Of a stretch of DNA of 64,000 bases, positions 1 to 64,000 are shown in pieces. The notes beneath the pieces are model-generated. The model saw only the letters and a program-made list of their open reading frames with translations, had not been told where the DNA came from and did no database searches. The stretch spans positions 3,000,196-3,064,195 of the forward strand of contig NZ_KE386572.1 in the NCBI RefSeq assembly GCF_000427665.1, written 5' to 3'. The translations under genes and the position numbers were made by a program. Origin of the DNA: Geminicoccus roseus DSM 18922. Lineage in GTDB: Bacteria > Pseudomonadota > Alphaproteobacteria > Geminicoccales > Geminicoccaceae. Position 1 is the stretch's first letter; every line of letters starts with the position of its first letter.

Positions 1-822
1 CGTGCTGGTGCCGCCCAGCAGCACCATCGACAGGATGATGGTGGTCAGACTCGCTCCGAACACGTCGATCGAGGCGTTGCGCTGGTAGCCGGCGTAGAAG
101 CCGCCGGCCATGCCGGTGAAGAAGGCGCTGGCCGCCAGCGTGATCATGCGCTGGCGCACGATCGAGATGCCGCGGCTGATGGCGTATTCCTCGTTGTCGC
201 GAAGCGCCACGATCCCGGCCCCGATCCGCGAGCGCACGAAGACGCGCAGGAACACGGTGCTGGCGCCCAGCAGCGCCAGGGCGATGAAGAAGTAAGCGAA
301 CTTGCCGTCGCGGACCATGTTGTGGTCGAACCAGTACAGGCCCGGGATCCGCACCAGGCCCTGGGTGCCGCCGGTATAGTCCGACTGGCTGAGGATCACC
401 TGCATGACCAGCTGGGCGAAGCCGAACGTCACCAGGATGATGAAGATGCCCTTCAGGCGCAGGATCGGGATGGTGACCACGATCGCCGCGATGGTCGCGA
501 TGACGCCGCTGGCCAGAAGGGCCAGCCAGGGATCCAGCCCGGTGAGCTTGGTGAGCATGCCGTAGGCGTAGACGCCGATCCCGAACAGGGCCAGGTGGCC
601 GAAGTTGAACACCCCGCCATAGCCCAGGCTCAGGTCCCAGTTCGAGGCCACGACGGCGTAGATGAACGCCATGATCAGGACATGGCGGCTGTAGCTGTCG
701 TCGAAGACCAGCGGCAGCAGCGCCAGGGCCAGAAAGCCCAGGGCCAGGCCAAAAGCCTCGGCCTTCCAGGAGGCGCGGCCGGGCATGCCGGCCACCGGGG
801 CTATGCGGGCAAGGTCGGTCAT
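1..822 (-). CDS. livM: Branched-chain amino acid-type ABC permease LivM (3' end outside window)
   Basis: This is an inner-membrane permease subunit of a LivFGHM-type importer. The first 274 codons are visible and the gene runs off the left edge still open. After a polar N-terminus come hydrophobic segments and the LivM-like stretch GYGGVFNFGHLALFGIG around residues 65-81. The ATG overlaps the livH stop in an ATGA junction, so the two are translationally coupled. It is the last visible gene of the minus-strand operon binding protein-livG-livF-livH-livM. The family is clear; the substrate (branched-chain amino acid, urea or short amide) is not. Confidence 0.9.
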   Translation of the reverse strand, partial: MTDLARIAPVAGMPGRASWKAEAFGLALGFLALALLPLVFDDSYSRHVLIMAFIYAVVASNWDLSLGYGGVFNFGHLALFGIGVYAYGMLTKLTGLDPWLALLASGVIATIAAIVVTIPILRLKGIFIILVTFGFAQLVMQVILSQSDYTGGTQGLVRIPGLYWFDHNMVRDGKFAYFFIALALLGASTVFLRVFVRSRIGAGIVALRDNEEYAISRGISIVRQRMITLAASAFFTGMAGGFYAGYQRNASIDVFGASLTTIILSMVLLGGTST

Positions 823-1694
823 GCTAGGCGCCCCGCCCGGCCGGTGAAGATGCCCTCGGGGCGGACCATCAACGTGAGGATCAGAACGGCAAACAGCAGG
901 GCCGGGGTCCAGTACAGGCCGAAATAATAGCTGGCGGCGGCCTCGAAGAAGCCGATCAGGTAGGCGGCGAAGATCGGGCCCGAGATGCTGGAGATCCCGC
1001 CGAACACCACCACGATCAGCGCCTTGAGCAGGGGGTCGCTGCCCATCACCGGCGACATGAAGCGGTAGCCGCCCATGAAGATGCCGGCGAGGCCGGCCAG
1101 CGAGGCGGCGATGGCGAAGGCCAGGCCATAGAGGGCGGTGACGTTCAGCCCGACCAGCAGGCTGGCGTCCTCGTTCTGGGCGACCGCGCGCAGGGCGAGA
1201 CCCAGCCGGGTCCGGTTCAAAAACAGCCACAGCGCCAGGAGGATCAGCGGCGTGACCAGGATGATCGCGATCTGGTGGAGCGACACGCCGATGCCGCCGA
1301 TGGTGGCGGTGCCTTCCAACAGCGCCGGGATCTGCTTGGAGCGCGGTCCCCACAGCTCCAGCACGCCGTTCTCGATCAGGGAGGCGGCCGCCAGCGTGGT
1401 GATCACCACCACCAGCACGATGTTGGGCCGGCCGATCAGCGGGCGGACCACGCTCGCCTGCAGGATCCAGCCGACCCCGGCCATCGCCACCACCGCCATG
1501 GGCAGGGCAAGGGGGAAGGGCAGGCCCAGATCGACGAACTGCCAGGCGAGATAGGCGCCCAGCATCATGAACACGCCGTGGCTGAAGTTGAACACGCCGA
1601 TCGTGGTCCAGACCAGCGCCAGCCCGACCGCCATCATGGCGTAGAGCGAGCCCTGGAAGAGGCCGCCGAACAGGATTTCGGCCATTGTTCCCAT
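819..1694 (-). CDS. livH: Branched-chain amino acid-type ABC permease LivH
   Basis: This 291-residue inner-membrane protein pairs with LivM to form the translocation channel. It has about eight hydrophobic segments and the family motif GVFNFSHGVFMMLGAY near residues 32-47. The frame is open further upstream, but the ATG at 1694 has an AGGA ribosome site 8-11 bases ahead and clears the livF stop by 10 bases. A second ATG three codons later (1685) is a possible alternative. It lies between livF and livM in a compact operon. Confidence 0.9.
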   Translation of the reverse strand: MGTMAEILFGGLFQGSLYAMMAVGLALVWTTIGVFNFSHGVFMMLGAYLAWQFVDLGLPFPLALPMAVVAMAGVGWILQASVVRPLIGRPNIVLVVVITTLAAASLIENGVLELWGPRSKQIPALLEGTATIGGIGVSLHQIAIILVTPLILLALWLFLNRTRLGLALRAVAQNEDASLLVGLNVTALYGLAFAIAASLAGLAGIFMGGYRFMSPVMGSDPLLKALIVVVFGGISSISGPIFAAYLIGFFEAAASYYFGLYWTPALLFAVLILTLMVRPEGIFTGRAGRLA

Positions 1695-1704
1695 GGGTGG
1701 AGTC

Positions 1705-2418
1705 CTAGTGTCCGAAATACATCGACATGATCTCGCCATGGTCCATGGTCTGGCCGGGCTTGATCTCGGTGGCGACCTCGCCGTGATTGACGAGATAAAG
1801 GTGCTGGCTGAGCTCCAGGAGGAACTCGACGTCCTGCTCGACCACGATCAGGGGCACGCCGCCCTGCGAGATCGCCATCACCGCGGCGCACAGCTCGTCC
1901 TTGATCTTGGGGGCCAGGCCCAGGGTCGGCTCGTCCAGGATCAAAAGGCGCGGATGGCTCATCAGGGCGGTGCCGATCGAGACCATCTGCCGCTCGCCGC
2001 CGGACAGGGTACGGACCCGCTGGCGCCAGCGCTCCGCCAGCTTGGGGAAGATCCGGACCACCTTCTCGCGATTCTCGGCCTCGTGCGGCCGGGCGTGCGG
2101 GGCGTAGGCGCCGAGCGCCAGGCAGTCGGCGATGGACAGGTCGGGGAACAGCCGGTTGCCCTGGGGGACATGGATCAGGCCCCGCCCCATGATCGCCCGG
2201 GCGCTCTGCCCGCCGATGTCCTGGCCGTCGAAGCGGATCCTGCCGGATCTGGGCCGCAGCAGGCCGGAGATCGTGCGCAGCAGCGTGGTCTTGCCGTGCC
2301 CGTTCGGGCCGAACAGGCCGACATTGCCGTGGATGCCCGCCCGCATGGTCAGGCCGTGCAGCACGGTGACCCGGCCATAGCCGGCGGTCAGGTCCTCGAC
2401 CTCGAGAAGCGCGCTCAT
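1705..2418 (-). CDS. livF: ABC transporter ATPase LivF
   Basis: This 237-residue cytoplasmic ATPase powers the Liv importer. It has Walker A GPNGHGKTT (37-45), signature LSGGERQ (138-144) and Walker B LLILDEP (158-164), all intact, and the usual LivF length. The ATG overlaps the livG stop as ATGA. The unusual His in the P-loop (GPNGHGK) recurs in the LivF at 31098, which supports descent of the two operons from a common duplication. Substrate is unknown. Confidence 0.93.
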   Translation of the reverse strand: MSALLEVEDLTAGYGRVTVLHGLTMRAGIHGNVGLFGPNGHGKTTLLRTISGLLRPRSGRIRFDGQDIGGQSARAIMGRGLIHVPQGNRLFPDLSIADCLALGAYAPHARPHEAENREKVVRIFPKLAERWRQRVRTLSGGERQMVSIGTALMSHPRLLILDEPTLGLAPKIKDELCAAVMAISQGGVPLIVVEQDVEFLLELSQHLYLVNHGEVATEIKPGQTMDHGEIMSMYFGH

Positions 2419-3152
2419 GCCGCCGGCCTCCGGCTGCCCAGATAGGCCTCGACCACACGCGGATCGGCGATCACCGAGGCAGGGTCGCCTCTGGCCAGCA
2501 CGCTGCCCTGGTTGAGCACCATCAGGTGCTGGGACAGGCTCATCAGGAAGGTCAGCACGTGCTCGATCAGCACGATGGTGATGCCGCGCTGAGCAATCCG
2601 CCGGATCAGCTCGATCGAGGTCTCGATCTCGGGCCGGGTCAGGCTGGAGGCCGGCTCGTCCAGGAGCAGGATGCGCGGGCCCATCGCGATGGCGGTGGCC
2701 AGCATCAGGCATTTGCGGTCGAACACCGAGAGCTCGCCCGCGGGCCGCCCGAACGCCTGGCGCCGCAGGCCCACGAAGTCCAGCGCCTCGGCGGCTTGGG
2801 CGCGCGCCTGCTCCGAGGCCTTGCCCGGCCGGCCGTAGGTGGCGCCGATCAGGGCGTTCTCGAACACGGTCAGCCCGTCGAAGCTGGTCTCGCGCTGGAA
2901 GGTCCGGGCCAGGCCGAGCTTGGCGATGGCGTGGCCGGGGCGGCCCTGCAACTCGACCCCGTCCAGGCGGACCCGGCCGCTGTCCGGGCCGAACGGGATC
3001 CCGGTGATGACGTTGAAGAGCGTGCTCTTGCCGCTGCCGTTCGGGCCGGCGATCCCGAAGATCTCGCCGGCCTCCACGCGAAACGACACGGCGTCGACGG
3101 CCTTCAGCGATCCGAAGGCCTTCGACACCTCCTCCACTTCCAGAAGTGCCAC
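2415..3152 (-). CDS. livG: ABC transporter ATPase LivG with altered signature motif
   Basis: This is the 245-residue partner ATPase of LivF. Walker A is GPNGSGKST (36-44), the Q-loop Gln is near residue 86, Walker B is ILLLDEP (161-167) and the H-loop His is near 198. The place of the LSGGQ signature is taken by LSVFDRK (141-147), with no glycine pair. The start is GTG, three bases after the binding-protein stop. A LivG/LivF heterodimer could keep one normal composite ATP site from the LivF signature. The family call is firm; whether the altered C-loop still supports hydrolysis is inference. Confidence 0.92.
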   Translation of the reverse strand: MALLEVEEVSKAFGSLKAVDAVSFRVEAGEIFGIAGPNGSGKSTLFNVITGIPFGPDSGRVRLDGVELQGRPGHAIAKLGLARTFQRETSFDGLTVFENALIGATYGRPGKASEQARAQAAEALDFVGLRRQAFGRPAGELSVFDRKCLMLATAIAMGPRILLLDEPASSLTRPEIETSIELIRRIAQRGITIVLIEHVLTFLMSLSQHLMVLNQGSVLARGDPASVIADPRVVEAYLGSRRPAA

Positions 3153-3155
3153 GCC

Positions 3156-4403
3156 TCACTGCATCCAGGGCTGCGGCTTGAACTCGCCGACCGCATATTT
3201 TTCCGGGGAGATCAGGATGCGCTCGCCGTCCCAGATCTGGAAGAAGGTGATCGGGATGTAGTCGTCGCCCTGCATGGCCAGGTGGGTCTCCGGGTCGAAC
3301 TTCAGGCGGCCGGCGACCACCTGCTTGTCGGTGGCGCCGATGGACTCCATGATCCCGACATGGTCGTTGGGATCGCCGACCTTCTTCAGCGCATCGAAGT
3401 ACAGGTTGACGATCTCGTAGAGCGCCACGCCGTAGGTGCCGCTCTCGACCCCGTAGGCGTCCTTGAACTTCGTCATGATCTCGTCGGCGCGCGGGTTGTT
3501 GGGCGAGACCAAAGGACCGCCCAGCAGGTCGTAGATCACGCCGTTGGACTTCTCGCCGGTGAGCTGGACGAATTCCGGCACGCTCGGGGCGTATTGCAGG
3601 AACACCAGGCTCTTGGTCGGCTGCTCCAGGAACTGGGTCAGGAAGGAGGCGGAGTTGCCGGGCAGGTAGTCGGTGTTGATCACCACGTCCGGGACGTCCT
3701 CGCGGACCTTGGCCAGGATCGAGCGCCAGTCGGTGACCTCGCCGAACGGCACGATCTCGTCGACGGTGATCGTCCAGCCCTGCTCGGTGAAGGTCTTCTT
3801 CATCCCTTCGGAGATCGTCTTGGAATAGGCGTTGTCGGAGGAGACGATCGCCACCTTCTTGGTCGGCAGCTCGATCTTGCCGTCGGCGGCGAGCTTTTCG
3901 GCGAACGCGGTCACGTCGGTGTTGTAGGCGTCGAAGGACGGGGTCCAGGACCAGCAGCAGGTGTAGTTCTCCGGCGCCAGGGCGATGATGTCCTTGGTCT
4001 GCTGCGAGTTGGCGGCGAGCACATAGGGCATCTCCGCCTCGGCCATGTTCTCGATCTCGAAATTGGTCAGGCTGGCATAGCCGGTCAGCATGAAATGCAC
4101 GTCCGGATCGCCCAGCAGGCGCTCGACCGCGCTGGTGACGTTGCCGGCCGACTGGTCCTTCACGTCGCCCACCACCAGGGAGAAGGTGTGGCCGTTGATG
4201 CCGCCGGCGGCGTTCATCTCGTCGATCGCGAGCTGGGCGCCGCGCTCGAACTCCTGGCCGTCCGCGCTGGCCGGGCCGGTCAGGGGCGCCAGCAGGCCGA
4301 TCTTGACCTCGTCGGCGAAAGCGCCGCTGCCCAGAAGGGCGGTCGCGGCCACCGTCATGAGCGCCTGGCGTGCGAGGCGGGACCGGATGAGGTGACGTGG
4401 CAT
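3156..4403 (-). CDS. Periplasmic substrate-binding protein, Liv/amide type
   Basis: This 415-residue exported protein delivers substrate to the LivGFHM complex. A Sec-type signal ends at AFA|DE (about residue 30). The mature chain begins with the type-1 periplasmic fold pattern VKIGLLAPLTGPAS and contains RGAQLAIDEMNAAGGI. The ATG at 4403 was chosen because GGGGGAAAG sits just upstream and it gives the signal peptide directly, although the frame is open a further 75 codons. It is the first gene of the minus-strand operon, behind a sigma-54-like promoter. Relatives bind branched-chain amino acids, urea or short amides. Confidence 0.92.
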   Translation of the reverse strand: MPRHLIRSRLARQALMTVAATALLGSGAFADEVKIGLLAPLTGPASADGQEFERGAQLAIDEMNAAGGINGHTFSLVVGDVKDQSAGNVTSAVERLLGDPDVHFMLTGYASLTNFEIENMAEAEMPYVLAANSQQTKDIIALAPENYTCCWSWTPSFDAYNTDVTAFAEKLAADGKIELPTKKVAIVSSDNAYSKTISEGMKKTFTEQGWTITVDEIVPFGEVTDWRSILAKVREDVPDVVINTDYLPGNSASFLTQFLEQPTKSLVFLQYAPSVPEFVQLTGEKSNGVIYDLLGGPLVSPNNPRADEIMTKFKDAYGVESGTYGVALYEIVNLYFDALKKVGDPNDHVGIMESIGATDKQVVAGRLKFDPETHLAMQGDDYIPITFFQIWDGERILISPEKYAVGEFKPQPWMQ

Positions 4404-4513
4404 GATGGCTTTCCCCCGATGATTGCTGAGTGGCCGGCCGGCTCCCGGTGGTGTCGTTCCCGCAGCGATGCGTGGCCGACGCATCCGTGTAGGAGAGACC
4501 TTCCAGTCCGGTG

Positions 4514-4529
4514 AGCAATCGCGGTGCCA
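4514..4529 (-). promoter_or_regulatory. Sigma-54 (-24/-12) promoter candidate of the first Liv operon
   Basis: Read on the minus strand the site is TGGCAC-N5-TTGCT, matching the RpoN consensus TGGCAC-N5-TTGCW at every defined position, with correct GG-to-GC spacing. Transcription would start near 4503, giving a leader of about 100 nt before the binding-protein ATG. RpoN promoters of transport operons commonly answer to nitrogen through NtrC-type activators. The motif is seen; the regulation is inferred. Confidence 0.55.
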
Positions 4530-4594
4530 GTCGCCCGCCGTCACCGGCCAGAAGGCAGGCTGCTCACCGGCCGGGCAGAGCAGCTTCCGGGAAA

Positions 4595-4608
4595 GTCGAT
4601 ATGTCGAC
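4595..4608. promoter_or_regulatory. Inverted repeat in the divergent promoter region
   Basis: GTCGA-TATG-TCGAC is a perfect 5+5 inverted repeat, roughly 95 bases upstream of the predicted sigma-54 start. That is a distance where an activator could bind. It also lies just ahead of the candidate promoter of the divergent hydrolase gene. No specific regulator can be assigned. Confidence 0.3.
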
Positions 4609-4620
4609 AAACTAGGCAGG

Positions 4621-4649
4621 TTGCGCAAAGCTTGAAAAGATCATTTCAT
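4621..4649 (+). promoter_or_regulatory. Possible sigma-70 promoter of the hydrolase gene
   Basis: TTGCGC and TTTCAT are 17 bases apart and match the -35 and -10 consensus at 3 and 4 of 6 positions. Transcription would start near 4656, about 46 bases before the ATG at 4702. The match is modest. Confidence 0.3.
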
Positions 4650-4701
4650 GACCCGGAGGTGGCGGACAAGGGGCGGCGGGAGCCGCGGGATGGGGAGAAA
4701 A

Positions 4702-5523
4702 ATGCCCGTCAAGGAAAGCTCGATCGAGACCAGCCACGGCAGGATCGCCATCCGCGAATCCGCGGGCGAGGGCATGCCGGTCCTCCTGATCCACGGCAAT
4801 TCCAGTTGCGGCGCCGTGTTCCGCAACCAGCTGCAGGGCGCGATCGGCGAACGCTACCGGCTGATCGCGCCGGACCTGCCCGGCCACGGCGATTCGGCCG
4901 ACGCGCTCGACCCCGAGCGCAGCTACTGCATGGAAGGCTATGCCGATGCCATGACCGAGGTGCTGCGCCGGATGGGGATCGAGCAGGCCGTGGTGTTCGG
5001 CTGGTCGCTGGGCGGCCATATCGGGCTGGAGATGATCAAGCGCTTTCCGGGCATGCTCGGCCTGATGATCACCGGAACGCCGCCGGTGGCCCCGGACCAG
5101 GTGATGCAGGGCTTCCGCACCAGCCCGCACATGAACCTGGCCGGGCAGGAGCATTTCAGCGCGGAGGACGTCGAGAACTACGCGCACAGCACCTGCGGCG
5201 AACCGTTCGAGCCGTTCCTGCGCGACGTGGTGGCCCGCACCGACGGCCGGGCCCGCCGGCTGATGTTCGAGAAGTTCGTGGGCGGCAGCGGCGAGGACCA
5301 GAGCCGGATCGTGGCCACCGCCCGGGTGCCGCTGGCGGTGGTCAACGGCGTGGACGAGCCGTTCGTGAACGTCGCATTCCTGCGGGACATCGCGTACGCC
5401 AACCTCTGGGAAGGCCGGACGTTCGAGATCCCGAACTCGGGCCACGCTCCGTTCTGGGACGCGCCGGCCGCCTTCGACGCGATCTTCGCGCGCTTCCTGG
5501 ACGACATGGCCGCCCGCCGATAA
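4702..5523 (+). CDS. Alpha/beta-fold hydrolase
   Basis: This 273-residue, probably cytoplasmic hydrolase has the full catalytic set: nucleophile elbow GWSLGG (Ser102), acid NGVDEP (Asp218) and NSGHAPFW (His248), with the oxyanion motif HGNSS at 31-35. The ATG at 4702 follows GGGGAG; the frame opens 18 codons earlier without a better ribosome site. It is divergent from the first Liv operon and precedes the second, so it may act on an imported ester, amide or C-C bonded compound. The fold is certain, the substrate is not; esterases, haloperoxidase-like and C-C hydrolases share this pattern. Confidence 0.9.
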   Translation: MPVKESSIETSHGRIAIRESAGEGMPVLLIHGNSSCGAVFRNQLQGAIGERYRLIAPDLPGHGDSADALDPERSYCMEGYADAMTEVLRRMGIEQAVVFGWSLGGHIGLEMIKRFPGMLGLMITGTPPVAPDQVMQGFRTSPHMNLAGQEHFSAEDVENYAHSTCGEPFEPFLRDVVARTDGRARRLMFEKFVGGSGEDQSRIVATARVPLAVVNGVDEPFVNVAFLRDIAYANLWEGRTFEIPNSGHAPFWDAPAAFDAIFARFLDDMAARR

Positions 5524-5548
5524 GCGCCAAGGCGGCTGGCCCGATTCT

Positions 5549-5562
5549 TGAACGGTTGTTCA
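5549..5562. promoter_or_regulatory. Inverted repeat upstream of the second Liv operon
   Basis: TGAAC-GGTT-GTTCA is a perfect 5+5 repeat centred about 55 bases before the binding-protein ATG at 5611. It may be an operator. It overlaps the end of a sigma-54-like string (TGGCCC-N5-TTGA, 5537-5551) that lacks the critical C at -12. Confidence 0.25.
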
Positions 5563-5566
5563 CGAA

Positions 5567-5585
5567 GCCGTCCCTCCAGGACGGC
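5567..5585 (+). terminator. Stem-loop between the hydrolase gene and the second Liv operon
   Basis: GCCGTCC and GGACGGC form a perfect 7-bp stem around a CTCCA loop. There is no T-tract. It could end the hydrolase transcript or sit in the leader of the next operon. Confidence 0.35.
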
Positions 5586-5610
5586 CGCATGGGACAGGGG
5601 GAGAAGAGAG

Positions 5611-6774
5611 ATGAGCAGACTGCTCAGGTTCATGCAGGTAGGCGCCGCCATGGCGGCGTTCGGAGCGATCCCGGCCAAGGCGGAGATTACCATCGGGGCG
5701 GCGCTCAACCTGACCGGCATCCAGGCGCCGATGGACGAGCCCGGCTTCCGGGGCGCCCAGGTGGCGATCAAGGAGCTCAATGACAAGGGCGGGCTGCTCG
5801 GTCAGCCGGTCAAGCTGGTCAGCATCGACGGCAAGTCCGACCCGGTGACGGTCGGCAACGTCGCGGTGGAACTGATCGACGACGGCGCCGAGCTGATCAT
5901 GGCGCCCTGCGACTTCGACTTCGGCGGCCCGGCCAGCCGCGAGGCGCAGTCCGCCGACATCGTCGGCATCTCGACCTGCGCCTCCGACCCGCTCTACAGC
6001 TCCTGGTCGCTCGGCGACAAGCAGTTCACCCTGTCCATGTGGAACACCACCATGGGCGCAGTCGCGGCGGACTTTGCGCTCGAGAAGGGCTGGAAGAAGG
6101 CCTACGTCGTCACCGACCAGTTCATCGCCTACACCAAGTCGCTGCCTAAGTACTTCATGGAGCAGTTCAAGGCCGGCGGCGGCGAGATCCTGCTCGAGGA
6201 CAGCTACAACAACGGCGACAACGACTTCTCGGCGCAGCTCTCCCGGCTGCAGGCCCTGCCGGAGAAGCCGGACGTCATCTTCCTGTCCTCCTATGGCACC
6301 GACATCGGCGTGATCATCCGGGCACTGCGCGAGGTCGGCTACGACGCGCCGGTGCTGGGCGGCGACGCCTATGACGATCCGGCGCTGCACCAGGCGCTGG
6401 GCGAGAAGTTCGGCAACGACGTCTACTTCGTCACCCATACCTGGATGGGCTCCGACGCCGGGCCGCAGATGCAGAAGTTCATCGAGCTCTACAAGGAGAT
6501 GTATGGCGGCGAGCCCGACACCTCCTTCGTCGCGACCGGCTACGACACCGTGATGCTGCTGGCCCAGGCCGTCGAGGCCGCCGGCACCACCGACGGCGCC
6601 GCGGTCGCCAAGGCCCTGGAGGAGGGCGAGTTCGAGCTGCTTACCGGCAGCCTCGACTACGGCACCGCCGAGGAAGGCCACATGCCGAACAAGGCGGCGG
6701 CGATCATCGAGCTGAAGGACGGCAAGACCTCCTTCGTCAAGTGGCACCGCCCGGACAGCGTCCCGGCGCCCTGA
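5611..6774 (+). CDS. Periplasmic substrate-binding protein, Liv/amide type
   Basis: This 387-residue exported receptor starts the second Liv operon. The signal peptide ends near AKA|EI (24/25) and is followed by TIGAALNLTGIQAPMDEPG, the usual opening of type-1 periplasmic proteins. The ATG at 5611 is preceded by GGGGGAGAAGAGAG, which decides the start over an in-frame ATG 21 codons earlier. Downstream are livG, livF, livH, livM and an isochorismatase-like hydrolase, so the ligand may be an amide or ureido compound later hydrolysed. Ligand identity is inference. Confidence 0.92.
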   Translation: MSRLLRFMQVGAAMAAFGAIPAKAEITIGAALNLTGIQAPMDEPGFRGAQVAIKELNDKGGLLGQPVKLVSIDGKSDPVTVGNVAVELIDDGAELIMAPCDFDFGGPASREAQSADIVGISTCASDPLYSSWSLGDKQFTLSMWNTTMGAVAADFALEKGWKKAYVVTDQFIAYTKSLPKYFMEQFKAGGGEILLEDSYNNGDNDFSAQLSRLQALPEKPDVIFLSSYGTDIGVIIRALREVGYDAPVLGGDAYDDPALHQALGEKFGNDVYFVTHTWMGSDAGPQMQKFIELYKEMYGGEPDTSFVATGYDTVMLLAQAVEAAGTTDGAAVAKALEEGEFELLTGSLDYGTAEEGHMPNKAAAIIELKDGKTSFVKWHRPDSVPAP

Positions 6775-6781
6775 GCGGCAG

Positions 6782-6811
6782 GGGCGGGCGCGCCGGCCGG
6801 CGCGCCCGCCC
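6782..6811. repeat. Perfect 30-bp palindrome after the binding-protein gene
   Basis: GGGCGGGCGCGCCGG is followed directly by its exact reverse complement, with no T-tract. It starts 7 bases after the binding-protein stop and lies before livG. Such hairpins in transporter operons often protect the receptor message or partly terminate transcription, so that more receptor than membrane protein is made; that role is inferred here. Confidence 0.6.
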
Positions 6812-6853
6812 AAGCACCGTCGCCGCCCTTTCTCTGAATTCAAGGTCCCCCGG

Positions 6854-7594
6854 ATGTCTGAAGGCCGCCTCGTGGCGCGCGACGTTCATGTCGAGTTTTC
6901 CGGGCTGCGCGCCCTGGATGGCGTCACCCTGGACCTCGCCCGCGGCGAGATCGTCGGGCTGATCGGGCCGAACGGCTCCGGCAAGACCACGCTGGTCAAC
7001 GCCATCACCTGCCAGGTCCCGCTCGCGGGCGGCGAGGTGACGGTGGACGGCGTCTCCATGGCGGGGCTGAAGCCCAGCGACGTCGCCCGCCACGGAATCG
7101 CCCGCTCGTTCCAGATCGTGCGCCTGTTCGACCACCTGACCGTGGCCGAGAACATCGAGACCGCCGCCCTGGCCCAGGGCCACGGCCGGCGCGCGGCGCA
7201 GGCGAAGGTCGCCGCCCTGCTCCATGATTTCGGCCTGGACCGCCATGGCGACACGCTGGCGGCGGCCCTGAACTATGGCGACAAGCGCCGGGTGGAGATC
7301 GCCCGGGCCTTGGCCGCCGAACCGTCCTTCCTGATCCTGGACGAGCCGGCCGCCGGCATGAACGAGGGCGAATCCGAGGTGCTCCTGTCGCTGTTGGCCG
7401 CGCTGCCGGAAAAGCGCCGCCTGGGCCTTTTGATCATCGACCACGACATGCCGCTGATCATGCGGCTGTGCCACCGCCTGCACGTGCTGGCGTCGGGCAG
7501 GACCATCGCCGAGGGCGACGTGGAGAGCGTGCGCCGCCATCCCGCCGTGATCGAGGCCTATCTCGGCTCCTCCGCGCAGGCCCAGCATGCTTGA
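6854..7594 (+). CDS. livG: ABC transporter ATPase LivG
   Basis: This is a 246-residue cytoplasmic ATPase with Walker A GPNGSGKTT (38-46), signature LNYGDKR (139-145) and Walker B FLILDEP (159-165). The signature is of the common LivG/UrtD LSYG type, unlike the altered motifs of the LivGs at 2415 and 30305. It overlaps livF by 8 bases. Start is the ATG at 6854, just past the hairpin region; the ribosome site is weak. Confidence 0.92.
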   Translation: MSEGRLVARDVHVEFSGLRALDGVTLDLARGEIVGLIGPNGSGKTTLVNAITCQVPLAGGEVTVDGVSMAGLKPSDVARHGIARSFQIVRLFDHLTVAENIETAALAQGHGRRAAQAKVAALLHDFGLDRHGDTLAAALNYGDKRRVEIARALAAEPSFLILDEPAAGMNEGESEVLLSLLAALPEKRRLGLLIIDHDMPLIMRLCHRLHVLASGRTIAEGDVESVRRHPAVIEAYLGSSAQAQHA

Positions 7595-8291
7595 GGTCCA
7601 GGGGCTCCAGGTGAGCTACGGGGCGATCGCCGCGGTGCGCGACGTTTCCTTGACGCTGGCCGACGGCGAGCTGGTGACGCTGCTGGGCGCCAATGGCGCC
7701 GGCAAGTCCTCGACCCTGCTGGCCATCGCCGGGGCGCTGAAGTCCAGCGGCACCATCCGGCTGGACGGCACCGACGTCTCGTCCTGGTCGCCGGAGCGGA
7801 TGGTGCGCAAGGGCGTGGCGATGGTCCCTGAGACCCGCGACGTGTTCCCCGACCTGACGGTGGGCGAGAACCTCGTGCTGGGCGCCTATACCAGGCGGCG
7901 CGACCGGGACGGGGTGGACGCCGACACCGAGCGGATGTTCGCCCTGTTCCCACGGCTCAAGGAGCGGTTCCAGCAGCCGGCCGGCACCCTTTCCGGCGGC
8001 GAGCAGCAGATGCTGGTGATCGCCCGCGCCCTGATGTCTCGGCCGCGCCTCCTGCTGCTGGACGAGCCGTCCCTGGGCCTGGCCCCCACCATCGTGGACC
8101 AGATCTTCGAGATGATCGCCGAGCTCAAGCGCGACGGCCTGACCATCCTGCTGGTGGAGCAGAACGCGTCCAAGGCGCTCTCCGTGGCCGACCGGGCCTA
8201 TGTGATGCGGCTGGGAACCATCGCGGCGCAAGGCAGCGCCGCCGAGATCGCGGCGGCCTCCGACCTCGAACAGCTCTATCTGGGCGGCTGA
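7587..8291 (+). CDS. livF: ABC transporter ATPase LivF
   Basis: This is a 234-residue ATPase with Walker A GANGAGKSS (34-42), signature LSGGEQQ (135-141) and Walker B LLLLDEP (155-161). It is the standard LivF partner of the preceding LivG, overlapping it by 8 bases in a different frame and followed after 6 bases by livH. Confidence 0.92.
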   Translation: MLEVQGLQVSYGAIAAVRDVSLTLADGELVTLLGANGAGKSSTLLAIAGALKSSGTIRLDGTDVSSWSPERMVRKGVAMVPETRDVFPDLTVGENLVLGAYTRRRDRDGVDADTERMFALFPRLKERFQQPAGTLSGGEQQMLVIARALMSRPRLLLLDEPSLGLAPTIVDQIFEMIAELKRDGLTILLVEQNASKALSVADRAYVMRLGTIAAQGSAAEIAAASDLEQLYLGG

Positions 8292-8297
8292 GCGCAC

Positions 8298-9188
8298 ATG
8301 CAGTTTCTCCTCCAGTTCACCATCGACGTGCTCAGCCTGGGCGGCGCCTACGCGCTGATGGCGCTGGGCCTGGTGATCGTCTACGGCATCCTCAAGCTGG
8401 TGAACTTCGCCTATGGCGAGCTGATCATGGTGGCGGGCTACGGCCTGTTCCTGATGAACGGCTCAGGGTTGCCCTGGATCGTGATGGCCGCGGTGGCGGT
8501 GCTGATCGCGATCGCCACCGGGGTCGCCACCGACTACATCGCCTTCCGGCCGGTGCGGGCGAAATCGGTGACCGCGGTGCTGATCACCTCCTTCGCCTTC
8601 TCGACCATCCTGCAGAACGCCGCGCTGCTGTTCATCTCGCCTAGGGCGCGCAACGTGCCGCTGCCGGACCTGTTCTCGCAGACGGTGGAGTTCGCCGGCA
8701 TCCTGATCCCGGCGCGCAACCTGATCACCATCGTCGCCTCGATCCTGCTGCTCGTGCTGTTCGCCTGGGCGATGAAGAGAACCGTGCTCGGCATCGCGAT
8801 GCGGGCGGCCGCGACCCAGTTCCGCATGGCGCGGATGCTGGGGGTGCCGGCCAACCTGATCATCTCCAGCGCGTTCGCGATCAGCGGGTTCTTCGCCGGG
8901 GTGGTGTCGCTGCTCTGGATCGGCCGGATCGGCTCGGTGACGCCGGGCATCGGCCTGGAGCCTTTGCTGGTGGCGTTCATCGCGACCGTGATCGGCGGGA
9001 TGCGCAGCCTGCAGGGCGCGGTGCTGGGCGGGTTCCTCCTGGCCTTCGTCAACACCGGCCTGAACTACACGCTGCCGCAGGACCTCCTGCAGTTCCGCGA
9101 CGCGTTCACCTTCACCCTCGTGATCCTGATCCTGTTGTGGCGTCCCGAGGGCCTGATCCGCGGCCCCGCCACCGGCCAGCGGACCTGA
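8298..9188 (+). CDS. livH: ABC permease LivH
   Basis: This is a 296-residue inner-membrane permease with about eight hydrophobic segments. It carries the family motif LVNFAYGELIMVAGYG around residues 34-49 and ends with LLWRPEGLIRG, typical of Liv permeases. It sits between livF and livM in the second Liv operon. Confidence 0.92.
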   Translation: MQFLLQFTIDVLSLGGAYALMALGLVIVYGILKLVNFAYGELIMVAGYGLFLMNGSGLPWIVMAAVAVLIAIATGVATDYIAFRPVRAKSVTAVLITSFAFSTILQNAALLFISPRARNVPLPDLFSQTVEFAGILIPARNLITIVASILLLVLFAWAMKRTVLGIAMRAAATQFRMARMLGVPANLIISSAFAISGFFAGVVSLLWIGRIGSVTPGIGLEPLLVAFIATVIGGMRSLQGAVLGGFLLAFVNTGLNYTLPQDLLQFRDAFTFTLVILILLWRPEGLIRGPATGQRT

Positions 9189-9193
9189 AGCCC

Positions 9194-10216
9194 TTGAAAC
9201 GCGGCAACATCCTCACCCTCGTCATCCTCCTGGGCCTGGTGGCCCTGCTGGTGGCCGTGCCCGCCGTCCTGCAGGACCGCCTGACCGAGCGCATCGCGAC
9301 CGCGATGGCGATCAGCCTGGTGCTGGTGGTGGGCCTGCAGACCTTCACCGGCAATTCCGGGATCCTGTCGTTCGCCCATATCGGCTTCATGGGGGTGGGC
9401 GCCTACGCCTCGGCGGCGATCACCATCCCGGTGCAGATGCGCGGCATGGCGCTGCCCGACCTCTACGAGATTATCAAGACCGTGCAGGTCTCGGGCTATG
9501 TGGGCATCCTGATCGGCGGGCTGGTGGCGGCGCTGATCGCCGCGGTGATCGCCTACCCGCTGATGCGCCTGTCCGACGCCCCGGCGGTGATCACCTCCTT
9601 TGCGCTGCTGGTGGTGCTGCACACCATCATCGCCCACTGGAGCGCCGTCACCAACGGGCCGCGGACCCTGTTCGGCCTGCCGAGCGTCACCAGCCTGCCG
9701 CTGGCGGGCGGGATCGCCGCGGTGGCGGTCGTGGTGGCGCTGTTGTTCAAGGAATCGCGGATCGGGCTTCTGTTGCGGGCGTCGCGGGACGACGAGCGGG
9801 CCGCTGGCGCGCTCGGCGCCAACATCCCCTCCCTGCGCTGGCGGGCCTTCATCCTGAGCGCGCTGTTCGCCGGGATCGGCGGGGCGCTGTGGGGCCATTT
9901 CGTGACCTCGTTCTCGCCCAAGGCCTTCTACCTCAAGGAAACCTTCGTGATCCTGGGCATGCTGGTGATCGGCGGCACCAACACGGTGACCGGGGCGGTG
10001 ATCGGCACCTTCGCGGTGACGATCCTGTTCGAGAGCCTGCGCGCGCTGGAGACCTCGCTGAACGCGGCCGACATCTTCGCCGACCAGGTGGTGGGGCTCA
10101 CCGAGATCGTGCTGGCGATGGCGATGATGGGCGTGATGTTCCTCAAGCCGGGCGGGCTGTTCGCCGCGACCGAGATCGGGCCGCTGCTCCTGCGCCGGTT
10201 CAAGAAAAAGGGCTGA
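9194..10216 (+). CDS. livM: ABC permease LivM
   Basis: This 340-residue inner-membrane permease contains the LivM motif NSGILSFAHIGFMGVGAYAS and ends in FLKPGGLFAATEIG. The start is uncertain. TTG at 9194 lies 6 bases after the livH stop and gives a lysine-arginine N-terminus leading into the first membrane segment. The only upstream in-frame ATG (9137) would overlap livH by 52 bases and add an arginine/proline-rich leader not expected in a permease. Confidence 0.88.
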   Translation: MKRGNILTLVILLGLVALLVAVPAVLQDRLTERIATAMAISLVLVVGLQTFTGNSGILSFAHIGFMGVGAYASAAITIPVQMRGMALPDLYEIIKTVQVSGYVGILIGGLVAALIAAVIAYPLMRLSDAPAVITSFALLVVLHTIIAHWSAVTNGPRTLFGLPSVTSLPLAGGIAAVAVVVALLFKESRIGLLLRASRDDERAAGALGANIPSLRWRAFILSALFAGIGGALWGHFVTSFSPKAFYLKETFVILGMLVIGGTNTVTGAVIGTFAVTILFESLRALETSLNAADIFADQVVGLTEIVLAMAMMGVMFLKPGGLFAATEIGPLLLRRFKKKG

Positions 10217-10219
10217 TCG

Positions 10220-10891
10220 ATGAGCTGGAAGACCCGGCACCGCTCCTTCTACTACGCCAACGCGCCCGAGCCCGAGGACATGGTGCTCGATCCCAAGGAG
10301 ACGGCGCTGCTCGTGATCGACGTGCAGAAAACCTATCTCCTGCCCAAGAGCGATCCGGCCGAGAACGAGGCGTGGCAGCCGTTCTTCGAGCGCATGAACC
10401 AGGTAGTGATCCCCAACATCAAGAAGCTGATCGACGACAGCCGCCGCCGGGGCGTGGAAGTGATCTATGCGCGGATCGCCTGCCTGAAGAACGACGGGCG
10501 CGACCGCTCGCTCAGCCAGAAGCGGCCGGGCTTCAACTACCTGCTGCTGCCCCGCAACGAGGACGAGGGACAGGTGGTCGCCGCGCTGGCGCCGCAGGGC
10601 GACGACATCGTGGTCGAGAAGACCACCGACAGCGCGCTCACCGGCACCAACCTGCGGATCCTGCTCGCCAACATGGGCATCAAGAACGTGGTCGCCACCG
10701 GGATCTTCACCGACCAGTGCGTGTCGTCCACGGTGCGCAGCCTGTCCGACGAGAGCTTCAACGTCCTGGTGGTCGAGGACTGCTGCGCGGCGGCGACGAT
10801 GGAGCTCCAGAACCGCGAACTGGAGATCATCAACATGATCTACTGCCACGTGGTCGACTCAAACGAGCTTCGGAGCTTCTACTCGGCCTGA
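10220..10891 (+). CDS. Isochorismatase-like cysteine hydrolase
   Basis: This 223-residue cytoplasmic enzyme has the catalytic triad of the isochorismatase/nicotinamidase superfamily: Asp34 in LLVIDVQ, Lys134 in VEKTTDSAL and Cys167 in FTDQCVSST. Members hydrolyse amides, ureides (RutB, carbamoylsarcosine or biuret hydrolases) or vinyl ethers. It starts 3 bases after livM, so it is probably the last gene of the second Liv operon and acts on the imported compound or its product. No sequence feature lets me choose one substrate; an amide or N-carbamoyl group is the likeliest guess. Confidence 0.88.
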   Translation: MSWKTRHRSFYYANAPEPEDMVLDPKETALLVIDVQKTYLLPKSDPAENEAWQPFFERMNQVVIPNIKKLIDDSRRRGVEVIYARIACLKNDGRDRSLSQKRPGFNYLLLPRNEDEGQVVAALAPQGDDIVVEKTTDSALTGTNLRILLANMGIKNVVATGIFTDQCVSSTVRSLSDESFNVLVVEDCCAAATMELQNRELEIINMIYCHVVDSNELRSFYSA

Positions 10892-10908
10892 TCTTTCCGT
10901 CGTCCATC

Positions 10909-10940
10909 GACAGGTCCGGAGCGAGGGCGCCGGATCTGTC
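10909..10940. terminator. Stem-loop after the hydrolase gene
   Basis: GACAGGTCCGG and CCGGATCTGTC pair over 11 positions with one G-T wobble, around a 10-base loop. It begins 17 bases after the hydrolase stop, with no T-tract on either strand. It probably marks the boundary between the second Liv operon and the carbohydrate-type operon; an operator role is possible. Confidence 0.45.
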
Positions 10941-11063
10941 GGCATGCCCTGAAAAGACGCCCCAGCGCTGTGTTTTCACCCGGATCAGCCCTATTGACAG
11001 GGCTGCTACCATACAAGAGGGTCGGGCGAAACGCCGGCCCCGAGAGCCGGCCAAGATCAGGGA

Positions 11064-12323
11064 ATGACCATGACCGGCCCGATCCTCAGCCGTCGCAGCG
11101 CCATCCAGACGGCCGGCGCCGCAGCCGCCTTGTCGCTGCTGGGCGCTCCCCGCGCCCGCGCCGCTTCCCCCGTGCAGATGATCAGCCACCGCTACCCGGC
11201 GCTCGAGCTGTTCGCCGAGAAGATGCGCGGCGCGGTGGACGGGGTGGAGGTCAACACCCAGCTGATGCCGTTCGACAAGGCCAACGAGCTCGCGACCATC
11301 GCGCTCTCGTCCAAGGCCGACACGCTGGACATTGTCTACGCCAGCGACAGCACGGTGCAGAAATACGCCAAGAACGGCTGGCTGATGCCGCTCGACGACC
11401 TGTTCGCGAAGTACAAGGACGAGTTCGGCCTCGGCGACTTCCCGGAAGCGGGGCTGGCGCCCTACCGCTACGAGGGCAAGCTCTACGTCCTGCCGCACAC
11501 CGTCAACGTGATGATGCTGTTCTACCGCAAGGACCTGTTCGAGGCGGAAGGCAAGCAGCCGCCCAAGACGATCGCCGAGTATCATGAGCTCGCGGAGCAC
11601 TTCAATTCGCCGATGCGCGCGGGCTCGGTGAACTGCCTGAAGCCGGTCGATGCCGGCCTCAACGAGGCGCACTGGTACATCAATGCCCTGGCCGACGGCT
11701 GGTTCGACGACCAGTGGAAGCCGGTGTTCAACAACGAGAAGGGCGTGGCGGCGATCGAGCAGCTGAAGGAGATCACCCAGTTCGCCCAGCGCGGCTATGC
11801 CACCGCCGCGAACGACGAATGCTCGCTCGCCTACCAGCAGGACATCGGGGTAATGGGGCTGCAATGGGCCACCCGCGCCGCCTCGATGGACGACCCGGCC
11901 AAGTCCCGGGTGGTCGGCCAGATCGACTGGGCGGCGCCGCCGGACGGCCATGCCCGGCTGTCCGGCGACGGCTACGCGATCTCCGCCTTCACCAAGCAGG
12001 ACCCGGATCTCCTGTTTCGGATCATCGCCACCTCGTCCAGCGACGCCACCCAGCGCGAGGCGGCAGCCCTGATGGTGCCGCCTCGCGAATCGGTGCTGCG
12101 CGACCCGAAGCTGGCGGAGCAGTACCGGCACTATCCCGCGATCCTGGCCTCGCTGGAGACCGCCACGCCGTTCCCGCCGCTGCCGGAGTTCTACGAGGCA
12201 GGCGAGTTCATCACCCGGCGGATCCTGCAGGCGGTGGCCGGCGAGATGGAGGTGCAGGAGGCGCTGGATGCCGCCGCCGGCGAGACCGAGCAGCTCCTGC
12301 AGAGCCGCGGCTACTACAACTGA
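11064..12323 (+). CDS. Extracellular solute-binding protein, carbohydrate type (tandem copy 1)
   Basis: This 419-residue family-1 binding protein has a twin-arginine-like signal (SRRSAIQT, then a hydrophobic stretch ending in RARAA), suggesting export after folding or with a cofactor. It shares long identical runs with the next gene, such as NTQLMPFDKANELATI and RGYATAANDEC. It belongs to the same broad family as maltose and glycerol-phosphate receptors. AGGGA lies 6 bases before a second ATG at 11070, which may be the true start. It heads an operon with two permeases, two amidohydrolase-like enzymes and a Rieske protein. Ligand unknown. Confidence 0.9.
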   Translation: MTMTGPILSRRSAIQTAGAAAALSLLGAPRARAASPVQMISHRYPALELFAEKMRGAVDGVEVNTQLMPFDKANELATIALSSKADTLDIVYASDSTVQKYAKNGWLMPLDDLFAKYKDEFGLGDFPEAGLAPYRYEGKLYVLPHTVNVMMLFYRKDLFEAEGKQPPKTIAEYHELAEHFNSPMRAGSVNCLKPVDAGLNEAHWYINALADGWFDDQWKPVFNNEKGVAAIEQLKEITQFAQRGYATAANDECSLAYQQDIGVMGLQWATRAASMDDPAKSRVVGQIDWAAPPDGHARLSGDGYAISAFTKQDPDLLFRIIATSSSDATQREAAALMVPPRESVLRDPKLAEQYRHYPAILASLETATPFPPLPEFYEAGEFITRRILQAVAGEMEVQEALDAAAGETEQLLQSRGYYN

Positions 12324-12363
12324 GTGGACGGGGCCGAACAGGAAGCAGGGTGGGGAATCGCGG

Positions 12364-13614
12364 ATGACTGCATATGGGATCGACCGGCGCCGGGCGTTGC
12401 AGACGCTCGGAATGGCGGCCGCGGCCTCCATGGCGGGAGGGCAGGCGAGAGCCGCAACGCCGGTGCAGATGATCAGCCACCGCTTCCCGGCTCTGGAGTT
12501 CTATGCGGAGAAGATGCGTTCGGCCGTGCCCGGGGTGGAGGTCAACACCCAGCTCATGCCGTTCGACAAGGCCAATGAGCTGGCGACCATCAGCCTGTCC
12601 TCGAAGTCGGACGCGCTGGACATCGTCTACGCGAACGACACCACCGTTCAGAAATACGCCAAGAACGGCTGGCTGCGTCCACTGGACGACTTGTGGGAGA
12701 AGCACCGAGGGGAGTTTGCCCTTGCGGACTTCCCCGAGACCGTGCTGGCGCCGTACCGGTACGAGGGCAAGCTCTACTGCGTGCCCCACAACGTCAACGT
12801 GATGCTGCTCTTCTTTCGGCGCGACCTGTTCGAGGAAGCCGGCAGGCAGCCGCCCACCACCATGGACGAGTACCTGGCGCTCGCGGAGAAGTTCAACACG
12901 CCGATGCGGGCAGGCACGATCAAGTGCCTGAAGCCGATCGACGCGGTGATGAACGAGGCGCACTGGTACTTCAACACGATCGGCGATGGATGGTTCGACG
13001 AAGACTGGCATCCGGTCTTCAACGGCGAGAACGGCGTCAAAGCGATCGAGGCGCTCAAGAAAAGCGCGGGTTATGCGCAGCGTGGCTATGCCACCGCTGC
13101 CAACGACGAGTGCACCCTGGCCCTGCAGCAGGACTTGGCGGCGATGGGCCTGCAATGGGCCAGCCGCACCGCATCGATGGACGATCCGGCCAAGTCGCGC
13201 GTGGTGGATCTGATGGGGTGGGCCGCCCCGCCCGGCGGCCACAGCCGGTTGGCGGCTGATGGCTACGCAATCTCGGCGTTCAGCAAGCAGGACCCCGAAC
13301 TCCTGTTCCGGATCCTGGCGACCTCGTCGAGCGAGGCCAACATGCGCGAGGGGGCTGCCATGCTGGTGCCGCCGCGCGACTCCGTGCTGCGCGATCCGGA
13401 GCTAGCGAAGAAGTTCCGGCACTATCCCGGCATCCTTGCAGCGCTGCCTACGGCCCTGCCGACTCCGCCGCTGCCCGAGTTCTACGAGGCGGGCGAGTTC
13501 ATCTCGCGCCGCATCCTCCAAGCGGTGGCCGGCGAGATGGAGGTGAAAGCAGCGCTCGATGCGGCGGCTGCCGAGACGGAACAACTATTGAGGAGCCGCG
13601 GCTACTACGGTTGA
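12364..13614 (+). CDS. Extracellular solute-binding protein, carbohydrate type (tandem copy 2)
   Basis: This 416-residue paralogue lies 40 bases after copy 1. It also has a twin-arginine-like signal (DRRRALQTLG, cleavage near QARAA). By eye roughly three quarters of positions match copy 1, and both end in RSRGYY plus one residue. Start at ATG 12364 follows GGGGA. Differences are spread along the chain and include the pair LPHTVNVMMLFY versus VPHNVNVMLLFF near the expected ligand cleft, so the copies may bind related ligands. It probably feeds the same permease pair. Confidence 0.9.
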   Translation: MTAYGIDRRRALQTLGMAAAASMAGGQARAATPVQMISHRFPALEFYAEKMRSAVPGVEVNTQLMPFDKANELATISLSSKSDALDIVYANDTTVQKYAKNGWLRPLDDLWEKHRGEFALADFPETVLAPYRYEGKLYCVPHNVNVMLLFFRRDLFEEAGRQPPTTMDEYLALAEKFNTPMRAGTIKCLKPIDAVMNEAHWYFNTIGDGWFDEDWHPVFNGENGVKAIEALKKSAGYAQRGYATAANDECTLALQQDLAAMGLQWASRTASMDDPAKSRVVDLMGWAAPPGGHSRLAADGYAISAFSKQDPELLFRILATSSSEANMREGAAMLVPPRDSVLRDPELAKKFRHYPGILAALPTALPTPPLPEFYEAGEFISRRILQAVAGEMEVKAALDAAAAETEQLLRSRGYYG

Positions 13615-13666
13615 CGCCTGTTCCCGGCCTGTCCAAACGCTCCCGATCCGGAAGACTTGACCTGAC

Positions 13667-14536
13667 ATGCAGACCCAACGGGGCCTTTGGCTCTTCCTGG
13701 TGCCGAGTGGGCTGATGATCGCCCTGGTGCTGCTCTACCCGCTCGGCTACGCGATCTATCTGAGCTTCTTCAACTATTACCTGGGCGGCCAGGAGCCGAG
13801 CTTCATCGGGCTGGGCAACTACACGGCTCTGCTGGGTGACGAGCGGTTCTGGAGCTCGATCGGCAAGACGGTGATGATCGTCGCCGGCGCGGTCAGCCTG
13901 GAGTTCGTGCTGGGCCTCGCGGTGGCGTTCGGGCTATACAAGCTGACCTTCGGGGTCAAGCCGCTCAATCTTTTGATGTTCCTGCCGCACATCGTGACGC
14001 CGGTGGTGGCGGCCCTGTTCCTGCGCTGGATCTTCACCGGACGCTGGGGACTGCTCGACGCGATCATCATGAGCTTCAACATCTTCCCGCCGGACTGGCT
14101 GGGCACGCCCGGCTGGGCGCGGTTCACCGTGATCCTGGCGGATGCCTGGCAGTTCACGCCGTTCATGATCCTGGTGCTCTATGCCGGGCTGAACACGGTG
14201 GATTCCAGCCAGATCGAATCGGCGCAGATGGACGGGGCGGGCAACTGGACGGTGCTGACCAAGGTCATGCTGCCGGCGATCAAGCCGCTCATCCTGTTCG
14301 TGCTGGCGATCCGGATCATGGATGCCTTCCGGTTCTTCGACCAGATCTACGTGCTGACCGCGGGCGGTCCCGGCACCGCCACCGAAACGCTCACCATGTA
14401 CACCTATGCACTGGCGTTCCGGCTGCTCGAGATCGGCAAGGCCTCGGCGCTGGGCGTGCTGACGCTGCTGCTTTCGGCGCTCACCATCGGCCTGCTGATC
14501 GCGGTACTGTACCGGCGCGACAAGGGAGCGTTCTGA
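13667..14536 (+). CDS. Sugar-type ABC permease, MalF/UgpA-like
   Basis: This is a 289-residue inner-membrane protein with six predicted segments. The EAA-type coupling motif (ESAQMDGAGNWTVLTKVMLP, about residues 184-203) docks the ATPase. It belongs with the following MalG-like permease (shared base at the junction). No ATPase gene is found within this operon, so a shared MsiK/UgpC-type ATPase encoded elsewhere is expected. Confidence 0.92.
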   Translation: MQTQRGLWLFLVPSGLMIALVLLYPLGYAIYLSFFNYYLGGQEPSFIGLGNYTALLGDERFWSSIGKTVMIVAGAVSLEFVLGLAVAFGLYKLTFGVKPLNLLMFLPHIVTPVVAALFLRWIFTGRWGLLDAIIMSFNIFPPDWLGTPGWARFTVILADAWQFTPFMILVLYAGLNTVDSSQIESAQMDGAGNWTVLTKVMLPAIKPLILFVLAIRIMDAFRFFDQIYVLTAGGPGTATETLTMYTYALAFRLLEIGKASALGVLTLLLSALTIGLLIAVLYRRDKGAF

Positions 14537-15360
14537 TGCGTCCCTCGCGCGCCTCGCAGACCCTCCTGTTCCTGGCGCTGTGCGCGTTCACCGTGGTGAA
14601 CCTCACGCCGATCATCTGGGCGTTCCTGACCTCGATCAAGCTGCCGGTGGACGCCTTCTCGGTGCCGCCCAAGCTGATCTTCACGCCGACCTTCGAGTTC
14701 CACTACCAGGTCTGGGTCGAGAAGGAGTTCTGGCGCTTCTTGATCAACAGCGCGGTGATCGCGGTCTCCACCGTGTGCATCTCGGTGCCGATCGGCACCA
14801 TGGCGGCGTTCGCGCTCTCGCGGATGCGGGGAAGCGGCTCGCGCGGGATCCTGTTCGGCCTGCTGGCGATGCGGATGTTCCCGCACATCCTGCTGGCGAT
14901 CCCGTTCTTCGTGCTGGCCCAGGGATTGAGCCTGATCGACACCTATCCGGCGATGGTCCTGGCGCTGGTGGCGATCAACCAGCCCTTCACGATCTGGATG
15001 ATGCGCAGCTTCTTCATGGACGTGCCGCTGGAGCTGGACGAGGCGGCCCGGATCGACGGCTGCAACCTTTGGCAGGTGTTCTACCAGGTGGCGCTGCCGG
15101 TGGTGCGGCCGGGCCTGTGGATCACCTGCCTGTTCAGCCTGCTGCTCGCCTACAACGAGTTCCTGTTCGCGCTGGTGCTGACCGGCCCGAGCACCAAGAC
15201 CCTGCCGGTGGCGATCGCCGAGTACGGGGCGGAAGACCTGAACTACTGGTCGCTGTCGGCCGCCGCCGCGATCGGGATCATGCTGCCGATCGTGCTGTTC
15301 ATGATGGCGCTGCAGCGCCACCTGGTGCGCGGCCTGGCCTTCGGCGCGGTCAAGGGCTGA
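14536..15360 (+). CDS. Sugar-type ABC permease, MalG/UgpE-like
   Basis: This is a 274-residue inner-membrane protein with about six segments and the coupling motif DEAARIDGCNLWQVFYQVAL near residues 169-188. Its ATG shares one base with the stop of the MalF-like gene (TGATG). It is followed 2 bases later by the first amidohydrolase gene, tying transport to catabolism. Confidence 0.92.
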   Translation: MRPSRASQTLLFLALCAFTVVNLTPIIWAFLTSIKLPVDAFSVPPKLIFTPTFEFHYQVWVEKEFWRFLINSAVIAVSTVCISVPIGTMAAFALSRMRGSGSRGILFGLLAMRMFPHILLAIPFFVLAQGLSLIDTYPAMVLALVAINQPFTIWMMRSFFMDVPLELDEAARIDGCNLWQVFYQVALPVVRPGLWITCLFSLLLAYNEFLFALVLTGPSTKTLPVAIAEYGAEDLNYWSLSAAAAIGIMLPIVLFMMALQRHLVRGLAFGAVKG

Positions 15361-15362
15361 GG

Positions 15363-16442
15363 ATGACGGAGAACTCCATGAAAGCCACCGGCGCCATCGA
15401 CTGTGACGTCCATCCGACCGTACCGGGCATCCAGGCGCTGGTGCCCTATCTCGACCCGTACTGGCAGGAAATGGTCGACGTGCGCGGCATCGAGAGCTTC
15501 GAGAACCGCAGCTTCCCGGCACGTGCCCCGATCAATGCCCGGCCGGAATGGCGCGCCGGCGGCAAGGGGCCGGCGGGCGAGAGCGTCGAGCGGATCCAGA
15601 GCGAGCTGTTCGACCGGTGGGACCCGGCCATCGCGATCTGCAACTGCCTCTACGGCATCCAGCAGATCAACGACGAGCGGATGGCCGCAGCGTTCGCCAA
15701 GGCGGTCAACGACTGGCTGGCAGTGGAGTGGCTTTCCAAGGAGCCCCGGCTGCGCGCCTCGATCGTGGTGCCGGTACAGAACCCGGAGCTGGCGGTCGAC
15801 GAGATCGAGCGGCTGGCCCACGACAAGCGCTTCGTGCAGGTGCTGGTTTTGGTGATGGGCGAGCTGCCGCTCGGCAAGAGCTTTCACTGGCCGATCTATC
15901 GCGCCGCCGAGCGCCACGGCCTGCCGATCTGCGTGCATCTGGGCAGCTCCTACCGGCATCCGGTCACGGCGTCGGGCTGGCCGACCTACCATGTTGAGGA
16001 CTATGTCGTGCAGACCCAGGCCTTTCAGGCCCAGGTAGCCAGCCTGATCAGCCACGGCGTGTTCCAGAAATTCCCGAAGCTGAAGGTGGTGCTGGCCGAA
16101 TCCGGGGTGAGCTGGCTGCCGACCTTCCTGTGGCGGTTCACCAAGGGCTGGCGCGGCCTGCGCATCGAGGTGCCCTGGGTCGACCGCTCGCCGATCGAGA
16201 TCGTGCGCGAGCATTTCCGCCTGACCCTGCAGCCGTTCGACGCGCCGGCCGACCCGGCCGAAGTCGGCCGGGTGCTCGATCATCTCGGCTCGGACGATTT
16301 ACTCCTGTACTCGTCGGACTATCCTCATTGGCAGTTCGACGGCGACGACCTGATCCCGGCTGGCTTCTCGCCGGAACTGCAGCGCAAGATCATGGTCGAC
16401 AATCCACGCGCGACCTACCCGCGTCTGGGAGACACGGCATGA
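15363..16442 (+). CDS. Amidohydrolase-superfamily (COG2159) metal-dependent enzyme 1
   Basis: This 359-residue, probably cytoplasmic TIM-barrel enzyme is related to amidohydrolase_2 hydrolases and decarboxylases. It has IDCDVHPTV at the first strand (Asp15-x-His17 where many relatives have His-x-His), a later VHLG histidine and the terminal metal motif YSSDYPHWQFDGDD. An ATG five codons in (15378, after GGAG) is an alternative start. The stop overlaps the next gene as ATGA, and the two proteins are paralogues by eye. Reaction unknown: hydrolysis or non-oxidative decarboxylation are both known in the family. Confidence 0.87.
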   Translation: MTENSMKATGAIDCDVHPTVPGIQALVPYLDPYWQEMVDVRGIESFENRSFPARAPINARPEWRAGGKGPAGESVERIQSELFDRWDPAIAICNCLYGIQQINDERMAAAFAKAVNDWLAVEWLSKEPRLRASIVVPVQNPELAVDEIERLAHDKRFVQVLVLVMGELPLGKSFHWPIYRAAERHGLPICVHLGSSYRHPVTASGWPTYHVEDYVVQTQAFQAQVASLISHGVFQKFPKLKVVLAESGVSWLPTFLWRFTKGWRGLRIEVPWVDRSPIEIVREHFRLTLQPFDAPADPAEVGRVLDHLGSDDLLLYSSDYPHWQFDGDDLIPAGFSPELQRKIMVDNPRATYPRLGDTA

Positions 16443-17575
16443 CCCTCGAGGTTCTCGATCGTTCGCAGACGGAGACCGCGACGCCTGCGACCTCCACCCG
16501 CGCAGCACCGCAGCGGCTGGGCATCATCGACTGCGACCTGCACCCGACGGTGAAGTCGCTGGCCGACCTGAAGCACTACTTAAGCAAGCGCTGGTGGGAT
16601 CGGATCCAGACCTACGGGCTGCGGCCGCGCCACGCCTTCGTGAACGGCGACCCGTATCCCAAGGCGGCGCCCCGCGCGGCGCGCCGCGACGCCTGGGGGC
16701 CTGATGGCGGCCAGCCCGGCAGCGATCTGGGCTTCATGCGCGAGCACTACCTGGACGCCTATGGCGTCGAGTACGCGATCATGGCGCCGCTCTATCCCAG
16801 CGGCCAAGCCGACCAGGATCCCGAGTTCACCACCGCGATGGTGAGCGCCGTCAACGACTGGCAGCTCGACGCCTGGGTGCGCCAGGAACGGCGGCTGAAG
16901 GCCTCGATCCTGGTGTCCTACGAGGATGCCGCGGCCTCGGTGGCGGAGATCGAGAAGCGCGCCGGCGATCCGGGCTTCTCCCAGGTCCTGCTGCTGACCC
17001 GCACCAACGAGCCGCTCGGGCGCAAGCGCTACTGGCCGATCTACGAGGCCGCGGAGCGGCACGGGCTGCCGGTGGCGATGCATGTGTTCGGCTATAGCGG
17101 CTTCCCGGTGAGCGGCACCGGCTGGCCGTCCTACTACCTGGAGGAGATGACCGGCCATTCGGCGGCCTGCCAGTCGGTGGTGGCGAGCCTGGTGCTGGAA
17201 GGCGTGTTCGAGCGCTTCCCGGGCGTGAAGTTCATCAACATCGAGGGCGGCTTCGGCTGGCTGGCGGCGCTCTCCTGGCGGCTGGACAAGCACTGGGCGC
17301 GCCTGCGCGCCGAGGTCCCGCACCTCAAGCGCCCGCCGTCGGAATATCTGAAGGAGCAGCTCTACATCACCACCCAGCCGATGGACGAGCCGGAAAGCCC
17401 GCGCCAGCTGATCGATCTGATGGAGCAGGTCGGCTTCGACCGGCTCTTGTTCGCCACCGACTATCCGCATTGGGACTTCGACGATCCGGCGCGCGCGCTG
17501 CCGCGCGGGCTGACCGACGAGCAGACCCGGGCGATCCGGTCGGAAAATGCGCGCAAGCTGTTCCGCTTCGACTGA
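16439..17575 (+). CDS. Amidohydrolase-superfamily (COG2159) metal-dependent enzyme 2
   Basis: This 378-residue paralogue of the preceding enzyme has a polar N-terminal extension of about 28 residues, then IDCDLHPTV (Asp33-x-His35), EAAERHGLP, AMHVFGYSG and FATDYPHWDFDD. Coupled overlaps on both sides (ATGA upstream, TGATG downstream) suggest the two proteins and the Rieske protein are made together, perhaps as a complex or successive steps. Whether they form a heteromer is inference. Confidence 0.87.
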   Translation: MTLEVLDRSQTETATPATSTRAAPQRLGIIDCDLHPTVKSLADLKHYLSKRWWDRIQTYGLRPRHAFVNGDPYPKAAPRAARRDAWGPDGGQPGSDLGFMREHYLDAYGVEYAIMAPLYPSGQADQDPEFTTAMVSAVNDWQLDAWVRQERRLKASILVSYEDAAASVAEIEKRAGDPGFSQVLLLTRTNEPLGRKRYWPIYEAAERHGLPVAMHVFGYSGFPVSGTGWPSYYLEEMTGHSAACQSVVASLVLEGVFERFPGVKFINIEGGFGWLAALSWRLDKHWARLRAEVPHLKRPPSEYLKEQLYITTQPMDEPESPRQLIDLMEQVGFDRLLFATDYPHWDFDDPARALPRGLTDEQTRAIRSENARKLFRFD

Positions 17576-17988
17576 TGGCCCGGCATGTCGTCGCGACCGC
17601 CGCCGAGATCCCGCCCGGCGGTCGCAAGCTGGTCGAGATCAACGGAAGGCCGATCGCGATCTTCCACGTCAAGGACGAGTATTTCGCCCTGTACGACAAG
17701 TGCCCGCACGAGGGCGGCAGCCTGTGCAAGGGCAAGCTCACCAGCCTGGTGGAATCGGACGGCCCCGGCGACTACCGGGTGAGCCGCCAGGGCGAGATCG
17801 TCCGCTGCCCCTGGCATGGCTGGGAGTTCGACCTGCGCACCGGCAAGTCCTACTGCGACCCGGTGAAGATGCGGGTGCGCAACTATGCCGTCTCGGTGGA
17901 GCCTGGCACCCGGGTGGTCGAGGGGCCCTACCTTGCCGAGACCTTCCCGGTCTCGGTCGAAGGCGAGTACGTGGTGGTGGAACTGTAA
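17575..17988 (+). CDS. Rieske [2Fe-2S] ferredoxin-like protein
   Basis: This 137-residue, probably cytoplasmic electron carrier has both Rieske ligand boxes: KCPHEGGS (about residues 42-49) and RCPWHGWEF (about 77-85), giving two Cys and two His. The spacing between boxes is longer than in minimal ferredoxins. It shares one base with the amidohydrolase-2 stop. No oxygenase alpha subunit or reductase is nearby, so its partner is either elsewhere or one of the linked enzymes. It resembles the N-terminal domain of ring-hydroxylating oxygenases but has no catalytic domain. Confidence 0.9.
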   Translation: MARHVVATAAEIPPGGRKLVEINGRPIAIFHVKDEYFALYDKCPHEGGSLCKGKLTSLVESDGPGDYRVSRQGEIVRCPWHGWEFDLRTGKSYCDPVKMRVRNYAVSVEPGTRVVEGPYLAETFPVSVEGEYVVVEL

Positions 17989-18223
17989 GGGCAGGGGCGC
18001 CGCACCGGGCGCCTCCGACGCCGCCCGTTGCCGCATCCTCCGGCCGGTGATCCGTGCGGATCGTGGGTGGGGCAGGCCAGCAGAACGTCATCCTGATGCG
18101 CCCGATGGTTCCTGCGCGACAACGTGGCCGTAGCGCCCCGGCGGCCCAGCCTGCCTACCCAAAACTTAACCGATCGGAAAAGGTTCTCCTGGCAAGCAAG
18201 CGCAGGAGGTGATAGTTAGCAAC

Positions 18224-18565
18224 ATGACTAAGGATGACGCCGACCTCTCCCTGATCCTCCATGCGCTGGCCGATCCGACCCGCCGGTCCATCCTGAACCG
18301 GCTGGCCGAGAAGCCGGCCCGGGTCACGGATCTGTCCGAGCCCACCGGCCTGCGCCTGCCCACGGTGATGCGCCATCTTTCGGTGCTGGAGGACGCGGGG
18401 CTGATCGCTTCCTCCAAGGAGGGGCGGGTGCGCACCTGCGTCATCGTGCCGGAGGCACTGTCGCCGGTTCGGGCATGGCTCGACGAGCATCGGGCCACCT
18501 GGGAGGCCCGGCTCGACCGGCTGGAAGCGTTGGCGACACAGATTGCGAAGGAACGCGCGAGATGA
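18224..18565 (+). CDS. ArsR/SmtB-type winged-helix regulator
   Basis: This 113-residue repressor-like protein opens with ILHALADPTRRSILNRLAEKP, the hallmark of the non-metal ArsR group linked to SRPBCC genes. No metal-binding cysteine pair is visible in the recognition helix. ATG 18224 follows AGGAGGTGAT, an extended match to the 16S anti-Shine-Dalgarno. TTAG-N8-CTAA overlaps the start codon and might be an autoregulatory site. The stop overlaps the SRPBCC gene (ATGA). The preceding 235 bases after the Rieske gene show nothing else I can name. Confidence 0.88.
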   Translation: MTKDDADLSLILHALADPTRRSILNRLAEKPARVTDLSEPTGLRLPTVMRHLSVLEDAGLIASSKEGRVRTCVIVPEALSPVRAWLDEHRATWEARLDRLEALATQIAKERAR

Positions 18566-19500
18566 GACCGAACCAGAATTCGGATGCCATGCCCGCGGCG
18601 GCAGGTCATCCGCCGGGCCGCTTCGCGACGCTGACCTTCGAGCGAAGCGTGGCCGCGCCCGTGTCGGTGCTGTGGCAGGCCTGGACGGCTCCGGCAGCCC
18701 GGGCGGTCTGGTCGGCTCCTTCGTCCGCGGTCACCGTGGAGATCCTGGAGGCCGACACCCGGGTGGGCGGGCGCGAAGTCTCGCTCTGCAAGGTCGAGGG
18801 CCAGCCGGACATCCGTTGCGAGTGCGGCTGGCTCGCGCTGGAGCCGGGGCTGCGCAGCGTCAACTACGAGGTCGTCTCGTCCGGGAGCACGACGCAATCG
18901 GCGGCGCTGGTGACGGCGGACTTCTCCGGTAATGACGAGCGCAGCTGGATAGCCGTGATGGTGCAGCTTTCGTCGCTGGCGCAGGACATGGAGGCGGGCT
19001 ACCGGGAAGGCTTCGGTGGCGGCCTGGACCATCTCGCGGGCGTGGCCGCACGGACCATGGTGCTTCAGCGGGTGATCCGAGCGCCGCGATCCGTCGTGTG
19101 GGGCGCGTGGATGAACCCGGAGACGCTGCCGCAATGGTGGGGGCCCGACGGCTTTTCCTGCCGCACCCACCGGATCGACCTGTGCACCGGCGGGGAGTGG
19201 GTGTTCGACATGATCGGGCCGGACGGCACGGAGTTCCCGAACCACCATGTCTACACAGAGGTCCGGCCCGAAGAGAGGATCGGCTATGCGCTGCTGTGGG
19301 GCGAGAACGGGCCGAAACATGCCGACGCCTGGGCCTCGTTCGAGGACCAGGACGGGGCGACCATGGTGACGCTGGGCATGGTGTTCAGCACGGAGGCCGA
19401 GTTCCGGGAGGCGAAGGGATCCGGCGCGGTCGAACTTGGCCAGCAGACGCTGGGCAAGCTGGAGCGTTTCGTCGGATCCCGGCGGGACGCCGCCGCCTAG
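18562..19500 (+). CDS. Tandem AHSA1-type SRPBCC-domain protein
   Basis: This 312-residue cytoplasmic protein carries two START/SRPBCC lipid-binding-fold domains in a row. Domain 1 begins near FERSVAAPVSVLWQAWTAP (about 20-150). Domain 2 begins near LQRVIRAPRSVVWGAWMNPE (about 170-310) and has the typical WWGPDGF motif. Most relatives are single-domain proteins of about 150 residues beside an ArsR gene; here two are fused. Function in this group is poorly known; they may bind hydrophobic ligands sensed or controlled with the ArsR protein. Confidence 0.85.
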   Translation: MRPNQNSDAMPAAAGHPPGRFATLTFERSVAAPVSVLWQAWTAPAARAVWSAPSSAVTVEILEADTRVGGREVSLCKVEGQPDIRCECGWLALEPGLRSVNYEVVSSGSTTQSAALVTADFSGNDERSWIAVMVQLSSLAQDMEAGYREGFGGGLDHLAGVAARTMVLQRVIRAPRSVVWGAWMNPETLPQWWGPDGFSCRTHRIDLCTGGEWVFDMIGPDGTEFPNHHVYTEVRPEERIGYALLWGENGPKHADAWASFEDQDGATMVTLGMVFSTEAEFREAKGSGAVELGQQTLGKLERFVGSRRDAAA

Positions 19501-19529
19501 CAGCCGGGTTCCAGGATGGCCGGGGCGTC

Positions 19530-19572
19530 CGCCTGGTCGGCTGCCTGGCCGTTCGCGCCGGGCGACCAGGCG
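19530..19572. terminator. Stem-loop between convergent genes
   Basis: CGCCTGGTCG and CGACCAGGCG are perfect 10-bp arms with a 23-base loop. They lie between the ends of the SRPBCC gene and gnd, which converge. It may end both transcripts, though the loop is long and there is no T-tract. Confidence 0.35.
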
Positions 19573-19600
19573 AACCGCCCAGGAGCGATGAGCTGGACGC

Positions 19601-20581
19601 TCACTCCTCCTTCTTCTCCACATGGCCGCCAAAGCCATAGCGCATCGCCGAGAGCATCTTTTCGCCGAACGTGTTGTCCTGGCGCGAGCGGAAGCGGGCG
19701 AACAGGGCGGCTGAGAGGACGTTGACCGAGACGGCTTCTTCGATCGCCGCGTTGATCGTCCAGCGGCCTTCGCCGGAATCGTCGACCTTGCCGTCGAAGC
19801 CGGACAGGTCCGGCTCTCTGGCCAGGGCACTGGCGGTGAGGTCGAGCAGCCACGAGGAAATCACGCTGCCGCGCCGCCAGACCTCGGCGATGTCGGCCAT
19901 GTTCAGGTCGAACCGCTCGTTCTCCGGCAGGTCCGCGCTGTTCTTGTGGCGCAGGATGTCGAAGCCTTCGGCATAGGCCTGCATCAGGCCGTACTCGATC
20001 CCGTTATGGACCATCTTCACGAAATGGCCGGACCCGCACGGGCCGGTGTGGAGGTAGCCGAGCTCTGCCCTTGGATCCAGGCCGTCGCGGCCCTCGGTGG
20101 CCGGGATGCTGCCCTTGCCGGGGGCCAGCGCCTGGAAGATCGGGTCCAGGTAGTCGACCGCTTCCTTCTCGCCGCCGATCATCATGCAGTAGCCGCGCTC
20201 CAGGCCCCACACGCCGCCGGACGTGCCGACATCGACATAGCGGATGCCCTTCTCGGCCAAAGCGGCGGCGCGGCGGATGTCGTCCTTGTAGAAGGTGTTG
20301 CCGCCGTCGATGACGATGTCGCCGGCTTCCAGCAGGCCGCCAAGCTCGGTGATCTGCTTCTCGGTGATCTCGCCGGCCGGCAGCATCGACCAGACGATCC
20401 GGGGCTTGTCCAGTTTCCGCACCATCTCCGCGACCGAGCCGCTGCCGGTGGCGCCTTCCTCCGTCAGCGCCGTCACGGCGGCCGGCGCCAGGTCATACAC
20501 CACCGCTTGGTGGCCATGGCCAAGCAGGCGCCGCACGATGTTGCCGCCCATCCGGCCGAGGCCGATCATCCCGAGTTGCAC
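19601..20581 (-). CDS. gnd: 6-phosphogluconate dehydrogenase, decarboxylating (short type)
   Basis: This enzyme converts 6-phosphogluconate to ribulose 5-phosphate and CO2 in the cytoplasm. At 326 residues it is the short form, usually NAD-preferring, rather than the 470-residue NADP enzyme. It has the N-terminal Rossmann motif [20 protein letters not shown] and the catalytic-region sequence [20 protein letters not shown] at 20581 was chosen: AGGGA lies 8 bases ahead and the protein then begins MQLGMIGLG as in relatives. An upstream GTG at 20599 would add six residues. It lies downstream of tkt beyond a strong terminator. Confidence 0.92.
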
Positions 20582-20614
20582 GTTTCTTGTCCCTGGCACG
20601 TCGTTTTTATGGAA

Positions 20615-20641
20615 AGGCCCTGGCGGGATCCGCCAGGGCCT
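20615..20641 (-). terminator. Intrinsic terminator after transketolase
   Basis: A perfect 12-bp stem (AGGCCCTGGCGG with its complement) has a three-base loop. On the minus strand it is followed by TTTCCATAAAAA, on the plus strand by TGTTTTCT. It lies just past the tkt stop and before gnd, so gnd probably has its own promoter or relies on read-through. Confidence 0.7.
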
Positions 20642-20656
20642 GTTTTCTGCGCGACC

Positions 20657-22732
20657 TCAACGGTCCTTGCGGGTCCGGGCGATCTGGTCCTTCGCGGCCT
20701 GGGCCACCGCTTCGGCGGTGAAGCCGAAATGGCTGAGCAGGGCCTTGAGCGGGGCAGAGGCGCCGAACGATTCCATGCCGATCTTGGCGCCGCGCCGGCC
20801 GGCATAGCGGTCCCAGCCGATCACGGAGGCCTGCTCCACGCTGACCCGCGCCTCGATGGCGGTGGGCAGCACCTCTTCCTGGTAGGCGGCGTCCTGGGCC
20901 TCGAACAGTTCCCAGCTGGGCATCGAGACCACCCGGCTGCGGATGCCCTCCTTGATCAGCGCCTCGTGGGCGGCGACACAGATCTGCACCTCGCTGCCGG
21001 TGCCAATCAGGATCACGTCGGGCTTGCCGCCCTCGGCATCGGCCAGCACGTAGGCGCCCTTGGCCACGCCGGCGGCCGGGCGGTAGCGCTCGCGGTCGAA
21101 GGTCGGCAGGGGCTGGCGGGACAGGACCAGGCAGGCCGGCTGGTGGGTGAGGCCGGCCACGACCCGCCAGGATTCGGCGACCTCGTTGGCGTCCGCCGGG
21201 CGCAGGGTGATCAGGCCCGGGATCGAGCGCAGGCTGAGCAGCTGCTCGACCGGCTGATGGGTGGGGCCGTCCTCGCCTACGCCGATCGAATCATGGGTGA
21301 ACACCCAGATCGCCGGCAGCTCCATCAGCGCAGAGAGCCGGATCGCCGGCTTCATGTAGTCGCTGAAGATCAGGAAGGTGGCGCCGTAGGCGCGCAGCTT
21401 GGAAAGTGCCAGGCCGTTGCAGGCCGCACCCATGGCATGCTCGCGGATGCCGAAATGCATGTTGCGGCCGCCGGGATTGTCGGGTTCCAGCGCGCCGGCA
21501 CCCTCGAACTTGAGCAGGGTCTTGGTCGACGGCGCCAGGTCGGCGGCACCGCCCAAGAGCCAGGGCAGGTGCTGGGCGATGGCGTTCTGCACCTGGCCGG
21601 ACGCGTCACGCCCGGCCATGCCCTTGGCATCGGCGGGGAAGCTCGGAATGTCCTTGTCCCAACCCTCGGGGAGCTCGCGGCGCTGCATCTGGGTGATCTG
21701 GCGGGCCTCGTCGGGGTACTGCTCCGCGTAGCGATCGAACAGTTCCTTCCAGGCGGCGTTCTCCTTGCCGCTCCGCGCGCCGATGCCGTCGGCGAAATGC
21801 TCGTAGACCCCGTCGGGAACCAGGAACTGGGCGTCTTCCGGCCAGCCATAGGCCTTCTTGGCGCCCTTGATCTCCTCGGCACCCAGGGGCTCGCCATGGG
21901 CCGAGGCGGTGCCGGCCTTCTTGGGCGCGCCATAGCCGATCACGCTGCGCACCACGATCATGGTCGGCTTGTCGGTGCGGGCGCGGAAGCCGGCCAGCGC
22001 CTTGTCCAGGGCCGCCCGGTCGTTGGCGTCGTCGACATGCTCGACATGCCACCCATAGGCGGCGAAGCGGGCGCCGACATCCTCGGAGAAGGCGAGGTCG
22101 GTGCCGCCCTCGATGGTGATCTGGTTGCTGTCGTAGATCCAGCAGAGGTTGGCGAGCCGGAGATGGCCGGCCAGCGAGGCGGCCTCGGCGGAGATCCCCT
22201 CCATCAGGTCGCCGTCGCCGGCCAGGGCATAGACCTTGTAGTCGAACAGCTCGAAGCCCGGCCGGTTGTAGTGGGTGGCCAGCCAGCGCTCCGCCACCGC
22301 CATGCCGACGCTGGTGGCGACGCCCTGGCCAAGCGGCCCGGTGGTGGTCTCGACGCCGGAGGTCAGGTGATATTCCGGATGGCCCGGGCACTTGCTGTCG
22401 AGCTGGCGGAAGTTGCGGATGTCGTCGAGCGACACCGACACGTTGCCGGTCTTGTTGTAGTCGCTGTCGACCGCCTGGGTCCGGGTCAGGTGCAGGAGGC
22501 TGTAGAGCAGCATCGAGGCGTGGCCGACCGAGAGCACGAACCGGTCGCGGTTCGGCCAGATCGGGTCATGCGGGTCGAAGCGCAGATGGTTCTGCCAGAG
22601 CTGGTAGCCGACCGGCGCCAGCGCCATCGGCGTGCCGGGATGCCCGGAATTGGCCTGCTGCACCGCATCCATCGCCAGGGTACGGATGGTGTCGATGCAA
22701 AGCTGGTCCATGTCGCCGCGGTTCAAGCTCAT
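20657..22732 (-). CDS. tkt: Transketolase
   Basis: This 691-residue thiamine-diphosphate enzyme moves two-carbon units between sugar phosphates. It has the N-terminal [15 protein letters not shown], the thiamine-diphosphate motif GDGDLMEG and the catalytic region [13 protein letters not shown]. Length is standard. ATG at 22732 is preceded by GGGACAGAAG; ATG 22744 is a weaker alternative. It is divergent from rpiA and near gnd and gntK, forming a pentose phosphate group. Confidence 0.95.
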
Positions 22733-22816
22733 CTTCTGTCCCATCTCGTAGGTCGGACCCCGGGGGGTGGCGCGGCCAGCACCCGGGACATCGGCCGCCA
22801 GACGCCTGCCATCTCT

Positions 22817-22846
22817 TCCATACCCCCCGATCTGCCATACCATCAA
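22817..22846 (-). promoter_or_regulatory. Possible sigma-70 promoter of transketolase
   Basis: On the minus strand TTGATG and TATGGA are separated by 18 bases, about 75 bases upstream of the tkt ATG. The match to consensus is moderate. Confidence 0.3.
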
Positions 22847-22893
22847 CGCAAGGCGGCCCGGCGGGTTGCCTGCGAACCGGGGGTGACGGGGCG

Positions 22894-23583
22894 ATGGTGG
22901 CAGGGACCCAGCAGGACGGATTGAAGAAAGCCGCGGCGGAAGCGGCAGTGGAGCTGGTGCAGGACGGCATGCTGGTGGGCTTGGGCACCGGCTCGACCGC
23001 CTGGTTCGCGATCGAGGCGCTGATCCGCCGGGTGCGGGAGGGGCTGCGGATCCTGGCGATCCCGACCTCGGAGCGCAGCGCCGCCCAGGCGCGGGCCGGC
23101 GGCATCCCGCTCACCGACTTCTCCCGGCACGACCGGCTCGACCTCACCATCGACGGCGCCGATCAGGTCGCCAAGGGCAGCCTCGACCTGATCAAGGGGA
23201 TGGGCGGGGCGCTGCTGCGCGAGAAGATCGTGGCCGCGGCCAGCGACCGGCTGGTGATCGTGGTGGACGAGAGCAAGCTTGCCGACCGCCTGGACCTGCC
23301 GGTGCCGGTGGAGGTCGTGGAATTCGGCTGGCAGGCCACGGCGCGGCGGATCGCCGGGCTTGGCGGGGTGCCGGTCCTGCGGCAGATGGAAGGGACGCCC
23401 TACCGCACCGACGGCGGCAATCTCATCCTCGACTGCGGGTTCGGGCCCATCGCCGATCCCGCCTTCCTGGACCGGGAACTGCACGGGATCGTGGGGCTGG
23501 TGGAAACGGGGCTCTTCATCGGAAGGGCGCAAAGCGTGCAGGTCGCGGCGCCGTCGGGCATCCGCGAGCTGCGGCGCAGCTGA
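22894..23583 (+). CDS. rpiA: Ribose-5-phosphate isomerase A
   Basis: This 229-residue cytoplasmic enzyme interconverts ribose 5-phosphate and ribulose 5-phosphate. The family motifs are present: [16 protein letters not shown] near residue 28, TIDGADQV near 86 (active-site Asp), and [13 protein letters not shown] near 103. Start at ATG 22894 is preceded by GGGGTGACGGGG. It is followed after 12 bases by gluconokinase, suggesting co-transcription. Confidence 0.95.
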
Positions 23584-23595
23584 TCGGGCAGGTGC

Positions 23596-24114
23596 ATGAA
23601 GAACTTGGTTCTGGTGGTGATGGGCGTGACCAGCTCGGGCAAGACCACCGTGGCGAAGACGATCGCGGAGCGGCGGGGCTGGTTGTTCCAGGAGGGCGAT
23701 GCCCTGCATCCTGAGGCCAACGTGGCGAAGATGGCGGCGGGCACGCCGCTCAACGACGAGGACCGCTGGCCCTGGCTCGACCGGGTGGCCGCGTGGATCG
23801 ACGAGCGCCGGCAGGCCGGCCAGTCCGGGGTGATCACCTGCTCGATGCTCAAGCGCGCCTACCGGGACAAGGTCATCGGCGGCAAGGATGACGTCCGGGT
23901 GGTCTTCCTCAAGGGCAGCAAAGAGGTGATTGCCGAGCGGATGGCCAAGCGGAAGGGCCACTACATGCCCACCAGCCTCCTGGACAGCCAGATCGAGACC
24001 CTGGAGCCGCCCACGGCGGACGAGCGCCCGCTGGTGGTCGATATCGAAGGCAGCATCGACGACATGGTCGTCCAGGCGGAGCGGCTGGTGGAGGAGGCGC
24101 TCCGCCAGGCCTGA
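23596..24114 (+). CDS. gntK: Gluconokinase (GntK family)
   Basis: This 172-residue P-loop kinase phosphorylates gluconate to 6-phosphogluconate. Walker A is GVTSSGKTT (10-18), and EGDALHPEANVAKM and CSMLKRAYRD are typical of GntK. Its product is the substrate of gnd nearby, so the cluster can pass gluconate into the pentose phosphate pathway without glucose-6-phosphate dehydrogenase. No gluconate transporter or GntR regulator is visible close by. Confidence 0.93.
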   Translation: MKNLVLVVMGVTSSGKTTVAKTIAERRGWLFQEGDALHPEANVAKMAAGTPLNDEDRWPWLDRVAAWIDERRQAGQSGVITCSMLKRAYRDKVIGGKDDVRVVFLKGSKEVIAERMAKRKGHYMPTSLLDSQIETLEPPTADERPLVVDIEGSIDDMVVQAERLVEEALRQA

Positions 24115-24549
24115 GACTGTCCGCCGGCCCCGGCCAGCGCGCCGGACTGCCCGCGTGCTACCGGCAGTTGTACGTCCGGCGCGCGCGGGCCGAGGCGGCG
24201 GAAATGACTTCTCCCCCAACCTCCCGGCGGGATCGAGCCGCGGGGCAACGGGCTGCCCATGAAGACCGCATTGCATGGCAAAGTCGTCGATCTGCCGCCA
24301 GACTGTCACATTCTAGTGCAGCAATACTTGCTAGCGGCCTTACATGCCGAGGCGGTCGCCGTTCTAATGGATGAGTGCGGCTTCCTCCTGGATCGAGTGG
24401 GCGAATGTGGCTGCCCTGCCCGATTTGCCATGGGATGAACTGGGTCAGGCGCAAGAAGCTGGATTGTCCTGGAACCCTGCCTTATCGTGATGGTTGATAT
24501 CGTCAGTAGAACCGGGTTTTGAGGGGGACCGAGCAGGTCCGGGAGCGAG
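24115..24549. other. 435-bp stretch without a confident gene
   Basis: Between gntK and the first NUDIX gene there is no clear gene. Composition shifts: 24290-24510 is noticeably richer in A and T than its surroundings. It contains one short open frame (24259-24438, listed separately) and presumably the NUDIX promoter. I see no tRNA fold or strong terminator in it. Confidence 0.6.
24259..24438 (+). CDS. Possible 59-residue small protein
   Basis: An ATG frame of 59 codons begins MKTALHGKVVDLPPDCH and contains an alternating hydrophobic/acidic stretch ending in a cysteine-rich tail (ECGCPARFAMG). Codon third positions are much less GC-rich than in neighbouring genes and there is no clear ribosome site. 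It may be a recently acquired small gene or a chance frame. No family recognised. Confidence 0.22.
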   Translation: MKTALHGKVVDLPPDCHILVQQYLLAALHAEAVAVLMDECGFLLDRVGECGCPARFAMG

Positions 24550-24966
24550 GTGAAGGAATTGCGGATCCAGTACGGCGCATTGCCGGTCACCGAGCATCTG
24601 GGCGAACCGATGGTCATGCTCGTGACGTCGCGCGGCACCGGCCGCTGGATCATTCCCAAGGGCCGGCCGGAAAAGGGCGTGGCACCGCACAAGCTGGCGC
24701 AGCGCGAGGCATGGGAAGAGGCCGGGCTGATCGGCCGGATCGGGCGCAACCCGATCGGCCGCTTCGTGCATCCCAAGCGGAAGGCCGACGGAACCACGGT
24801 GCGTTGCGAGATCGAGGTGTTCCGGCTCGACGTCGACGAGGAACTGACCGACTGGCCGGAGAAGGGCCAGCGCGAGCGCTGCTGGTGCACGGTCTCCGAG
24901 GCGATCGAGAAGGTCGGCAAGCACAGCCTTGCAAAGCTGCTGCTGCGTTTCGAGAACTGCACCTGA
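24550..24966 (+). CDS. NUDIX hydrolase
   Basis: This 138-residue protein has a NUDIX fold: TSRGTGRWIIPKGRPEKG leads into the box ending QREAWEEAGLIG. The catalytic REAWEEAG helix is intact; the Glu expected at box position 7 is Val, as is common in diphosphoinositol-phosphatase-like relatives. GTG at 24550 after GGGAG is the chosen start. It is a stand-alone gene ahead of an MFS gene and paralogous to the NUDIX protein at 42414. Substrate could be a nucleoside polyphosphate or other diphosphate. Confidence 0.88.
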   Translation: MKELRIQYGALPVTEHLGEPMVMLVTSRGTGRWIIPKGRPEKGVAPHKLAQREAWEEAGLIGRIGRNPIGRFVHPKRKADGTTVRCEIEVFRLDVDEELTDWPEKGQRERCWCTVSEAIEKVGKHSLAKLLLRFENCT

Positions 24967-25022
24967 GGCCCTGCCGACACTAGATATCCGCTGGCGACGG
25001 ATCACGGGCCGATCCTGGCCCG

Positions 25023-26468
25023 ATGCTGTCCGCCGCCGGGAGAACGGTTCTGTCGGAGTTGGCGCGCCAGCGCATGATGATCATCGTCGTGGCGGCGGCG
25101 CTGTTCATGGAGAACCTGGACAGCACCGTGCTGGTCACGGCGCTGCCGACGATCGCCGCGGATCTCGGGACCGACCCGGTCCGCCTGAAGCTGGCGCTCA
25201 CCACCTATCTGGTCAGCCTCGCCGTGTTCGCGCCGGCCAGCGGCTGGATCGCCGACCGGTTCGGCGCGCGCCGGGTGTTCGCGCTGGCGATCGGGCTGTT
25301 CTGCCTGGCCTCGCTGCTGTGCAGCCTGGCCTCCACCCTGCCGCAACTGGTTGCCGGTCGTGCCCTGCAGGGCGCGGGCGGCGCCCTGATGCTGCCGGTG
25401 GGACGGCTGGTGATCCTGCGGCTGGTGCCCAAGCACGAGCTGGTGGGCGCCATGGCCTGGTTCACCATGCCGGCGCTGCTCGGGCCGCTGCTGGGGCCGC
25501 CGGTGGGCGGTTTCATCGTCACCGTCTCGGACTGGCGCTGGATCTTCTGGATCAACCTGCCGGTGGGGGCCGCGGCGCTGGTCGGCGCATGGTTCCTGAT
25601 GCCCAGGATCACCCCCCGGGAGGTGCCGCGCTTCGACCTTTCCGGCTTCCTGCTGCTGGCGCTCTGCCTGGCCTCGCTGGTGGCGGCCGAGGCGTTCCTC
25701 GGCAGTGGAGAGAGCCCTGTGCTGGCCACAGCGGTGCTGGTTATGGTCGCGGCGCTGACCGGCTGGAGCTATGTCCGCCATGCCGGGATCGTGGCCCACC
25801 CCGTGCTGGACCTGCAGCTCCTGCGGATCCCGACCTTCCGGGCCGGGATGCTGGGCGGGCTCCTGTTCCGCGCCGGCGCCGGCGCCACCCCATTCCTCCT
25901 GCCGCTCCTGCTGCAGCTGGGCTTCGGCCTGGATCCCCTGGCGAGCGGCCTGACCACGTTTGCCAGCGCGCTCGGCGCCATCCTGATGAAGCCGCTCACC
26001 CACCCGATTTTGAGCAGGTTCGGCTTCCGGCGGGTGCTGGCGGTGAACGCGGTGCTGAGCGCCCTGTTCATGATGGCGCCGATCCTGTTCGGGGTGTCGA
26101 CGCCCTGGCTGGTCATGTTCGGAATCCTGATGATCGCCGGGCTGACCCGCTCCCTGCAGTTCACCGCGATCAACTCGCTGTCGGTGGGCGACCTGCCGGA
26201 GGAGCGGCACAGCCAGGGCACCAGCTTCACCAGCGTGGCCCAGCAGGTGTCGGCGTCCCTGGGGGTGACCATCGCGGCGCTCTCGCTCGATGCGGCGCGG
26301 CTGGCGCACGGGGGCGGGGAGGCCCTCACCGTCGCCGACTTCCACTGGGGGTTCATCGCCGCTGGGATCGCCGCGCTCCTGGCGGTGCCGGTGTTCCTGG
26401 GCCTGTCCCGGGACGCGGGGGCGGGACTGGTCGGCGGTCCGGCCGGGCCGCGCTCAGGCCCGAAGTAG
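25023..26468 (+). CDS. MFS transporter, DHA2 (EmrB-like) drug/solute exporter
   Basis: This 481-residue inner-membrane protein has about 14 hydrophobic segments. It shows the MFS loop motif GWIADRFGARRVF (loop 2-3) and the antiporter motif GPLLGPPVGGFI (segment 5), which mark DHA2 proton-driven exporters. No membrane-fusion protein (EmrA) is adjacent. It converges with the LysR gene and overlaps it by 15 bases at the 3' ends, so the two may affect each other by antisense transcription. Exported compound unknown. Confidence 0.9.
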   Translation: MLSAAGRTVLSELARQRMMIIVVAAALFMENLDSTVLVTALPTIAADLGTDPVRLKLALTTYLVSLAVFAPASGWIADRFGARRVFALAIGLFCLASLLCSLASTLPQLVAGRALQGAGGALMLPVGRLVILRLVPKHELVGAMAWFTMPALLGPLLGPPVGGFIVTVSDWRWIFWINLPVGAAALVGAWFLMPRITPREVPRFDLSGFLLLALCLASLVAAEAFLGSGESPVLATAVLVMVAALTGWSYVRHAGIVAHPVLDLQLLRIPTFRAGMLGGLLFRAGAGATPFLLPLLLQLGFGLDPLASGLTTFASALGAILMKPLTHPILSRFGFRRVLAVNAVLSALFMMAPILFGVSTPWLVMFGILMIAGLTRSLQFTAINSLSVGDLPEERHSQGTSFTSVAQQVSASLGVTIAALSLDAARLAHGGGEALTVADFHWGFIAAGIAALLAVPVFLGLSRDAGAGLVGGPAGPRSGPK

Positions 26469-27410
26469 CTCCGCCTCGCGCTCGGGCAGGGTCACCGCGA
26501 AGCCGCGCGGCCCGGCCTCGGCGAAGAAGCGCTGGATGAGCCGGATCAGGCGGCGCACGAACAGCGGCTTCTGGCTGCCGTAGATGTCGGCGACCATCAG
26601 GGTGGGCGTCGGCAGCTCGTCGATGATCGGGCGGCGGACCAGGCCGCGGCCGTCCGGGGAAGCGCTGGAGAGCGGGCGCATGTTCAGGACCGAGACGCCC
26701 AGCCCGGCGGCCACCGCGCTGCGCACCGTCTCGTAGGTGCGGGTGCGCATCTGCACCCGCGGCCGCCGCCCGTACAGGTCGAACACCGCCAGCAGGAAGT
26801 GCGAGGTATGCGGCAGGTCGAGCAGCACCAAAGGCCGCTCGGCCAGCGCCGCGATGGTCACGGCCGGGAGCTCGGCCAGCGGATCCTCGGCCGGCAGGAT
26901 CGCGTGGGTCGGCACGCCGCAGATCGGGGTGCAGCTCGCGGCAAAGGTCGGGCCGATGTCGTAGGCGACCACCACGTCGACCATGCCGGCCGCCAGCCAG
27001 GCCTGCAGCTCGGTCTGGTCGCCGCCCATCAGCGACACCTCGACGGGGCCGACCTCGTCCAGGTAGCGGCGCACGATGCTGGTCATGAACAAGGGGCCGA
27101 ACGGCTCGAAGCAGCCGATCCGGATGCTGGGCGGGGTCGCCTCCGCAAGCACGTCGATCGCCCGCGCGAACTCGGCCTCGGCGGCAAGCAGGGCGCGGGC
27201 GGCGTGCAGGAACCGCTCGCCCACCGGCGTGACGGTTACCCCGCGGGCGGGGCGACGGTCGAACAGCGCGCCGCCGGCATCATCCTCGGCCCGCTCGATC
27301 GCCGCCAGGATCGAGGACTGCGAGATGGTCAGGGCCCGGGCGGCTGCCTGGATGCTGCCCAGCCGGGCCACCTCGGCGACGTAGCGGATCTGCCGGAGCG
27401 TGAGCTGCAT
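26454..27410 (-). CDS. LysR-family transcriptional regulator
   Basis: This 318-residue regulator has an N-terminal winged helix (MQLTLRQIRYVAEVARLGS, with AARALTISQSSILAAIERAE as the helix-turn-helix) and a C-terminal effector domain. ATG 27410 follows AAGGAGAAGGC. It is divergent from the amidase/Liv operon, and a clear palindromic region lies between, so it probably controls that operon in response to an amide or its product. Confidence 0.93.
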   Translation of the reverse strand: MQLTLRQIRYVAEVARLGSIQAAARALTISQSSILAAIERAEDDAGGALFDRRPARGVTVTPVGERFLHAARALLAAEAEFARAIDVLAEATPPSIRIGCFEPFGPLFMTSIVRRYLDEVGPVEVSLMGGDQTELQAWLAAGMVDVVVAYDIGPTFAASCTPICGVPTHAILPAEDPLAELPAVTIAALAERPLVLLDLPHTSHFLLAVFDLYGRRPRVQMRTRTYETVRSAVAAGLGVSVLNMRPLSSASPDGRGLVRRPIIDELPTPTLMVADIYGSQKPLFVRRLIRLIQRFFAEAGPRGFAVTLPEREAELLRA

Positions 27411-27467
27411 GCCTTCTCCTTGTGCAGCGCACCATGATTGTGCGGTGCGGCGGCAAGTTCTGACATC

Positions 27468-27526
27468 AAATGTATCTATACAATCCCAATTATACATTTT
27501 CTGGGTGGTGGCGAGCGGTCTAGGGT
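27468..27526 (+). promoter_or_regulatory. LysR operator candidate and amidase promoter
   Basis: AAATGTAT (27468-27475) and ATACATTT (27492-27499) are perfect inverted 8-mers; inside lies TGTAT-CT-ATACA. This AT-rich block stands out in the GC-rich sequence. TTTCTG (27498-27503) and TAGGGT (27521-27526), 17 bases apart, are a weak -35/-10 pair for the amidase, start near 27533. The palindromes would then fall at about -65 to -34, the usual LysR binding span. Confidence 0.55.
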
Positions 27527-27559
27527 CTTTCCGGTCGAGGGAACAAGGACAAGAGCCAG

Positions 27560-28966
27560 ATGAGCACGCCACGCGAGCCCCTTGCGGATGCCGAGCCGCT
27601 CTGCCGCATGAGCGCGGCGGAACTGAGCGAAGGCTATGCCAGCGGCCGGATCTCGCCGGTCGAGGTCGCCCGCGCCACCCTGGCCCGCGCCGAGGCGATC
27701 CAGCCCGAGCTCAACGCGTTTACCCGGATCGACCATGACGGCGCCCTGGCGGCGGCCGAGGCGTCGCAGCGGCGCTGGGCGGCGAAGGAGCCGCTCTCCC
27801 CGGTGGACGGCGTGCCGGCGACCATCAAGGACATCGTGTGGATCAAGGACCAGGCGGTCCGCTACGGCACCGTCGCCGTTCCCGCGGTCGAGGCCGACCA
27901 GGATGCCCCGGCGGTCCAGCGGATGCGCGAGGCCGGCCTGGTGTTCCTGGGCCTCACCACCACGCCGGAGTTCGGCTGGAAGGCGCTCACCGACAGCCCC
28001 GGCTTCGGGATCACCCGCAACCCGCACCGCCCGGACGTGACTCCCGGAGGCTCCAGCGGCGGGGCGGCGGTGGCGGCGGCCTGCGGGGCCGGGGTGTTCC
28101 ACCTGGGCACCGACGGGGGCGGGTCGATCCGGATCCCGTCGACCTTCACCGGCATTGTCGGCCTGAAGCCCAGCTTCGGCCGGGTCGCGGCCTATCCGGC
28201 CAGCCCGTTCGGCACCGTCGCCCATATCGGGCCGATGACCCGCACCGTCGCCGATGCCAAGGCGATGCTGGCGGTGATGGCCGGCCCGGACCCGCGCGAC
28301 TGGTACCAGCAGCCAGGCCAGTTTCCAGGCCTGCACGCGCCGGCCGAGAAGGTCGCCGGGCTGAAAATCGGCTACTGGAGCAATCCGCCGTCCGGCAGCG
28401 TCCATCCAGAAGTGGCGGCGCGGATCGAGCGGGTCGTCCGAGCCCTGGAGGCCGCTGGCGCGGTGATCGAGCCGTTCGAGCTGCCGGGCCAGGACCTGCA
28501 CGCGGTGTTCCAGACCCTCTGGTTCGCCGGGGCCGCGGCCAGGCGCGAGATGGTGCCGGCCGGGCAGCGCGCTGCGCATGACCCCGGCTTCCAGGAGATC
28601 GCCGAAGCCGGCCTGCGGATCGGGGCTGCCGACTACATCCGGGCAAGCTCGGCTCGCGCCACGTTCGGGATCGCCATGGACGCGGCGCTGGCGCGCTACG
28701 ACGCGCTGGTCTCGCCGGGCGCCGCGATCCCGCCGTTCACCGCCGGCCTGGAGGTGCCGGAAGGGTCGGGCCTCGCGCGTTGGACCGAGTGGGCGGGCTT
28801 CAGCTACCCGATCAACATGACCCAGCAGCCGGCCGCGGTGATCCCGGCCGGCAAGACCGACGACGGCAGGCCGATCGGCCTGCAGATCGTGGGCGCCCGC
28901 GGCGAGGACGCCCGGGTGCTCGAGATCGCGCAGAGCTTCCAGGAAGCCGGCGTGATGCAGGGCTGA
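27560..28966 (+). CDS. Amidase (amidase-signature family)
   Basis: This 468-residue enzyme has the Ser-cisSer-Lys triad: Lys90 (TIKD), Ser165 in the GGSSGG motif and nucleophile Ser189 in GTDGGGSIRIPS. It hydrolyses an amide to acid and ammonia; many relatives act on aryl or aliphatic amides. Start at ATG 27560 has AAGGACAAGAG upstream. It is the first gene of an operon with a complete Liv transporter and a GMC oxidoreductase, under a divergent LysR gene. GatA is excluded by context: no gatB/gatC. Confidence 0.92.
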   Translation: MSTPREPLADAEPLCRMSAAELSEGYASGRISPVEVARATLARAEAIQPELNAFTRIDHDGALAAAEASQRRWAAKEPLSPVDGVPATIKDIVWIKDQAVRYGTVAVPAVEADQDAPAVQRMREAGLVFLGLTTTPEFGWKALTDSPGFGITRNPHRPDVTPGGSSGGAAVAAACGAGVFHLGTDGGGSIRIPSTFTGIVGLKPSFGRVAAYPASPFGTVAHIGPMTRTVADAKAMLAVMAGPDPRDWYQQPGQFPGLHAPAEKVAGLKIGYWSNPPSGSVHPEVAARIERVVRALEAAGAVIEPFELPGQDLHAVFQTLWFAGAAARREMVPAGQRAAHDPGFQEIAEAGLRIGAADYIRASSARATFGIAMDAALARYDALVSPGAAIPPFTAGLEVPEGSGLARWTEWAGFSYPINMTQQPAAVIPAGKTDDGRPIGLQIVGARGEDARVLEIAQSFQEAGVMQG

Positions 28967-28992
28967 TCAGCCAACCAGGGGGAAAGCGGACA

Positions 28993-30288
28993 ATGGCGAA
29001 CCGGCGTGCGTTGTTGAAGGGCTCGGCGGCACTGGGCGGTGCCGCGATGATGCTGGCCTCGATGAACCGGGAGGCGCGCGCCGAGGGCGATCCGATCCCG
29101 ATCGGCTCCGCTTTGCCGCTGTCCGGCTTCGCCGCGGCCGACGGCATCGAGTTCAAGAACGGACTGGAACTCGCCGCCGAGGAGATCAACGCGGCGGGCG
29201 GCATCCTGGGCCGGCCGATCGAGCTGCACATCGAGGACACCAAGGACATGGGCGCCGACGTGGTCAGCCAGGCGATGCAGCGCCTGGTCGACCGCTACGA
29301 GGTGCCGGCGATCATCAACGGCTACAATTCCGGCACCAACATGGTGGAGATGGACGTCGCGGCCGACAACGACATCATCTTCACCCACTACAACACGCTG
29401 ATCTCGCACAACGAGAAGTTCAAGAGCGACCCGGAGCGTTACTACGGCTGCTTCCAGGGCGACCCGCCCGAGTATTACTATGGCCCCGGCTGCCTCAAGT
29501 TCCTGAAGAACCTGATGGAGACCGGGCAGTGGAATGCCCCGAACAACAAGATCGCGATCGTCCCGTCCGCGAACGAGTATTCGGTGGTCATCGCCAACGC
29601 GGTGAAGGCGCAGGCCGAGGAATACGGCTTCACGGTCAGCCTGTTCGAGACCGTGCCGTTCCCGACCAACCAGTGGGGGCCGACCCTCGCCAAGCTGCGC
29701 CAGGACCCGCCGGCGGCGATCATCGTCACCCATTTCCTGCCGCAGGACCTGGCCCAGTTCATGGTCCAGTTCCTCACCCAGCCGATCGATTCGCTGGTCT
29801 ACATGCAGTACGGCCCGTCCCTGCCAGCCTTCCGCGAGATTGGCGGGGAGGCGGTCAACGGGGTGATCTACTCCACCGTGGTCGGCTGCCTGCCGGACGA
29901 GTTCTCCAAGCCCTTCCGCGACGCCTATCGCGAGAAGTTCGGGCCGAACTCGGCGCCGATCACCGGCTCGCAGACCTATGACGGGCTCTGGCACTATGCG
30001 CTCGCCGCGGCGATCGCCGGCGGGCCGGGCGAGCCGTTCGACCGCGAGCAGGCCGAGAAGGTCGCAGCCTCGATGCGGCGGCTGGTCTATCGCGGCATGA
30101 ACGGCATTCTGCGGATCGATCCGGATGGGCAGTCCGCCTACTGCTATCCGACCCAGATCTACGACCCGTCGCTGGGCATGCCGCACCAGTTCCTGCAGCA
30201 CCAGGACCACACCACCGACCCGAAGCTGATCGCGCCGGAACTCTACGCCACCGACCAGTTCGTGCTGCCGCCCTGGATCAAGGCGTGA
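28993..30288 (+). CDS. Periplasmic substrate-binding protein, urea/amide type
   Basis: This is a 431-residue exported receptor. The signal (NRRALLKGSAALGG ... REARA) is twin-arginine-like. The mature chain starts IPIGSALPLSGFAAADG and contains NGLELAAEEINAAGGILG. Late motifs such as HYALAAAIAGGPGEPFDREQ resemble urea/short-amide receptors. ATG 28993 follows GGGGGAAAGCGG. It belongs with LivG-LivF-LivH-LivM downstream; the adjacent amidase suggests an amide ligand. Confidence 0.92.
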   Translation: MANRRALLKGSAALGGAAMMLASMNREARAEGDPIPIGSALPLSGFAAADGIEFKNGLELAAEEINAAGGILGRPIELHIEDTKDMGADVVSQAMQRLVDRYEVPAIINGYNSGTNMVEMDVAADNDIIFTHYNTLISHNEKFKSDPERYYGCFQGDPPEYYYGPGCLKFLKNLMETGQWNAPNNKIAIVPSANEYSVVIANAVKAQAEEYGFTVSLFETVPFPTNQWGPTLAKLRQDPPAAIIVTHFLPQDLAQFMVQFLTQPIDSLVYMQYGPSLPAFREIGGEAVNGVIYSTVVGCLPDEFSKPFRDAYREKFGPNSAPITGSQTYDGLWHYALAAAIAGGPGEPFDREQAEKVAASMRRLVYRGMNGILRIDPDGQSAYCYPTQIYDPSLGMPHQFLQHQDHTTDPKLIAPELYATDQFVLPPWIKA

Positions 30289-30304
30289 GCCGGGCGGCCT
30301 GCCG

Positions 30305-31105
30305 ATGACCCGGAGCGACACCGCCCTCCTGGTCTGCGAGAACGTCAGCAAGCACTATGGCTCGCTCAAGGCCGTGGACGGGCTCTCGCTCTCGCTGGCG
30401 CCGGGGGAGGTGCTGGGCATCGGCGGGCCGAACGGTGCGGGCAAGACCACCCTGTTCGACGTGATCACCGGCATCGCCCCTGCCACGCAGGGGCGGGTGC
30501 TGGTGCAGGGGCAGGACGTCACCAGCGCCACGCCCGACCGGATCTGCCAGCTGGGCCTGGTGCGCACCTTCCAGCTCAACGCCGCGTTCGACTCCTTGAG
30601 CGTACGCGACAACATCCAGCTGGCCGCCTATTTCGGCAGGCCCCGCAAGGGCCTGCCGGGGTTCCGGTTCGGTCCGGACGCGCTGCGGCGCAGCGAGGCG
30701 GCGATCGAGTTGCTGGGCCTGGGCGACGCTGCCGGCCGCACCGCCGGCGAGCTGCCGGTCCTGGAGCGCAAGCTCCTGATGATCGCCAGCGCGGTCGCCA
30801 CCGACCCCAGGGTCGTGCTCCTGGACGAGCCGGTGGGCGGGCTCAACCCGCATGAGATCGACCGGGTGGTCGAGGTCGTCCAGAAGCTGCGGGCCCAGGG
30901 GATCACGGTGGTGCTGATCGAGCACGTGATGCGCTTCCTCCTGCAGCTTTCCAGCCGGGTGATGATCATGCACCAGGGCCGCTCGATCTACGAGGGACCG
31001 CCGCGCGGCGTGCCGGAGGACCCAAAGGTCGTGGAGACCTATCTGGGCGCCGCCACCACCAAGCGCCTGCAGCGCTTCTTCGAGGCGGGAGCCGCCCATG
31101 GCTGA
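30305..31105 (+). CDS. livG: ABC transporter ATPase LivG with altered signature motif
   Basis: This 266-residue ATPase has Walker [10 protein letters not shown] (41-49), Q-loop TFQ (88-90) and Walker B VVLLDEP (170-176). As in the LivG at 2415, the LSGGQ signature is replaced, here by LPVLERK (150-156). Eight bases overlap the next gene. It is probably the closest paralogue of the first-operon LivG. Function is import with LivF, LivH and LivM. Confidence 0.92.
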   Translation: MTRSDTALLVCENVSKHYGSLKAVDGLSLSLAPGEVLGIGGPNGAGKTTLFDVITGIAPATQGRVLVQGQDVTSATPDRICQLGLVRTFQLNAAFDSLSVRDNIQLAAYFGRPRKGLPGFRFGPDALRRSEAAIELLGLGDAAGRTAGELPVLERKLLMIASAVATDPRVVLLDEPVGGLNPHEIDRVVEVVQKLRAQGITVVLIEHVMRFLLQLSSRVMIMHQGRSIYEGPPRGVPEDPKVVETYLGAATTKRLQRFFEAGAAHG

Positions 31106-31814
31106 GGCTGCCCTGGCGATCGAGGGGCTGGTCACCGGCTATGATCGCCGTGACGTCCTGGCCGGCATCTCCTTCCAGGTGCCCGACGGCGCCCTGGTCA
31201 CGGTGGTGGGGCCCAACGGGCACGGCAAGTCCACCCTCCTGCGCGCGATCTCTGGCCTCCTGCCGACCCGAAGGGGCTCCATCCGGCTGTTCAACCAGGA
31301 CCTGGCGGGCCTGGCGCCCCATGCGGTGGCCGCGGCCGGCATCGTCCATGTCCCCCAGGGCGACATGCTGTTCCCGCAGATGAGCGTCCACGAGAACCTC
31401 CTGATGGGGGCGTATCTGGAGAACGACCCGGCGGTGGTGCGCAGCCGGCTGGAGGAGGTGCAGGCGCTGCTGCCCAAGCTCGCCGAGCGGCGCGACCAGC
31501 TTGCCTCCTCGCTGTCTGGCGGCGAGCGCCGCATGGTCGGCATCGGCCGCGGCCTGATGATGGGCGGCCGGGTGATGCTGATCGACGAGCCGTCTTTAGG
31601 CCTGGCGCCGATCATCATCGAGCAGGTCTACGAGGTGATCGCCCGGCTCAAGGCGTCGGGGCGGACCATCCTGCTGGTCGAGGAGAACCCGGCGCGGGTC
31701 GCCGACCTCGCCGACGAGATCCACCTGCTCGACAATGGCAAGATCGTCTGGTCGGGCCTGCCCCATGTCCTGCTCGAGCGCGACGAGTTGCTCGAAACCT
31801 ATCTCGGAGGCTGA
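31098..31814 (+). CDS. livF: ABC transporter ATPase LivF
   Basis: This is a 238-residue ATPase with Walker A GPNGHGKST (38-46) and an intact signature LSGGERR (139-145). The GPNGHGK P-loop matches the LivF at 1705. It would supply the one normal signature motif in the heterodimer with the altered LivG. livH follows after 5 bases. Confidence 0.92.
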   Translation: MAEAALAIEGLVTGYDRRDVLAGISFQVPDGALVTVVGPNGHGKSTLLRAISGLLPTRRGSIRLFNQDLAGLAPHAVAAAGIVHVPQGDMLFPQMSVHENLLMGAYLENDPAVVRSRLEEVQALLPKLAERRDQLASSLSGGERRMVGIGRGLMMGGRVMLIDEPSLGLAPIIIEQVYEVIARLKASGRTILLVEENPARVADLADEIHLLDNGKIVWSGLPHVLLERDELLETYLGG

Positions 31815-31819
31815 CGTCC

Positions 31820-32704
31820 ATGGAGATCCTGGGCCCGGTCTTCGTGGCGGGCATCACCACGGGTGCGCTCTATGCGCTGGCGGCGCTGGGCCTGGCTCTG
31901 GTCTGGGGCGCGCTCGGCATGCTGAACATGGCGCACGGCGCGCTGCTCACCATCGGCGGCTATGCCGCCTTCACGCTCGCGACCTGGCTGGGCGCGCCCT
32001 GGCCGCTGGCGGTGCTGGCACCAGTGGTGGTCGGCGCCCTGATCGGCGGGGCGATCTACCTGCTGGTGGCCCATCCCCTGCTGGTGGGCGCGCCCCAGAG
32101 CTTCGAGACCAACGTCATCATCGCCACGTTCGGGGTCGCCATCGCGCTGGAGAACGCGGTCCTGCTGATCTTCGGCGGGCAGCCGTTCGGGCAGTCGATC
32201 GCGCTGGCCGGCAACGTGGAGGTCGGGGGCGTCTTCATTCCGTGGCAGAATATCCTCATCGTGCTGGTGGTTTTGGCGATGATGGCCGCCACCGCGTTCT
32301 TCCTTGCGCGCACCCGTACCGGTCGTGCTATCCGCGCAACTGCTCAGAGCCGCGAGGCCGCCCAACTCCTGGGTGTGCCTGTGGGTCGGGTGTATCTGCA
32401 GGTGCTGGCGTTGTCGGGGGGCATCGCCGGCACCTGTGGCCTGCTGGTGAGCTCGATCACCCAGCTCTCGCCTTCGCTGGGCGCCGACCCGATGCTGAAG
32501 GCGTTCATCATGTGCGTGGTGGCGGGGCTGGGCAATCTGCCGGGCGCCATCGCCGCCGCCTTCGTGCTGGCGCTCACCGAGGCGTTCGCCAGCTACATGC
32601 TGGGCGCCCGCTGGGGCTTTCCCCTGCTGCTCGCCATCGTGATCCTGGTGCTGATCTGGCGCCCGGACGGGTTGTTTGGACGTGCCGCGGTGCGGCGGCT
32701 GTGA
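31820..32704 (+). CDS. livH: ABC permease LivH
   Basis: This is a 294-residue inner-membrane permease with about eight segments, the motif GMLNMAHGALLTIGGYAAF near residues 33-51 and a C-terminal LIWRPDGLFGRA. It is the third LivH in the window. livM follows after 10 bases with a strong GAGGAGG ribosome site. Confidence 0.92.
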   Translation: MEILGPVFVAGITTGALYALAALGLALVWGALGMLNMAHGALLTIGGYAAFTLATWLGAPWPLAVLAPVVVGALIGGAIYLLVAHPLLVGAPQSFETNVIIATFGVAIALENAVLLIFGGQPFGQSIALAGNVEVGGVFIPWQNILIVLVVLAMMAATAFFLARTRTGRAIRATAQSREAAQLLGVPVGRVYLQVLALSGGIAGTCGLLVSSITQLSPSLGADPMLKAFIMCVVAGLGNLPGAIAAAFVLALTEAFASYMLGARWGFPLLLAIVILVLIWRPDGLFGRAAVRRL

Positions 32705-32714
32705 GGAGGCACCG

Positions 32715-33749
32715 ATGAGCCGTTCCGATCGTGGCCACCTGATCACCGCCCTGGTCGTGCTGGCCCTGCTGGCCTCGCTGCCGTTCGTCGCCGACAGCCG
32801 CTACGTGATCGGCCAGGTGATCCTGGCCCTGTTCTACGCGATCGTCGCGTCGCAGTGGAATTTGCTGTTCGGCTTCGCCGGGGTGTTCTCGCTGGGCCAG
32901 ATGGCGCTGTTCGCGTTCGGCGGCTACGTCACCGCGATGCTGGGCTTCTACCTGGACTGGTCGATGTGGCTGGCCATGCCGGTGGGAGCGGTCGCCACCG
33001 TCCTGATCAGCCTCGCCATCGGCCTGGCCTGCCTGCGCCTGGCCGGCGCCTACGTCGCGCTGCTCACCCTGGCGGTGGCGCAGGTCATGTATCTGCTGAT
33101 CGTCACCGACACCGACTGCTTCATCATGCAGGGCGCCACCTGCCGGCAGTTCACCGGCGGCGCGGTCGGTTTCGCCCGGTTCGGCGACCTCGGCACCCGC
33201 GCCATCTTCAAGGGCGACTACATCATCGCGAACTACGCGATCGTGGTGGCCCTGTTCGCGGTGACCATGGCGTTCACCTGGGCGGTGATCCGCTCGCCTC
33301 TGGGGCTGGCCTTCCAGGCCCTGCGCGACAACCCCGGCTGCGCCGTCGCCCGCGGCATCAACCGGTTCTCGACCCAGCTGCTGGTGTTCGGCGCCTCGGC
33401 GTTCTTCACCGGGCTGGCCGGCGGCCTCTACGCCGCGCATTTCCAGGCGATCGGGCCGAACGTGCTGTCGCTCTCCACCCTGATGTTCATCATCGCGATT
33501 GCGGTGGTGGGCGGCATCGGCAAGCTCTGGGGGCCGCTGGTGGGGGCGGTGATCCTGGTGCTGGCCGACGAGGCGCTGCGCGAGGTCGGCGGCGACTATC
33601 GCACGCTCGGCCTGGGCCTGATCATCGCCGCCGCCATGGTGCTGATGCCCCGCGGCGTGATCGGCCTGGCCGAGGGGCTGGCCGCCCGGTTCCGCTCCAC
33701 CGACACCCCAGCACGCTTGGCCGAAACCCCGGGAAGCTCGCATGTTTGA
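32715..33749 (+). CDS. livM: ABC permease LivM
   Basis: This is a 344-residue inner-membrane permease with the LivM motif NLLFGFAGVFSLGQMALFAFG near residues 49-69. ATG 32715 is preceded by GAGGAGGCACCG. It has a short hydrophilic C-terminal tail, and its end overlaps the GMC oxidoreductase gene by 8 bases, linking transport and catabolism. Confidence 0.92.
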   Translation: MSRSDRGHLITALVVLALLASLPFVADSRYVIGQVILALFYAIVASQWNLLFGFAGVFSLGQMALFAFGGYVTAMLGFYLDWSMWLAMPVGAVATVLISLAIGLACLRLAGAYVALLTLAVAQVMYLLIVTDTDCFIMQGATCRQFTGGAVGFARFGDLGTRAIFKGDYIIANYAIVVALFAVTMAFTWAVIRSPLGLAFQALRDNPGCAVARGINRFSTQLLVFGASAFFTGLAGGLYAAHFQAIGPNVLSLSTLMFIIAIAVVGGIGKLWGPLVGAVILVLADEALREVGGDYRTLGLGLIIAAAMVLMPRGVIGLAEGLAARFRSTDTPARLAETPGSSHV

Positions 33750-35325
33750 CACGATCATCGTCGGTGGCGGCACGGCCGGCTGCGTGCTGGCCGGCCGGCT
33801 GTCGGAGGATCCGGGCCGCAAGGTCCTGATGCTGGAGGCGGGCCGGGCCGCACCCTTGCTGTCGAAGATGCCGGCCATGTGGATCAGCATGGTCAACACC
33901 GAGGTCGACTGGGGCTATCACACCGTGGCGCAGCCTGGCTGCCGGATGCGCCGGATCTTCTGGCCGCGCGGCAGGATGCTGGGCGGCTCGGGCGCCCTCA
34001 ACGCGATGATCTACGTCCGCGGCCTGCCCTCCGACTATGACGGCTGGGCGGCGGCCGGAGCGACCGGCTGGGGATGGCAGGACGTCCTGCCGGTCTTCAA
34101 GAAGTCCGAGCACAACCAGCGCCACCCGGCCGGGCCGTTCCACGGCAGCGGCGGGCCGCTCCACATCGCCGACGTTCCCCATGTGGACCCGGCCGAGCGG
34201 CTCTGGCTGGAAGCCTGCCAGAACGCGGGCATCCCGTACTGCGACGACTTCAACGGGCCCCGCCAGGAAGGCTGCGGGTTCTTCCAGCTGTTCGTGAAGG
34301 ACGGCGAGCGGTTCGGGACCGGCAAGGCCTATCTGGAGCCGGCGCTGGCGCGGCCGAACCTGACCGTCGAGACCGGCGTGCTCACCATTAGGCTGATCAT
34401 CGAGAAGGGACGGGCGGTCGGCGTCGAGTACCTGAAGAACGGCCGGCCGCACACGGTTCACGCCGCGTCCGAGGTGGTGCTGGCCTCGGGCTCGATCGGG
34501 TCGGCGCAACTCCTGCTCCTGTCCGGGATCGGCCCGGCCGACGAGCTGAAGCCGCTCGGGGTGGAGATGGTCCACGACCTGCCGGGCGTGGGCAAAGACC
34601 TGCAGGACCACATCAACGTGCCGGTCACCTTCCACACCAAGGACCCGGTCGGCATTGGCGGGATGAGCGGCGAGCAGATCCGGGCCGCGATCGACGAGTG
34701 GACCGAGCGGCGCACCGGGGCGATCACCAGCAACTGGGCGGCGGCCGGCGGCCATGTCCGCAGCCGGCCGGACGTGGCCGAGCCCGACCTGCAGCTCTAT
34801 GGCGTGATGGCGGCCGGGCGCGACCATGCCCGCTACCTGCCGGGCCGCCCGGGCCTGACCCTGCACACCACGCTGCAGCGGCCGAACAGCCGGGGCGAAC
34901 TGACCCTGCGCTCGGCCGACCCGCTGGAGCACCCGAACCTGGACCCGCGCTATTTCGCGTCCGATGCCAGCGGCAGCGACCTCGCCACCCTGGTGGAGGG
35001 CGTGCGGATCAGCCGGCGGATCGCCGCGGCCGAGCCGCTGGCCGGGCTGATCGACCAGGAGATCACACCGTCGGTCGAGGCGCAGAGCGACGCGGAGATC
35101 GCCGACTATGTGCGCGGGCACTGCACCACGCTCTACCACCCGGCCTGCACCTGCCGGATGGGCACGGACGAGATGGCGGTGACCGACCCGCAGCTCCGGG
35201 TGCGCGGCATCGACGGGCTGCGGGTGGCCGACGCCTCGGTGTTCCCGAAGATGGTGTCGGGCAACACCAACGCCCCCACGATCATGGTGGCGGAGCGCTG
35301 CGCGACGTTCATCCGGGAAGGGTAG
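33742..35325 (+). CDS. GMC-family FAD oxidoreductase (choline dehydrogenase-like)
   Basis: This 527-residue enzyme has the FAD-binding motif IIVGGGTAGCVLAGRLSEDP (4-23), the GMC signature region GRMLGGSGALNAMIYVRG and the C-terminal catalytic-region motif HPACTCRMG followed by VFPKMVSGNTNAPTIMVAE. The family oxidises primary or secondary alcohols to aldehydes or ketones. BetA-like length, but no betB or betI is nearby, so choline is not supported. It is the last gene of the amidase/Liv operon and would oxidise an alcohol released by, or carried on, the imported amide. Confidence 0.9.
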   Translation: MFDTIIVGGGTAGCVLAGRLSEDPGRKVLMLEAGRAAPLLSKMPAMWISMVNTEVDWGYHTVAQPGCRMRRIFWPRGRMLGGSGALNAMIYVRGLPSDYDGWAAAGATGWGWQDVLPVFKKSEHNQRHPAGPFHGSGGPLHIADVPHVDPAERLWLEACQNAGIPYCDDFNGPRQEGCGFFQLFVKDGERFGTGKAYLEPALARPNLTVETGVLTIRLIIEKGRAVGVEYLKNGRPHTVHAASEVVLASGSIGSAQLLLLSGIGPADELKPLGVEMVHDLPGVGKDLQDHINVPVTFHTKDPVGIGGMSGEQIRAAIDEWTERRTGAITSNWAAAGGHVRSRPDVAEPDLQLYGVMAAGRDHARYLPGRPGLTLHTTLQRPNSRGELTLRSADPLEHPNLDPRYFASDASGSDLATLVEGVRISRRIAAAEPLAGLIDQEITPSVEAQSDAEIADYVRGHCTTLYHPACTCRMGTDEMAVTDPQLRVRGIDGLRVADASVFPKMVSGNTNAPTIMVAERCATFIREG

Positions 35326-35369
35326 GGAGCGGATCCTCGGGTTCGTTCGTGCAAATCGGCGCGGACGAA

Positions 35370-35387
35370 CCGATCCGGCCGGATCGG
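35370..35387. terminator. Perfect 18-bp palindrome between convergent genes
   Basis: CCGATCCGG is followed directly by CCGGATCGG. It lies between the 3' ends of the GMC oxidoreductase and TM2-protein genes. A second pair, GGTTCGT...ACGAACC (about 35340-35371), overlaps it. It is probably a shared transcription end without T-tracts. Confidence 0.4.
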
Positions 35388-35393
35388 CGCCGG

Positions 35394-35615
35394 TCAGAAG
35401 CCGCGCTGGTCGAGCTGGTGCTCCATGTTGGACATCGCGGTCAGGCTGCGCAGGCGGAACAGGTCGATGAGCTGGCCGATGCCGAGCAGGCCGAAGGTGA
35501 ACAGCCAGAGCAGGCCGGTCCAGATGAAGCCCAGATAGAAGCGATGGACCCCGCAGAACCCGAAGATGCAGAGCAGCCAGAGCCAGAACGAGGTTCCGGT
35601 GGTCTTCACGCGCAT
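35394..35615 (-). CDS. TM2-domain small membrane protein
   Basis: This 73-residue protein matches the TM2 domain: FGFCGVHRFYLGF around residues 18-30, then TGLLWLFTFGLLGIGQLIDLF (about 33-53) as the second membrane segment. Two segments joined by a short conserved loop are typical. ATG 35615 follows a TGGAG ribosome site. Function of bacterial TM2 proteins is poorly known. Stand-alone gene; its 123-base upstream gap holds no feature I can name. Confidence 0.85.
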   Translation of the reverse strand: MRVKTTGTSFWLWLLCIFGFCGVHRFYLGFIWTGLLWLFTFGLLGIGQLIDLFRLRSLTAMSNMEHQLDQRGF

Positions 35616-35738
35616 CGAGCAACTCCAGGGGACGAACAGACCCGTTCACAATGATCCGGGTGGGGAATGGTTCCAAGCCTGCCCAGCCGGAGCAAGCCCC
35701 GATCTGCAGGCGGCAGCACCGGGACCGGGCGGCCAGGT

Positions 35739-36758
35739 TCAGTCCAGGCTGCCCTCATATGGGCTGGCGACCACCGCACAACAATTGCCCAGCACCACCC
35801 GCCCGGGCTGGCGGTGGCCATAGACCATGCCATCGGCGCCATAGCGCAGTGTCTCCGGGGGGCGGGACGGGTCGGCCAGGTGGTGGATGCGCCCGGCTTC
35901 CTGGCCGGACCTGACCATAGTCCCCAGCGGGTGGCAGGGCTCGAACACGCCGTCGGCGGTGGCGAACACGAAGCCAGCCTGGCCGGGTATCTTGAGGATC
36001 GCCTCGGGTTCGCGCGCCGCCGGCGCCGCGGCGGCCGGCAGCAGCACGCCGGCATGGGCCAGCACGTTGCGCACGCCCTGGCGGCATATCTTCAGGGCGT
36101 CCAGCGACACCGTGCCGGCGCCGGCCATCTCGGTGCCGACCGTGGTCAGCCCGGCGCGCACCGCGCAGGCGGTCGAGGTACGCGGCTCGCCCAGATTGTC
36201 GATCACCACGGTGAGCGGCGCGCCGAACGCCAGGACGGCCTCGACGTTGCGGCGGCGATGGGCCGGGTCCGGGGCGGGCTCGATGATGGCGCTCGGCAGG
36301 ATGTTCAGGGACGAGCCGCCCGAGTGCAGGTCGACGAACATGTCGCCGATCGGGAAGATCACGTCGCTGACGAAGGCGGAGATCTGCTGGGTGATCGTGC
36401 CGGCGGGATCGCCTGGGAAGGTGCGGTTGAGGTTGAGGCCGTCGACCGGCGAGGTGCGCCTGCCGGCCAGGACCGCCGGCAGGTTGATCGCTGGAAGGAT
36501 GACGAGCCGGCCGCTGATGGTGGCCGGATCGAGATCCCGGATCAGCTCGCCCAGGACGATCGGGCCCTCGTACTCGTCGCCATGGTTGCCGCCCTGGAGG
36601 ATGACGGTCGGGCCGCTGCCGTTCCGGATCACGCAGATCGGGATGCGCACGGCGCCCCAGGCGTCCTCGTGGGGCGAATGTGGAATGCTGATGAAGCCGA
36701 CCTGCTTGCCGGCCTTGTCGAGGTCGACGCCCAGATGGGCGGTGGAGGGGCGGGCCAT
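35739..36758 (-). CDS. Succinylglutamate desuccinylase/aspartoacylase-family deacylase (DoeB-like)
   Basis: This 339-residue zinc-dependent M14-type enzyme has GGNHGDEYEGP (His59 and Glu62 ligands) and a third ligand in FVDLHSGGSS (His145). It resembles DoeB, which deacetylates N2-acetyl-diaminobutyrate in ectoine breakdown, but doeA, doeC and doeD are absent here. Any N-acylated amino acid could be the substrate. It follows the polar-amino-acid transporter genes on the same strand, separated by a hairpin from the binding-protein gene. Confidence 0.85.
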   Translation of the reverse strand: MARPSTAHLGVDLDKAGKQVGFISIPHSPHEDAWGAVRIPICVIRNGSGPTVILQGGNHGDEYEGPIVLGELIRDLDPATISGRLVILPAINLPAVLAGRRTSPVDGLNLNRTFPGDPAGTITQQISAFVSDVIFPIGDMFVDLHSGGSSLNILPSAIIEPAPDPAHRRRNVEAVLAFGAPLTVVIDNLGEPRTSTACAVRAGLTTVGTEMAGAGTVSLDALKICRQGVRNVLAHAGVLLPAAAAPAAREPEAILKIPGQAGFVFATADGVFEPCHPLGTMVRSGQEAGRIHHLADPSRPPETLRYGADGMVYGHRQPGRVVLGNCCAVVASPYEGSLD

Positions 36759-36774
36759 GGTCTTGTCCGGAAGG

Positions 36775-36808
36775 GCCGGACGGGCAGGGGCGAGCCCGCC
36801 CGTCCGGC
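36775..36808. repeat. Stem-loop after the binding-protein gene
   Basis: GCCGGACGGGC and GCCCGTCCGGC form a perfect 11-bp stem with a 12-base loop, located between the family-3 binding-protein gene and the deacylase gene. There is no T-tract. Like the palindrome at 6782 it follows a binding-protein gene inside an operon, where it may stabilise the receptor message or weaken expression of the next gene. Confidence 0.5.
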
Positions 36809-36813
36809 GGGGA

Positions 36814-37605
36814 TCAGATCGGGGGGAGGTTCGCCGGCAGCGGCATGCCCAGCCACTGCTCGGACAGGCTGGAAAGCCAGCCCTCGTTCTTCACGTAGAA
36901 GATGAAGGTGTCGAGCCAGCGCAGGAGTTCGGGATTGCCCTGCTGCAGGCCGATATGGGTCGGCGCCAGGCGCATGATGAATTTCGGGTTGAGCTGGACG
37001 TCCGGGTTGTTGGTCATCAGGTCCTTGGCGACGACGTTGGCGGTCGCCAGCAGCTGGGCCTGGCCAGACAAAAAGGCCGCGGCGGCGGTGGCGTCGTCGT
37101 CGAAACGCTGGATGTCGGCATCGGGCGCGGCCTTGGTCAGCTCGATGTCCTGGGTGGTGCCGCGCGCCACCGCGACCGTCTGGTCGGTGATGTCGGCCGG
37201 GCTGGAGACGGCGATGTCGTCCGGGCCGAACACGCCGATCGACAGGGCCGAGTAGGGCGAGGAGAAGGCGATCTGCTGGGCGCGTTCCGGGGTGGCGCCC
37301 ATGGCCGAGATCACCAGGTCCAGCCGGTCGGTGACCAGATAGGGGATGCGGTTGCCGCTGGTGATCTGCTGCAGCTCGACCTCGACGCCCAGCGCCTCGC
37401 CGATCCGGCGGGCGACGTCGACATCGAGACCGACCGGCTGGTTGTCGGCGCCGACAAAACCGAACGGCGGCACGTCGACCGGCACGCCGATCCGGATCTT
37501 GCCGGCGGAGATGATGTCCTGGAGGTCGGCCGCGGCGGCGGGGGCCGCCGTGGCCAGGGTGGCCAGCGCCAGCATGGCACCGGCGCGGAACAGGGATCGC
37601 AACAT
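36814..37605 (-). CDS. Family-3 (polar amino acid-type) periplasmic binding protein
   Basis: This 263-residue exported receptor has a signal ending near APAAAA|DLQD. Motifs of the GlnH/EhuB class follow: GKIRIGVPVDVPPFGF, GLDVDVARRIGEALG and TDRLDLVISAMGATPERA. ATG 37605 follows GGAGAGG; a TTG two codons earlier is less likely. It works with the ATPase at 37642 and the permeases at 38360 and 39007. Linked to a DoeB-like deacylase, so the ligand may be an N-acyl diamino acid or ectoine-like compound; this is a guess from context. Confidence 0.9.
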   Translation of the reverse strand: MLRSLFRAGAMLALATLATAAPAAAADLQDIISAGKIRIGVPVDVPPFGFVGADNQPVGLDVDVARRIGEALGVEVELQQITSGNRIPYLVTDRLDLVISAMGATPERAQQIAFSSPYSALSIGVFGPDDIAVSSPADITDQTVAVARGTTQDIELTKAAPDADIQRFDDDATAAAAFLSGQAQLLATANVVAKDLMTNNPDVQLNPKFIMRLAPTHIGLQQGNPELLRWLDTFIFYVKNEGWLSSLSEQWLGMPLPANLPPI

Positions 37606-37641
37606 CGTCAACCTCTCCGATCTGGTTGGGAGGCATCCCTC

Positions 37642-38373
37642 CTAATGGAGGACGGCCTCCAGGAAGCTTTGGAGCTCCGGGGTCCGGGGCTCGATCAAGG
37701 TGGCGCGCGCGGGTCCGTCCTCGTGGATCCGGCCCTCGTGCATGAAGACCACCCGATGGGCGACGTTCTTGGCGAAGTTCATCTCGTGGGTGACCAGGAT
37801 CATGGTCATGCCCTCGGCGGCGAGGCCTTCCAGCACCTTCAGGACCTCGCCGACCAGTTCCGGGTCCAGGGCCGAGGTGATCTCGTCGAACAGCATCAGG
37901 GCCGGCTGCATTGCCAGGGCACGGGCGATGGCGACCCGCTGCTGCTGCCCGCCGGACAGCTGGTCGGGATAGGCGTGCAGCTTGTCGGCCAGCCCGACCT
38001 TGCCCAGCATGGCCAGGGCGAGGGCACGGGCGTCGGGCAGGGTCGCCTTCCGCACCAGCCGGGGCGCCAGCATGATGTTGCGCTCGACCGTCAGGTGCGG
38101 GAACAGGTTGAAGCTCTGGAAGACCATGCCGGCGCGCTGGCGCAGCAGGTCGAGGTCGGCGCCGGGGGCGGTGACCTCGATCCCGGCCACCTGGATGCGG
38201 CCGTCCTGCACCGTCTCCAGGCCGTTGATGCAGCGCAGGAGCGTCGACTTGCCCGAGCCGGAACGGCCGATCAGGGCGACGATCTCGCCGCTCTCGACCT
38301 TGAGCGACACGCCTTTCAGGACCTCCAGCGCCGCGAATCGCTTGTGGACCGCCTCAAGCTCAACGAGCGACAT
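37642..38373 (-). CDS. Polar amino acid ABC transporter ATPase (GlnQ/EhuA-like)
   Basis: This is a 243-residue ATPase with Walker A GRSGSGKST (36-44), signature LSGGQQQR and Walker B LMLFDEITSALDPE. AGMVFQSFNLFPHLTVERN is the typical GlnQ Q-loop region. ATG 38373 lies inside the end of the permease gene (14-base overlap) and follows GGAAAGGAGGC. It energises the adjacent permeases. Confidence 0.93.
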   Translation of the reverse strand: MSLVELEAVHKRFAALEVLKGVSLKVESGEIVALIGRSGSGKSTLLRCINGLETVQDGRIQVAGIEVTAPGADLDLLRQRAGMVFQSFNLFPHLTVERNIMLAPRLVRKATLPDARALALAMLGKVGLADKLHAYPDQLSGGQQQRVAIARALAMQPALMLFDEITSALDPELVGEVLKVLEGLAAEGMTMILVTHEMNFAKNVAHRVVFMHEGRIHEDGPARATLIEPRTPELQSFLEAVLH

Positions 38374-39010
38374 GGAGCCTCCTTTCCAGCACCCGGCTCA
38401 GCTTGGAGAGGCTGAAGCAGATCGCGAAATAGATCAGGGCCGCGGCCAGGTAGACCCGCAGCGGCGCGAAGGTGGCCGCGGTCATGATCTGGCTGGCCCG
38501 GGTCAGCTCCACGAAGCCGATCAGGGCGGCGAGCGAGGTATTCTTCACCAGCTGGACCAGGAAGCCCACGGTGGGGGCGATCGAGATCCGGATCGCCTGG
38601 GGCAGGACCACGTGGCTCAGCCGCTGCCGGTAGGGCAGGCCCAGCGCCGCGCCGGCCTCCCACTGGCGGGGCGAGACCGACTGGACGCTGCCGCGCCAGA
38701 TCTCGCCCAGAAAGGCGCTGGCATAGATCGACAAAGCGGCGCAGGCGGCGAACCAGGCGTCCACGGTCACCCCCAGCACGGGCAGGGCGAAGAACAGCAC
38801 GAAGAGCTGGGCCAGGAGCGGGGTGCCCTGGATCAGGTTGACCCAGGCGATCGCCAGCCAGTTCAGCGGCCGGAACGGCACGATCCGGGCAAGGGCCACG
38901 ACCAGGCCCAAAAGGGCGCCGCCAAAGGTCGCCACCAGGGCCAGGCCGATGGTCCAGCGGGCGGCGAACAGGAGATAGACCAGGTCGTCCGCACCGAATT
39001 CCCGGATCAT
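38360..39010 (-). CDS. Polar amino acid ABC permease (HisMQ-type)
   Basis: This is a 216-residue inner-membrane permease with about five segments and the family motifs VNLIQGTPLLAQLFVLFF near residues 57-74 and EAGAALGLPYRQRLSHVVLP near 117-136 (ATPase-coupling loop). It overlaps the partner permease (ATGA) and the ATPase gene. Confidence 0.92.
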   Translation of the reverse strand: MIREFGADDLVYLLFAARWTIGLALVATFGGALLGLVVALARIVPFRPLNWLAIAWVNLIQGTPLLAQLFVLFFALPVLGVTVDAWFAACAALSIYASAFLGEIWRGSVQSVSPRQWEAGAALGLPYRQRLSHVVLPQAIRISIAPTVGFLVQLVKNTSLAALIGFVELTRASQIMTAATFAPLRVYLAAALIYFAICFSLSKLSRVLERRLHVAR

Positions 39011-39678
39011 CGGGCGGGCCTCCGCACGAACACCAGATGGTAGATGGCGGCGAACAGGCCGCGGAACGCCAGGGTCAGCAGCAGGTAGACCGCGGTGATC
39101 AGGGTGTAGGTCTCGAACGAGCGGTAGGTGCGGGATTCGATGAAGGCCGCCTGGTGGAACAGTTCGGTGGCGCCGATCGAGGAGACGATCGAGGTGGTCA
39201 GCATCAGCAGCACGAACTGGCTGGCCAGGGCCGGGTAGATCGCCTTGAGCGCCTGGAACAGCACGACATGGCGGAAGGTCTGCCAGGCGGTGAGGCCCAG
39301 CGAGCGGCCGGCCTCCACCTGGCCGTGGCGGATCGATTCGATGCCGGCGCGGATGATCTCCGCGCTGTAGGCGCCGAGATTGACCGAGAGCGCGATCAGC
39401 GCCGACTGGTTGGCGCTGAGCTTGATGCCGATGCTGGGCATGCCGAAGAACACGATGAACAGCTGGATCAGGAGCGGCGTGTTGCGGATCGCCTCGACAT
39501 AGGCGCGGGCGAGGCTGCGCAGCGGGCCGGCCGGTCCGATGCTGGCGGCGGCGACCAGGATGCCGATCGCGAGGCCCAGGACCATGGTGGCCGCCGAGAG
39601 CTGCAGGGTCAGGCCGACCCCGGCGACGATCTCGTCGCTGTAGCGCAGCAGAGCTTCAAATTTGAAGTTGTATTCCAT
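39007..39678 (-). CDS. Polar amino acid ABC permease (HisMQ-type)
   Basis: This is a 223-residue inner-membrane permease with AIRNTPLLIQLFIVFFGMP near residues 63-81 and the coupling loop EAGRSLGLTAWQTFRHVVL. It is the first gene of the minus-strand operon (permease-permease-ATPase-receptor-deacylase) and is divergent from the IclR gene 79 bases away. The ribosome site before ATG 39678 is weak. A direct repeat TGCATCG occurs twice (39685, 39702) in the intergenic space. Confidence 0.9.
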   Translation of the reverse strand: MEYNFKFEALLRYSDEIVAGVGLTLQLSAATMVLGLAIGILVAAASIGPAGPLRSLARAYVEAIRNTPLLIQLFIVFFGMPSIGIKLSANQSALIALSVNLGAYSAEIIRAGIESIRHGQVEAGRSLGLTAWQTFRHVVLFQALKAIYPALASQFVLLMLTTSIVSSIGATELFHQAAFIESRTYRSFETYTLITAVYLLLTLAFRGLFAAIYHLVFVRRPAR

Positions 39679-39757
39679 GAGCGCTGCATCGACCTTCGGC
39701 GTGCATCGGATGGAAAGCGAGTGTCCTGATCAAGGTGACGGTAGGGGTGGTTCATTC

Positions 39758-40549
39758 ATGAAGTCAACCGTCGCTAATGAAACACAAAACAGCGAGGAGC
39801 GGATTATCTACGCAGCACCGGCCCTGGAGAAGGGCCTGGACATCCTGGAAATGCTCGCCCGCCACGGCGCCCCGGCCGGCACCCGGCAGATCGCCGCGGA
39901 ACTCGGCCGCTCCAAGAACGAGATCTTCCGGATGGTGCATGTCCTGCTGGCGCGGGGATATCTCATGCGCGAGCGCGGCGGCGACGGGCTGATGCTGTCC
40001 AACAAGCTGTTCGAGCTGGGCATGCAGACCGCGCGGGCCCGCGACCTGGTGGGCGTCGCGGCGCCGATCGTCGAGCGCTTCGCCGAGGAGGTGCGCCAGG
40101 CGACCCATCTGGTGGTGGCCCATCGCGGCGAGACGGTGGTGATCGCCGCCGCCTCGGGGGGCGCCGACATGAACTTCTCCCTGAAGCTGGGCTACCGGCG
40201 CCCGCTGGCCGACGCCCATTCCGGCCTGGTCCTGATGGCGTTCCAGCCCGGGCCCGTGCGCGCGCGGATGATTGCCGAGAGCCTGGTGCTGATGCGCGAC
40301 GCGCCGGACCCGGCCACGCTGGAGGCGTCGCTCGACCGGATCCGCGCGGAAGGGGCGGTGATCCACGAGAGCCGCGACATCGTCGGGGTGACCGACCTCT
40401 CCTGCCCGGTCCTGCGCCCGGATGGGCGGGCCGTGGCGACCGTCACCGTGGCCGCCGTCGCCCGGCGCCACGTCACCCCTCGGTTCGACGCGATCCTGGC
40501 GCGCCTCAAGGCCGCCTGCGCGGAGATCGAGGCGGGGCTGTACGGCTAA
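39758..40549 (+). CDS. IclR-family transcriptional regulator
   Basis: This 263-residue regulator has an N-terminal winged helix (ALEKGLDILEMLARHGAPAGTRQIAAELGRSKNEIFRMV, about residues 26-63, split here across motif ends) and a C-terminal effector domain with HSGLVLMAF and a final DLSCPVLRPDGR. ATG 39758 follows GGGGTGG. It is divergent from the polar-amino-acid transporter/deacylase operon, which it probably controls; it may also cover the oxidoreductase downstream. Confidence 0.9.
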   Translation: MKSTVANETQNSEERIIYAAPALEKGLDILEMLARHGAPAGTRQIAAELGRSKNEIFRMVHVLLARGYLMRERGGDGLMLSNKLFELGMQTARARDLVGVAAPIVERFAEEVRQATHLVVAHRGETVVIAAASGGADMNFSLKLGYRRPLADAHSGLVLMAFQPGPVRARMIAESLVLMRDAPDPATLEASLDRIRAEGAVIHESRDIVGVTDLSCPVLRPDGRAVATVTVAAVARRHVTPRFDAILARLKAACAEIEAGLYG

Positions 40550-40560
40550 GGCCCGGGCAG

Positions 40561-40602
40561 GGCGGCGGGCCGGCGCCGTTGACCGGGCATGCTCCCGCCG
40601 CC
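40561..40602. terminator. Possible stem-loop after the IclR gene
   Basis: GGCGGCGGG and CCCGCCGCC are perfect 9-base arms with a 24-base loop, between the IclR and Gfo/Idh/MocA genes. No T-tract. A weak terminator candidate; in GC-rich sequence such pairs also arise by chance. Confidence 0.25.
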
Positions 40603-40638
40603 AACAACGATGACAACATGTGAAACGAAGGACCAGGG

Positions 40639-41649
40639 ATGCGCGACGGCAAATTCGGCTTCGGCCTGATCGGCGCCAGCACGATCTCGCGCGAGCGGAT
40701 GATCGGGGCGATGAACGACAGCGGCGTGGCGCTGCCGGTGGCGGTCTTCAGCCGCGACATGGCGCGCGGCCGTGCGTTCGCCGACGAGATGGGCATCCCC
40801 AAGGCCTATGACCGGCTGGAGGACATGCTGGCCGACCCGGAGATCGACGGGGTCTATGTCGCCAGCACCAATGAGCGGCACCATGCCGAGGTGCTGGCGA
40901 TCGCGGCTGCCGGCAAGCATGTGCTGTGCGACAAGCCGCTGGCGATGAGCGTCAAGCAGGCCGAGGAGATGGTGCGGGCCTGCGAGGAGGCCGGGGTGGT
41001 GTTCGCCACCAATCATCACATGCGCTGCGGCGCCCACCACATCGCGATGCGCGAGATCGTGCGCTCGGGCCAGTTAGGCGAACTCGTGGTGGTCCGGGTG
41101 GTCCATGGCGCGCTCCTGCCGGCGCATCTGCAGACCTGGCGGATCAACGACCCGGCCACCGGGGCCGGGGCGATCATGGACCTGGCGGTGCACGACGCCG
41201 ACATCATCCGCTTCCTGACCGGCGACGAGATCGTCGAGGTGAGCGCCATGAGCAAGAACAGCGGCATGGGCACCGACCGGATCGAGGACACGGCGCTGGC
41301 GATCTTCCGCACTGCCAATGGCACGCTCGGCCACATCCACAACGTGTTCAACACGCCCTTCAACCGCGGCTCGATCGAGATCCACGGCACCATGGGCTCC
41401 CTCTATGCAGTGGACAACATGGGCCAATCTCCGGGTGGAACCCTGCATCAGCGCGATGCGCAGGGCGAGCGCGAGATCCCGCTGCAGCACGAAGAACTCT
41501 ACGTCCGCATGGTGCGCAGCGTGGTGGCCGCGGCAAACGGGCAGGGCGAGGTCGCGTGCAGCGGCCGGGACGGGCTGCGCTCGCTTGCGGTGGCGCTGGC
41601 CATGCTGGAAAGCGCGCAGCTGGGACGTGCGGTGGCGGTCCAGCCATAG
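40639..41649 (+). CDS. Gfo/Idh/MocA-family NAD(P)-dependent oxidoreductase
   Basis: This 336-residue cytoplasmic dehydrogenase has an N-terminal Rossmann fold (FGLIGASTISRERM), the family motif HVLCDKPLAMS around residues 94-104 (Lys of the E/DKP motif), and a C-terminal substrate domain with AIMDLAVHDADIIRFL. Members oxidise or reduce sugars, inositols and related compounds. AAGGA precedes ATG 40639. Lying after the IclR gene, it may belong to the same regulon. Substrate unknown. Confidence 0.88.
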   Translation: MRDGKFGFGLIGASTISRERMIGAMNDSGVALPVAVFSRDMARGRAFADEMGIPKAYDRLEDMLADPEIDGVYVASTNERHHAEVLAIAAAGKHVLCDKPLAMSVKQAEEMVRACEEAGVVFATNHHMRCGAHHIAMREIVRSGQLGELVVVRVVHGALLPAHLQTWRINDPATGAGAIMDLAVHDADIIRFLTGDEIVEVSAMSKNSGMGTDRIEDTALAIFRTANGTLGHIHNVFNTPFNRGSIEIHGTMGSLYAVDNMGQSPGGTLHQRDAQGEREIPLQHEELYVRMVRSVVAAANGQGEVACSGRDGLRSLAVALAMLESAQLGRAVAVQP

Positions 41650-41807
41650 GGGAATGTGCCCGGTCGGCAGCCAGTCGATGCGGCTGCTCCGGGCAATCTT
41701 GGCCAAATTGAATTCGGACCTTTACTTGGATCGAAAAGAGGAGCCGATTGAAGCGATGGTGAGGATTGGTAGCACCGGCTGAGCCATCAGCCGCCAGGGA
41801 GTTGGCC

Positions 41808-42212
41808 ATGCGCCATCTGCTGATGATTTTTGCCGTCTTTTTCCTGACGACATCCGGTTCGTTTGCCGGGGATGCCGAAGTCGCCCGTCCCGATCTGCTG
41901 CTCAAGCAGGTGGTCGAGGGGATGCCGAACGGCGACCAGCAGGAGATCAAGGTGCTCACGGCCACCATCGCGCCTGGCGGCAAGACTCCCTTCAATACCC
42001 ATCGCTTCCCGGTGTCGGTCTACATCCTGGAAGGCAGCTTCACCTTGGAGATGGAGGGCCTGCCGACCAGGACCCTCAAGGCGGGGGAAGCGATGGTCGA
42101 GCCGCCGAACGTCAAGATGACAGGCTACAACAAGAGCGGCTCCGAACCGATGAAAGTCGTCATCTTTTATGTCAGTGATCCCGACAGCCCATTCCTCGAT
42201 CCGGTCCACTGA
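41808..42212 (+). CDS. Exported cupin-domain protein
   Basis: This 134-residue protein has a signal peptide (MRHLLMIFAVFFLTTSGSFAG) and one small beta-barrel cupin domain. THRFPVSVYILEGSFTLEMEG and LKAGEAMVEPPNVKMTGYNKS fit the two cupin motifs, but the metal set is reduced to one clear early His. ATG 41808 is chosen because it starts the signal and follows AGGGAG. It lacks an obvious operon partner. Probably periplasmic; function unknown. Confidence 0.82.
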   Translation: MRHLLMIFAVFFLTTSGSFAGDAEVARPDLLLKQVVEGMPNGDQQEIKVLTATIAPGGKTPFNTHRFPVSVYILEGSFTLEMEGLPTRTLKAGEAMVEPPNVKMTGYNKSGSEPMKVVIFYVSDPDSPFLDPVH

Positions 42213-42325
42213 TGCCGCCAATGTGCCGGAGATGAACATCTCCAAGAGATCCAGATCTCGAAAGCATCGGAATTTCACGCAGCGAGCGTCGGTGTTCGTC
42301 AGTTGCGTGGCTGGGACGTTGAACG

Positions 42326-42341
42326 ATTCGTCTAGACGAAT
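42326..42341. promoter_or_regulatory. Perfect 16-bp palindrome upstream of the second NUDIX gene
   Basis: ATTCGTCT is followed directly by AGACGAAT. It lies 72 bases before the NUDIX ATG in an AT-richer gap. Part of it repeats at once (TCTAGACGAATAGA). It looks like an operator; no regulator can be named. Confidence 0.4.
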
Positions 42342-42413
42342 AGACTTCCACCTTCATGCCGTAATCGCTATCTGGAGCGGCATGACGATCGAAACACTGA
42401 CCTGACGTTCGAG

Positions 42414-43004
42414 ATGGCGCCATCGAAGATCGCGGCTGCCGGTCCCAAGGCGCACAAGGCTTCCACTTCGAAGAAGCACAAGGCGGCACCGGGCAAGGCG
42501 GAAGGCCCGGCGGGAAAGCCCAAGGCGAAGGCCTCGCCGGACAAGCCGAAGACGTTGCCGAAGAAGGCTTCGGGCGGCCATGCGTTGCCGCGCCTGCAGT
42601 TTGGCGTGCTGGCGCTGCGCATGCAGGGTGAATCGGTGAGCGTGATGCTGGTGACGTCGCGCGGCACGCGCCGCTGGATCATCCCCAAGGGGAACCCGGA
42701 GAAGGGAAAGAGCGGCGCCGAAGTGGGCGCCATCGAGGCTTTTGAGGAGGCTGGAGTTCTGGGCGAGGTATGGAACGCGCCGATCGGCAGCTATGTTTCG
42801 CTCAAGCACCTCGCCAATGGCCGGGTGGTGCCCTGTGCCATCGAGGTCTATCGGATGGACGTCGACGAGGTGCTGGACGACTGGCCGGAGAAGGGGCAGC
42901 GGCAGCGGTGCTGGGCCACGCTCGACGAGGCGGCGATGATGGTCGGCGAGGGCGGGCTGGTGACGCTCATGCTCAAGCTGAACGCCGAGCTGATCGGGCA
43001 CTGA
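42414..43004 (+). CDS. NUDIX-domain protein with lysine/alanine/proline-rich N-terminal tail
   Basis: This is a 196-residue protein. Residues 1-55 are a disordered, strongly basic tail built from Lys, Ala, Pro and Gly (histone H1-like in composition); residues 60-196 are a NUDIX domain with TSRGTRRWIIPKGNPEKG and IEAFEEAGVLG. The box Arg of REUXEE is Ile, so activity may be altered, though the EEAG glutamates remain. The domain closely resembles the NUDIX protein at 24550 (shared DWPEKGQR-RCW). The tail may bind nucleic acid or polyphosphate; that is inference. Confidence 0.85.
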   Translation: MAPSKIAAAGPKAHKASTSKKHKAAPGKAEGPAGKPKAKASPDKPKTLPKKASGGHALPRLQFGVLALRMQGESVSVMLVTSRGTRRWIIPKGNPEKGKSGAEVGAIEAFEEAGVLGEVWNAPIGSYVSLKHLANGRVVPCAIEVYRMDVDEVLDDWPEKGQRQRCWATLDEAAMMVGEGGLVTLMLKLNAELIGH

Positions 43005-43108
43005 CCGTCACCGCGCTGTCATGGGACCGACCTATGCAGCGACGCGACTGGACACCACCAGCCCGGCCGCCTGCCCGGGACCGTCGAAACCGTATGGAAA
43101 GCCTGCCG

Positions 43109-44086
43109 ATGAACCGTCCGATCGCCGCGCTCGCCGTTGCCGGCGCCCTGCTGGCCCAGCCGGCCCTGGCCGCCGAGGGCAGCCTTGTCCTCTACACCAG
43201 CCAGCCGCAGACCGACGCCCAGCAGACGATCGACGCCTTCAAGGCCGAGCATCCGGACGTCGACATCAGCTTCGTGCGCGACGGCACGCCCAAGATCATG
43301 GCCAAGCTGCGCGCGGAACTGGAGGCCGGCGCTCCCCAGGCCGACCTGATCCTGATCGCCGATGCGGTGACCATGGAAGGCCTCAAGCGCGACGACGCGC
43401 TGATGGCCTATCCGGGCGCCGACGTGGCGGCCTATCCCGAGGGCACCCACGATCCCGAGAAGTACTGGTTCGCCACCAAGCTGATCACCACCGGCATCGT
43501 CTACAACGATGCGGCGCCGTTCGTGCCGGCTTCCTGGGAGGACCTGCTGAAGCCCGAGGCCAAGGGCATGATCGCGATGCCGAGCCCGCTGGCCTCGGGT
43601 GCTGCGCTGATCCACCTGCAGACCCTCACCGGCAACCTGCCCCAGGGCTGGGGCTACTATGAAGGGCTGGCGGAGAACGGCGCCGTGGCCGAGGGCGGCA
43701 ATGGCGGCGTGCTCAAGGCGGTGGCCGGCGGCGAGAAGCTGTACGGCATGATCGTCGACTTCATGCCGATCCGCGAGAAGGCCAAGGGGGCGCCGGTCAC
43801 CTTCGTGTTCCCCGAAGAGGGCGTCTCCGCCGTGACCGAGCCGGTGGCGATCCTGAAGTCCACCGACAATCCCGACGCGGCCAAGGCCTTCGTCGACTTC
43901 CTGCTCTCCGAGAAGGGCCAGGAACTCGCCGCGGCCCAGGGCTATGTGCCGGCCGATCCGTCGGTCGCCGCACCCGAGGGCTATCCGGCCCGCGCCGAGA
44001 TCAAGGTGCTGCCGTTCGATCCCGCCGCGGCGCTGGCGGCCGAGGAGGAGAACCGCGCCCGCTTCGAGACGATCTTCCAGAAGTGA
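43109..44086 (+). CDS. Family-1 periplasmic binding protein, iron/thiamine/putrescine type (AfuA/FbpA-like)
   Basis: This 325-residue exported receptor has a signal MNRPIAALAVAGALLAQPALAA. LVLYTSQPQTDAQQTIDAFK, VYNDAAPFVPASWEDLL and FVDFLLSEKGQELAA place it with Fe(III)-type receptors. The tyrosine pair of true ferric-binding proteins is not evident at the expected site, so another ligand such as a phosphonate or organic acid is possible. ATG 43109 follows GGAAAG. It overlaps the permease gene by 4 bases; no ATPase gene follows. Confidence 0.88.
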   Translation: MNRPIAALAVAGALLAQPALAAEGSLVLYTSQPQTDAQQTIDAFKAEHPDVDISFVRDGTPKIMAKLRAELEAGAPQADLILIADAVTMEGLKRDDALMAYPGADVAAYPEGTHDPEKYWFATKLITTGIVYNDAAPFVPASWEDLLKPEAKGMIAMPSPLASGAALIHLQTLTGNLPQGWGYYEGLAENGAVAEGGNGGVLKAVAGGEKLYGMIVDFMPIREKAKGAPVTFVFPEEGVSAVTEPVAILKSTDNPDAAKAFVDFLLSEKGQELAAAQGYVPADPSVAAPEGYPARAEIKVLPFDPAAALAAEEENRARFETIFQK

Positions 44087-45783
44087 TCGCGGCCCGGCCC
44101 GTCAGGCGTCCGAGCGGCCTGCGCGAGGGGCGGCTCGGGCCGGGCCTCCTGTTCACGCTCGTCCTGGTCCTGGCCGGGCTGCCGGTGGCGCGCCTCCTGG
44201 CCCAGGCGCTTGGCGGCATGGATGGCGCCATGGCGCTCCTGCTGGCGCCGGCCAGCCTGGAGGCAGCCTGGCACAGCATCGAGAGCGCCCTGTTCTCCAC
44301 CCTGCTGGCCATGCTGCTGGGCGGCGGGATGGCGGTCCTGCTGGGCCTGTCCGACCTGCCGCAGCGGCGCGCCATCGGCATCCTGTTCGTGCTCTCGATG
44401 CTGATCGCCCCGCAGGTCACCGCCCTGGCCTTCACGGTGATGGCCGGGCCGGCCTCGCCGCTGCTCAACGCGCTGGGGCTGGCCCCCGCGGCCGGGACGC
44501 CCAACCCGCTGATCGGACGGGGCGGGGTCGTGCTGGTGCTGGGCCTGCACCATGCCCCGCTGGTGACGATCCTGCTCCTGGCGGGCCTGAAGACCATCCC
44601 CGACGAGCTGGCGGAAGCGGCCAGCCTGGGCGGCGCCGGCACGGGCGCAATCCTTCGCCGGATCGTCCTTCCGCTGCTCTACCCGCAGATCATCGCCGCC
44701 ATGCTGCTGGCCTTCGTCGCGGGCTTCGGCAATTTCGGCATCCCGGCGCTCCTGGGCATGCCCGCCGGCTACCTCACCCTGCCCACCCTGATCTTCCGGC
44801 GCCTGGTCGGCAGCGGCGCGGAAGTGATCGACGAGGCGGCCATCCTCTCCATGCTGATGGCGATCCTGGTCCTGGTGCCGGCCGGGGCCGCCGCCGCCGT
44901 GCTGGCCAGCACCGCGACCAGGCGCAGCAGCGAGCGGCCGCTGCGGCGGTTCTGGCGGCTGGGTCCGTGGCGGCCGGCGGCCTCTGCCGCTGCCTGGGCG
45001 GTCGTCGGCATCGTCCTTTTCCTGCCGCTCTGCTCCCTGCTGGCCTCGGCGCTGGCCCCGACCTATGGCGCCCGCCTGACGCTGAACTCCGCGACGCTCG
45101 GCCATTTTGCCGAGGTGCTCTGGCGCCAGGACGTCACCGTGCGGGCGTTCCGCAATTCCTTCGCCTTCGCCGGAGGCGCTGCCCTGGTCCTGGCCCTGGT
45201 CGCGGTGCCGCTGGCCCACGCGCTCGACCGGGCACCCGGCCGGGTGCGCGGCTTCCTCCTGCCGCTGGTCGAACTGCCCTATGCGCTGCCGGGGATCGTG
45301 CTGGCGATCGCCTGCATCCTCCTGTTCGTGAAGCCGCTGCCGCTCCTGGGCATCTCGATCTACGCCACGCCCTGGATCATCCTGTTCGCCTATGCCGCCC
45401 GGTTCCTGCCGATCGTGCTGAAGGCGCCACTGGCTGCGATGGCACAGCTGGAGCGCGCGCAGGAGGAGGCCGCCGCCGTGGACGGGGCCGGCCCATGGGC
45501 GCGGCTGCGCCACGTGGTGCTGCCGGCGCTGTGGCCGGCCATGGCGGCGGGCGGCCTGTTGGCCTTCCTGCTGGCGTTCAACGAGCTGACCGTCTCGGCG
45601 CTCTTGTGGACCGCCGGGACCGAGACGCTGGGGGTCGTGCTGTTCTCGCTGGAGGAGGCGGGCCTGGTCAGCGAGGCCAGCGCGGTCGCGCTCTCCGCCA
45701 CGGCGGTGGTGGCGCTCCTGGTGGTGGTGATCGACCGGCTGGGCGACCGGCTGCCGGAGGGGACGCTGCCCTGGCGGTTCTGA
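44083..45783 (+). CDS. Double-length ABC permease (FbpB/AfuB-like)
   Basis: This 566-residue inner-membrane protein contains two fused permease domains, each with a coupling loop: DELAEAASLGGAGTGAILRR (about 168-187) and LERAQEEAAAVDGAG (about 453-467). This is normal for the iron-type class. GTG start overlaps the receptor stop (GTGA). A partner ATPase (FbpC) is missing here, so the energy subunit must be encoded elsewhere. Confidence 0.9.
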   Translation: MIAARPVRRPSGLREGRLGPGLLFTLVLVLAGLPVARLLAQALGGMDGAMALLLAPASLEAAWHSIESALFSTLLAMLLGGGMAVLLGLSDLPQRRAIGILFVLSMLIAPQVTALAFTVMAGPASPLLNALGLAPAAGTPNPLIGRGGVVLVLGLHHAPLVTILLLAGLKTIPDELAEAASLGGAGTGAILRRIVLPLLYPQIIAAMLLAFVAGFGNFGIPALLGMPAGYLTLPTLIFRRLVGSGAEVIDEAAILSMLMAILVLVPAGAAAAVLASTATRRSSERPLRRFWRLGPWRPAASAAAWAVVGIVLFLPLCSLLASALAPTYGARLTLNSATLGHFAEVLWRQDVTVRAFRNSFAFAGGAALVLALVAVPLAHALDRAPGRVRGFLLPLVELPYALPGIVLAIACILLFVKPLPLLGISIYATPWIILFAYAARFLPIVLKAPLAAMAQLERAQEEAAAVDGAGPWARLRHVVLPALWPAMAAGGLLAFLLAFNELTVSALLWTAGTETLGVVLFSLEEAGLVSEASAVALSATAVVALLVVVIDRLGDRLPEGTLPWRF

Positions 45784-45883
45784 CCTGCCTTCTGACCTGC
45801 CGTTGTCGCCCACGCGAGCCGGCATGATGTGCTAGGGTGTGCGGGTCGTGCCGGTCACGACACCGACCCCGGGAGACGTCGCC

Positions 45884-46216
45884 ATGCCGCACAGCCCGAC
45901 CGACATGCAGCCCTGCATCGATGCCTGCCTGAACGCCTACCAGGTCTGCCTGTCCACCGCGATGGGCCACTGCCTGACCGAGGGCGGCCCGAACACCGAG
46001 CCCCGGCATTTCCGGCTGATGATGTCCTGCGCGGAGATCTGCCGGTCGGCGGCGCACTTCATGCTGATCGGCTCGCAGCACCATCCGCATGTCTGCGCCG
46101 AATGCGCCGAGATCTGCCAGGAATGTGCCGCCGACTGCACGCGGATCGGCGGCATGGATCCGTGCGTGGAGGCGTGCCGCCACTGCGCGGAGTGCTGCTG
46201 GAAGATGTCGGGCTGA
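45884..46216 (+). CDS. Four-helix-bundle copper-storage-like protein (DUF326/Csp3-like)
   Basis: This 110-residue cytoplasmic protein has 16 cysteines at helical spacing (11, 15, 22, 30, 49, 53, 71, 74, 78, 81, 85, 94, 98, 101, 104, 105) plus many His and Met. This pattern fits copper-storage proteins, where Cys line the core of a helix bundle and hold Cu(I). With no signal peptide it matches the cytosolic Csp3 type. ATG 45884 follows GGGAG; a GTG frame extends 15 codons upstream. TGCTAGGGT (45830-45838) may be an extended -10. Confidence 0.88.
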   Translation: MPHSPTDMQPCIDACLNAYQVCLSTAMGHCLTEGGPNTEPRHFRLMMSCAEICRSAAHFMLIGSQHHPHVCAECAEICQECAADCTRIGGMDPCVEACRHCAECCWKMSG

Positions 46217-46220
46217 CCGC

Positions 46221-46988
46221 TCAGCCGATCTCCAGGATCACCGGCGCATGGTCCGACGCGGTCTTGGCGGCCCTGGGCGCCGGGTCGATCCGGCAGGCGC
46301 TGGCCTGGTCCATGGCGTGCGGCGAAAGCAGGAAATGGTCGATGCGCAGGCCGTGGCCGAGTTCGAAGGCACGCGCTTGGTAGTGCCACCAGGAGAAGTC
46401 CTCGCCGGCCGGGTTCAGCCAGCGATAGGCGTCGTAGAAGCCGCGATGGCACACCCGGCGCCAGGCGGCGCGTTCCTCGGGATGGTAGCAGATCTCGCCG
46501 TCCCAGGCGCGCGGGTCGTGGACGTCGCAGGGCTCCGGGGCGACGTTCCAGTCGCCGCCGACCACCACCGGAGTGCCGTCGGCCGAAAGCGCGGCCATCC
46601 GGGAGCCCACCCGGTCGAAGTAGCGCAGCTTGTAGGCAAAGGCGTCGGAGCCGACCGAGGTGCCGTTCGGCAGGTAGAGCGACGCCATCCGGTAGGGGCC
46701 GACCGTGGCCTCGATCCAGCGGGCCATGCTGTCGCCGTCCTCGCCCGGCAAGCCACGCACTACGTCCTTGGGCTCCGGCCTGGACAGGATGGCCACGCCG
46801 TTGAGCGGCGCCGAGCCCCACAGCGACAGGTGGTAGCCGCGCTCGGCGAACGGAGCGGCCGGGAACTTGTCGTCGGTGACCTTGGTCTCCTGGAGGAGGA
46901 GCACGTCCGGCTGCTCGGCGTCGATCCAGCCCAGCAGGGCGTCCAGGCGTGCGCGCACGCCGTTCACGTTCCAGGCGACCAGCTTCAT
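46221..46988 (-). CDS. xthA: Exodeoxyribonuclease III
   Basis: This 255-residue AP endonuclease/3' exonuclease of base-excision repair has NVNGVRARLDALLGWI at the N-terminus, the metal-binding QETKV (Glu), GGDWNVAPEPCDVHDP in the middle and SDHAPVILEI at the C-terminus (catalytic His). Length is standard. It lies 31 bases downstream of erpA on the same strand, so it is probably co-transcribed, and converges with the copper-storage gene 4 bases away. Confidence 0.94.
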   Translation of the reverse strand: MKLVAWNVNGVRARLDALLGWIDAEQPDVLLLQETKVTDDKFPAAPFAERGYHLSLWGSAPLNGVAILSRPEPKDVVRGLPGEDGDSMARWIEATVGPYRMASLYLPNGTSVGSDAFAYKLRYFDRVGSRMAALSADGTPVVVGGDWNVAPEPCDVHDPRAWDGEICYHPEERAAWRRVCHRGFYDAYRWLNPAGEDFSWWHYQARAFELGHGLRIDHFLLSPHAMDQASACRIDPAPRAAKTASDHAPVILEIG

Positions 46989-47019
46989 CGGGATCTCTCG
47001 GAGGGGCGAGCCTGGCGGC

Positions 47020-47370
47020 TCACATGGCGAAGCTGGTGCCGCAGCCGCAGGACGACTTGGCGTTCGGGTTGCGGACCTGGAAGTAGGACCCGTTCAGGTC
47101 CTCCACGAAGTCCAGCTCCGAGCCGATCAGGTAGAGCAGCGACATGCCGTCGATGACGACCTTCGCCCCCTGCTTCTCGATCGCGATGTCGTCCGGCTCG
47201 TTCTGAGTGCCGAGTTCGAACTCGTACTTGAAGCCGGAGCAGCCGCCGCCCGAGACCCCGACGCGCAGGTGACCGTCGCCCAGCCCCTCGCGATCCAGGA
47301 TCGCACGGATCCGGCGGGCCGCGCTGTCGGAGACCTGGAAGGGGTCGGGCCGCGGGTTCGGTTGCGACAT
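47020..47370 (-). CDS. erpA: Iron-sulfur cluster insertion protein ErpA (A-type carrier)
   Basis: This 116-residue A-type carrier delivers iron-sulfur clusters to target enzymes. All three ligand cysteines are present: Cys44 in SGGGCSGFKYEF, Cys108 and Cys110 in SSCGCGTSF. ATG 47370 follows AGAGGCG; the frame extends 33 codons upstream with no family similarity. It is divergent from dgt, with a good promoter ahead. IscA is an alternative name, but a lone gene with this sequence fits ErpA. Confidence 0.92.
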   Translation of the reverse strand: MSQPNPRPDPFQVSDSAARRIRAILDREGLGDGHLRVGVSGGGCSGFKYEFELGTQNEPDDIAIEKQGAKVVIDGMSLLYLIGSELDFVEDLNGSYFQVRNPNAKSSCGCGTSFAM

Positions 47371-47441
47371 GGGACGCCTCTGTGGTTGATCCGCCCCATC
47401 GGACCGGGCAAGGACGGGTTCCGAGGAAGCGTGCTCATCCC

Positions 47442-47469
47442 AAAGTAGGTAGCGGCGTAGTATTGTCAA
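47442..47469 (-). promoter_or_regulatory. Sigma-70 promoter candidate of erpA
   Basis: On the minus strand a perfect -35 TTGACA is followed after 16 bases by TACTTT. Transcription would start near 47435, about 65 bases before the erpA ATG. The region overlaps the upstream side of dgt, which reads the other way. Confidence 0.5.
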
Positions 47470-47483
47470 ACGGCGCCAGCACC

Positions 47484-48677
47484 ATGGAGGGTGTCATTTC
47501 GCAATCCGGGCCATCCACCGGGGCAGGGCGCGCCCCGTTCGCCGCCGACCCCGGCCGCAGCCGCGGACGCATGCTGGCGGAGCCGGACAGCGCGCCGCGC
47601 TCGCCCTGGCAGCGCGACCGCGACCGGATCGTCCACGCCACCGCGTTCCGCCGCCTGGAGGCCAAGACCCAGGTGTTTGCCGCGCTGGAAGGCGACCATT
47701 TCCGTACCCGGCTGACCCACACGCTGGAAGTCAGCCAGATCGGCCGGACCATCGCCCGCTCGCTTCTTGTCGACGAGGACCTGACCGAGGCGATCGCGCT
47801 CGCCCACGATCTCGGCCACAGCCCGTTCGGCCATGCCGGCGAGGAGGCGCTGGACGACTGCCTGCGGGCGTTCGGCGGATTCGACCACAACGTGCAGACC
47901 TTCCGGATCCTGACCCGGCTGGAGCGGCGCTACGCTTCGTTCGACGGGCTGAACCTGACGGCGGAGACGCTGGAGGGCGTGGTCAAGCATAACGGGCCGC
48001 TCTTTGGCGAGGTGCCGGCGGTGTTCGCCGACTGGAGCCGCCGCCAGGACCTGCGCCTGCACCTGCAGCCCTCGGTCGAGGCGCAGATCGCCGCCCTTGC
48101 CGACGACATCGCCTATTGCAGCCACGACGTCGACGACGGGCTGCGGGCCGGCTTCTTCCTGCCTGACGAGCTGCGCGCCCTGCCGCTGGCCGCGCCGGTG
48201 GTGGACGAGGTGCGGGCGCTGCGGCCGGACCTGGAGCCCTCCCGGATGGCCGGGGAGATCCAGCGCCGCCTGATCGACCGGATGGTCCGCGACCTGATGG
48301 CCGAATCCGGCCGGCGCCTCGCCGAGCTGGCGCCGGGCTCGCCGGAGGAGGTGGCGCAGGCGCCCGGACCGTGCGTGGGCTTCTCCGCACCCATGCATGC
48401 GGCGGTCCTCGACCTCAGAGCGTTCTTGCGCGACCGGGTCTGGCACCACTACACGGTCAACCGGATGACGAGGCGCGCCAAGCAGATCCTGCGCGCACTG
48501 TTCGAGACCTTCTTCGAGGCGCCGGAATGCCTGCCCGAGGAGTGGCGCGCCCGGGCCGGGAGCGCTGGTTCGCGAGCATGTGCGGAGGCTGTGCGCGACT
48601 ATGTCGCCGGGATGACCGACCGTTTTGCGCTCGATGAGCACGACCGTCTTTTCAGGATTGCCCGTACCCGACCATGA
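47484..48677 (+). CDS. dgt: Deoxyguanosinetriphosphate triphosphohydrolase-like protein
   Basis: This 397-residue HD-domain enzyme hydrolyses dGTP or other dNTPs to nucleoside and triphosphate. HD ligands: RLTHTLEVSQIG (His79), ALAHDLGHSPFGHAGE (His108-Asp109, His112, His117) and a later DDIAYCSHDVDD. ATG 47484 lacks a strong ribosome site, but the conserved region begins soon after. Its stop overlaps argS (ATGA), a pairing common in alphaproteobacteria. Confidence 0.92.
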   Translation: MEGVISQSGPSTGAGRAPFAADPGRSRGRMLAEPDSAPRSPWQRDRDRIVHATAFRRLEAKTQVFAALEGDHFRTRLTHTLEVSQIGRTIARSLLVDEDLTEAIALAHDLGHSPFGHAGEEALDDCLRAFGGFDHNVQTFRILTRLERRYASFDGLNLTAETLEGVVKHNGPLFGEVPAVFADWSRRQDLRLHLQPSVEAQIAALADDIAYCSHDVDDGLRAGFFLPDELRALPLAAPVVDEVRALRPDLEPSRMAGEIQRRLIDRMVRDLMAESGRRLAELAPGSPEEVAQAPGPCVGFSAPMHAAVLDLRAFLRDRVWHHYTVNRMTRRAKQILRALFETFFEAPECLPEEWRARAGSAGSRACAEAVRDYVAGMTDRFALDEHDRLFRIARTRP

Positions 48678-50422
48678 ACCCGTTCGCGCTCATCGAAGCT
48701 GACCTCCGCGCCGCCCTGGACCGCCTCGTCGCCGAGGGGCGCCTGCCGGACGGGCTGGACCTTTCCCGGGTCTCCGTGGAACTGCCGAAAGACCCGAGCC
48801 ATGGCGACGTCGCCAGCTCGATCGCGATGATGCTGGCCAAGCCGGCCCGGATGCGCCCGCTCGACATCGCCCAGGCGGTGGCGGAACAGCTGCGCGCCCA
48901 GGAGCGGTTCGCCGAGGTGGCGGTGGCGCCGCCGGGCTTCGTCAACATCCGGATGCAGCCGGGCTTCTGGCAGGCGGTGGTCCCGGCGATCATGCAGGCC
49001 GGCGCCGATTTCGGCCGCAGCGACACCGGCAGGGGCCAGAAGGTCGACGTCGAGTACTGCTCGGCCAACCCGACCGGGCCGCTCCATGTCGGCCACGCAA
49101 GGGGCACCGTGTTCGGCGACGCGCTGGCCTCGATCCTGGAGCGGGTCGGCTACGACGTCACCCGCGAGTACTACGTCAACGATGCCGGCGCCCAGGTCGA
49201 GACCCTCGCCCGCTCGGTGCACCTGCGCTACCGCGAGGTGATGGGCGAGGACATCGGCGAGATGCCGGAAGGATATTACCCGGGCGCCTATCTGGTGCGG
49301 ACCGCCCAGGCCCTGGCGGTGCGCGACGGCGACCGGTGGCTCGGCAAGCACGAGGACGAGTGGCTGGAGCCGCTCAAGCGCTTCGCGGTCGAGGCCCAGC
49401 TCGAGATCATCAAGGACGACCTGGCGGCTTTGGGCGTCCACCACGACCTGTTCCTGTCCGAGCGCTCGCTGATCGAGGACGGGATGATGGAGGCCGCGCT
49501 GAAGCGGCTGGAGGCACTGGGCCTGCTCTATGTGGGTGAGCTTCCGCCGCCCAAGGGCAAGCCGTCCGAGGACTGGGAGCCCCGCCCGCAGCTCCTGTTC
49601 CGCGCCACCGACTTCGGCGACGACGTCGACCGGCCGCTCAAGCGCTCCAATGGCGCGTGGACATATTTCGCCGCCGACCTGGGCTGCCATTTCAGCAAGC
49701 TGCAACGCAGCCATACCTGGCTGGTCGACGTGCTGGGCGCCGACCATGGCGGCTACGTCAAGCGGCTGAAGGCGGCGGTGAAGGCGCTCTCGGAGGGCAA
49801 GGTCGAGCTGGAGGTGCGCCTGTGCCAGCTCGTCAACCTGATGGACGAGGGCAAGCCGCTCAAGATGAGCAAGCGGGCCGGCCGGATCGTGACCATGCGC
49901 GACGTGGTCGACGAGGTCGGCAAGGACGTGATGCGGTTCATGCTGCTCACGCGCAAGAACGACGCGCCGCTCGACTTCGACCTGGCCAAGGTGGTCGAGC
50001 AGTCCCGCGACAACCCGGTGTTTTATGTCCAGTACGCCCATGCAAGGGTCCGCTCGGTATTCCGCCAGGCGGAACAGCGCGGGCTCGGCCATCTGGCGCA
50101 GGACCTGGACCAGGCCGACCTGTCGCTGCTGACCCATCCGGCCGAGCTCGACCTGATCAAGAAGGCCTCGCTCCTGCCGCGGGTGCTGGAACATGCCGCC
50201 GTGCATGCCGAGCCACACCGGATTGCCTTCTGGACCATGGAACTCGCCGCGGAGTTGCATGGGCTCTGGACGAAAGGGTCGGAGGACGAGAATTTGCGGT
50301 TCCTCGTCGAGGCCGAGCCGGAGCGCACGCGGGCGCGGCTGGCCATGCTCGAGGCGGCTCGGACGGCGATCGCGGCCGGCCTCGACATTCTCGGGGTGAC
50401 CGCGGTGGACGAGCTGCGCTGA
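48674..50422 (+). CDS. argS: Arginyl-tRNA synthetase
   Basis: This 582-residue class I synthetase charges tRNA-Arg. It has the N-terminal recognition domain, HIGH-type motif TGPLHVGHARG near residue 135, and KMSKR (PLKMSKRAGRIVTM near 396). The C-terminal anticodon-binding domain ends LDILGVTAVDELR. ATG overlaps the dgt stop by 4 bases. Essential housekeeping gene. Confidence 0.96.
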   Translation: MNPFALIEADLRAALDRLVAEGRLPDGLDLSRVSVELPKDPSHGDVASSIAMMLAKPARMRPLDIAQAVAEQLRAQERFAEVAVAPPGFVNIRMQPGFWQAVVPAIMQAGADFGRSDTGRGQKVDVEYCSANPTGPLHVGHARGTVFGDALASILERVGYDVTREYYVNDAGAQVETLARSVHLRYREVMGEDIGEMPEGYYPGAYLVRTAQALAVRDGDRWLGKHEDEWLEPLKRFAVEAQLEIIKDDLAALGVHHDLFLSERSLIEDGMMEAALKRLEALGLLYVGELPPPKGKPSEDWEPRPQLLFRATDFGDDVDRPLKRSNGAWTYFAADLGCHFSKLQRSHTWLVDVLGADHGGYVKRLKAAVKALSEGKVELEVRLCQLVNLMDEGKPLKMSKRAGRIVTMRDVVDEVGKDVMRFMLLTRKNDAPLDFDLAKVVEQSRDNPVFYVQYAHARVRSVFRQAEQRGLGHLAQDLDQADLSLLTHPAELDLIKKASLLPRVLEHAAVHAEPHRIAFWTMELAAELHGLWTKGSEDENLRFLVEAEPERTRARLAMLEAARTAIAAGLDILGVTAVDELR

Positions 50423-50459
50423 ATCGATTTTCCGCTGCCGGTTCTGGTCTTCAGAAAGC

Positions 50460-51656
50460 ATGGGTCCAATGTCCGACAATTCGTTCGATGCCGCGCAGAG
50501 AGCCCTGAGGAACCGGGCGGTGGTCGATCTGGAGGAGCCGCTGCCCGACGAGCAGCCGACCCGCTGGTGGCTGCGCGTCGTCGTGCTGCTGGTGTTCTTC
50601 GTGTTCGGCGCGATCGTCTGGCTGTCCTGGCAGGACAATGCCGGCGACGGGACCCCGGTGATGGTTCAGGCTCCCGAGGAGCCGATCAAGGAGAAGCCGG
50701 TCGACGAGGGCGGGCTGACGCCGCGCAACGCCGGCAGCGAGATCGCCAGCGTGCTGGGGGAGAACCCGGACGACGCCGGGGAGCCGCCGGCGGTGGGCCC
50801 GGTGCCGAGCAGCCAGCCGCCGGCCCAGGTCGCCGAGGAGGTCGAGGAGGTCATCCCGCCGGCCGACAGCGCCGCCGGCTTCGGCGAGACCGAGGTCGAG
50901 AGCGCTGATGCGGACGGTTTCACCGAGCCCAGCGCCACCGCCATGGATCCCGCTGCCGGCGAGGAAGCCGGCGCGCGTCCGTCCATGGGCGAGATCATGG
51001 CGGAGACCATGGACGACGCGGCCCCGGGCCAGGACGGCGTCGTGGTCGACACCCGGCCGACGGTCCGCCCGCCGTCGAGCCCGCAGCCCGACGCGCTGGC
51101 GTCCGCAACCCCGGCCGTGCCGCCGTTGAGCGAGACGCCGCCCGCCGCGCCCCAGGCGCCGGCCGCACCGGCGACCGCTCCGTCCGCGCAGGCGCCCATG
51201 CCGGTGGTGCCGCCGGCGGTGGAGAGCGGGCCGGTGGTGCTCAAGCGCACCATGCCGGCACAGATCATCGCCGTGGATCCGCCCCAGCCCGCGGCGGCAC
51301 CGGAGCCGGCGGCGGCGCCGGAACCCGCGGCCGCGCCGGTGACGACGCCGACCCCGCCCACGCCGCCCGCCGCGCCGGTGGCGAGCGAGCCGCCGGCGGC
51401 CGAGCCCGCCAACTCGATCCGCATCCAGGTCGCCTCCTTGCGCGACGAGGCCGGCGCGAACACCGCCTGGGAGCGGGTGGCAAGCCGGAACCCCGAGGTC
51501 TTCCAGGGCCGCCGCCGGGTCATCACCCAGGCGGAGGTCAAGGGCACCACCTACTATCGTGCGCAGCTGGCGGGCTTCGCGTCCCAGGCGGAAGCCAGGG
51601 CGGCCTGCGAGGCGGTCAAGGCCAACGGCAGCGATTGCCTGGTCGTAGGCCGCTGA
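50460..51656 (+). CDS. SPOR-domain membrane protein
   Basis: This 398-residue inner-membrane protein has a cytoplasmic N-terminus, one membrane segment (about 36-56), a long Pro/Ala/Glu-rich periplasmic linker (about 60-315) and a C-terminal SPOR domain (about 318-396: SIRIQVASLRDEAGANTAWE ... YYRAQLAGFASQAEARAACE). SPOR domains bind denuded septal peptidoglycan, so a division or envelope role is likely. A second ATG at 50469 is a possible start. Its stop shares a base with nagZ. Confidence 0.9.
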   Translation: MGPMSDNSFDAAQRALRNRAVVDLEEPLPDEQPTRWWLRVVVLLVFFVFGAIVWLSWQDNAGDGTPVMVQAPEEPIKEKPVDEGGLTPRNAGSEIASVLGENPDDAGEPPAVGPVPSSQPPAQVAEEVEEVIPPADSAAGFGETEVESADADGFTEPSATAMDPAAGEEAGARPSMGEIMAETMDDAAPGQDGVVVDTRPTVRPPSSPQPDALASATPAVPPLSETPPAAPQAPAAPATAPSAQAPMPVVPPAVESGPVVLKRTMPAQIIAVDPPQPAAAPEPAAAPEPAAAPVTTPTPPTPPAAPVASEPPAAEPANSIRIQVASLRDEAGANTAWERVASRNPEVFQGRRRVITQAEVKGTTYYRAQLAGFASQAEARAACEAVKANGSDCLVVGR

Positions 51657-52666
51657 TGCTCGCGGGCGTCCTGGGGATCGATGGGACCGAGCTCACGGAC
51701 GAGGAGCGGGACTTCCTGCGCGAGACGCCGCCGGCCGGCGTGATCCTGTTCGCCCGCAACATCGCCGACCGGGACCAGTTGCGCCGGCTGACCGATGCGA
51801 TCCGCACGGCCGCCAGTCCCGCCCGGCCCCTGGTGTTCATCGATCAGGAAGGCGGCCGGGTGATGCGGCTGCGCCCGCCGGTCTGGCGCAGCCTGCCGGC
51901 CATGGCCCGGATCGGCGAGCTGTGTCTCGGCAACCCGGGCGCGGCCGACCTGGCGGCCGAGGCGGTCGGCCGGCTGATCGGGGCGGATCTGGCCGAAGCG
52001 GGCATCGACGTTGCCTGCGCCCCGGTGCTGGACGTGGCCGCGCCGGGCCTGACCGAGGCCATCGGCAGCCGGGCGTTCTCGGGCGATCCCGAGGTGGTGA
52101 GCCGGCTCGGGCGCAAGGTGGCCGATGGCCTGCTCGCCGCCGGGATCCTGCCGGTGATCAAGCATCTGCCGGGCCATGGCCGGGCGCTGGTCGACAGCCA
52201 CATGGGGCTGCCCGTGGTGGAGGCCGGCCGGGACGACTTGGCCGCCCGGGACTTCCGGCCGTTCCAGGCCCTGGCCGACCTGCCGATCGGCATGACCGCC
52301 CACATCCTGTTCCGGGCCATCGACCCCGACCGGCCGGCCACCCTGTCGGCGAGGGTCATCGAGGACGTGATCCGGGGCGAGATCGGCTTTGCCGGGCTGC
52401 TGCTCTCCGACGATCTCGGGATGGGGGCGCTGTCCGGCGGCCTTGCCGGCCGGGCCTCCGATTGCCTGGCCGCCGGCTGCGACCTGGCGCTCGCCTGCAG
52501 CGGCCGGATCGAGGACGCCCGCGTCCTCGCCCAGACCCTGCCGGAACTGGCCGGCGAGCCGCTGCGCCGCTACGAGCAGGCGCTGGCGTTCAGACCGGCC
52601 GCTCCGGCCGCCGTCGATGTCGCCGCCGACGAGCATCATCTACGCGCGACGCATCTCGTCGCCTGA
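51656..52666 (+). CDS. nagZ: Beta-N-acetylhexosaminidase NagZ
   Basis: This 336-residue GH3 enzyme removes N-acetylglucosamine from muropeptides during cell-wall recycling in the cytoplasm. It has VFIDQEGGRVMRLRPP, KHLPGHG (the usual KHFPGHG) and DSHMGLPVV with the catalytic Asp/His loop, and LLSDDLGMGAL. ATG shares a base with the SPOR stop (TGATG). No signal peptide, as expected. Confidence 0.94.
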   Translation: MLAGVLGIDGTELTDEERDFLRETPPAGVILFARNIADRDQLRRLTDAIRTAASPARPLVFIDQEGGRVMRLRPPVWRSLPAMARIGELCLGNPGAADLAAEAVGRLIGADLAEAGIDVACAPVLDVAAPGLTEAIGSRAFSGDPEVVSRLGRKVADGLLAAGILPVIKHLPGHGRALVDSHMGLPVVEAGRDDLAARDFRPFQALADLPIGMTAHILFRAIDPDRPATLSARVIEDVIRGEIGFAGLLLSDDLGMGALSGGLAGRASDCLAAGCDLALACSGRIEDARVLAQTLPELAGEPLRRYEQALAFRPAAPAAVDVAADEHHLRATHLVA

Positions 52667-52676
52667 AGGAGCGATC

Positions 52677-53378
52677 TTGAGCGATCTGGCCGCGCAGGCA
52701 CATGTCCTGTCGATCTACCTGATCCCGCTGGTGCTGGCGATCACCCTGCATGAAGCCGCCCACGGTCTGGTCGCCGACAAGCTGGGCGATCCCACCGCCC
52801 GCCAGCTGGGCCGGGTCAGCCTGAACCCGCTGGTGCATGTCGACCCGGTCGGCACCTTCGTCCTGCCGGGCATCCTGCTGCTCACCGGCAGCCCGTTCCT
52901 GTTCGGCTGGGCGAAGCCCGTGCCGGTGCGCTTCGGCTACCTGCGCCACCCAAGGCGCGACATGGCGCTGGTGGCGCTGGCGGGTCCGGGCGTCAACATC
53001 GCCATGGCGTTCGCCGCAGCCCTGGTGCTGCACCTGACCCTGGGCCTGGACAGCCGGGTCGGCGAGTGGGTCAGCCAGAACCTGACCGCCTTCGTCAACG
53101 TCAACGTGGTCCTGGCGGTGTTCAACATGCTGCCGCTCCTGCCCATGGATGGCGGCCGGGTCCTCAACTCGCTCCTGCCGCCGGCACTTGCCTGGAAGCA
53201 TGCCAAGACCGAGCGCTACGGCCTGCTGATCCTGCTGGGCATCCTGTTCCTCGGGCCGCTGCTCGGCTCGATCTGGGGTATGCAGATCAACCTGATCGAG
53301 CCGATCCTGATGCCGCCGGTCGAGTTCGTGTTCCGCTGGGTCTACATCCTGACCGGCTGGGGCGACCCGTTGTCGTGA
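52677..53378 (+). CDS. Site-2 protease-family membrane metalloprotease (M50)
   Basis: This 233-residue multispan membrane protein has the zinc motif HEAAH (His25, Glu26, His29) in the first segment region and the second ligand motif FNMLPLLPMDGG. It is of the compact Rip/YwhC type without a PDZ domain. The start is TTG at 52677 with AAGGAG 6 bases upstream. It is conserved between nagZ and scpA in many alphaproteobacteria. Natural substrate unknown. Confidence 0.9.
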   Translation: MSDLAAQAHVLSIYLIPLVLAITLHEAAHGLVADKLGDPTARQLGRVSLNPLVHVDPVGTFVLPGILLLTGSPFLFGWAKPVPVRFGYLRHPRRDMALVALAGPGVNIAMAFAAALVLHLTLGLDSRVGEWVSQNLTAFVNVNVVLAVFNMLPLLPMDGGRVLNSLLPPALAWKHAKTERYGLLILLGILFLGPLLGSIWGMQINLIEPILMPPVEFVFRWVYILTGWGDPLS

Positions 53379-54109
53379 GCGAGGCGGCGGACGACCAGGG
53401 CTTCACTGTCGAGCTCGGCGGCTTCCAGGGACCGCTCGACCTGCTGCTCGACATGGCGCGCCGGCAGAAGGTCGACCTTCGCGCGCTGAACCTGGTGGCG
53501 CTGGTCGACCAGTTCGTCGCCTACCTGCAGGCCGCGCGGCGCCGGGAGCTGACCGTCGCCGCCGACTACCTGGTGATGGCGGCCTGGCTGCTCTGGCTGA
53601 AGTCGCGGCTGCTCCTGCCCAAGGAGGAGCCGGACGAGGAGGCGGAGGAGGCGGTCGACGACCTGGAGGCGCGGCTGCGCCGCCTGGACGCCATCAAGGC
53701 GTTCGCCCGCGAGCTCGAGACCATGCCGCGCCTGGGCTTCGAGCGGCTGGCCCGGGGCGTGGCGGAGAGCTTCGCGCTGGAGACCCGCTACCTGCCGACC
53801 GCCAGCCTGGGCGACCTGGTGGCGGCCCATGCCGGGCTGAAGCGGCGGCACCAGGCGGTGATCCTGCGCTTCCCGCCGCCGCCCACCTGGTCGATCGACC
53901 AGGCGATGGCGCGGTTCGAGGCGCTGGTCAGCGGGACGTCTTGGCTGGAACTGGAGAGCCTGCTGCCGCCGGACCTGGCCGACGGGTTCGGGCGGCGCAC
54001 GGCGCTGGCGTCCGGGCTGGTCGCCGGCCTGGAGCTGGCGCGGCAGGGCCGGATCGAGCTGGTCCAGGACCGGGCGTTCGGCCCGATCCTGGTGAGGGGG
54101 GCTGGATGA
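53375..54109 (+). CDS. scpA: Segregation and condensation protein A
   Basis: This 244-residue kleisin subunit of the SMC-ScpAB chromosome condensation complex begins FTVELGGFQGPLDLLLDMAR (N-terminal kleisin motif) and has YLVMAAWLLWLKSRLLLP in the first helical region. The start is GTG, overlapping the protease stop (GTGA). scpB follows with an ATGA overlap. Confidence 0.94.
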   Translation: MSEAADDQGFTVELGGFQGPLDLLLDMARRQKVDLRALNLVALVDQFVAYLQAARRRELTVAADYLVMAAWLLWLKSRLLLPKEEPDEEAEEAVDDLEARLRRLDAIKAFARELETMPRLGFERLARGVAESFALETRYLPTASLGDLVAAHAGLKRRHQAVILRFPPPPTWSIDQAMARFEALVSGTSWLELESLLPPDLADGFGRRTALASGLVAGLELARQGRIELVQDRAFGPILVRGAG

Positions 54110-54702
54110 GCCGGGAACTGGGGCTGAAGATCGTCGAGGCGGTGCTGTTCTCGCGGGCGGAGCCGGTGGACGAGGCGGTGCTGCAGGCGCACCTGCCCGA
54201 GGACGTCCATGTCGGCGACCTCCTGCCCGAGCTGATGCTGGCCTATAGCGGCCGGGGCATCCGGCTGGAGCGGATCGGCCGGGGCTGGGCGCTGCGCACC
54301 GACCCCGAGATCGCGCCCTATCTCGCCCGGATCGAGGAAAAGCGGCGCAAGCCGTCCAAGGCGGTCATGGAGACGTTGGCGGTGATCGCCTGGAAGCAGC
54401 CGGTCACCCGCGCCGAGATCGAGCAGGTCCGCGGCGTCGGCCTGGCGCAGGGGACGCTGGAGCAGCTCCTGGACGCGGGCTGGGTGGCGCCGGCAGGGCG
54501 GCGCGAGGTGCCGGGGCGGCCGATGACCTGGGCGACCACTCAAGCATTCCTGGACGCGTTCGGCATCTCCAGCCTGGACGACCTGCCCCGGCCGGACGAC
54601 CTGGACGCCCCGGACCTGGTGGTGCTGGCGCAGCGCACCGGCGAGGAGCCGCCGGTGGAGGTGCCCGCCGGCGGGTTCCCGAACCATGTCGCCGGCTCGT
54701 GA
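54106..54702 (+). CDS. scpB: Segregation and condensation protein B
   Basis: This 198-residue dimeric winged-helix partner of ScpA has KIVEAVLFSRAEPVDEA at the N-terminus and AVMETLAVIAWKQPVTRAEI with VRGVGLAQGTLEQLLDAGWV in the second winged helix. It is coupled to scpA (ATGA). The 113 bases after it, where tatA is often found in related genomes, are too short to encode TatA. Confidence 0.94.
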   Translation: MSRELGLKIVEAVLFSRAEPVDEAVLQAHLPEDVHVGDLLPELMLAYSGRGIRLERIGRGWALRTDPEIAPYLARIEEKRRKPSKAVMETLAVIAWKQPVTRAEIEQVRGVGLAQGTLEQLLDAGWVAPAGRREVPGRPMTWATTQAFLDAFGISSLDDLPRPDDLDAPDLVVLAQRTGEEPPVEVPAGGFPNHVAGS

Positions 54703-54815
54703 GCGGGCAGGGCGCGTGACGCCGCTGGACCGCTCCCCGCGCTTCGTCTATCGGTGCGTGCATCGAGGGGTGACCGGATTAGCGGTCGCCCGAAGACGGC
54801 AGGCGTGACCTCATC

Positions 54816-55319
54816 GTGTTCGATCTGGCCTGGTCCGAAATGGCCATCATTATGGTGGTGGTTCTGGTGGTGGTCGGTCCCAAGGACCTGCCGCGCCTAG
54901 CCCGTACCCTCGGCCAATGGGTCGCCAAGGGCCGCTCGATGGCGCGCGAGTTCCAGCGCCACATCGACGACATGGCCCGCGAGGCGGACCTGCAGGACCT
55001 GAAGGACAGCGTCCAGAAGATCAGCCCGGCCGGCGTCCGCGACCATATCACCAAGACGATCGATCCGGACGGCACGCTGGGCAAGTCCCTGGACCACCGG
55101 GAGATCGCCAAGTCCCTGGAGCCGGCCCCGGCCAAGCCCGCCGCGGCGCCCGCCCCGGCAGCTGCGGAGACGGCCGCGGCACCCGCCGTTCCGGCCGCCG
55201 AGGGACCGGCACCTGCTCCGGTCGCAAGCCAGGCCGCTGCCGCGCCGTCCGCAACGACGGGGCCGTCCCCGGCCGAGTCTGCCCCGAAGCCCACGCCCGC
55301 ACCCGCCGAGAAAGCCTGA
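54816..55319 (+). CDS. tatB: Sec-independent translocase protein TatB
   Basis: This 167-residue inner-membrane protein forms the twin-arginine receptor with TatC. It has a short N-terminal segment with WSEMAIIMVVVLVVVGPKDLP, an amphipathic helix, RHIDDMAREADLQDLKD and a long Ala/Pro-rich tail. The Glu in the membrane segment and the GPKDLP hinge mark TatB rather than TatA. GTG start at 54816. tatC follows directly; tatA is not nearby. Several binding proteins in the window carry Tat-type signals. Confidence 0.92.
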   Translation: MFDLAWSEMAIIMVVVLVVVGPKDLPRLARTLGQWVAKGRSMAREFQRHIDDMAREADLQDLKDSVQKISPAGVRDHITKTIDPDGTLGKSLDHREIAKSLEPAPAKPAAAPAPAAAETAAAPAVPAAEGPAPAPVASQAAAAPSATTGPSPAESAPKPTPAPAEKA

Positions 55320-56162
55320 ATGGCGCTGATCAAGGATATCGACGACCGAGAGATGCCGCTGCTCGACCATCTGCTCGAGCTGCGCAATCGGCTGATGTGG
55401 TCGCTCGGCGCGTTGTTCATCGGTTTCCTGATCTGCTACGCGTTCTCCGAGCAGATCTACCAGTTCCTGGTCGAGCCGCTGCAGATCGCCTACGGCAACC
55501 AGACCGGCCGGCGGATGATCTATACCGGCCTCACCGAAGCCTTCTTCACCTACCTGAAGGTGGCGATGTGGGGCGGGATGATGCTGGGCTTCCCGATCAT
55601 CGCCACCCAGATCTGGATGTTCATCGCGCCCGGGCTCTACAAGCAGGAGAAGCAGGCATTCCTGCCGTTCCTGCTGGCCACGCCGGTCCTGTTCTTCCTG
55701 GGCGCGGCGCTCTGCTACTATCTCGTGTTCCCGCTGGCCTTCCATTTCTTCCTGAGCTTCGAGACCAGCGGCGCCGACGGCACCATGCCGATCGAGCTGG
55801 AAGCCCGGGTCGGGGAATATCTCGACCTGGTCATGAAAATGGTGTTCGCGTTCGGGCTGTCTTTCCAGCTCCCGGTGGCGCTGACCCTGCTGGGCCGGGT
55901 CGGCATCATCGGCTCGGCCGGGCTGATCCGGAACCGGCGCTACGCGATCGTCGGCGTGTTCGTGCTGGCGGCGATCGTGACCCCGCCGGACGTGATCAGC
56001 CAGATCAGCCTCGCCGTGCCGATCCTGCTGCTCTACGAGCTGTCGATCATCGCGGTGAAGATGGTCGAGAAGAAGCGGCGCGCCACCGAGGCGGCCGAGG
56101 AAGCCGAGGCTGCGGCTGCTGCTCGCGACAGCGACGACGACACGCCCACCACCACGGGCTGA
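55320..56162 (+). CDS. tatC: Sec-independent translocase protein TatC
   Basis: This 280-residue six-span membrane protein is the core of the Tat receptor. It begins with MPLLDHLLELRNRLMWS (conserved HLxELR) and contains FYLVFPLAFHFF-like segments, with FGLSFQLPVALTLLGRVGI near the fifth span. ATG follows the tatB stop with no gap. It has a charged C-terminal tail rich in Glu and Ala. Confidence 0.95.
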   Translation: MALIKDIDDREMPLLDHLLELRNRLMWSLGALFIGFLICYAFSEQIYQFLVEPLQIAYGNQTGRRMIYTGLTEAFFTYLKVAMWGGMMLGFPIIATQIWMFIAPGLYKQEKQAFLPFLLATPVLFFLGAALCYYLVFPLAFHFFLSFETSGADGTMPIELEARVGEYLDLVMKMVFAFGLSFQLPVALTLLGRVGIIGSAGLIRNRRYAIVGVFVLAAIVTPPDVISQISLAVPILLLYELSIIAVKMVEKKRRATEAAEEAEAAAAARDSDDDTPTTTG

Positions 56163-56165
56163 CGC

Positions 56166-56183
56166 GCGGAGCCTGCTCCGCGT
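56166..56183 (+). terminator. Stem-loop after tatC
   Basis: CGCGGAGC and GCTCCGCG form an 8-bp inverted repeat around CT, just 3 bases after the tatC stop. A second weak hairpin (GCCGG-AAACAA-CCGGC, 56201-56216) follows. The 147-base gap to serS has no T-tract, so termination may be partial; serS may have its own promoter here. Confidence 0.4.
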
Positions 56184-56309
56184 GCCCCGGAGGACACCTG
56201 CCGGAAACAACCGGCGGTCCTTCGGGGGGCGCCCTGCGCGATCCGGTCTTCCCTGCGCCGCCGCTGATGCATAAGAGACCCACTTAGCATCTGACGGGGG
56301 CGGGAAACC

Positions 56310-57581
56310 TTGTTCGACCTGAAGTGGTTGCGGGACAACGCGGACGCGTTCGACGACAGTCTGCGCAAGCGTGGCGCGGCGCCGGCGGCGTCGGGCCTCC
56401 TGGCGCTGGACGCCGAGCGGCGCCGGATCGAGACGGAGCTCCAGGAGTTCCAGTCCAGCCGCAACCGCCTGTCCCGCGAGTTCGGCCAGGCCAAGGCCAA
56501 GGGCCAGCCGTTCGACCAGCTGCAGGCCGAGCTTGCGGAGCTGAAGGACAAGGTCCGGGCCGGGGAGGAGCGCCTGGCCGTGGTCCAGGCGGAACTGGAC
56601 GCCAGCCTCGGCAGCTACCCGAACATCCTGCAGGCGGACGTGCCCGAGGGGCCGGACGAGAGCGCCAATGTCGAGCTGCGCCGGGTGGGCACGCCCAGGA
56701 CGTTCGACTTCACCCCGGTGCCGCACGACGAGGTCGGCGCCCGGCTGGGCATGGATTTCGCCACGGCGGCGAAGATCTCCGGCGCCCGCTTCGTGCTGCT
56801 GCGCGGGCAGATGGCCAGGCTGGAGCGGGCGATCGCCGCGTTCATGCTCGACCTGCAGACCGTCGAGCACAGCTATGCGGAGATGGCTCCGCCCTTGCTC
56901 GTGAACGACAAGGCGCTGTTCGGCACCAACCAGCTGCCGAAATTCGCCGAGGACCTGTTCCACACCACCACCGGCTATGCGCTGATCCCGACCGCCGAAG
57001 TGCCGCTGACCAACACGGTGGCCGGCGAGATCCTGGACGGGCGCGACCTGCCGCTGCGGATGACCGCGCACACCCCCTGCTTCCGCTCCGAGGCCGGTTC
57101 GGCCGGACGCGATACCAAGGGCATGATCCGCCAGCACCAGTTCAACAAGGTCGAACTGGTGTCGGTGACCACGCCGGAGCAGTCGGAGGCCGAGCATCTG
57201 CGCATGACCGCCTGCGCCGAGGAGGTGCTCAAGCGTCTGGGGCTGCCCTACCGGGTCATGCTGCTGTGTTCGGGCGATACCGGGTTCGGGGCCACCAAGA
57301 CCTACGACATCGAGGTCTGGCTGCCGGGGCAGGGGCTTTATCGCGAGATCAGCTCCTGCTCGAACTGCCAGGACTTCCAGGCCCGGCGCATGAACGCGCG
57401 CTACCGGCCGGCACCCGGCGAGAAGCCGCGCTTCGTGCATACGCTGAACGGCAGCGGGCTGGCGGTTGGTCGCACGCTCGTCGCCATTCTGGAGAATGGT
57501 CAGGAGGCCGACGGTTCGGTAACCCTGCCGGCGGCGCTGCGCCCCTATTTCGGCCAGGACCGCCTCCTGCCCGTCGCCTGA
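56310..57581 (+). CDS. serS: Seryl-tRNA synthetase
   Basis: This 423-residue class II synthetase has an N-terminal coiled-coil arm (about 30-110, rich in Glu, Gln, Leu and Arg), then motif 2 ([22 protein letters not shown]) and motif 3 near the C-terminus ([19 protein letters not shown]), given here in parts. The start is TTG at 56310, preceded by [19 protein letters not shown] is the normal N-terminus. Between tatC and surE, as is usual in alphaproteobacteria. Confidence 0.95.
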
Positions 57582-57594
57582 AGGATCTGCTCCC

Positions 57595-58350
57595 TTGCGT
57601 ATCATGGTCACCAACGACGACGGCTATGCGGCCGCCGGCATCGGCATCCTCACGAAGATCGCCCAGCAGATTTCCGACGATGTCTGGGTGGTGGCCCCGG
57701 AGAGCAACCAGTCCGGGGTCGGCCACGGCCTGACCATCCGCCGGCCGCTGCGCGCCCGCCGGCTCGGCGAGAAGGCATTCGCGGTCGATGGCACCCCCAC
57801 CGACTGCGTGATGCTGGGCCTGCAGAGGCTGATCGAGGACAAGCCGGTCGACCTGGTGCTGTCCGGGATCAACCATGGCAGCAACCTGGCCGACGACATC
57901 ACCTATTCGGGCACGGTCGCGGCGGCCATGGAAGCGACTCTGTGCAAGGTGAAGGCGATCGCCTTCTCGGCGCTGAGCGGCCGGGACCGGGAGGTGCGCT
58001 GGGAGGTGGCCGAGCATTTTGCGCCCTCGCTGATCAACAAGCTCCTCCAGGCCGGCTGGCCCAAGGAGGTGCTGATCAACGTCAACTTCCCGGACCTGCC
58101 GGTCCAGGAGATCGCCGGGATCAAGGTGGCCGGGCAGGGCACCCGCAAGATCGGCGACGCGATCATCGAGCGCATCGATCCGCGCGGCGAGACCTATTAC
58201 TGGATCGGCGAGACCCATGCCGAGCAGGAGGCGGGCGAGGGCACCGACCTGGAGGCCACCAACAACGGCTTCATCTCGGTGACCCCCGTCCACCTGGACA
58301 TGACGCATCCCGGCAGCATGGCGGCGCTGCGTTCTGTCGTGGAAAGTTAA
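57595..58350 (+). CDS. surE: 5'/3'-nucleotidase SurE
   Basis: This 251-residue metal-dependent phosphatase acts on nucleoside monophosphates. It has MVTNDDGYAAAGI at the N-terminus (Asp-Asp metal ligands) and LSGINHGSNLADDITYSGTV near 88-107. TTG at 57595 gives the usual MRI start with AAGGA upstream; ATG three codons later is an alternative. The pcm gene often found next is absent. Confidence 0.94.
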   Translation: MRIMVTNDDGYAAAGIGILTKIAQQISDDVWVVAPESNQSGVGHGLTIRRPLRARRLGEKAFAVDGTPTDCVMLGLQRLIEDKPVDLVLSGINHGSNLADDITYSGTVAAAMEATLCKVKAIAFSALSGRDREVRWEVAEHFAPSLINKLLQAGWPKEVLINVNFPDLPVQEIAGIKVAGQGTRKIGDAIIERIDPRGETYYWIGETHAEQEAGEGTDLEATNNGFISVTPVHLDMTHPGSMAALRSVVES

Positions 58351-58412
58351 ATCCTCCTGTCCAGTTCATCCCCAGCTTGTACCGTGTCGTTGGCGTGACG
58401 TATCGAAACGCC

Positions 58413-59354
58413 ATGGTACGTCGCGTCGCCCTGCCCCTGCTGGTCATTGCCGCCGGTCTGGCCGGCTGCTCGGAACTGCGCCCGGTCGAGCAGGGCGTGG
58501 GGCAGAGCTGGGTGACCGCCAAGCGGGCCGCCTATACCGGGCCGGCCAGGCTGCACAAGGTCGTCCGGGGCGACACCGCCTCGGGCATCGCCGATCGATA
58601 CGGAGTTTCGCTGCAGTCGTTCGTGGTCGCGAACAACCTGAGCAAGCCCTACATCGTGAAGCTCGGCAGCAACGTGCGCATCCCGCCCAAGCGCGGCGAG
58701 AGCGCGCCCAGGGCCGTGCCGGCGCAGGCGCCGCGTCCGGTCGAGCGAGAGGCGCCGGCGCAGCCGTCGCCCATGGCGCCCCAGCCAGCGCCCAGCGACA
58801 TCCAGGTGGCGACCCTGGCGCCGTTGCCGTCGGTGCGCGAGGCGCCGGTGCCGGCCCCCGCGCCTGAGCCTGCGGCGGCGCCGGTGCAGGCGGTGCCGGA
58901 TCCGGGCGCCCAGGCCCGGGCCTCGGCCAAGACCCCGCCGCCCTTGTCGGGGGACGGCTTCCTCTGGCCGGCCTCGGGCTCGGTGGTCAGCGGGTTCGGC
59001 AAGAAGATCGACGGCAGCGAGAACGACGGCATCAACATCGCCGCGGCCCCGGGCACCCCGGTCCTGGCCGCCGAGAACGGCGTCGTCTCCTATGCCAGCG
59101 ACGAGATCGTCGGCTGGGGCAAGATGGTGCTGATCCGCCATGCCGACGGCTTCACCACCGGCTATGCCCATCTGGAAACCATCCTGACCGCAGTCGGCGA
59201 CGACGTGGCCCGCGGCCAGGTGATCGGCCGGGTCGGCCAGACCGGCTATGTCGAGACGCCGCAGCTCCATTTCGAGCTGCGCTCGGGCAAGCGCGCGCTC
59301 AACCCGAGCAAGCACCTGATCCGCGACAAGGACCTGGAGGTCGCCAGCCGCTGA
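58413..59354 (+). CDS. NlpD-like lipoprotein with LysM and degenerate LytM (M23) domain
   Basis: This is a 313-residue lipoprotein: signal with lipobox LAGC (Cys19), LysM domain (about 47-91, HKVVRGDTASGIADRYGVS), Pro/Ala-rich linker (95-180) and LytM domain (about 185-295). The first zinc motif reads NDGINIA, with Asn204 and Asn208 in place of His and Asp; His253 (YAHLE) and His286 (LHFEL) remain. As in NlpD and EnvC it should be an amidase activator rather than an active endopeptidase. ATG 58413; GTG 58395 is possible. Confidence 0.9.
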   Translation: MVRRVALPLLVIAAGLAGCSELRPVEQGVGQSWVTAKRAAYTGPARLHKVVRGDTASGIADRYGVSLQSFVVANNLSKPYIVKLGSNVRIPPKRGESAPRAVPAQAPRPVEREAPAQPSPMAPQPAPSDIQVATLAPLPSVREAPVPAPAPEPAAAPVQAVPDPGAQARASAKTPPPLSGDGFLWPASGSVVSGFGKKIDGSENDGINIAAAPGTPVLAAENGVVSYASDEIVGWGKMVLIRHADGFTTGYAHLETILTAVGDDVARGQVIGRVGQTGYVETPQLHFELRSGKRALNPSKHLIRDKDLEVASR

Positions 59355-59393
59355 CGGCGGCACCTCCAGGAAAGCCCCCGTCCGGTTCCTGGC

Positions 59394-60155
59394 TCAGGTC
59401 TTGATCCGGTAGCCGGTCCGGAAGATCACGGCGATCGCTCCCAGGCACAGCAGCATGAACATCAGCGTCATGCCGAGGCTGATCCCGACATCGACATCGG
59501 CGATCCCGTAGAAGCTCCAGCGAAAGCCGCTGACCAGATAGACCACCGGGTTGAACAGGGTGATGTTCTGCCAGAGCGGCGGCAGCATGGAGATCGAGTA
59601 GAAGCTGCCGCCCAGGAAGGCCAGCGGCGTCACGATCATGACCGGGACGATCTGCAGCTTTTCGAAGCCGTTCGCCCAGATGCCGATGATGAAGCCGAAC
59701 AGACTGAACGTCACCGCGGTGAGGACCAGGAAGGCCGCCATCCAGACCGGGTGCATGATCGAGTAGTCGACGAACAGCCGGGCGGTGAGCAGGATGATGC
59801 TGCCGAGGATGATCGACTTGGTGGCGGCCGCGCCGACATAGCCGATCACGATCTCGACCGCCGAGATCGGCGCCGAGAGGATCTCGTAGATCGTCCCGGT
59901 GTAGCGCGGCATGTAGATGCCGAAGGAGGCGTTCGACAGGCTCTCGGTCAGGATCGAGAGCATGACCAGGCCCGGCACGATGAACGCGCCGTAGCTGACC
60001 CCCTCGATCTGCTCCATGCGCGAGCCGATCGCCGATCCGAACACGATGAAGTAGAGCGAGGTGGAGATCACCGGCGCGGCGATGCTCTGCAGGAGCGTTC
60101 GGCCGGTGCGGGCCATCTCGAACAGGTAGATGGCCCGGATCGCGTACAGGTTCAT
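59394..60155 (-). CDS. ABC-2-type export permease
   Basis: This 253-residue inner-membrane protein has six segments of the ABC-2 family, with [16 protein letters not shown] near the first segments and [20 protein letters not shown] near residues 177-196 (the conserved ABC-2 C-terminal signature region). Its ATG overlaps the stop of the ATPase gene (ATGA). It exports drugs, sugars or lipids in relatives. Last gene of the SoxR-linked operon. Confidence 0.92.
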
Positions 60156-61087
60156 CGGCGTCCCCCCACCAGGCTGACGAAGATCTCTTCCAGCGAGCTC
60201 TGGCTGGTCTGCAGGTCCCGGAAGTCGATGCCGCTGGCTTCCAGCCGGCGCAGGAGCTGCGGGATGCTGCGCTGGTCGTCATGGCTGTCGAAGCGGTAGA
60301 CGATCTGGCTGCCGTCGTCGGAAAGCTCCAGGTCGTAGCCGTCCAGCCCGCCGGGCAGGGTCTCGACCGGGTGCTGCAGCAGAAGCGTCAGCTGGCGCTG
60401 GCCGAGCTTGTTCATCAGGGCCTGCTTGTCCTCGACCAGCACGATCTCGCCCTTGTCGATCACCCCGATCCGGTCGGCCATCTCCTCGGCCTCCTCGATA
60501 TAGTGGGTGGTCAGGATGATGGTGACGCCGCTGCGGCGCAGTTCGCGGACCATCGCCCACATGTCGCGGCGTAGCTCGACGTCGACGCCGGCGGTGGGCT
60601 CGTCCAGGAACAGGATCTGCGGCTCGTGGGAGAGCGCCTTGGCGATCATCACCCGCCGCTTCATGCCGCCGGACAGCGCCAGGATCTTGCTGTCGCGCTT
60701 CTCCCACAAGGAGAGGTCGCGCAGCACCTTTTCCAGATGCGCCGGGTTCGGCGGCTTGCCGAACAGGCCGCGGCTGAACTTCATGGTCGCCCAGACGCTC
60801 TCGAACGCGTCGGTGGTCAGTTCCTGCGGCACCAGCCCGACCTTGGCCCGGGCGGCGCGGAACTCGGTCCGGATGTCGTGGCCGTCGGCCATGACCGTGC
60901 CGGCGGAAGCGTTCACGATCCCGCAGATGATGCTGATCAGCGTGGTCTTGCCGGCACCGTTCGGTCCCAGCAGAGCGAAGATCTCGCCGCGGCGGATCTC
61001 CAGGTCGATGTTCTTCAGCGCCTGAAAGCCCGAGGCGTAGGTCTTGGCCACGCCGCGCACCGATATGATCGAATCCGTCGGAATCAT
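60152..61087 (-). CDS. ABC export ATPase (DrrA/CcmA-like)
   Basis: This 311-residue ATPase has Walker [10 protein letters not shown], signature LSGGMKRR and Walker [13 protein letters not shown], followed by the H-loop [13 protein letters not shown]-terminal extension of about 90 residues is typical of ABC-2 exporters. ATG 61087 overlaps the FMN reductase stop; the open frame further upstream belongs to that gene's antisense-free overlap and is not coding. Works with the permease downstream. Confidence 0.93.
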
Positions 61088-61662
61088 CCGACCACCTCTC
61101 CATAAGGACGTCGGCGACGCGCCCCGCGCAGGGCCTCGGCCCACCAGCGCAGCTGGGCCAGCATCGCGTTCATCGGCTTTTCTGAAATCTCCGGGTCGCG
61201 CAGCCCGCCCGCCGGCTCGAAGCGCTCCCATGCGTTCGCGAAGCTCACGCTGTTGCGGATCGTGACGGCATGAACCTCCGCGAATACCTGACGCAACTGC
61301 TCGACCGCGCGCAGCCCGCCGCTGATCCCGCCATAGGACACGAACGCGACCGGCTTCGCCTGCCAGGGCTCGTACACCGAATCGATCAGGAACTTCAGGG
61401 GGGCTGGATAGCCATGATTATACTCCGGCGTGATGACCACGAAGCCGTCGGCCTGTCGCAGGCGCTGGCGCAGCGCCACGAGGCCTGGATGCCGGTCGGG
61501 CCCGTGCCGGGTGGGCAGGTCGAAGGCCAGCGGGTCGATCGTTTCGCCGGCAAGGCCGGACCGGCGGCGGATCTCCGCCAGCGCCCAGGCCGCGACCTTG
61601 TCGCAGAGCCTGCCCTCGCGGGTGCTGCCCAGGATCACGGCCAGCCGGATCTCGTCGTTCAT
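61084..61662 (-). CDS. NADPH-dependent FMN reductase-like flavoprotein
   Basis: This 192-residue flavodoxin-fold enzyme has the FMN phosphate loop [12 protein letters not shown] near residues 12-23, [17 protein letters not shown] (typical of quinone/FMN/azo reductases) and [18 protein letters not shown] precedes ATG 61662. It is the first gene of the operon running into the ABC exporter, and its promoter holds a SoxR box, so a role in dealing with quinones or other redox-cycling compounds is likely. Confidence 0.92.
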
Positions 61663-61680
61663 GGGGATTGCTCCTCCAGC

Positions 61681-61730
61681 TTGTGGACGGGGAGCCAGAT
61701 CCGTAAAACCTCAACAATGGTTGAGGTCAA
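61681..61730. promoter_or_regulatory. SoxR operator between two divergent promoters
   Basis: ACCTCAAC-AATG-GTTGAGGT (61708-61727) is a perfect 20-bp palindrome with the CCTCAA/TTGAGG halves of SoxR boxes. Minus strand: -35 TTGACC (61730-61725), 19-base spacer holding the box, then TACGGA (61705-61700); a 19-base spacer is diagnostic of MerR-type activation of the reductase operon. Plus strand: TTGTGG (61681) and TAAAAC (61704), 17 apart, would drive soxR, with the box over its start, fitting autorepression. Confidence 0.8.
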
Positions 61731-61732
61731 GG

Positions 61733-62203
61733 ATGATGGCGATGGGCGGGCGGAGCAGGCCGGGTCTGCGGCGCGAGCTGAGCGTGGGCGAGGTGGCGGA
61801 GCGCAGCGGCGTCGCGGTCTCGACGCTGCATTTCTACGAAAGCAGGGGCCTGATCCGCAGCCACCGTAGTGCCGGCAATCAGCGGCGCTATCCGCGCGAG
61901 GTGCTGCGGCGCGTGGCGGTGATCAAGGTCGCCCAGCGCACCGGGATCCCGCTCGCCGCGATCGGGGCGGCGCTGGCGACCCTTCCGGAAGGGCGCACGC
62001 CCGGGGTGGAGGACTGGCGGGCTTTGTCGGCGGCCTGGCGCGAGGAGCTGGATGCCCGGATCGACCGGCTGGTCCGGCTGCGCGACCAGCTCGACGGCTG
62101 CATCGGCTGCGGCTGCCTGTCGCTCGCTTCCTGTCCCTTGCGCAATCCGGGCGACGAGCTGGGCGGGCAGGGGGCAGGCCCGCGCCTGATCGACCCCGAT
62201 TGA
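61733..62203 (+). CDS. soxR: Redox-sensitive transcriptional activator SoxR
   Basis: This is a 156-residue MerR-family dimer. The N-terminal winged helix ([21 protein letters not shown], about 16-36 with the family FYESRGLI) is followed by a dimerisation helix and the [2Fe-2S] ligand set [12 protein letters not shown] (Cys123, Cys126, Cys128, Cys134), which is specific to SoxR. ATG 61733 or 61742 could be the start. Oxidation of the cluster by redox-cycling drugs activates transcription; the target is most likely the divergent operon. Confidence 0.95.
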
Positions 62204-62334
62204 GGCTGCCTGGGCGTGCCGGGACATGAACCCAACCGCACCCTCCGCTACGCCTGCAGACGGCAGATTGCGCCCCCGTTGCGGCCCTGATCGGCGAACA
62301 TCCCATCAGGAACCCAGCATCAGCGAAGGCCCGC

Positions 62335-62901
62335 ATGATCCCGACCGACCGGTTCGACGACGCCCTGGTCTATGCCAGCCGCCTGCACCGGAACCAGCGC
62401 CGCAAGGGCACGGGTATTCCTTATGTCGCTCATCTCCTGGCAGTCGCGGCCCTGGTGATCGAGCATGGCGGCGACGAGGACCAGGCGATCGCGGCCCTTC
62501 TGCACGACGCTGCCGAGGACCAGGGGGGTGCGGCGACCCTGGCGGAGATCGAGGCGCGGTTCGGCCCGGCCGTGGCGGGAATCGTCGCGGACTGCACCGA
62601 TTCCTGGTGCGAGCCCAAGCCGCCATGGCGGGCACGCAAGCAGGCCTATCTGGAGAAGCTGGCGGCCAAGCCGGAAGCGTCGCAGCTGGTCTCGCTCGCG
62701 GACAAGACCCACAACGCCCGGGCGATCCTGGCCGATCGCCGGCAGGTCGGGGAAGCGATCTGGGACCGCTTCACCGGCGGGCGCGACGGGACGTTGTGGT
62801 ACTACCGGTCTCTTGCCCACTGCTTCGGCACAGTGTTGCCGGGCCCGCTCACCGATGAACTCCAGCGCACGGTGGCTGCCCTGGCGTCCGAACCCGGCTA
62901 G
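62335..62901 (+). CDS. HD-domain phosphohydrolase (MESH1/SpoT-hydrolase-like)
   Basis: This 188-residue protein has HD ligands His33 (YVAHLLAVA), His57-Asp58 (ALLHDAAED) and Asp123 (SLADKTHNARAI). The arrangement and length resemble single-domain (p)ppGpp hydrolases, but other substrates are possible. No synthetase domain is present. It follows soxR by 131 bases without a clear shared promoter and converges with the next gene, overlapping it by 4 bases. Confidence 0.85.
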   Translation: MIPTDRFDDALVYASRLHRNQRRKGTGIPYVAHLLAVAALVIEHGGDEDQAIAALLHDAAEDQGGAATLAEIEARFGPAVAGIVADCTDSWCEPKPPWRARKQAYLEKLAAKPEASQLVSLADKTHNARAILADRRQVGEAIWDRFTGGRDGTLWYYRSLAHCFGTVLPGPLTDELQRTVAALASEPG

Positions 62902-63749
62902 AGCCCTTCGAGCGACACGCCGGAACGACCGGCCAGGTCCTGGACGAACTGCATGGCGACGCGGCCGGACCGCGAGCCGCGCGTGGTTGCCCACTCGATC
63001 GCCTGGCGGCGCAGCTCCTCCGGCTCGATCCTGATGCCCAGGCGCTGCACGTAGCCCTGGACCATGGTCAGGTAGACGTCCTGCGAGCAGGGATGGAAGC
63101 CCAGCCACAGGCCGAACCGGTCGGACAGCGACACCTTCTCCTCGACCGCCTCGCTCGGGATCAGGGCAGTCTGTCGCTCGTTCTCGATCATCTGCCGCGA
63201 CATCAGGTGCCGGCGGTTGGAGGTCGCATAGAACAGGACGTTGTCGGGCCGCCCCTCCAGCCCCCCTTCCAGCACCGCCTTCAGCGACTTGTAGCTGGTC
63301 TCGCCCTGGTCGAACGACAGGTCGTCGCAGAAGATCAGCGCCCGGCGGCCGCTGTCGCGCAGGATCGCCAGGAGCCGGGGCAGGGTCTCGATCTCCTCGC
63401 GATGGATCTCGACCAGGAGCAGGCAGCCAGGGTCGTCCCGGTTGATCGCCGCGTGCATCGCCTTGACCAGCGAGCTCTTGCCCATGCCGCGCGCACCCCA
63501 GAGCAGGGCGTTGTTGGCAGGCATGCCCCTGGCGAAGCGGGTGGTGTTGTCCAGGAGGATGTCGCGTACCCGGTCGATGCCCTGCAGCAGTTCCAGGTCG
63601 ACCCGCGCCACCCTGGGCACCGGCCGCAGGGTCGAGTTTTCCCAGACGAACGCGTCATGGGCGGACAGGTCGGGCGTGGGCGGGGGAGGCGGGGCCAGCC
63701 GCTCCAGCGCGGCGGCGATGCGGGCCAGGACGTTCGGATCGGCTTCCAT
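62898..63749 (-). CDS. DUF815-like AAA ATPase
   Basis: This 283-residue P-loop ATPase has Walker A GARGMGKSS near residues 85-93, Walker B ALIFCDDLSFDQGE near 135-148 and sensor region LFYATSNRRHLMSRQM. These match the DUF815 family, often found beside yajC in alphaproteobacteria. Function is not established. ATG 63749. It is divergent from yajC, with a 128-base gap that presumably holds both promoters. Confidence 0.88.
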   Translation of the reverse strand: MEADPNVLARIAAALERLAPPPPPTPDLSAHDAFVWENSTLRPVPRVARVDLELLQGIDRVRDILLDNTTRFARGMPANNALLWGARGMGKSSLVKAMHAAINRDDPGCLLLVEIHREEIETLPRLLAILRDSGRRALIFCDDLSFDQGETSYKSLKAVLEGGLEGRPDNVLFYATSNRRHLMSRQMIENERQTALIPSEAVEEKVSLSDRFGLWLGFHPCSQDVYLTMVQGYVQRLGIRIEPEELRRQAIEWATTRGSRSGRVAMQFVQDLAGRSGVSLEGL

Positions 63750-63877
63750 GATCGCGGATCATTCATGCGTGAGACGTTGGGCGTTCGGCATAGCGGGCGG
63801 CCCTGTCGATTGCCAACCGCCGGCGTTGAACCTATGGTCCGCCGCGATTCAAAACCGACCGTAGCTCCGAGGCGTGG

Positions 63878-64000
63878 ATGTTCGTTAAAGAAGCTCTGGC
63901 GCAAGCCGCCGGGGCGCCTGCCGCCGGTGGCGCCTTCGACATCGTGTCGCTGCTGCCGCTCGTTCTGATCTTCGTGGTCTTCTACTTCCTGCTGATCCGT
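63878..64000 (+). CDS. yajC: Preprotein translocase accessory subunit YajC (5' part)
   Basis: The first 41 codons are present before the window ends. The sequence has a short polar start, an Ala/Gly-rich stretch and the single membrane segment DIVSLLPLVLIFVVFYFLLIR, the YajC hallmark, in the last 21 residues seen. YajC associates with SecDF at the inner membrane; secD and secF are expected downstream. Confidence 0.85.
   Translation, partial: MFVKEALAQAAGAPAAGGAFDIVSLLPLVLIFVVFYFLLIR

Follow-up and report, generated by a model that had tools for sequence, protein, structure and literature searches.

What does a bacterium import, and what does it do to the imported compound, with an operon that sets the genes of a carbohydrate-type ABC importer end to end with those of two 'amidohydrolases' and a Rieske protein? 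The question is raised by a locus of Geminicoccus roseus DSM 18922 that lies in the 64,000-nucleotide stretch analysed here (contig NZ_KE386572.1, positions 3,000,196 to 3,064,195 of the forward strand; hereafter, the window). The original prediction took the two enzymes for metal hydrolases or decarboxylases, accompanied by a Rieske carrier with no oxygenase, and knew of no described pathway with these genes together. We consider it highly probable that the operon instead joins a carbohydrate-type importer to a dinuclear monooxygenase of the AibH1H2 type and its Rieske ferredoxin, with ATPase and reductase supplied from elsewhere, and that the imported compound is hydroxylated. The enzyme class is already published (PMC7782822, PMC10401708, PMC10811679); its company with a sugar-type importer is less expected.

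Layout of the operon

Seven genes follow one another on the same strand (Table 1), with gaps of 40 bp between the receptor genes SBP1 and SBP2 and 52 bp between SBP2 and the first permease gene, and spacings of -1, +2, -4 and -1 bp from there through to the Rieske gene. The coordinates and spacings bear out the description of the last five genes as overlapping or nearly so, and make it very likely that these five share a single transcript. Pfam finds SBP_bac_1 and SBP_bac_8 in both receptors, BPD_transp_1 in both permeases, Amidohydro_2 (PF04909) in AH1 and AH2, and Rieske in the last product. Neither an ATPase for the importer nor an AibF-like reductase is found by Pfam among the seven genes. 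We also rejected a Rieske non-heme oxygenase, as Pfam finds no alpha subunit combining a Rieske and a catalytic domain among the seven.

Table 1. Genes of the operon, with positions counted from the first letter of the window
Gene	Predicted product	Position	Strand	Basis
SBP1	CUT1-type solute-binding protein, RR leader	11064..12323	+	Pfam SBP_bac_1 E 1.4e-20
SBP2	Second CUT1-type solute-binding protein, tandem paralogue of SBP1	12364..13614	+	Pfam SBP_bac_1 E 1.3e-25
First permease	ABC permease, MalF/UgpA-like	13667..14536	+	Pfam BPD_transp_1; NCBIfam GlcT, UgpA, MalF far below cut-off
Second permease	ABC permease, MalG/UgpE-like	14536..15360	+	Pfam BPD_transp_1; NCBIfam GlcU, MalG below cut-off
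AH1	AibH1-like subunit, probably non-catalytic	15363..16442	+	PDB best match AibH1 E 7.6e-93; residues; tree
AH2	AibH2-like subunit, predicted catalytic	16439..17575	+	PDB best match AibH2 E 5.4e-85; residues; tree; model
Rieske	AibG-like Rieske [2Fe-2S] ferredoxin, 137 aa	17575..17988	+	Pfam Rieske E 5.5e-16; CPH-(32 residues)-CPWH motif

Upstream, 172 bp from the operon, is the end of a separate set of genes with a Peripla_BP_6 receptor, BPD_transp_2 permeases and an isochorismatase-like gene. A scan for promoters and terminators gave no promoter-like site (0.8 expected) and four terminator-like ones (3.2 expected), and a tRNA scan found none. An ArsR gene (18209-18565) lies 220 bp downstream of the Rieske gene. 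ArsR also occurs near the AH1-AH2-Rieske trio at one other locus (L032), the two proteins sharing 36% identity, which we judged to be a coincidence rather than a meaningful link.

AH1 and AH2 resemble the subunits of a dinuclear monooxygenase

The 2-aminoisobutyrate (Aib) monooxygenase of Rhodococcus wratislaviensis C31-06, AibH1H2-AibG-AibF (PDB 6M1W, 6M2I, 8FUL-8FUO; PMC7782822, PMC10401708), is described as a three-component system that converts 2-aminoisobutyrate to alpha-methyl-D-serine, in which AibH1H2 requires both the Rieske protein AibG and the FMN reductase AibF for activity (PMC7782822). It is reported to need Mn and to have a Mn/Fe site (PMC10401708). The class is named ARO in the report in which SfbO dealkylates a surrogate (PMC10811679), and the reactions described for it across these accounts are those of AibH1H2, PtmU3 and SfbO (the last on the surrogate) only (PMC7782822, PMC10401708, PMC10811679).

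Sequence searches of the PDB placed AibH1 and AibH2 at the top for AH1 and AH2, with identities of 43.0% and 40.9%, respectively. Below them came the candidate AROs 8SM6-8SM9 and then PtmU3 (PDB 6OMP; E 1.7e-18 for AH1 and 4.3e-18 for AH2), with the decarboxylases lower still: their best match reached E 7.2e-13 against 7.6e-93 for AH1, and 1.6e-15 against 5.4e-85 for AH2. PtmU3, a diterpenoid hydroxylase, is described as having the same fold and type of dinuclear site as the AibH1H2 class and a CoA-ligated diterpenoid as its substrate (PMC7782822), and by E-value it is distant from both AH1 and AH2. The single-subunit AROs SfbO (PDB 8SM6) and 8SM7-8SM9 have in common with the window a PF04909 dinuclear site and an adjoining small Rieske protein (PMC10811679); AH2 is 35.9% identical to SfbO and 37.8% to 8SM7.

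The metal site was compared using the dinuclear ligands and the second-sphere acid (D342 of AibH2) given in PMC7782822. AH2 of the window has all six ligands (D33, H35, H215, E269, D341 and H344) and the second-sphere Asp (D346). AH1 keeps D15, H17, H192, E246, D319 and H322, and has Q324 in place of the acid; AibH1 likewise has no second-sphere Asp. We extended the comparison to 104 AH2 and 89 AH1 rows, drawn from the window, the best 80 of at least 577 AH2 loci, 12 plasmid loci and 10 further genome stretches, with a query coverage of at least 85% and each row labelled AH1 or AH2 by its best match. Every one of the 104 AH2 rows retains all seven AibH2 positions (the six ligands and D342). 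The acid at the 342 position is missing from all 89 AH1 rows, where it is replaced by Q (74), H (14) or R (1), and the shared ligands are kept there save in two rows with one change each (Q for H27, G for E265).

In a midpoint-rooted tree of 97 rows, thinned at 80% identity with chosen rows retained, the AH1 rows group with AibH1 (100/99) and the AH2 rows with AibH2 (100/96). Beside the AibH2/AH2 group, but outside it, stand SfbO, 8SM7 and a haloarchaeal protein (L125); the tree did not include 8SM8 and 8SM9. Long branches, set off from the alphaproteobacterial rows, join AibH1 and AibH2 to their respective counterparts on a Rhodococcus plasmid (L118). When AH2 was modelled with AlphaFold2 (pLDDT 81.7), the best PDB structure match of the model was AibH2 (E 3.3e-32), and all 20 of its best PDB chains belong to AibH1H2 or to published AROs.

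The window thus appears to share with the aib system two PF04909 subunits and a Rieske protein, encoded in the order H1-H2-G, with dinuclear ligands in the second subunit and a putative mononuclear, acid-free site in the first. We conclude with high confidence from these comparisons that AH1-AH2 is an ARO of the AibH1H2 type, so that the two 'amidohydrolases' would be the oxygenase itself, with AH1 as its presumed non-catalytic subunit. The features expected by sequence of a heteromeric ARO are present: an adjacent PF04909 pair, a complete site in AH2, an acid-free partner in AH1 and a small Rieske gene in the operon. The supposed lack of an oxygenase is not supported, as AH2 has all the ligands of the dinuclear monooxygenase site of AibH2; a further suggestion, that a metal enzyme of two subunits works with a redox partner, is supported. 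The assignment replaces a misleading annotation of AH1 and AH2 as amidohydrolases.

Some details of the solved enzymes could not be carried over. The AibH1 interface residues of a 2025 review (PMC12141560) follow a numbering that did not match the one derived here, and no numbering offset fitted the sulphate-binding residues of SfbO. Our literature search gave no explanation of the PDB name 'TruffO'.

The AH1-AH2-Rieske trio recurs across genomes

A search of 385 genomes of the class with the Rieske protein (E<=1e-12) gave 31 matches in 21 genomes, of which 30 were available as loci (L001 and L003-L031). All 30 have an amidohydrolase-like gene (E<=1e-8) within about 1.5 kb of the Rieske gene; a weak second Rieske match in the window's own genome (L002) has none, so that the count is 30 of 31. 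From the side of AH2, the best 80 of at least 577 loci, a sample rich in Bradyrhizobium, include 65 with the whole trio, four with AH1 and AH2 only (L060, L066, L097 and L111, with no Rieske gene nearby), one with AH2 and Rieske (L098, where the contig ends within 0.5 kb) and ten with AH2 alone. Four of these ten (L038, L039, L045 and L048) also lie within 0.5 kb of a contig end; the other six (L036, L041, L043, L046, L052 and L110) are flanked by more than 2 kb on either side and seem to be genuine exceptions. At L050 AH1 and AH2 are 4.5 kb apart, and at L117 no Rieske gene was seen within its 19 kb. Co-occurrence of the two enzymes with the Rieske gene, which had been put forward as a check, is therefore conserved. 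Among 555 uncharacterised AibH2-like proteins surveyed in PMC10401708, co-occurrence is given as 90% for Rieske and 40% for permease genes, and the neighbours are said to give few hints of function.

The importer and its linkage to the enzyme genes

The receptors and permeases are of carbohydrate type, as originally proposed. In common with the CUT1 importers MalEFG and UgpABE, the system has SBP_bac_1 receptors and two BPD_transp_1 permeases; it differs from them in its two tandem receptors, in having no ATPase among the seven genes and in its NCBIfam scores, no curated model being above cut-off for the importer proteins. The two receptors are 73% identical, and their RR-containing leaders (SRRSAIQ and DRRRALQ), read by eye, point to putative Tat export of both. 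Since UgpC-like ATPases are found at 32 places elsewhere in the same genome, the importer could use one of these.

Importers of the window's type are rare. Among the 385 genomes of the class, with up to four candidates scored per genome, SBP1 had matches at E<=1e-60 in the window's own genome only, and its plasmid search gave no match at E<=1e-30. The second permease was found at E<=1e-75 in two of 31 genomes of the order and was absent from the sole other genome of the genus. The order SBP-permease-permease-AH1-AH2 nevertheless recurs at two loci, one in a genome of the same family (G409, L136), where the contig then ends, and one in Acidisphaera (L066); SBP1 is 66% and 59% identical to the receptors at L136 and L066, and the second permease 80% and 77% identical to the G409 and L066 copies.

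Other CUT1 systems lie near AH pairs at L047, L073, L114, L117, L119, L120, L121, L122 and L123, with second permeases 28-38% identical to that of the window. They form five arrangements, each different from that of the window. Roseomonas gilardii, R. marmotae and Bosea have SBP-permease-permease-ATPase-MGH1-like glycosidase-AH1-AH2-Rieske (glycosidase by Pfam), and Sinorhizobium mexicanum, Rhizobium SSA_523 and Microvirga terrae have Rieske, AH1-AH2, DhaK-DhaL, CUT1 and an enolase-superfamily gene. Mesorhizobium B2-1-8 has Rieske-permeases-SBP-AH1-AH2-ferredoxin-reductase-UgpC; Neorhizobium has GMC-AH1-AH2 and then CUT1, with no Rieske gene seen; and L047, with an AH2 from the same clade of the tree as that of the window, has AH1-AH2-Rieske-UgpC-SBP-permeases.

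Linkage of AH1-AH2 to CUT1 is a minority trait. A CUT1 permease lies within 4 kb at three of the 31 non-redundant genome loci (AH2 less than 80% identical), and permease genes across all 31 loci number 3, 4, 1 and 1 at distances of 0-2, 2-4, 4-6 and 6-8 kb, a weak positional enrichment near the trio. The permease-bearing loci in this positional control were L066, L073, L047 and L097, with a part-permease below the coverage limit at L068. Among plasmids, CUT1 genes occur within 9 kb at seven of the ten best matches, all ten of which were opened, and at eight of the 12 loci examined (of 85 records matched), both being raw counts. Rhizobial plasmids in general carry many CUT1 systems. The transporters near trios vary, being CUT1, dipeptide-type, MFS, TctC-type or, in some predicted operons, none.

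Searches for a reductase

In the genome as a whole, a Microvirga PDR/VanB (AibF-like) reductase query found nothing at E<=1e-10, in a search without a positive control, and Reductase_C was likewise not found, by a search that was positive in three of 14 control genomes. A Sulfitobacter FAD reductase query gave partial matches only (30-34%), and PF00970 is present in one place.

A proposed function and its alternatives

We propose that the two receptors and two permeases import a small polar compound, probably sugar- or polyol-like, using an ATPase borrowed from elsewhere in the genome. Electrons would pass from NAD(P)H, by way of a reductase encoded elsewhere and the Rieske protein, to the dinuclear centre of AH2, which, as an Fe2 or Mn/Fe site, would activate O2 and hydroxylate the imported compound at a C-H bond. 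Were that bond next to O or N, the hydroxylated product (a hemiacetal or hemiaminal) would fall apart, giving a net dealkylation. AH1 would form a heteromer with AH2, as its structural, non-catalytic partner. Weighing against this reading are the failure to find an AibF-like reductase in the genome, the minority status of the CUT1 linkage, the AH1-AH2 loci that have no Rieske gene and the variety of transporters.

That AH1 and AH2 are PF04909 enzymes without redox chemistry (a decarboxylase, hydratase or hydrolase), with the Rieske protein serving something else, is scarcely credible: the Pfam name Amidohydro_2 and the weaker decarboxylase matches favour it, but it conflicts with the order of E-values, the dinuclear ligands and acid, the tree, the ranking of AH2 folds and the retention of the trio in 65 of the best 80 AH2 loci. 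Neither sequence nor fold searches made the mononuclear PF04909 decarboxylases (ACMSD, gamma-resorcylate decarboxylase) the closest relatives. It is also very unlikely, if a little less so, that the enzyme is an Aib hydroxylase proper, with the substrate and pathway of the R. wratislaviensis AibH1H2GF system. The closest solved relatives and the same combination of subunit pair and Rieske gene speak for Aib; however, identities of just 43.0 and 40.9% separate the proteins, and because AibH1 and AibH2 branch with L118, apart from the alphaproteobacterial rows, Aib is not simply transferable as the substrate. Moreover, no counterpart of aibD1, aibE, aibC, aibA or aibT is seen among the seven genes, and the window has a carbohydrate-type importer with two receptors where the aib system has the permease AibT.

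More plausible than either, though still improbable, is that importer and monooxygenase are mere neighbours with no substrate in common, as would fit the variety of transporters near trios and the three of 31 genome loci with CUT1 nearby. Against this stand the tight gaps from permease to Rieske, the recurrence of the importer-AH1-AH2 order at L136 and L066, and the raw plasmid counts. A shared substrate for the importer and the AibH1H2-type enzyme is thus the likely case. An importer whose genes overlap those of the enzyme, and which has two soluble receptors, would then offer a direct handle on that substrate, through the ligands of the receptors. Beyond the papers cited, a search of the literature turned up none that treats such a cluster. 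The claim that no described pathway has this set fails as regards the enzymes, since aibH1-aibH2-aibG is described (PMC7782822).

The original prediction also raised an aromatic substrate, to which we found nothing pointing. The recurrent neighbours point, weakly and as a lead only, towards sugars or polyols. More broadly, CUT1-linked AH1-AH2 pairs beside MGH1-like glycosidase, DhaK-DhaL, enolase-superfamily or GMC genes could be carbohydrate- or polyol-oxidising dinuclear monooxygenases, an idea that we offer tentatively and would not expect to hold on present balance. Examples of such reactions would be hydroxylation of a methyl or deoxy carbon in a branched or deoxy sugar, or demethylation of a sugar or cyclitol at O or N. 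For methylated sugars and rhizopine, bacteria have cytochrome P450 and MocDEF-like systems. If the carbohydrate or polyol reading is true, these enzymes would be a further bacterial route, besides those two, into sugars that resist ordinary dehydrogenases.

Gene neighbourhoods of the operon and of related loci

Upstream of the operon lie genes for an alpha/beta hydrolase, a Peripla_BP_6 receptor, BPD_transp_2 permeases, an ABC ATPase and an isochorismatase-like hydrolase. Among NCBIfam models the last of these comes closest to RutB and biuret hydrolase, though it scores far below cut-off. This appears to be a catabolic set separate from the seven-gene operon.

On three rhizobial plasmids, a shared cluster combines the Rieske, AH1 and AH2 genes with DhaK-DhaL, a CUT1 importer, an enolase-superfamily enzyme and an SDR, and could possibly constitute a whole pathway for a sugar-like compound. 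In three further loci the AH1-AH2-Rieske trio is followed by a serine hydroxymethyltransferase gene (assigned by Pfam in L037 and by cluster membership in L062 and L104) and by nrdR/rib-like genes, identified by eye; a TctC receptor precedes the L062 trio. The serine hydroxymethyltransferase may reflect either a housekeeping context or a pathway link, AibC of the 2-aminoisobutyrate pathway being SHMT-like.

In Mesorhizobium sp. BR1-1-16, genes for a Fer2 ferredoxin and a Reductase_C-type FAD reductase separate two trios, and those for a dipeptide-type ABC importer follow. On a haloarchaeal plasmid, ARO-Rieske pairs (one ARO copy being short, at 147 codons) lie about 5 kb from a CUT1 permease pair. 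At L068, a full trio without CUT1 has beside it a lone AH2-like gene and, after that gene, a partial permease that shares 59% identity with the first permease of the window.

Positions of the neighbouring gene sets
Locus	Feature	Position	Strand
Window	Upstream set	4648-10891	+, as operon
L120	DhaK-DhaL/CUT1 cluster	7441-17525	
L121	DhaK-DhaL/CUT1 cluster	7438-17250	
L122	DhaK-DhaL/CUT1 cluster	5614-19048	
L037	Trio, serine hydroxymethyltransferase	8838-12806	
L062	Trio, serine hydroxymethyltransferase	2170-7317	
L104	Trio, serine hydroxymethyltransferase	8907-13173	
L042 (Mesorhizobium)	Double trio	4027-11517	
L125 (haloarchaeal)	ARO-Rieske pairs	5859-10579	
L068	Lone AH2-like gene, part-permease	4808-6510
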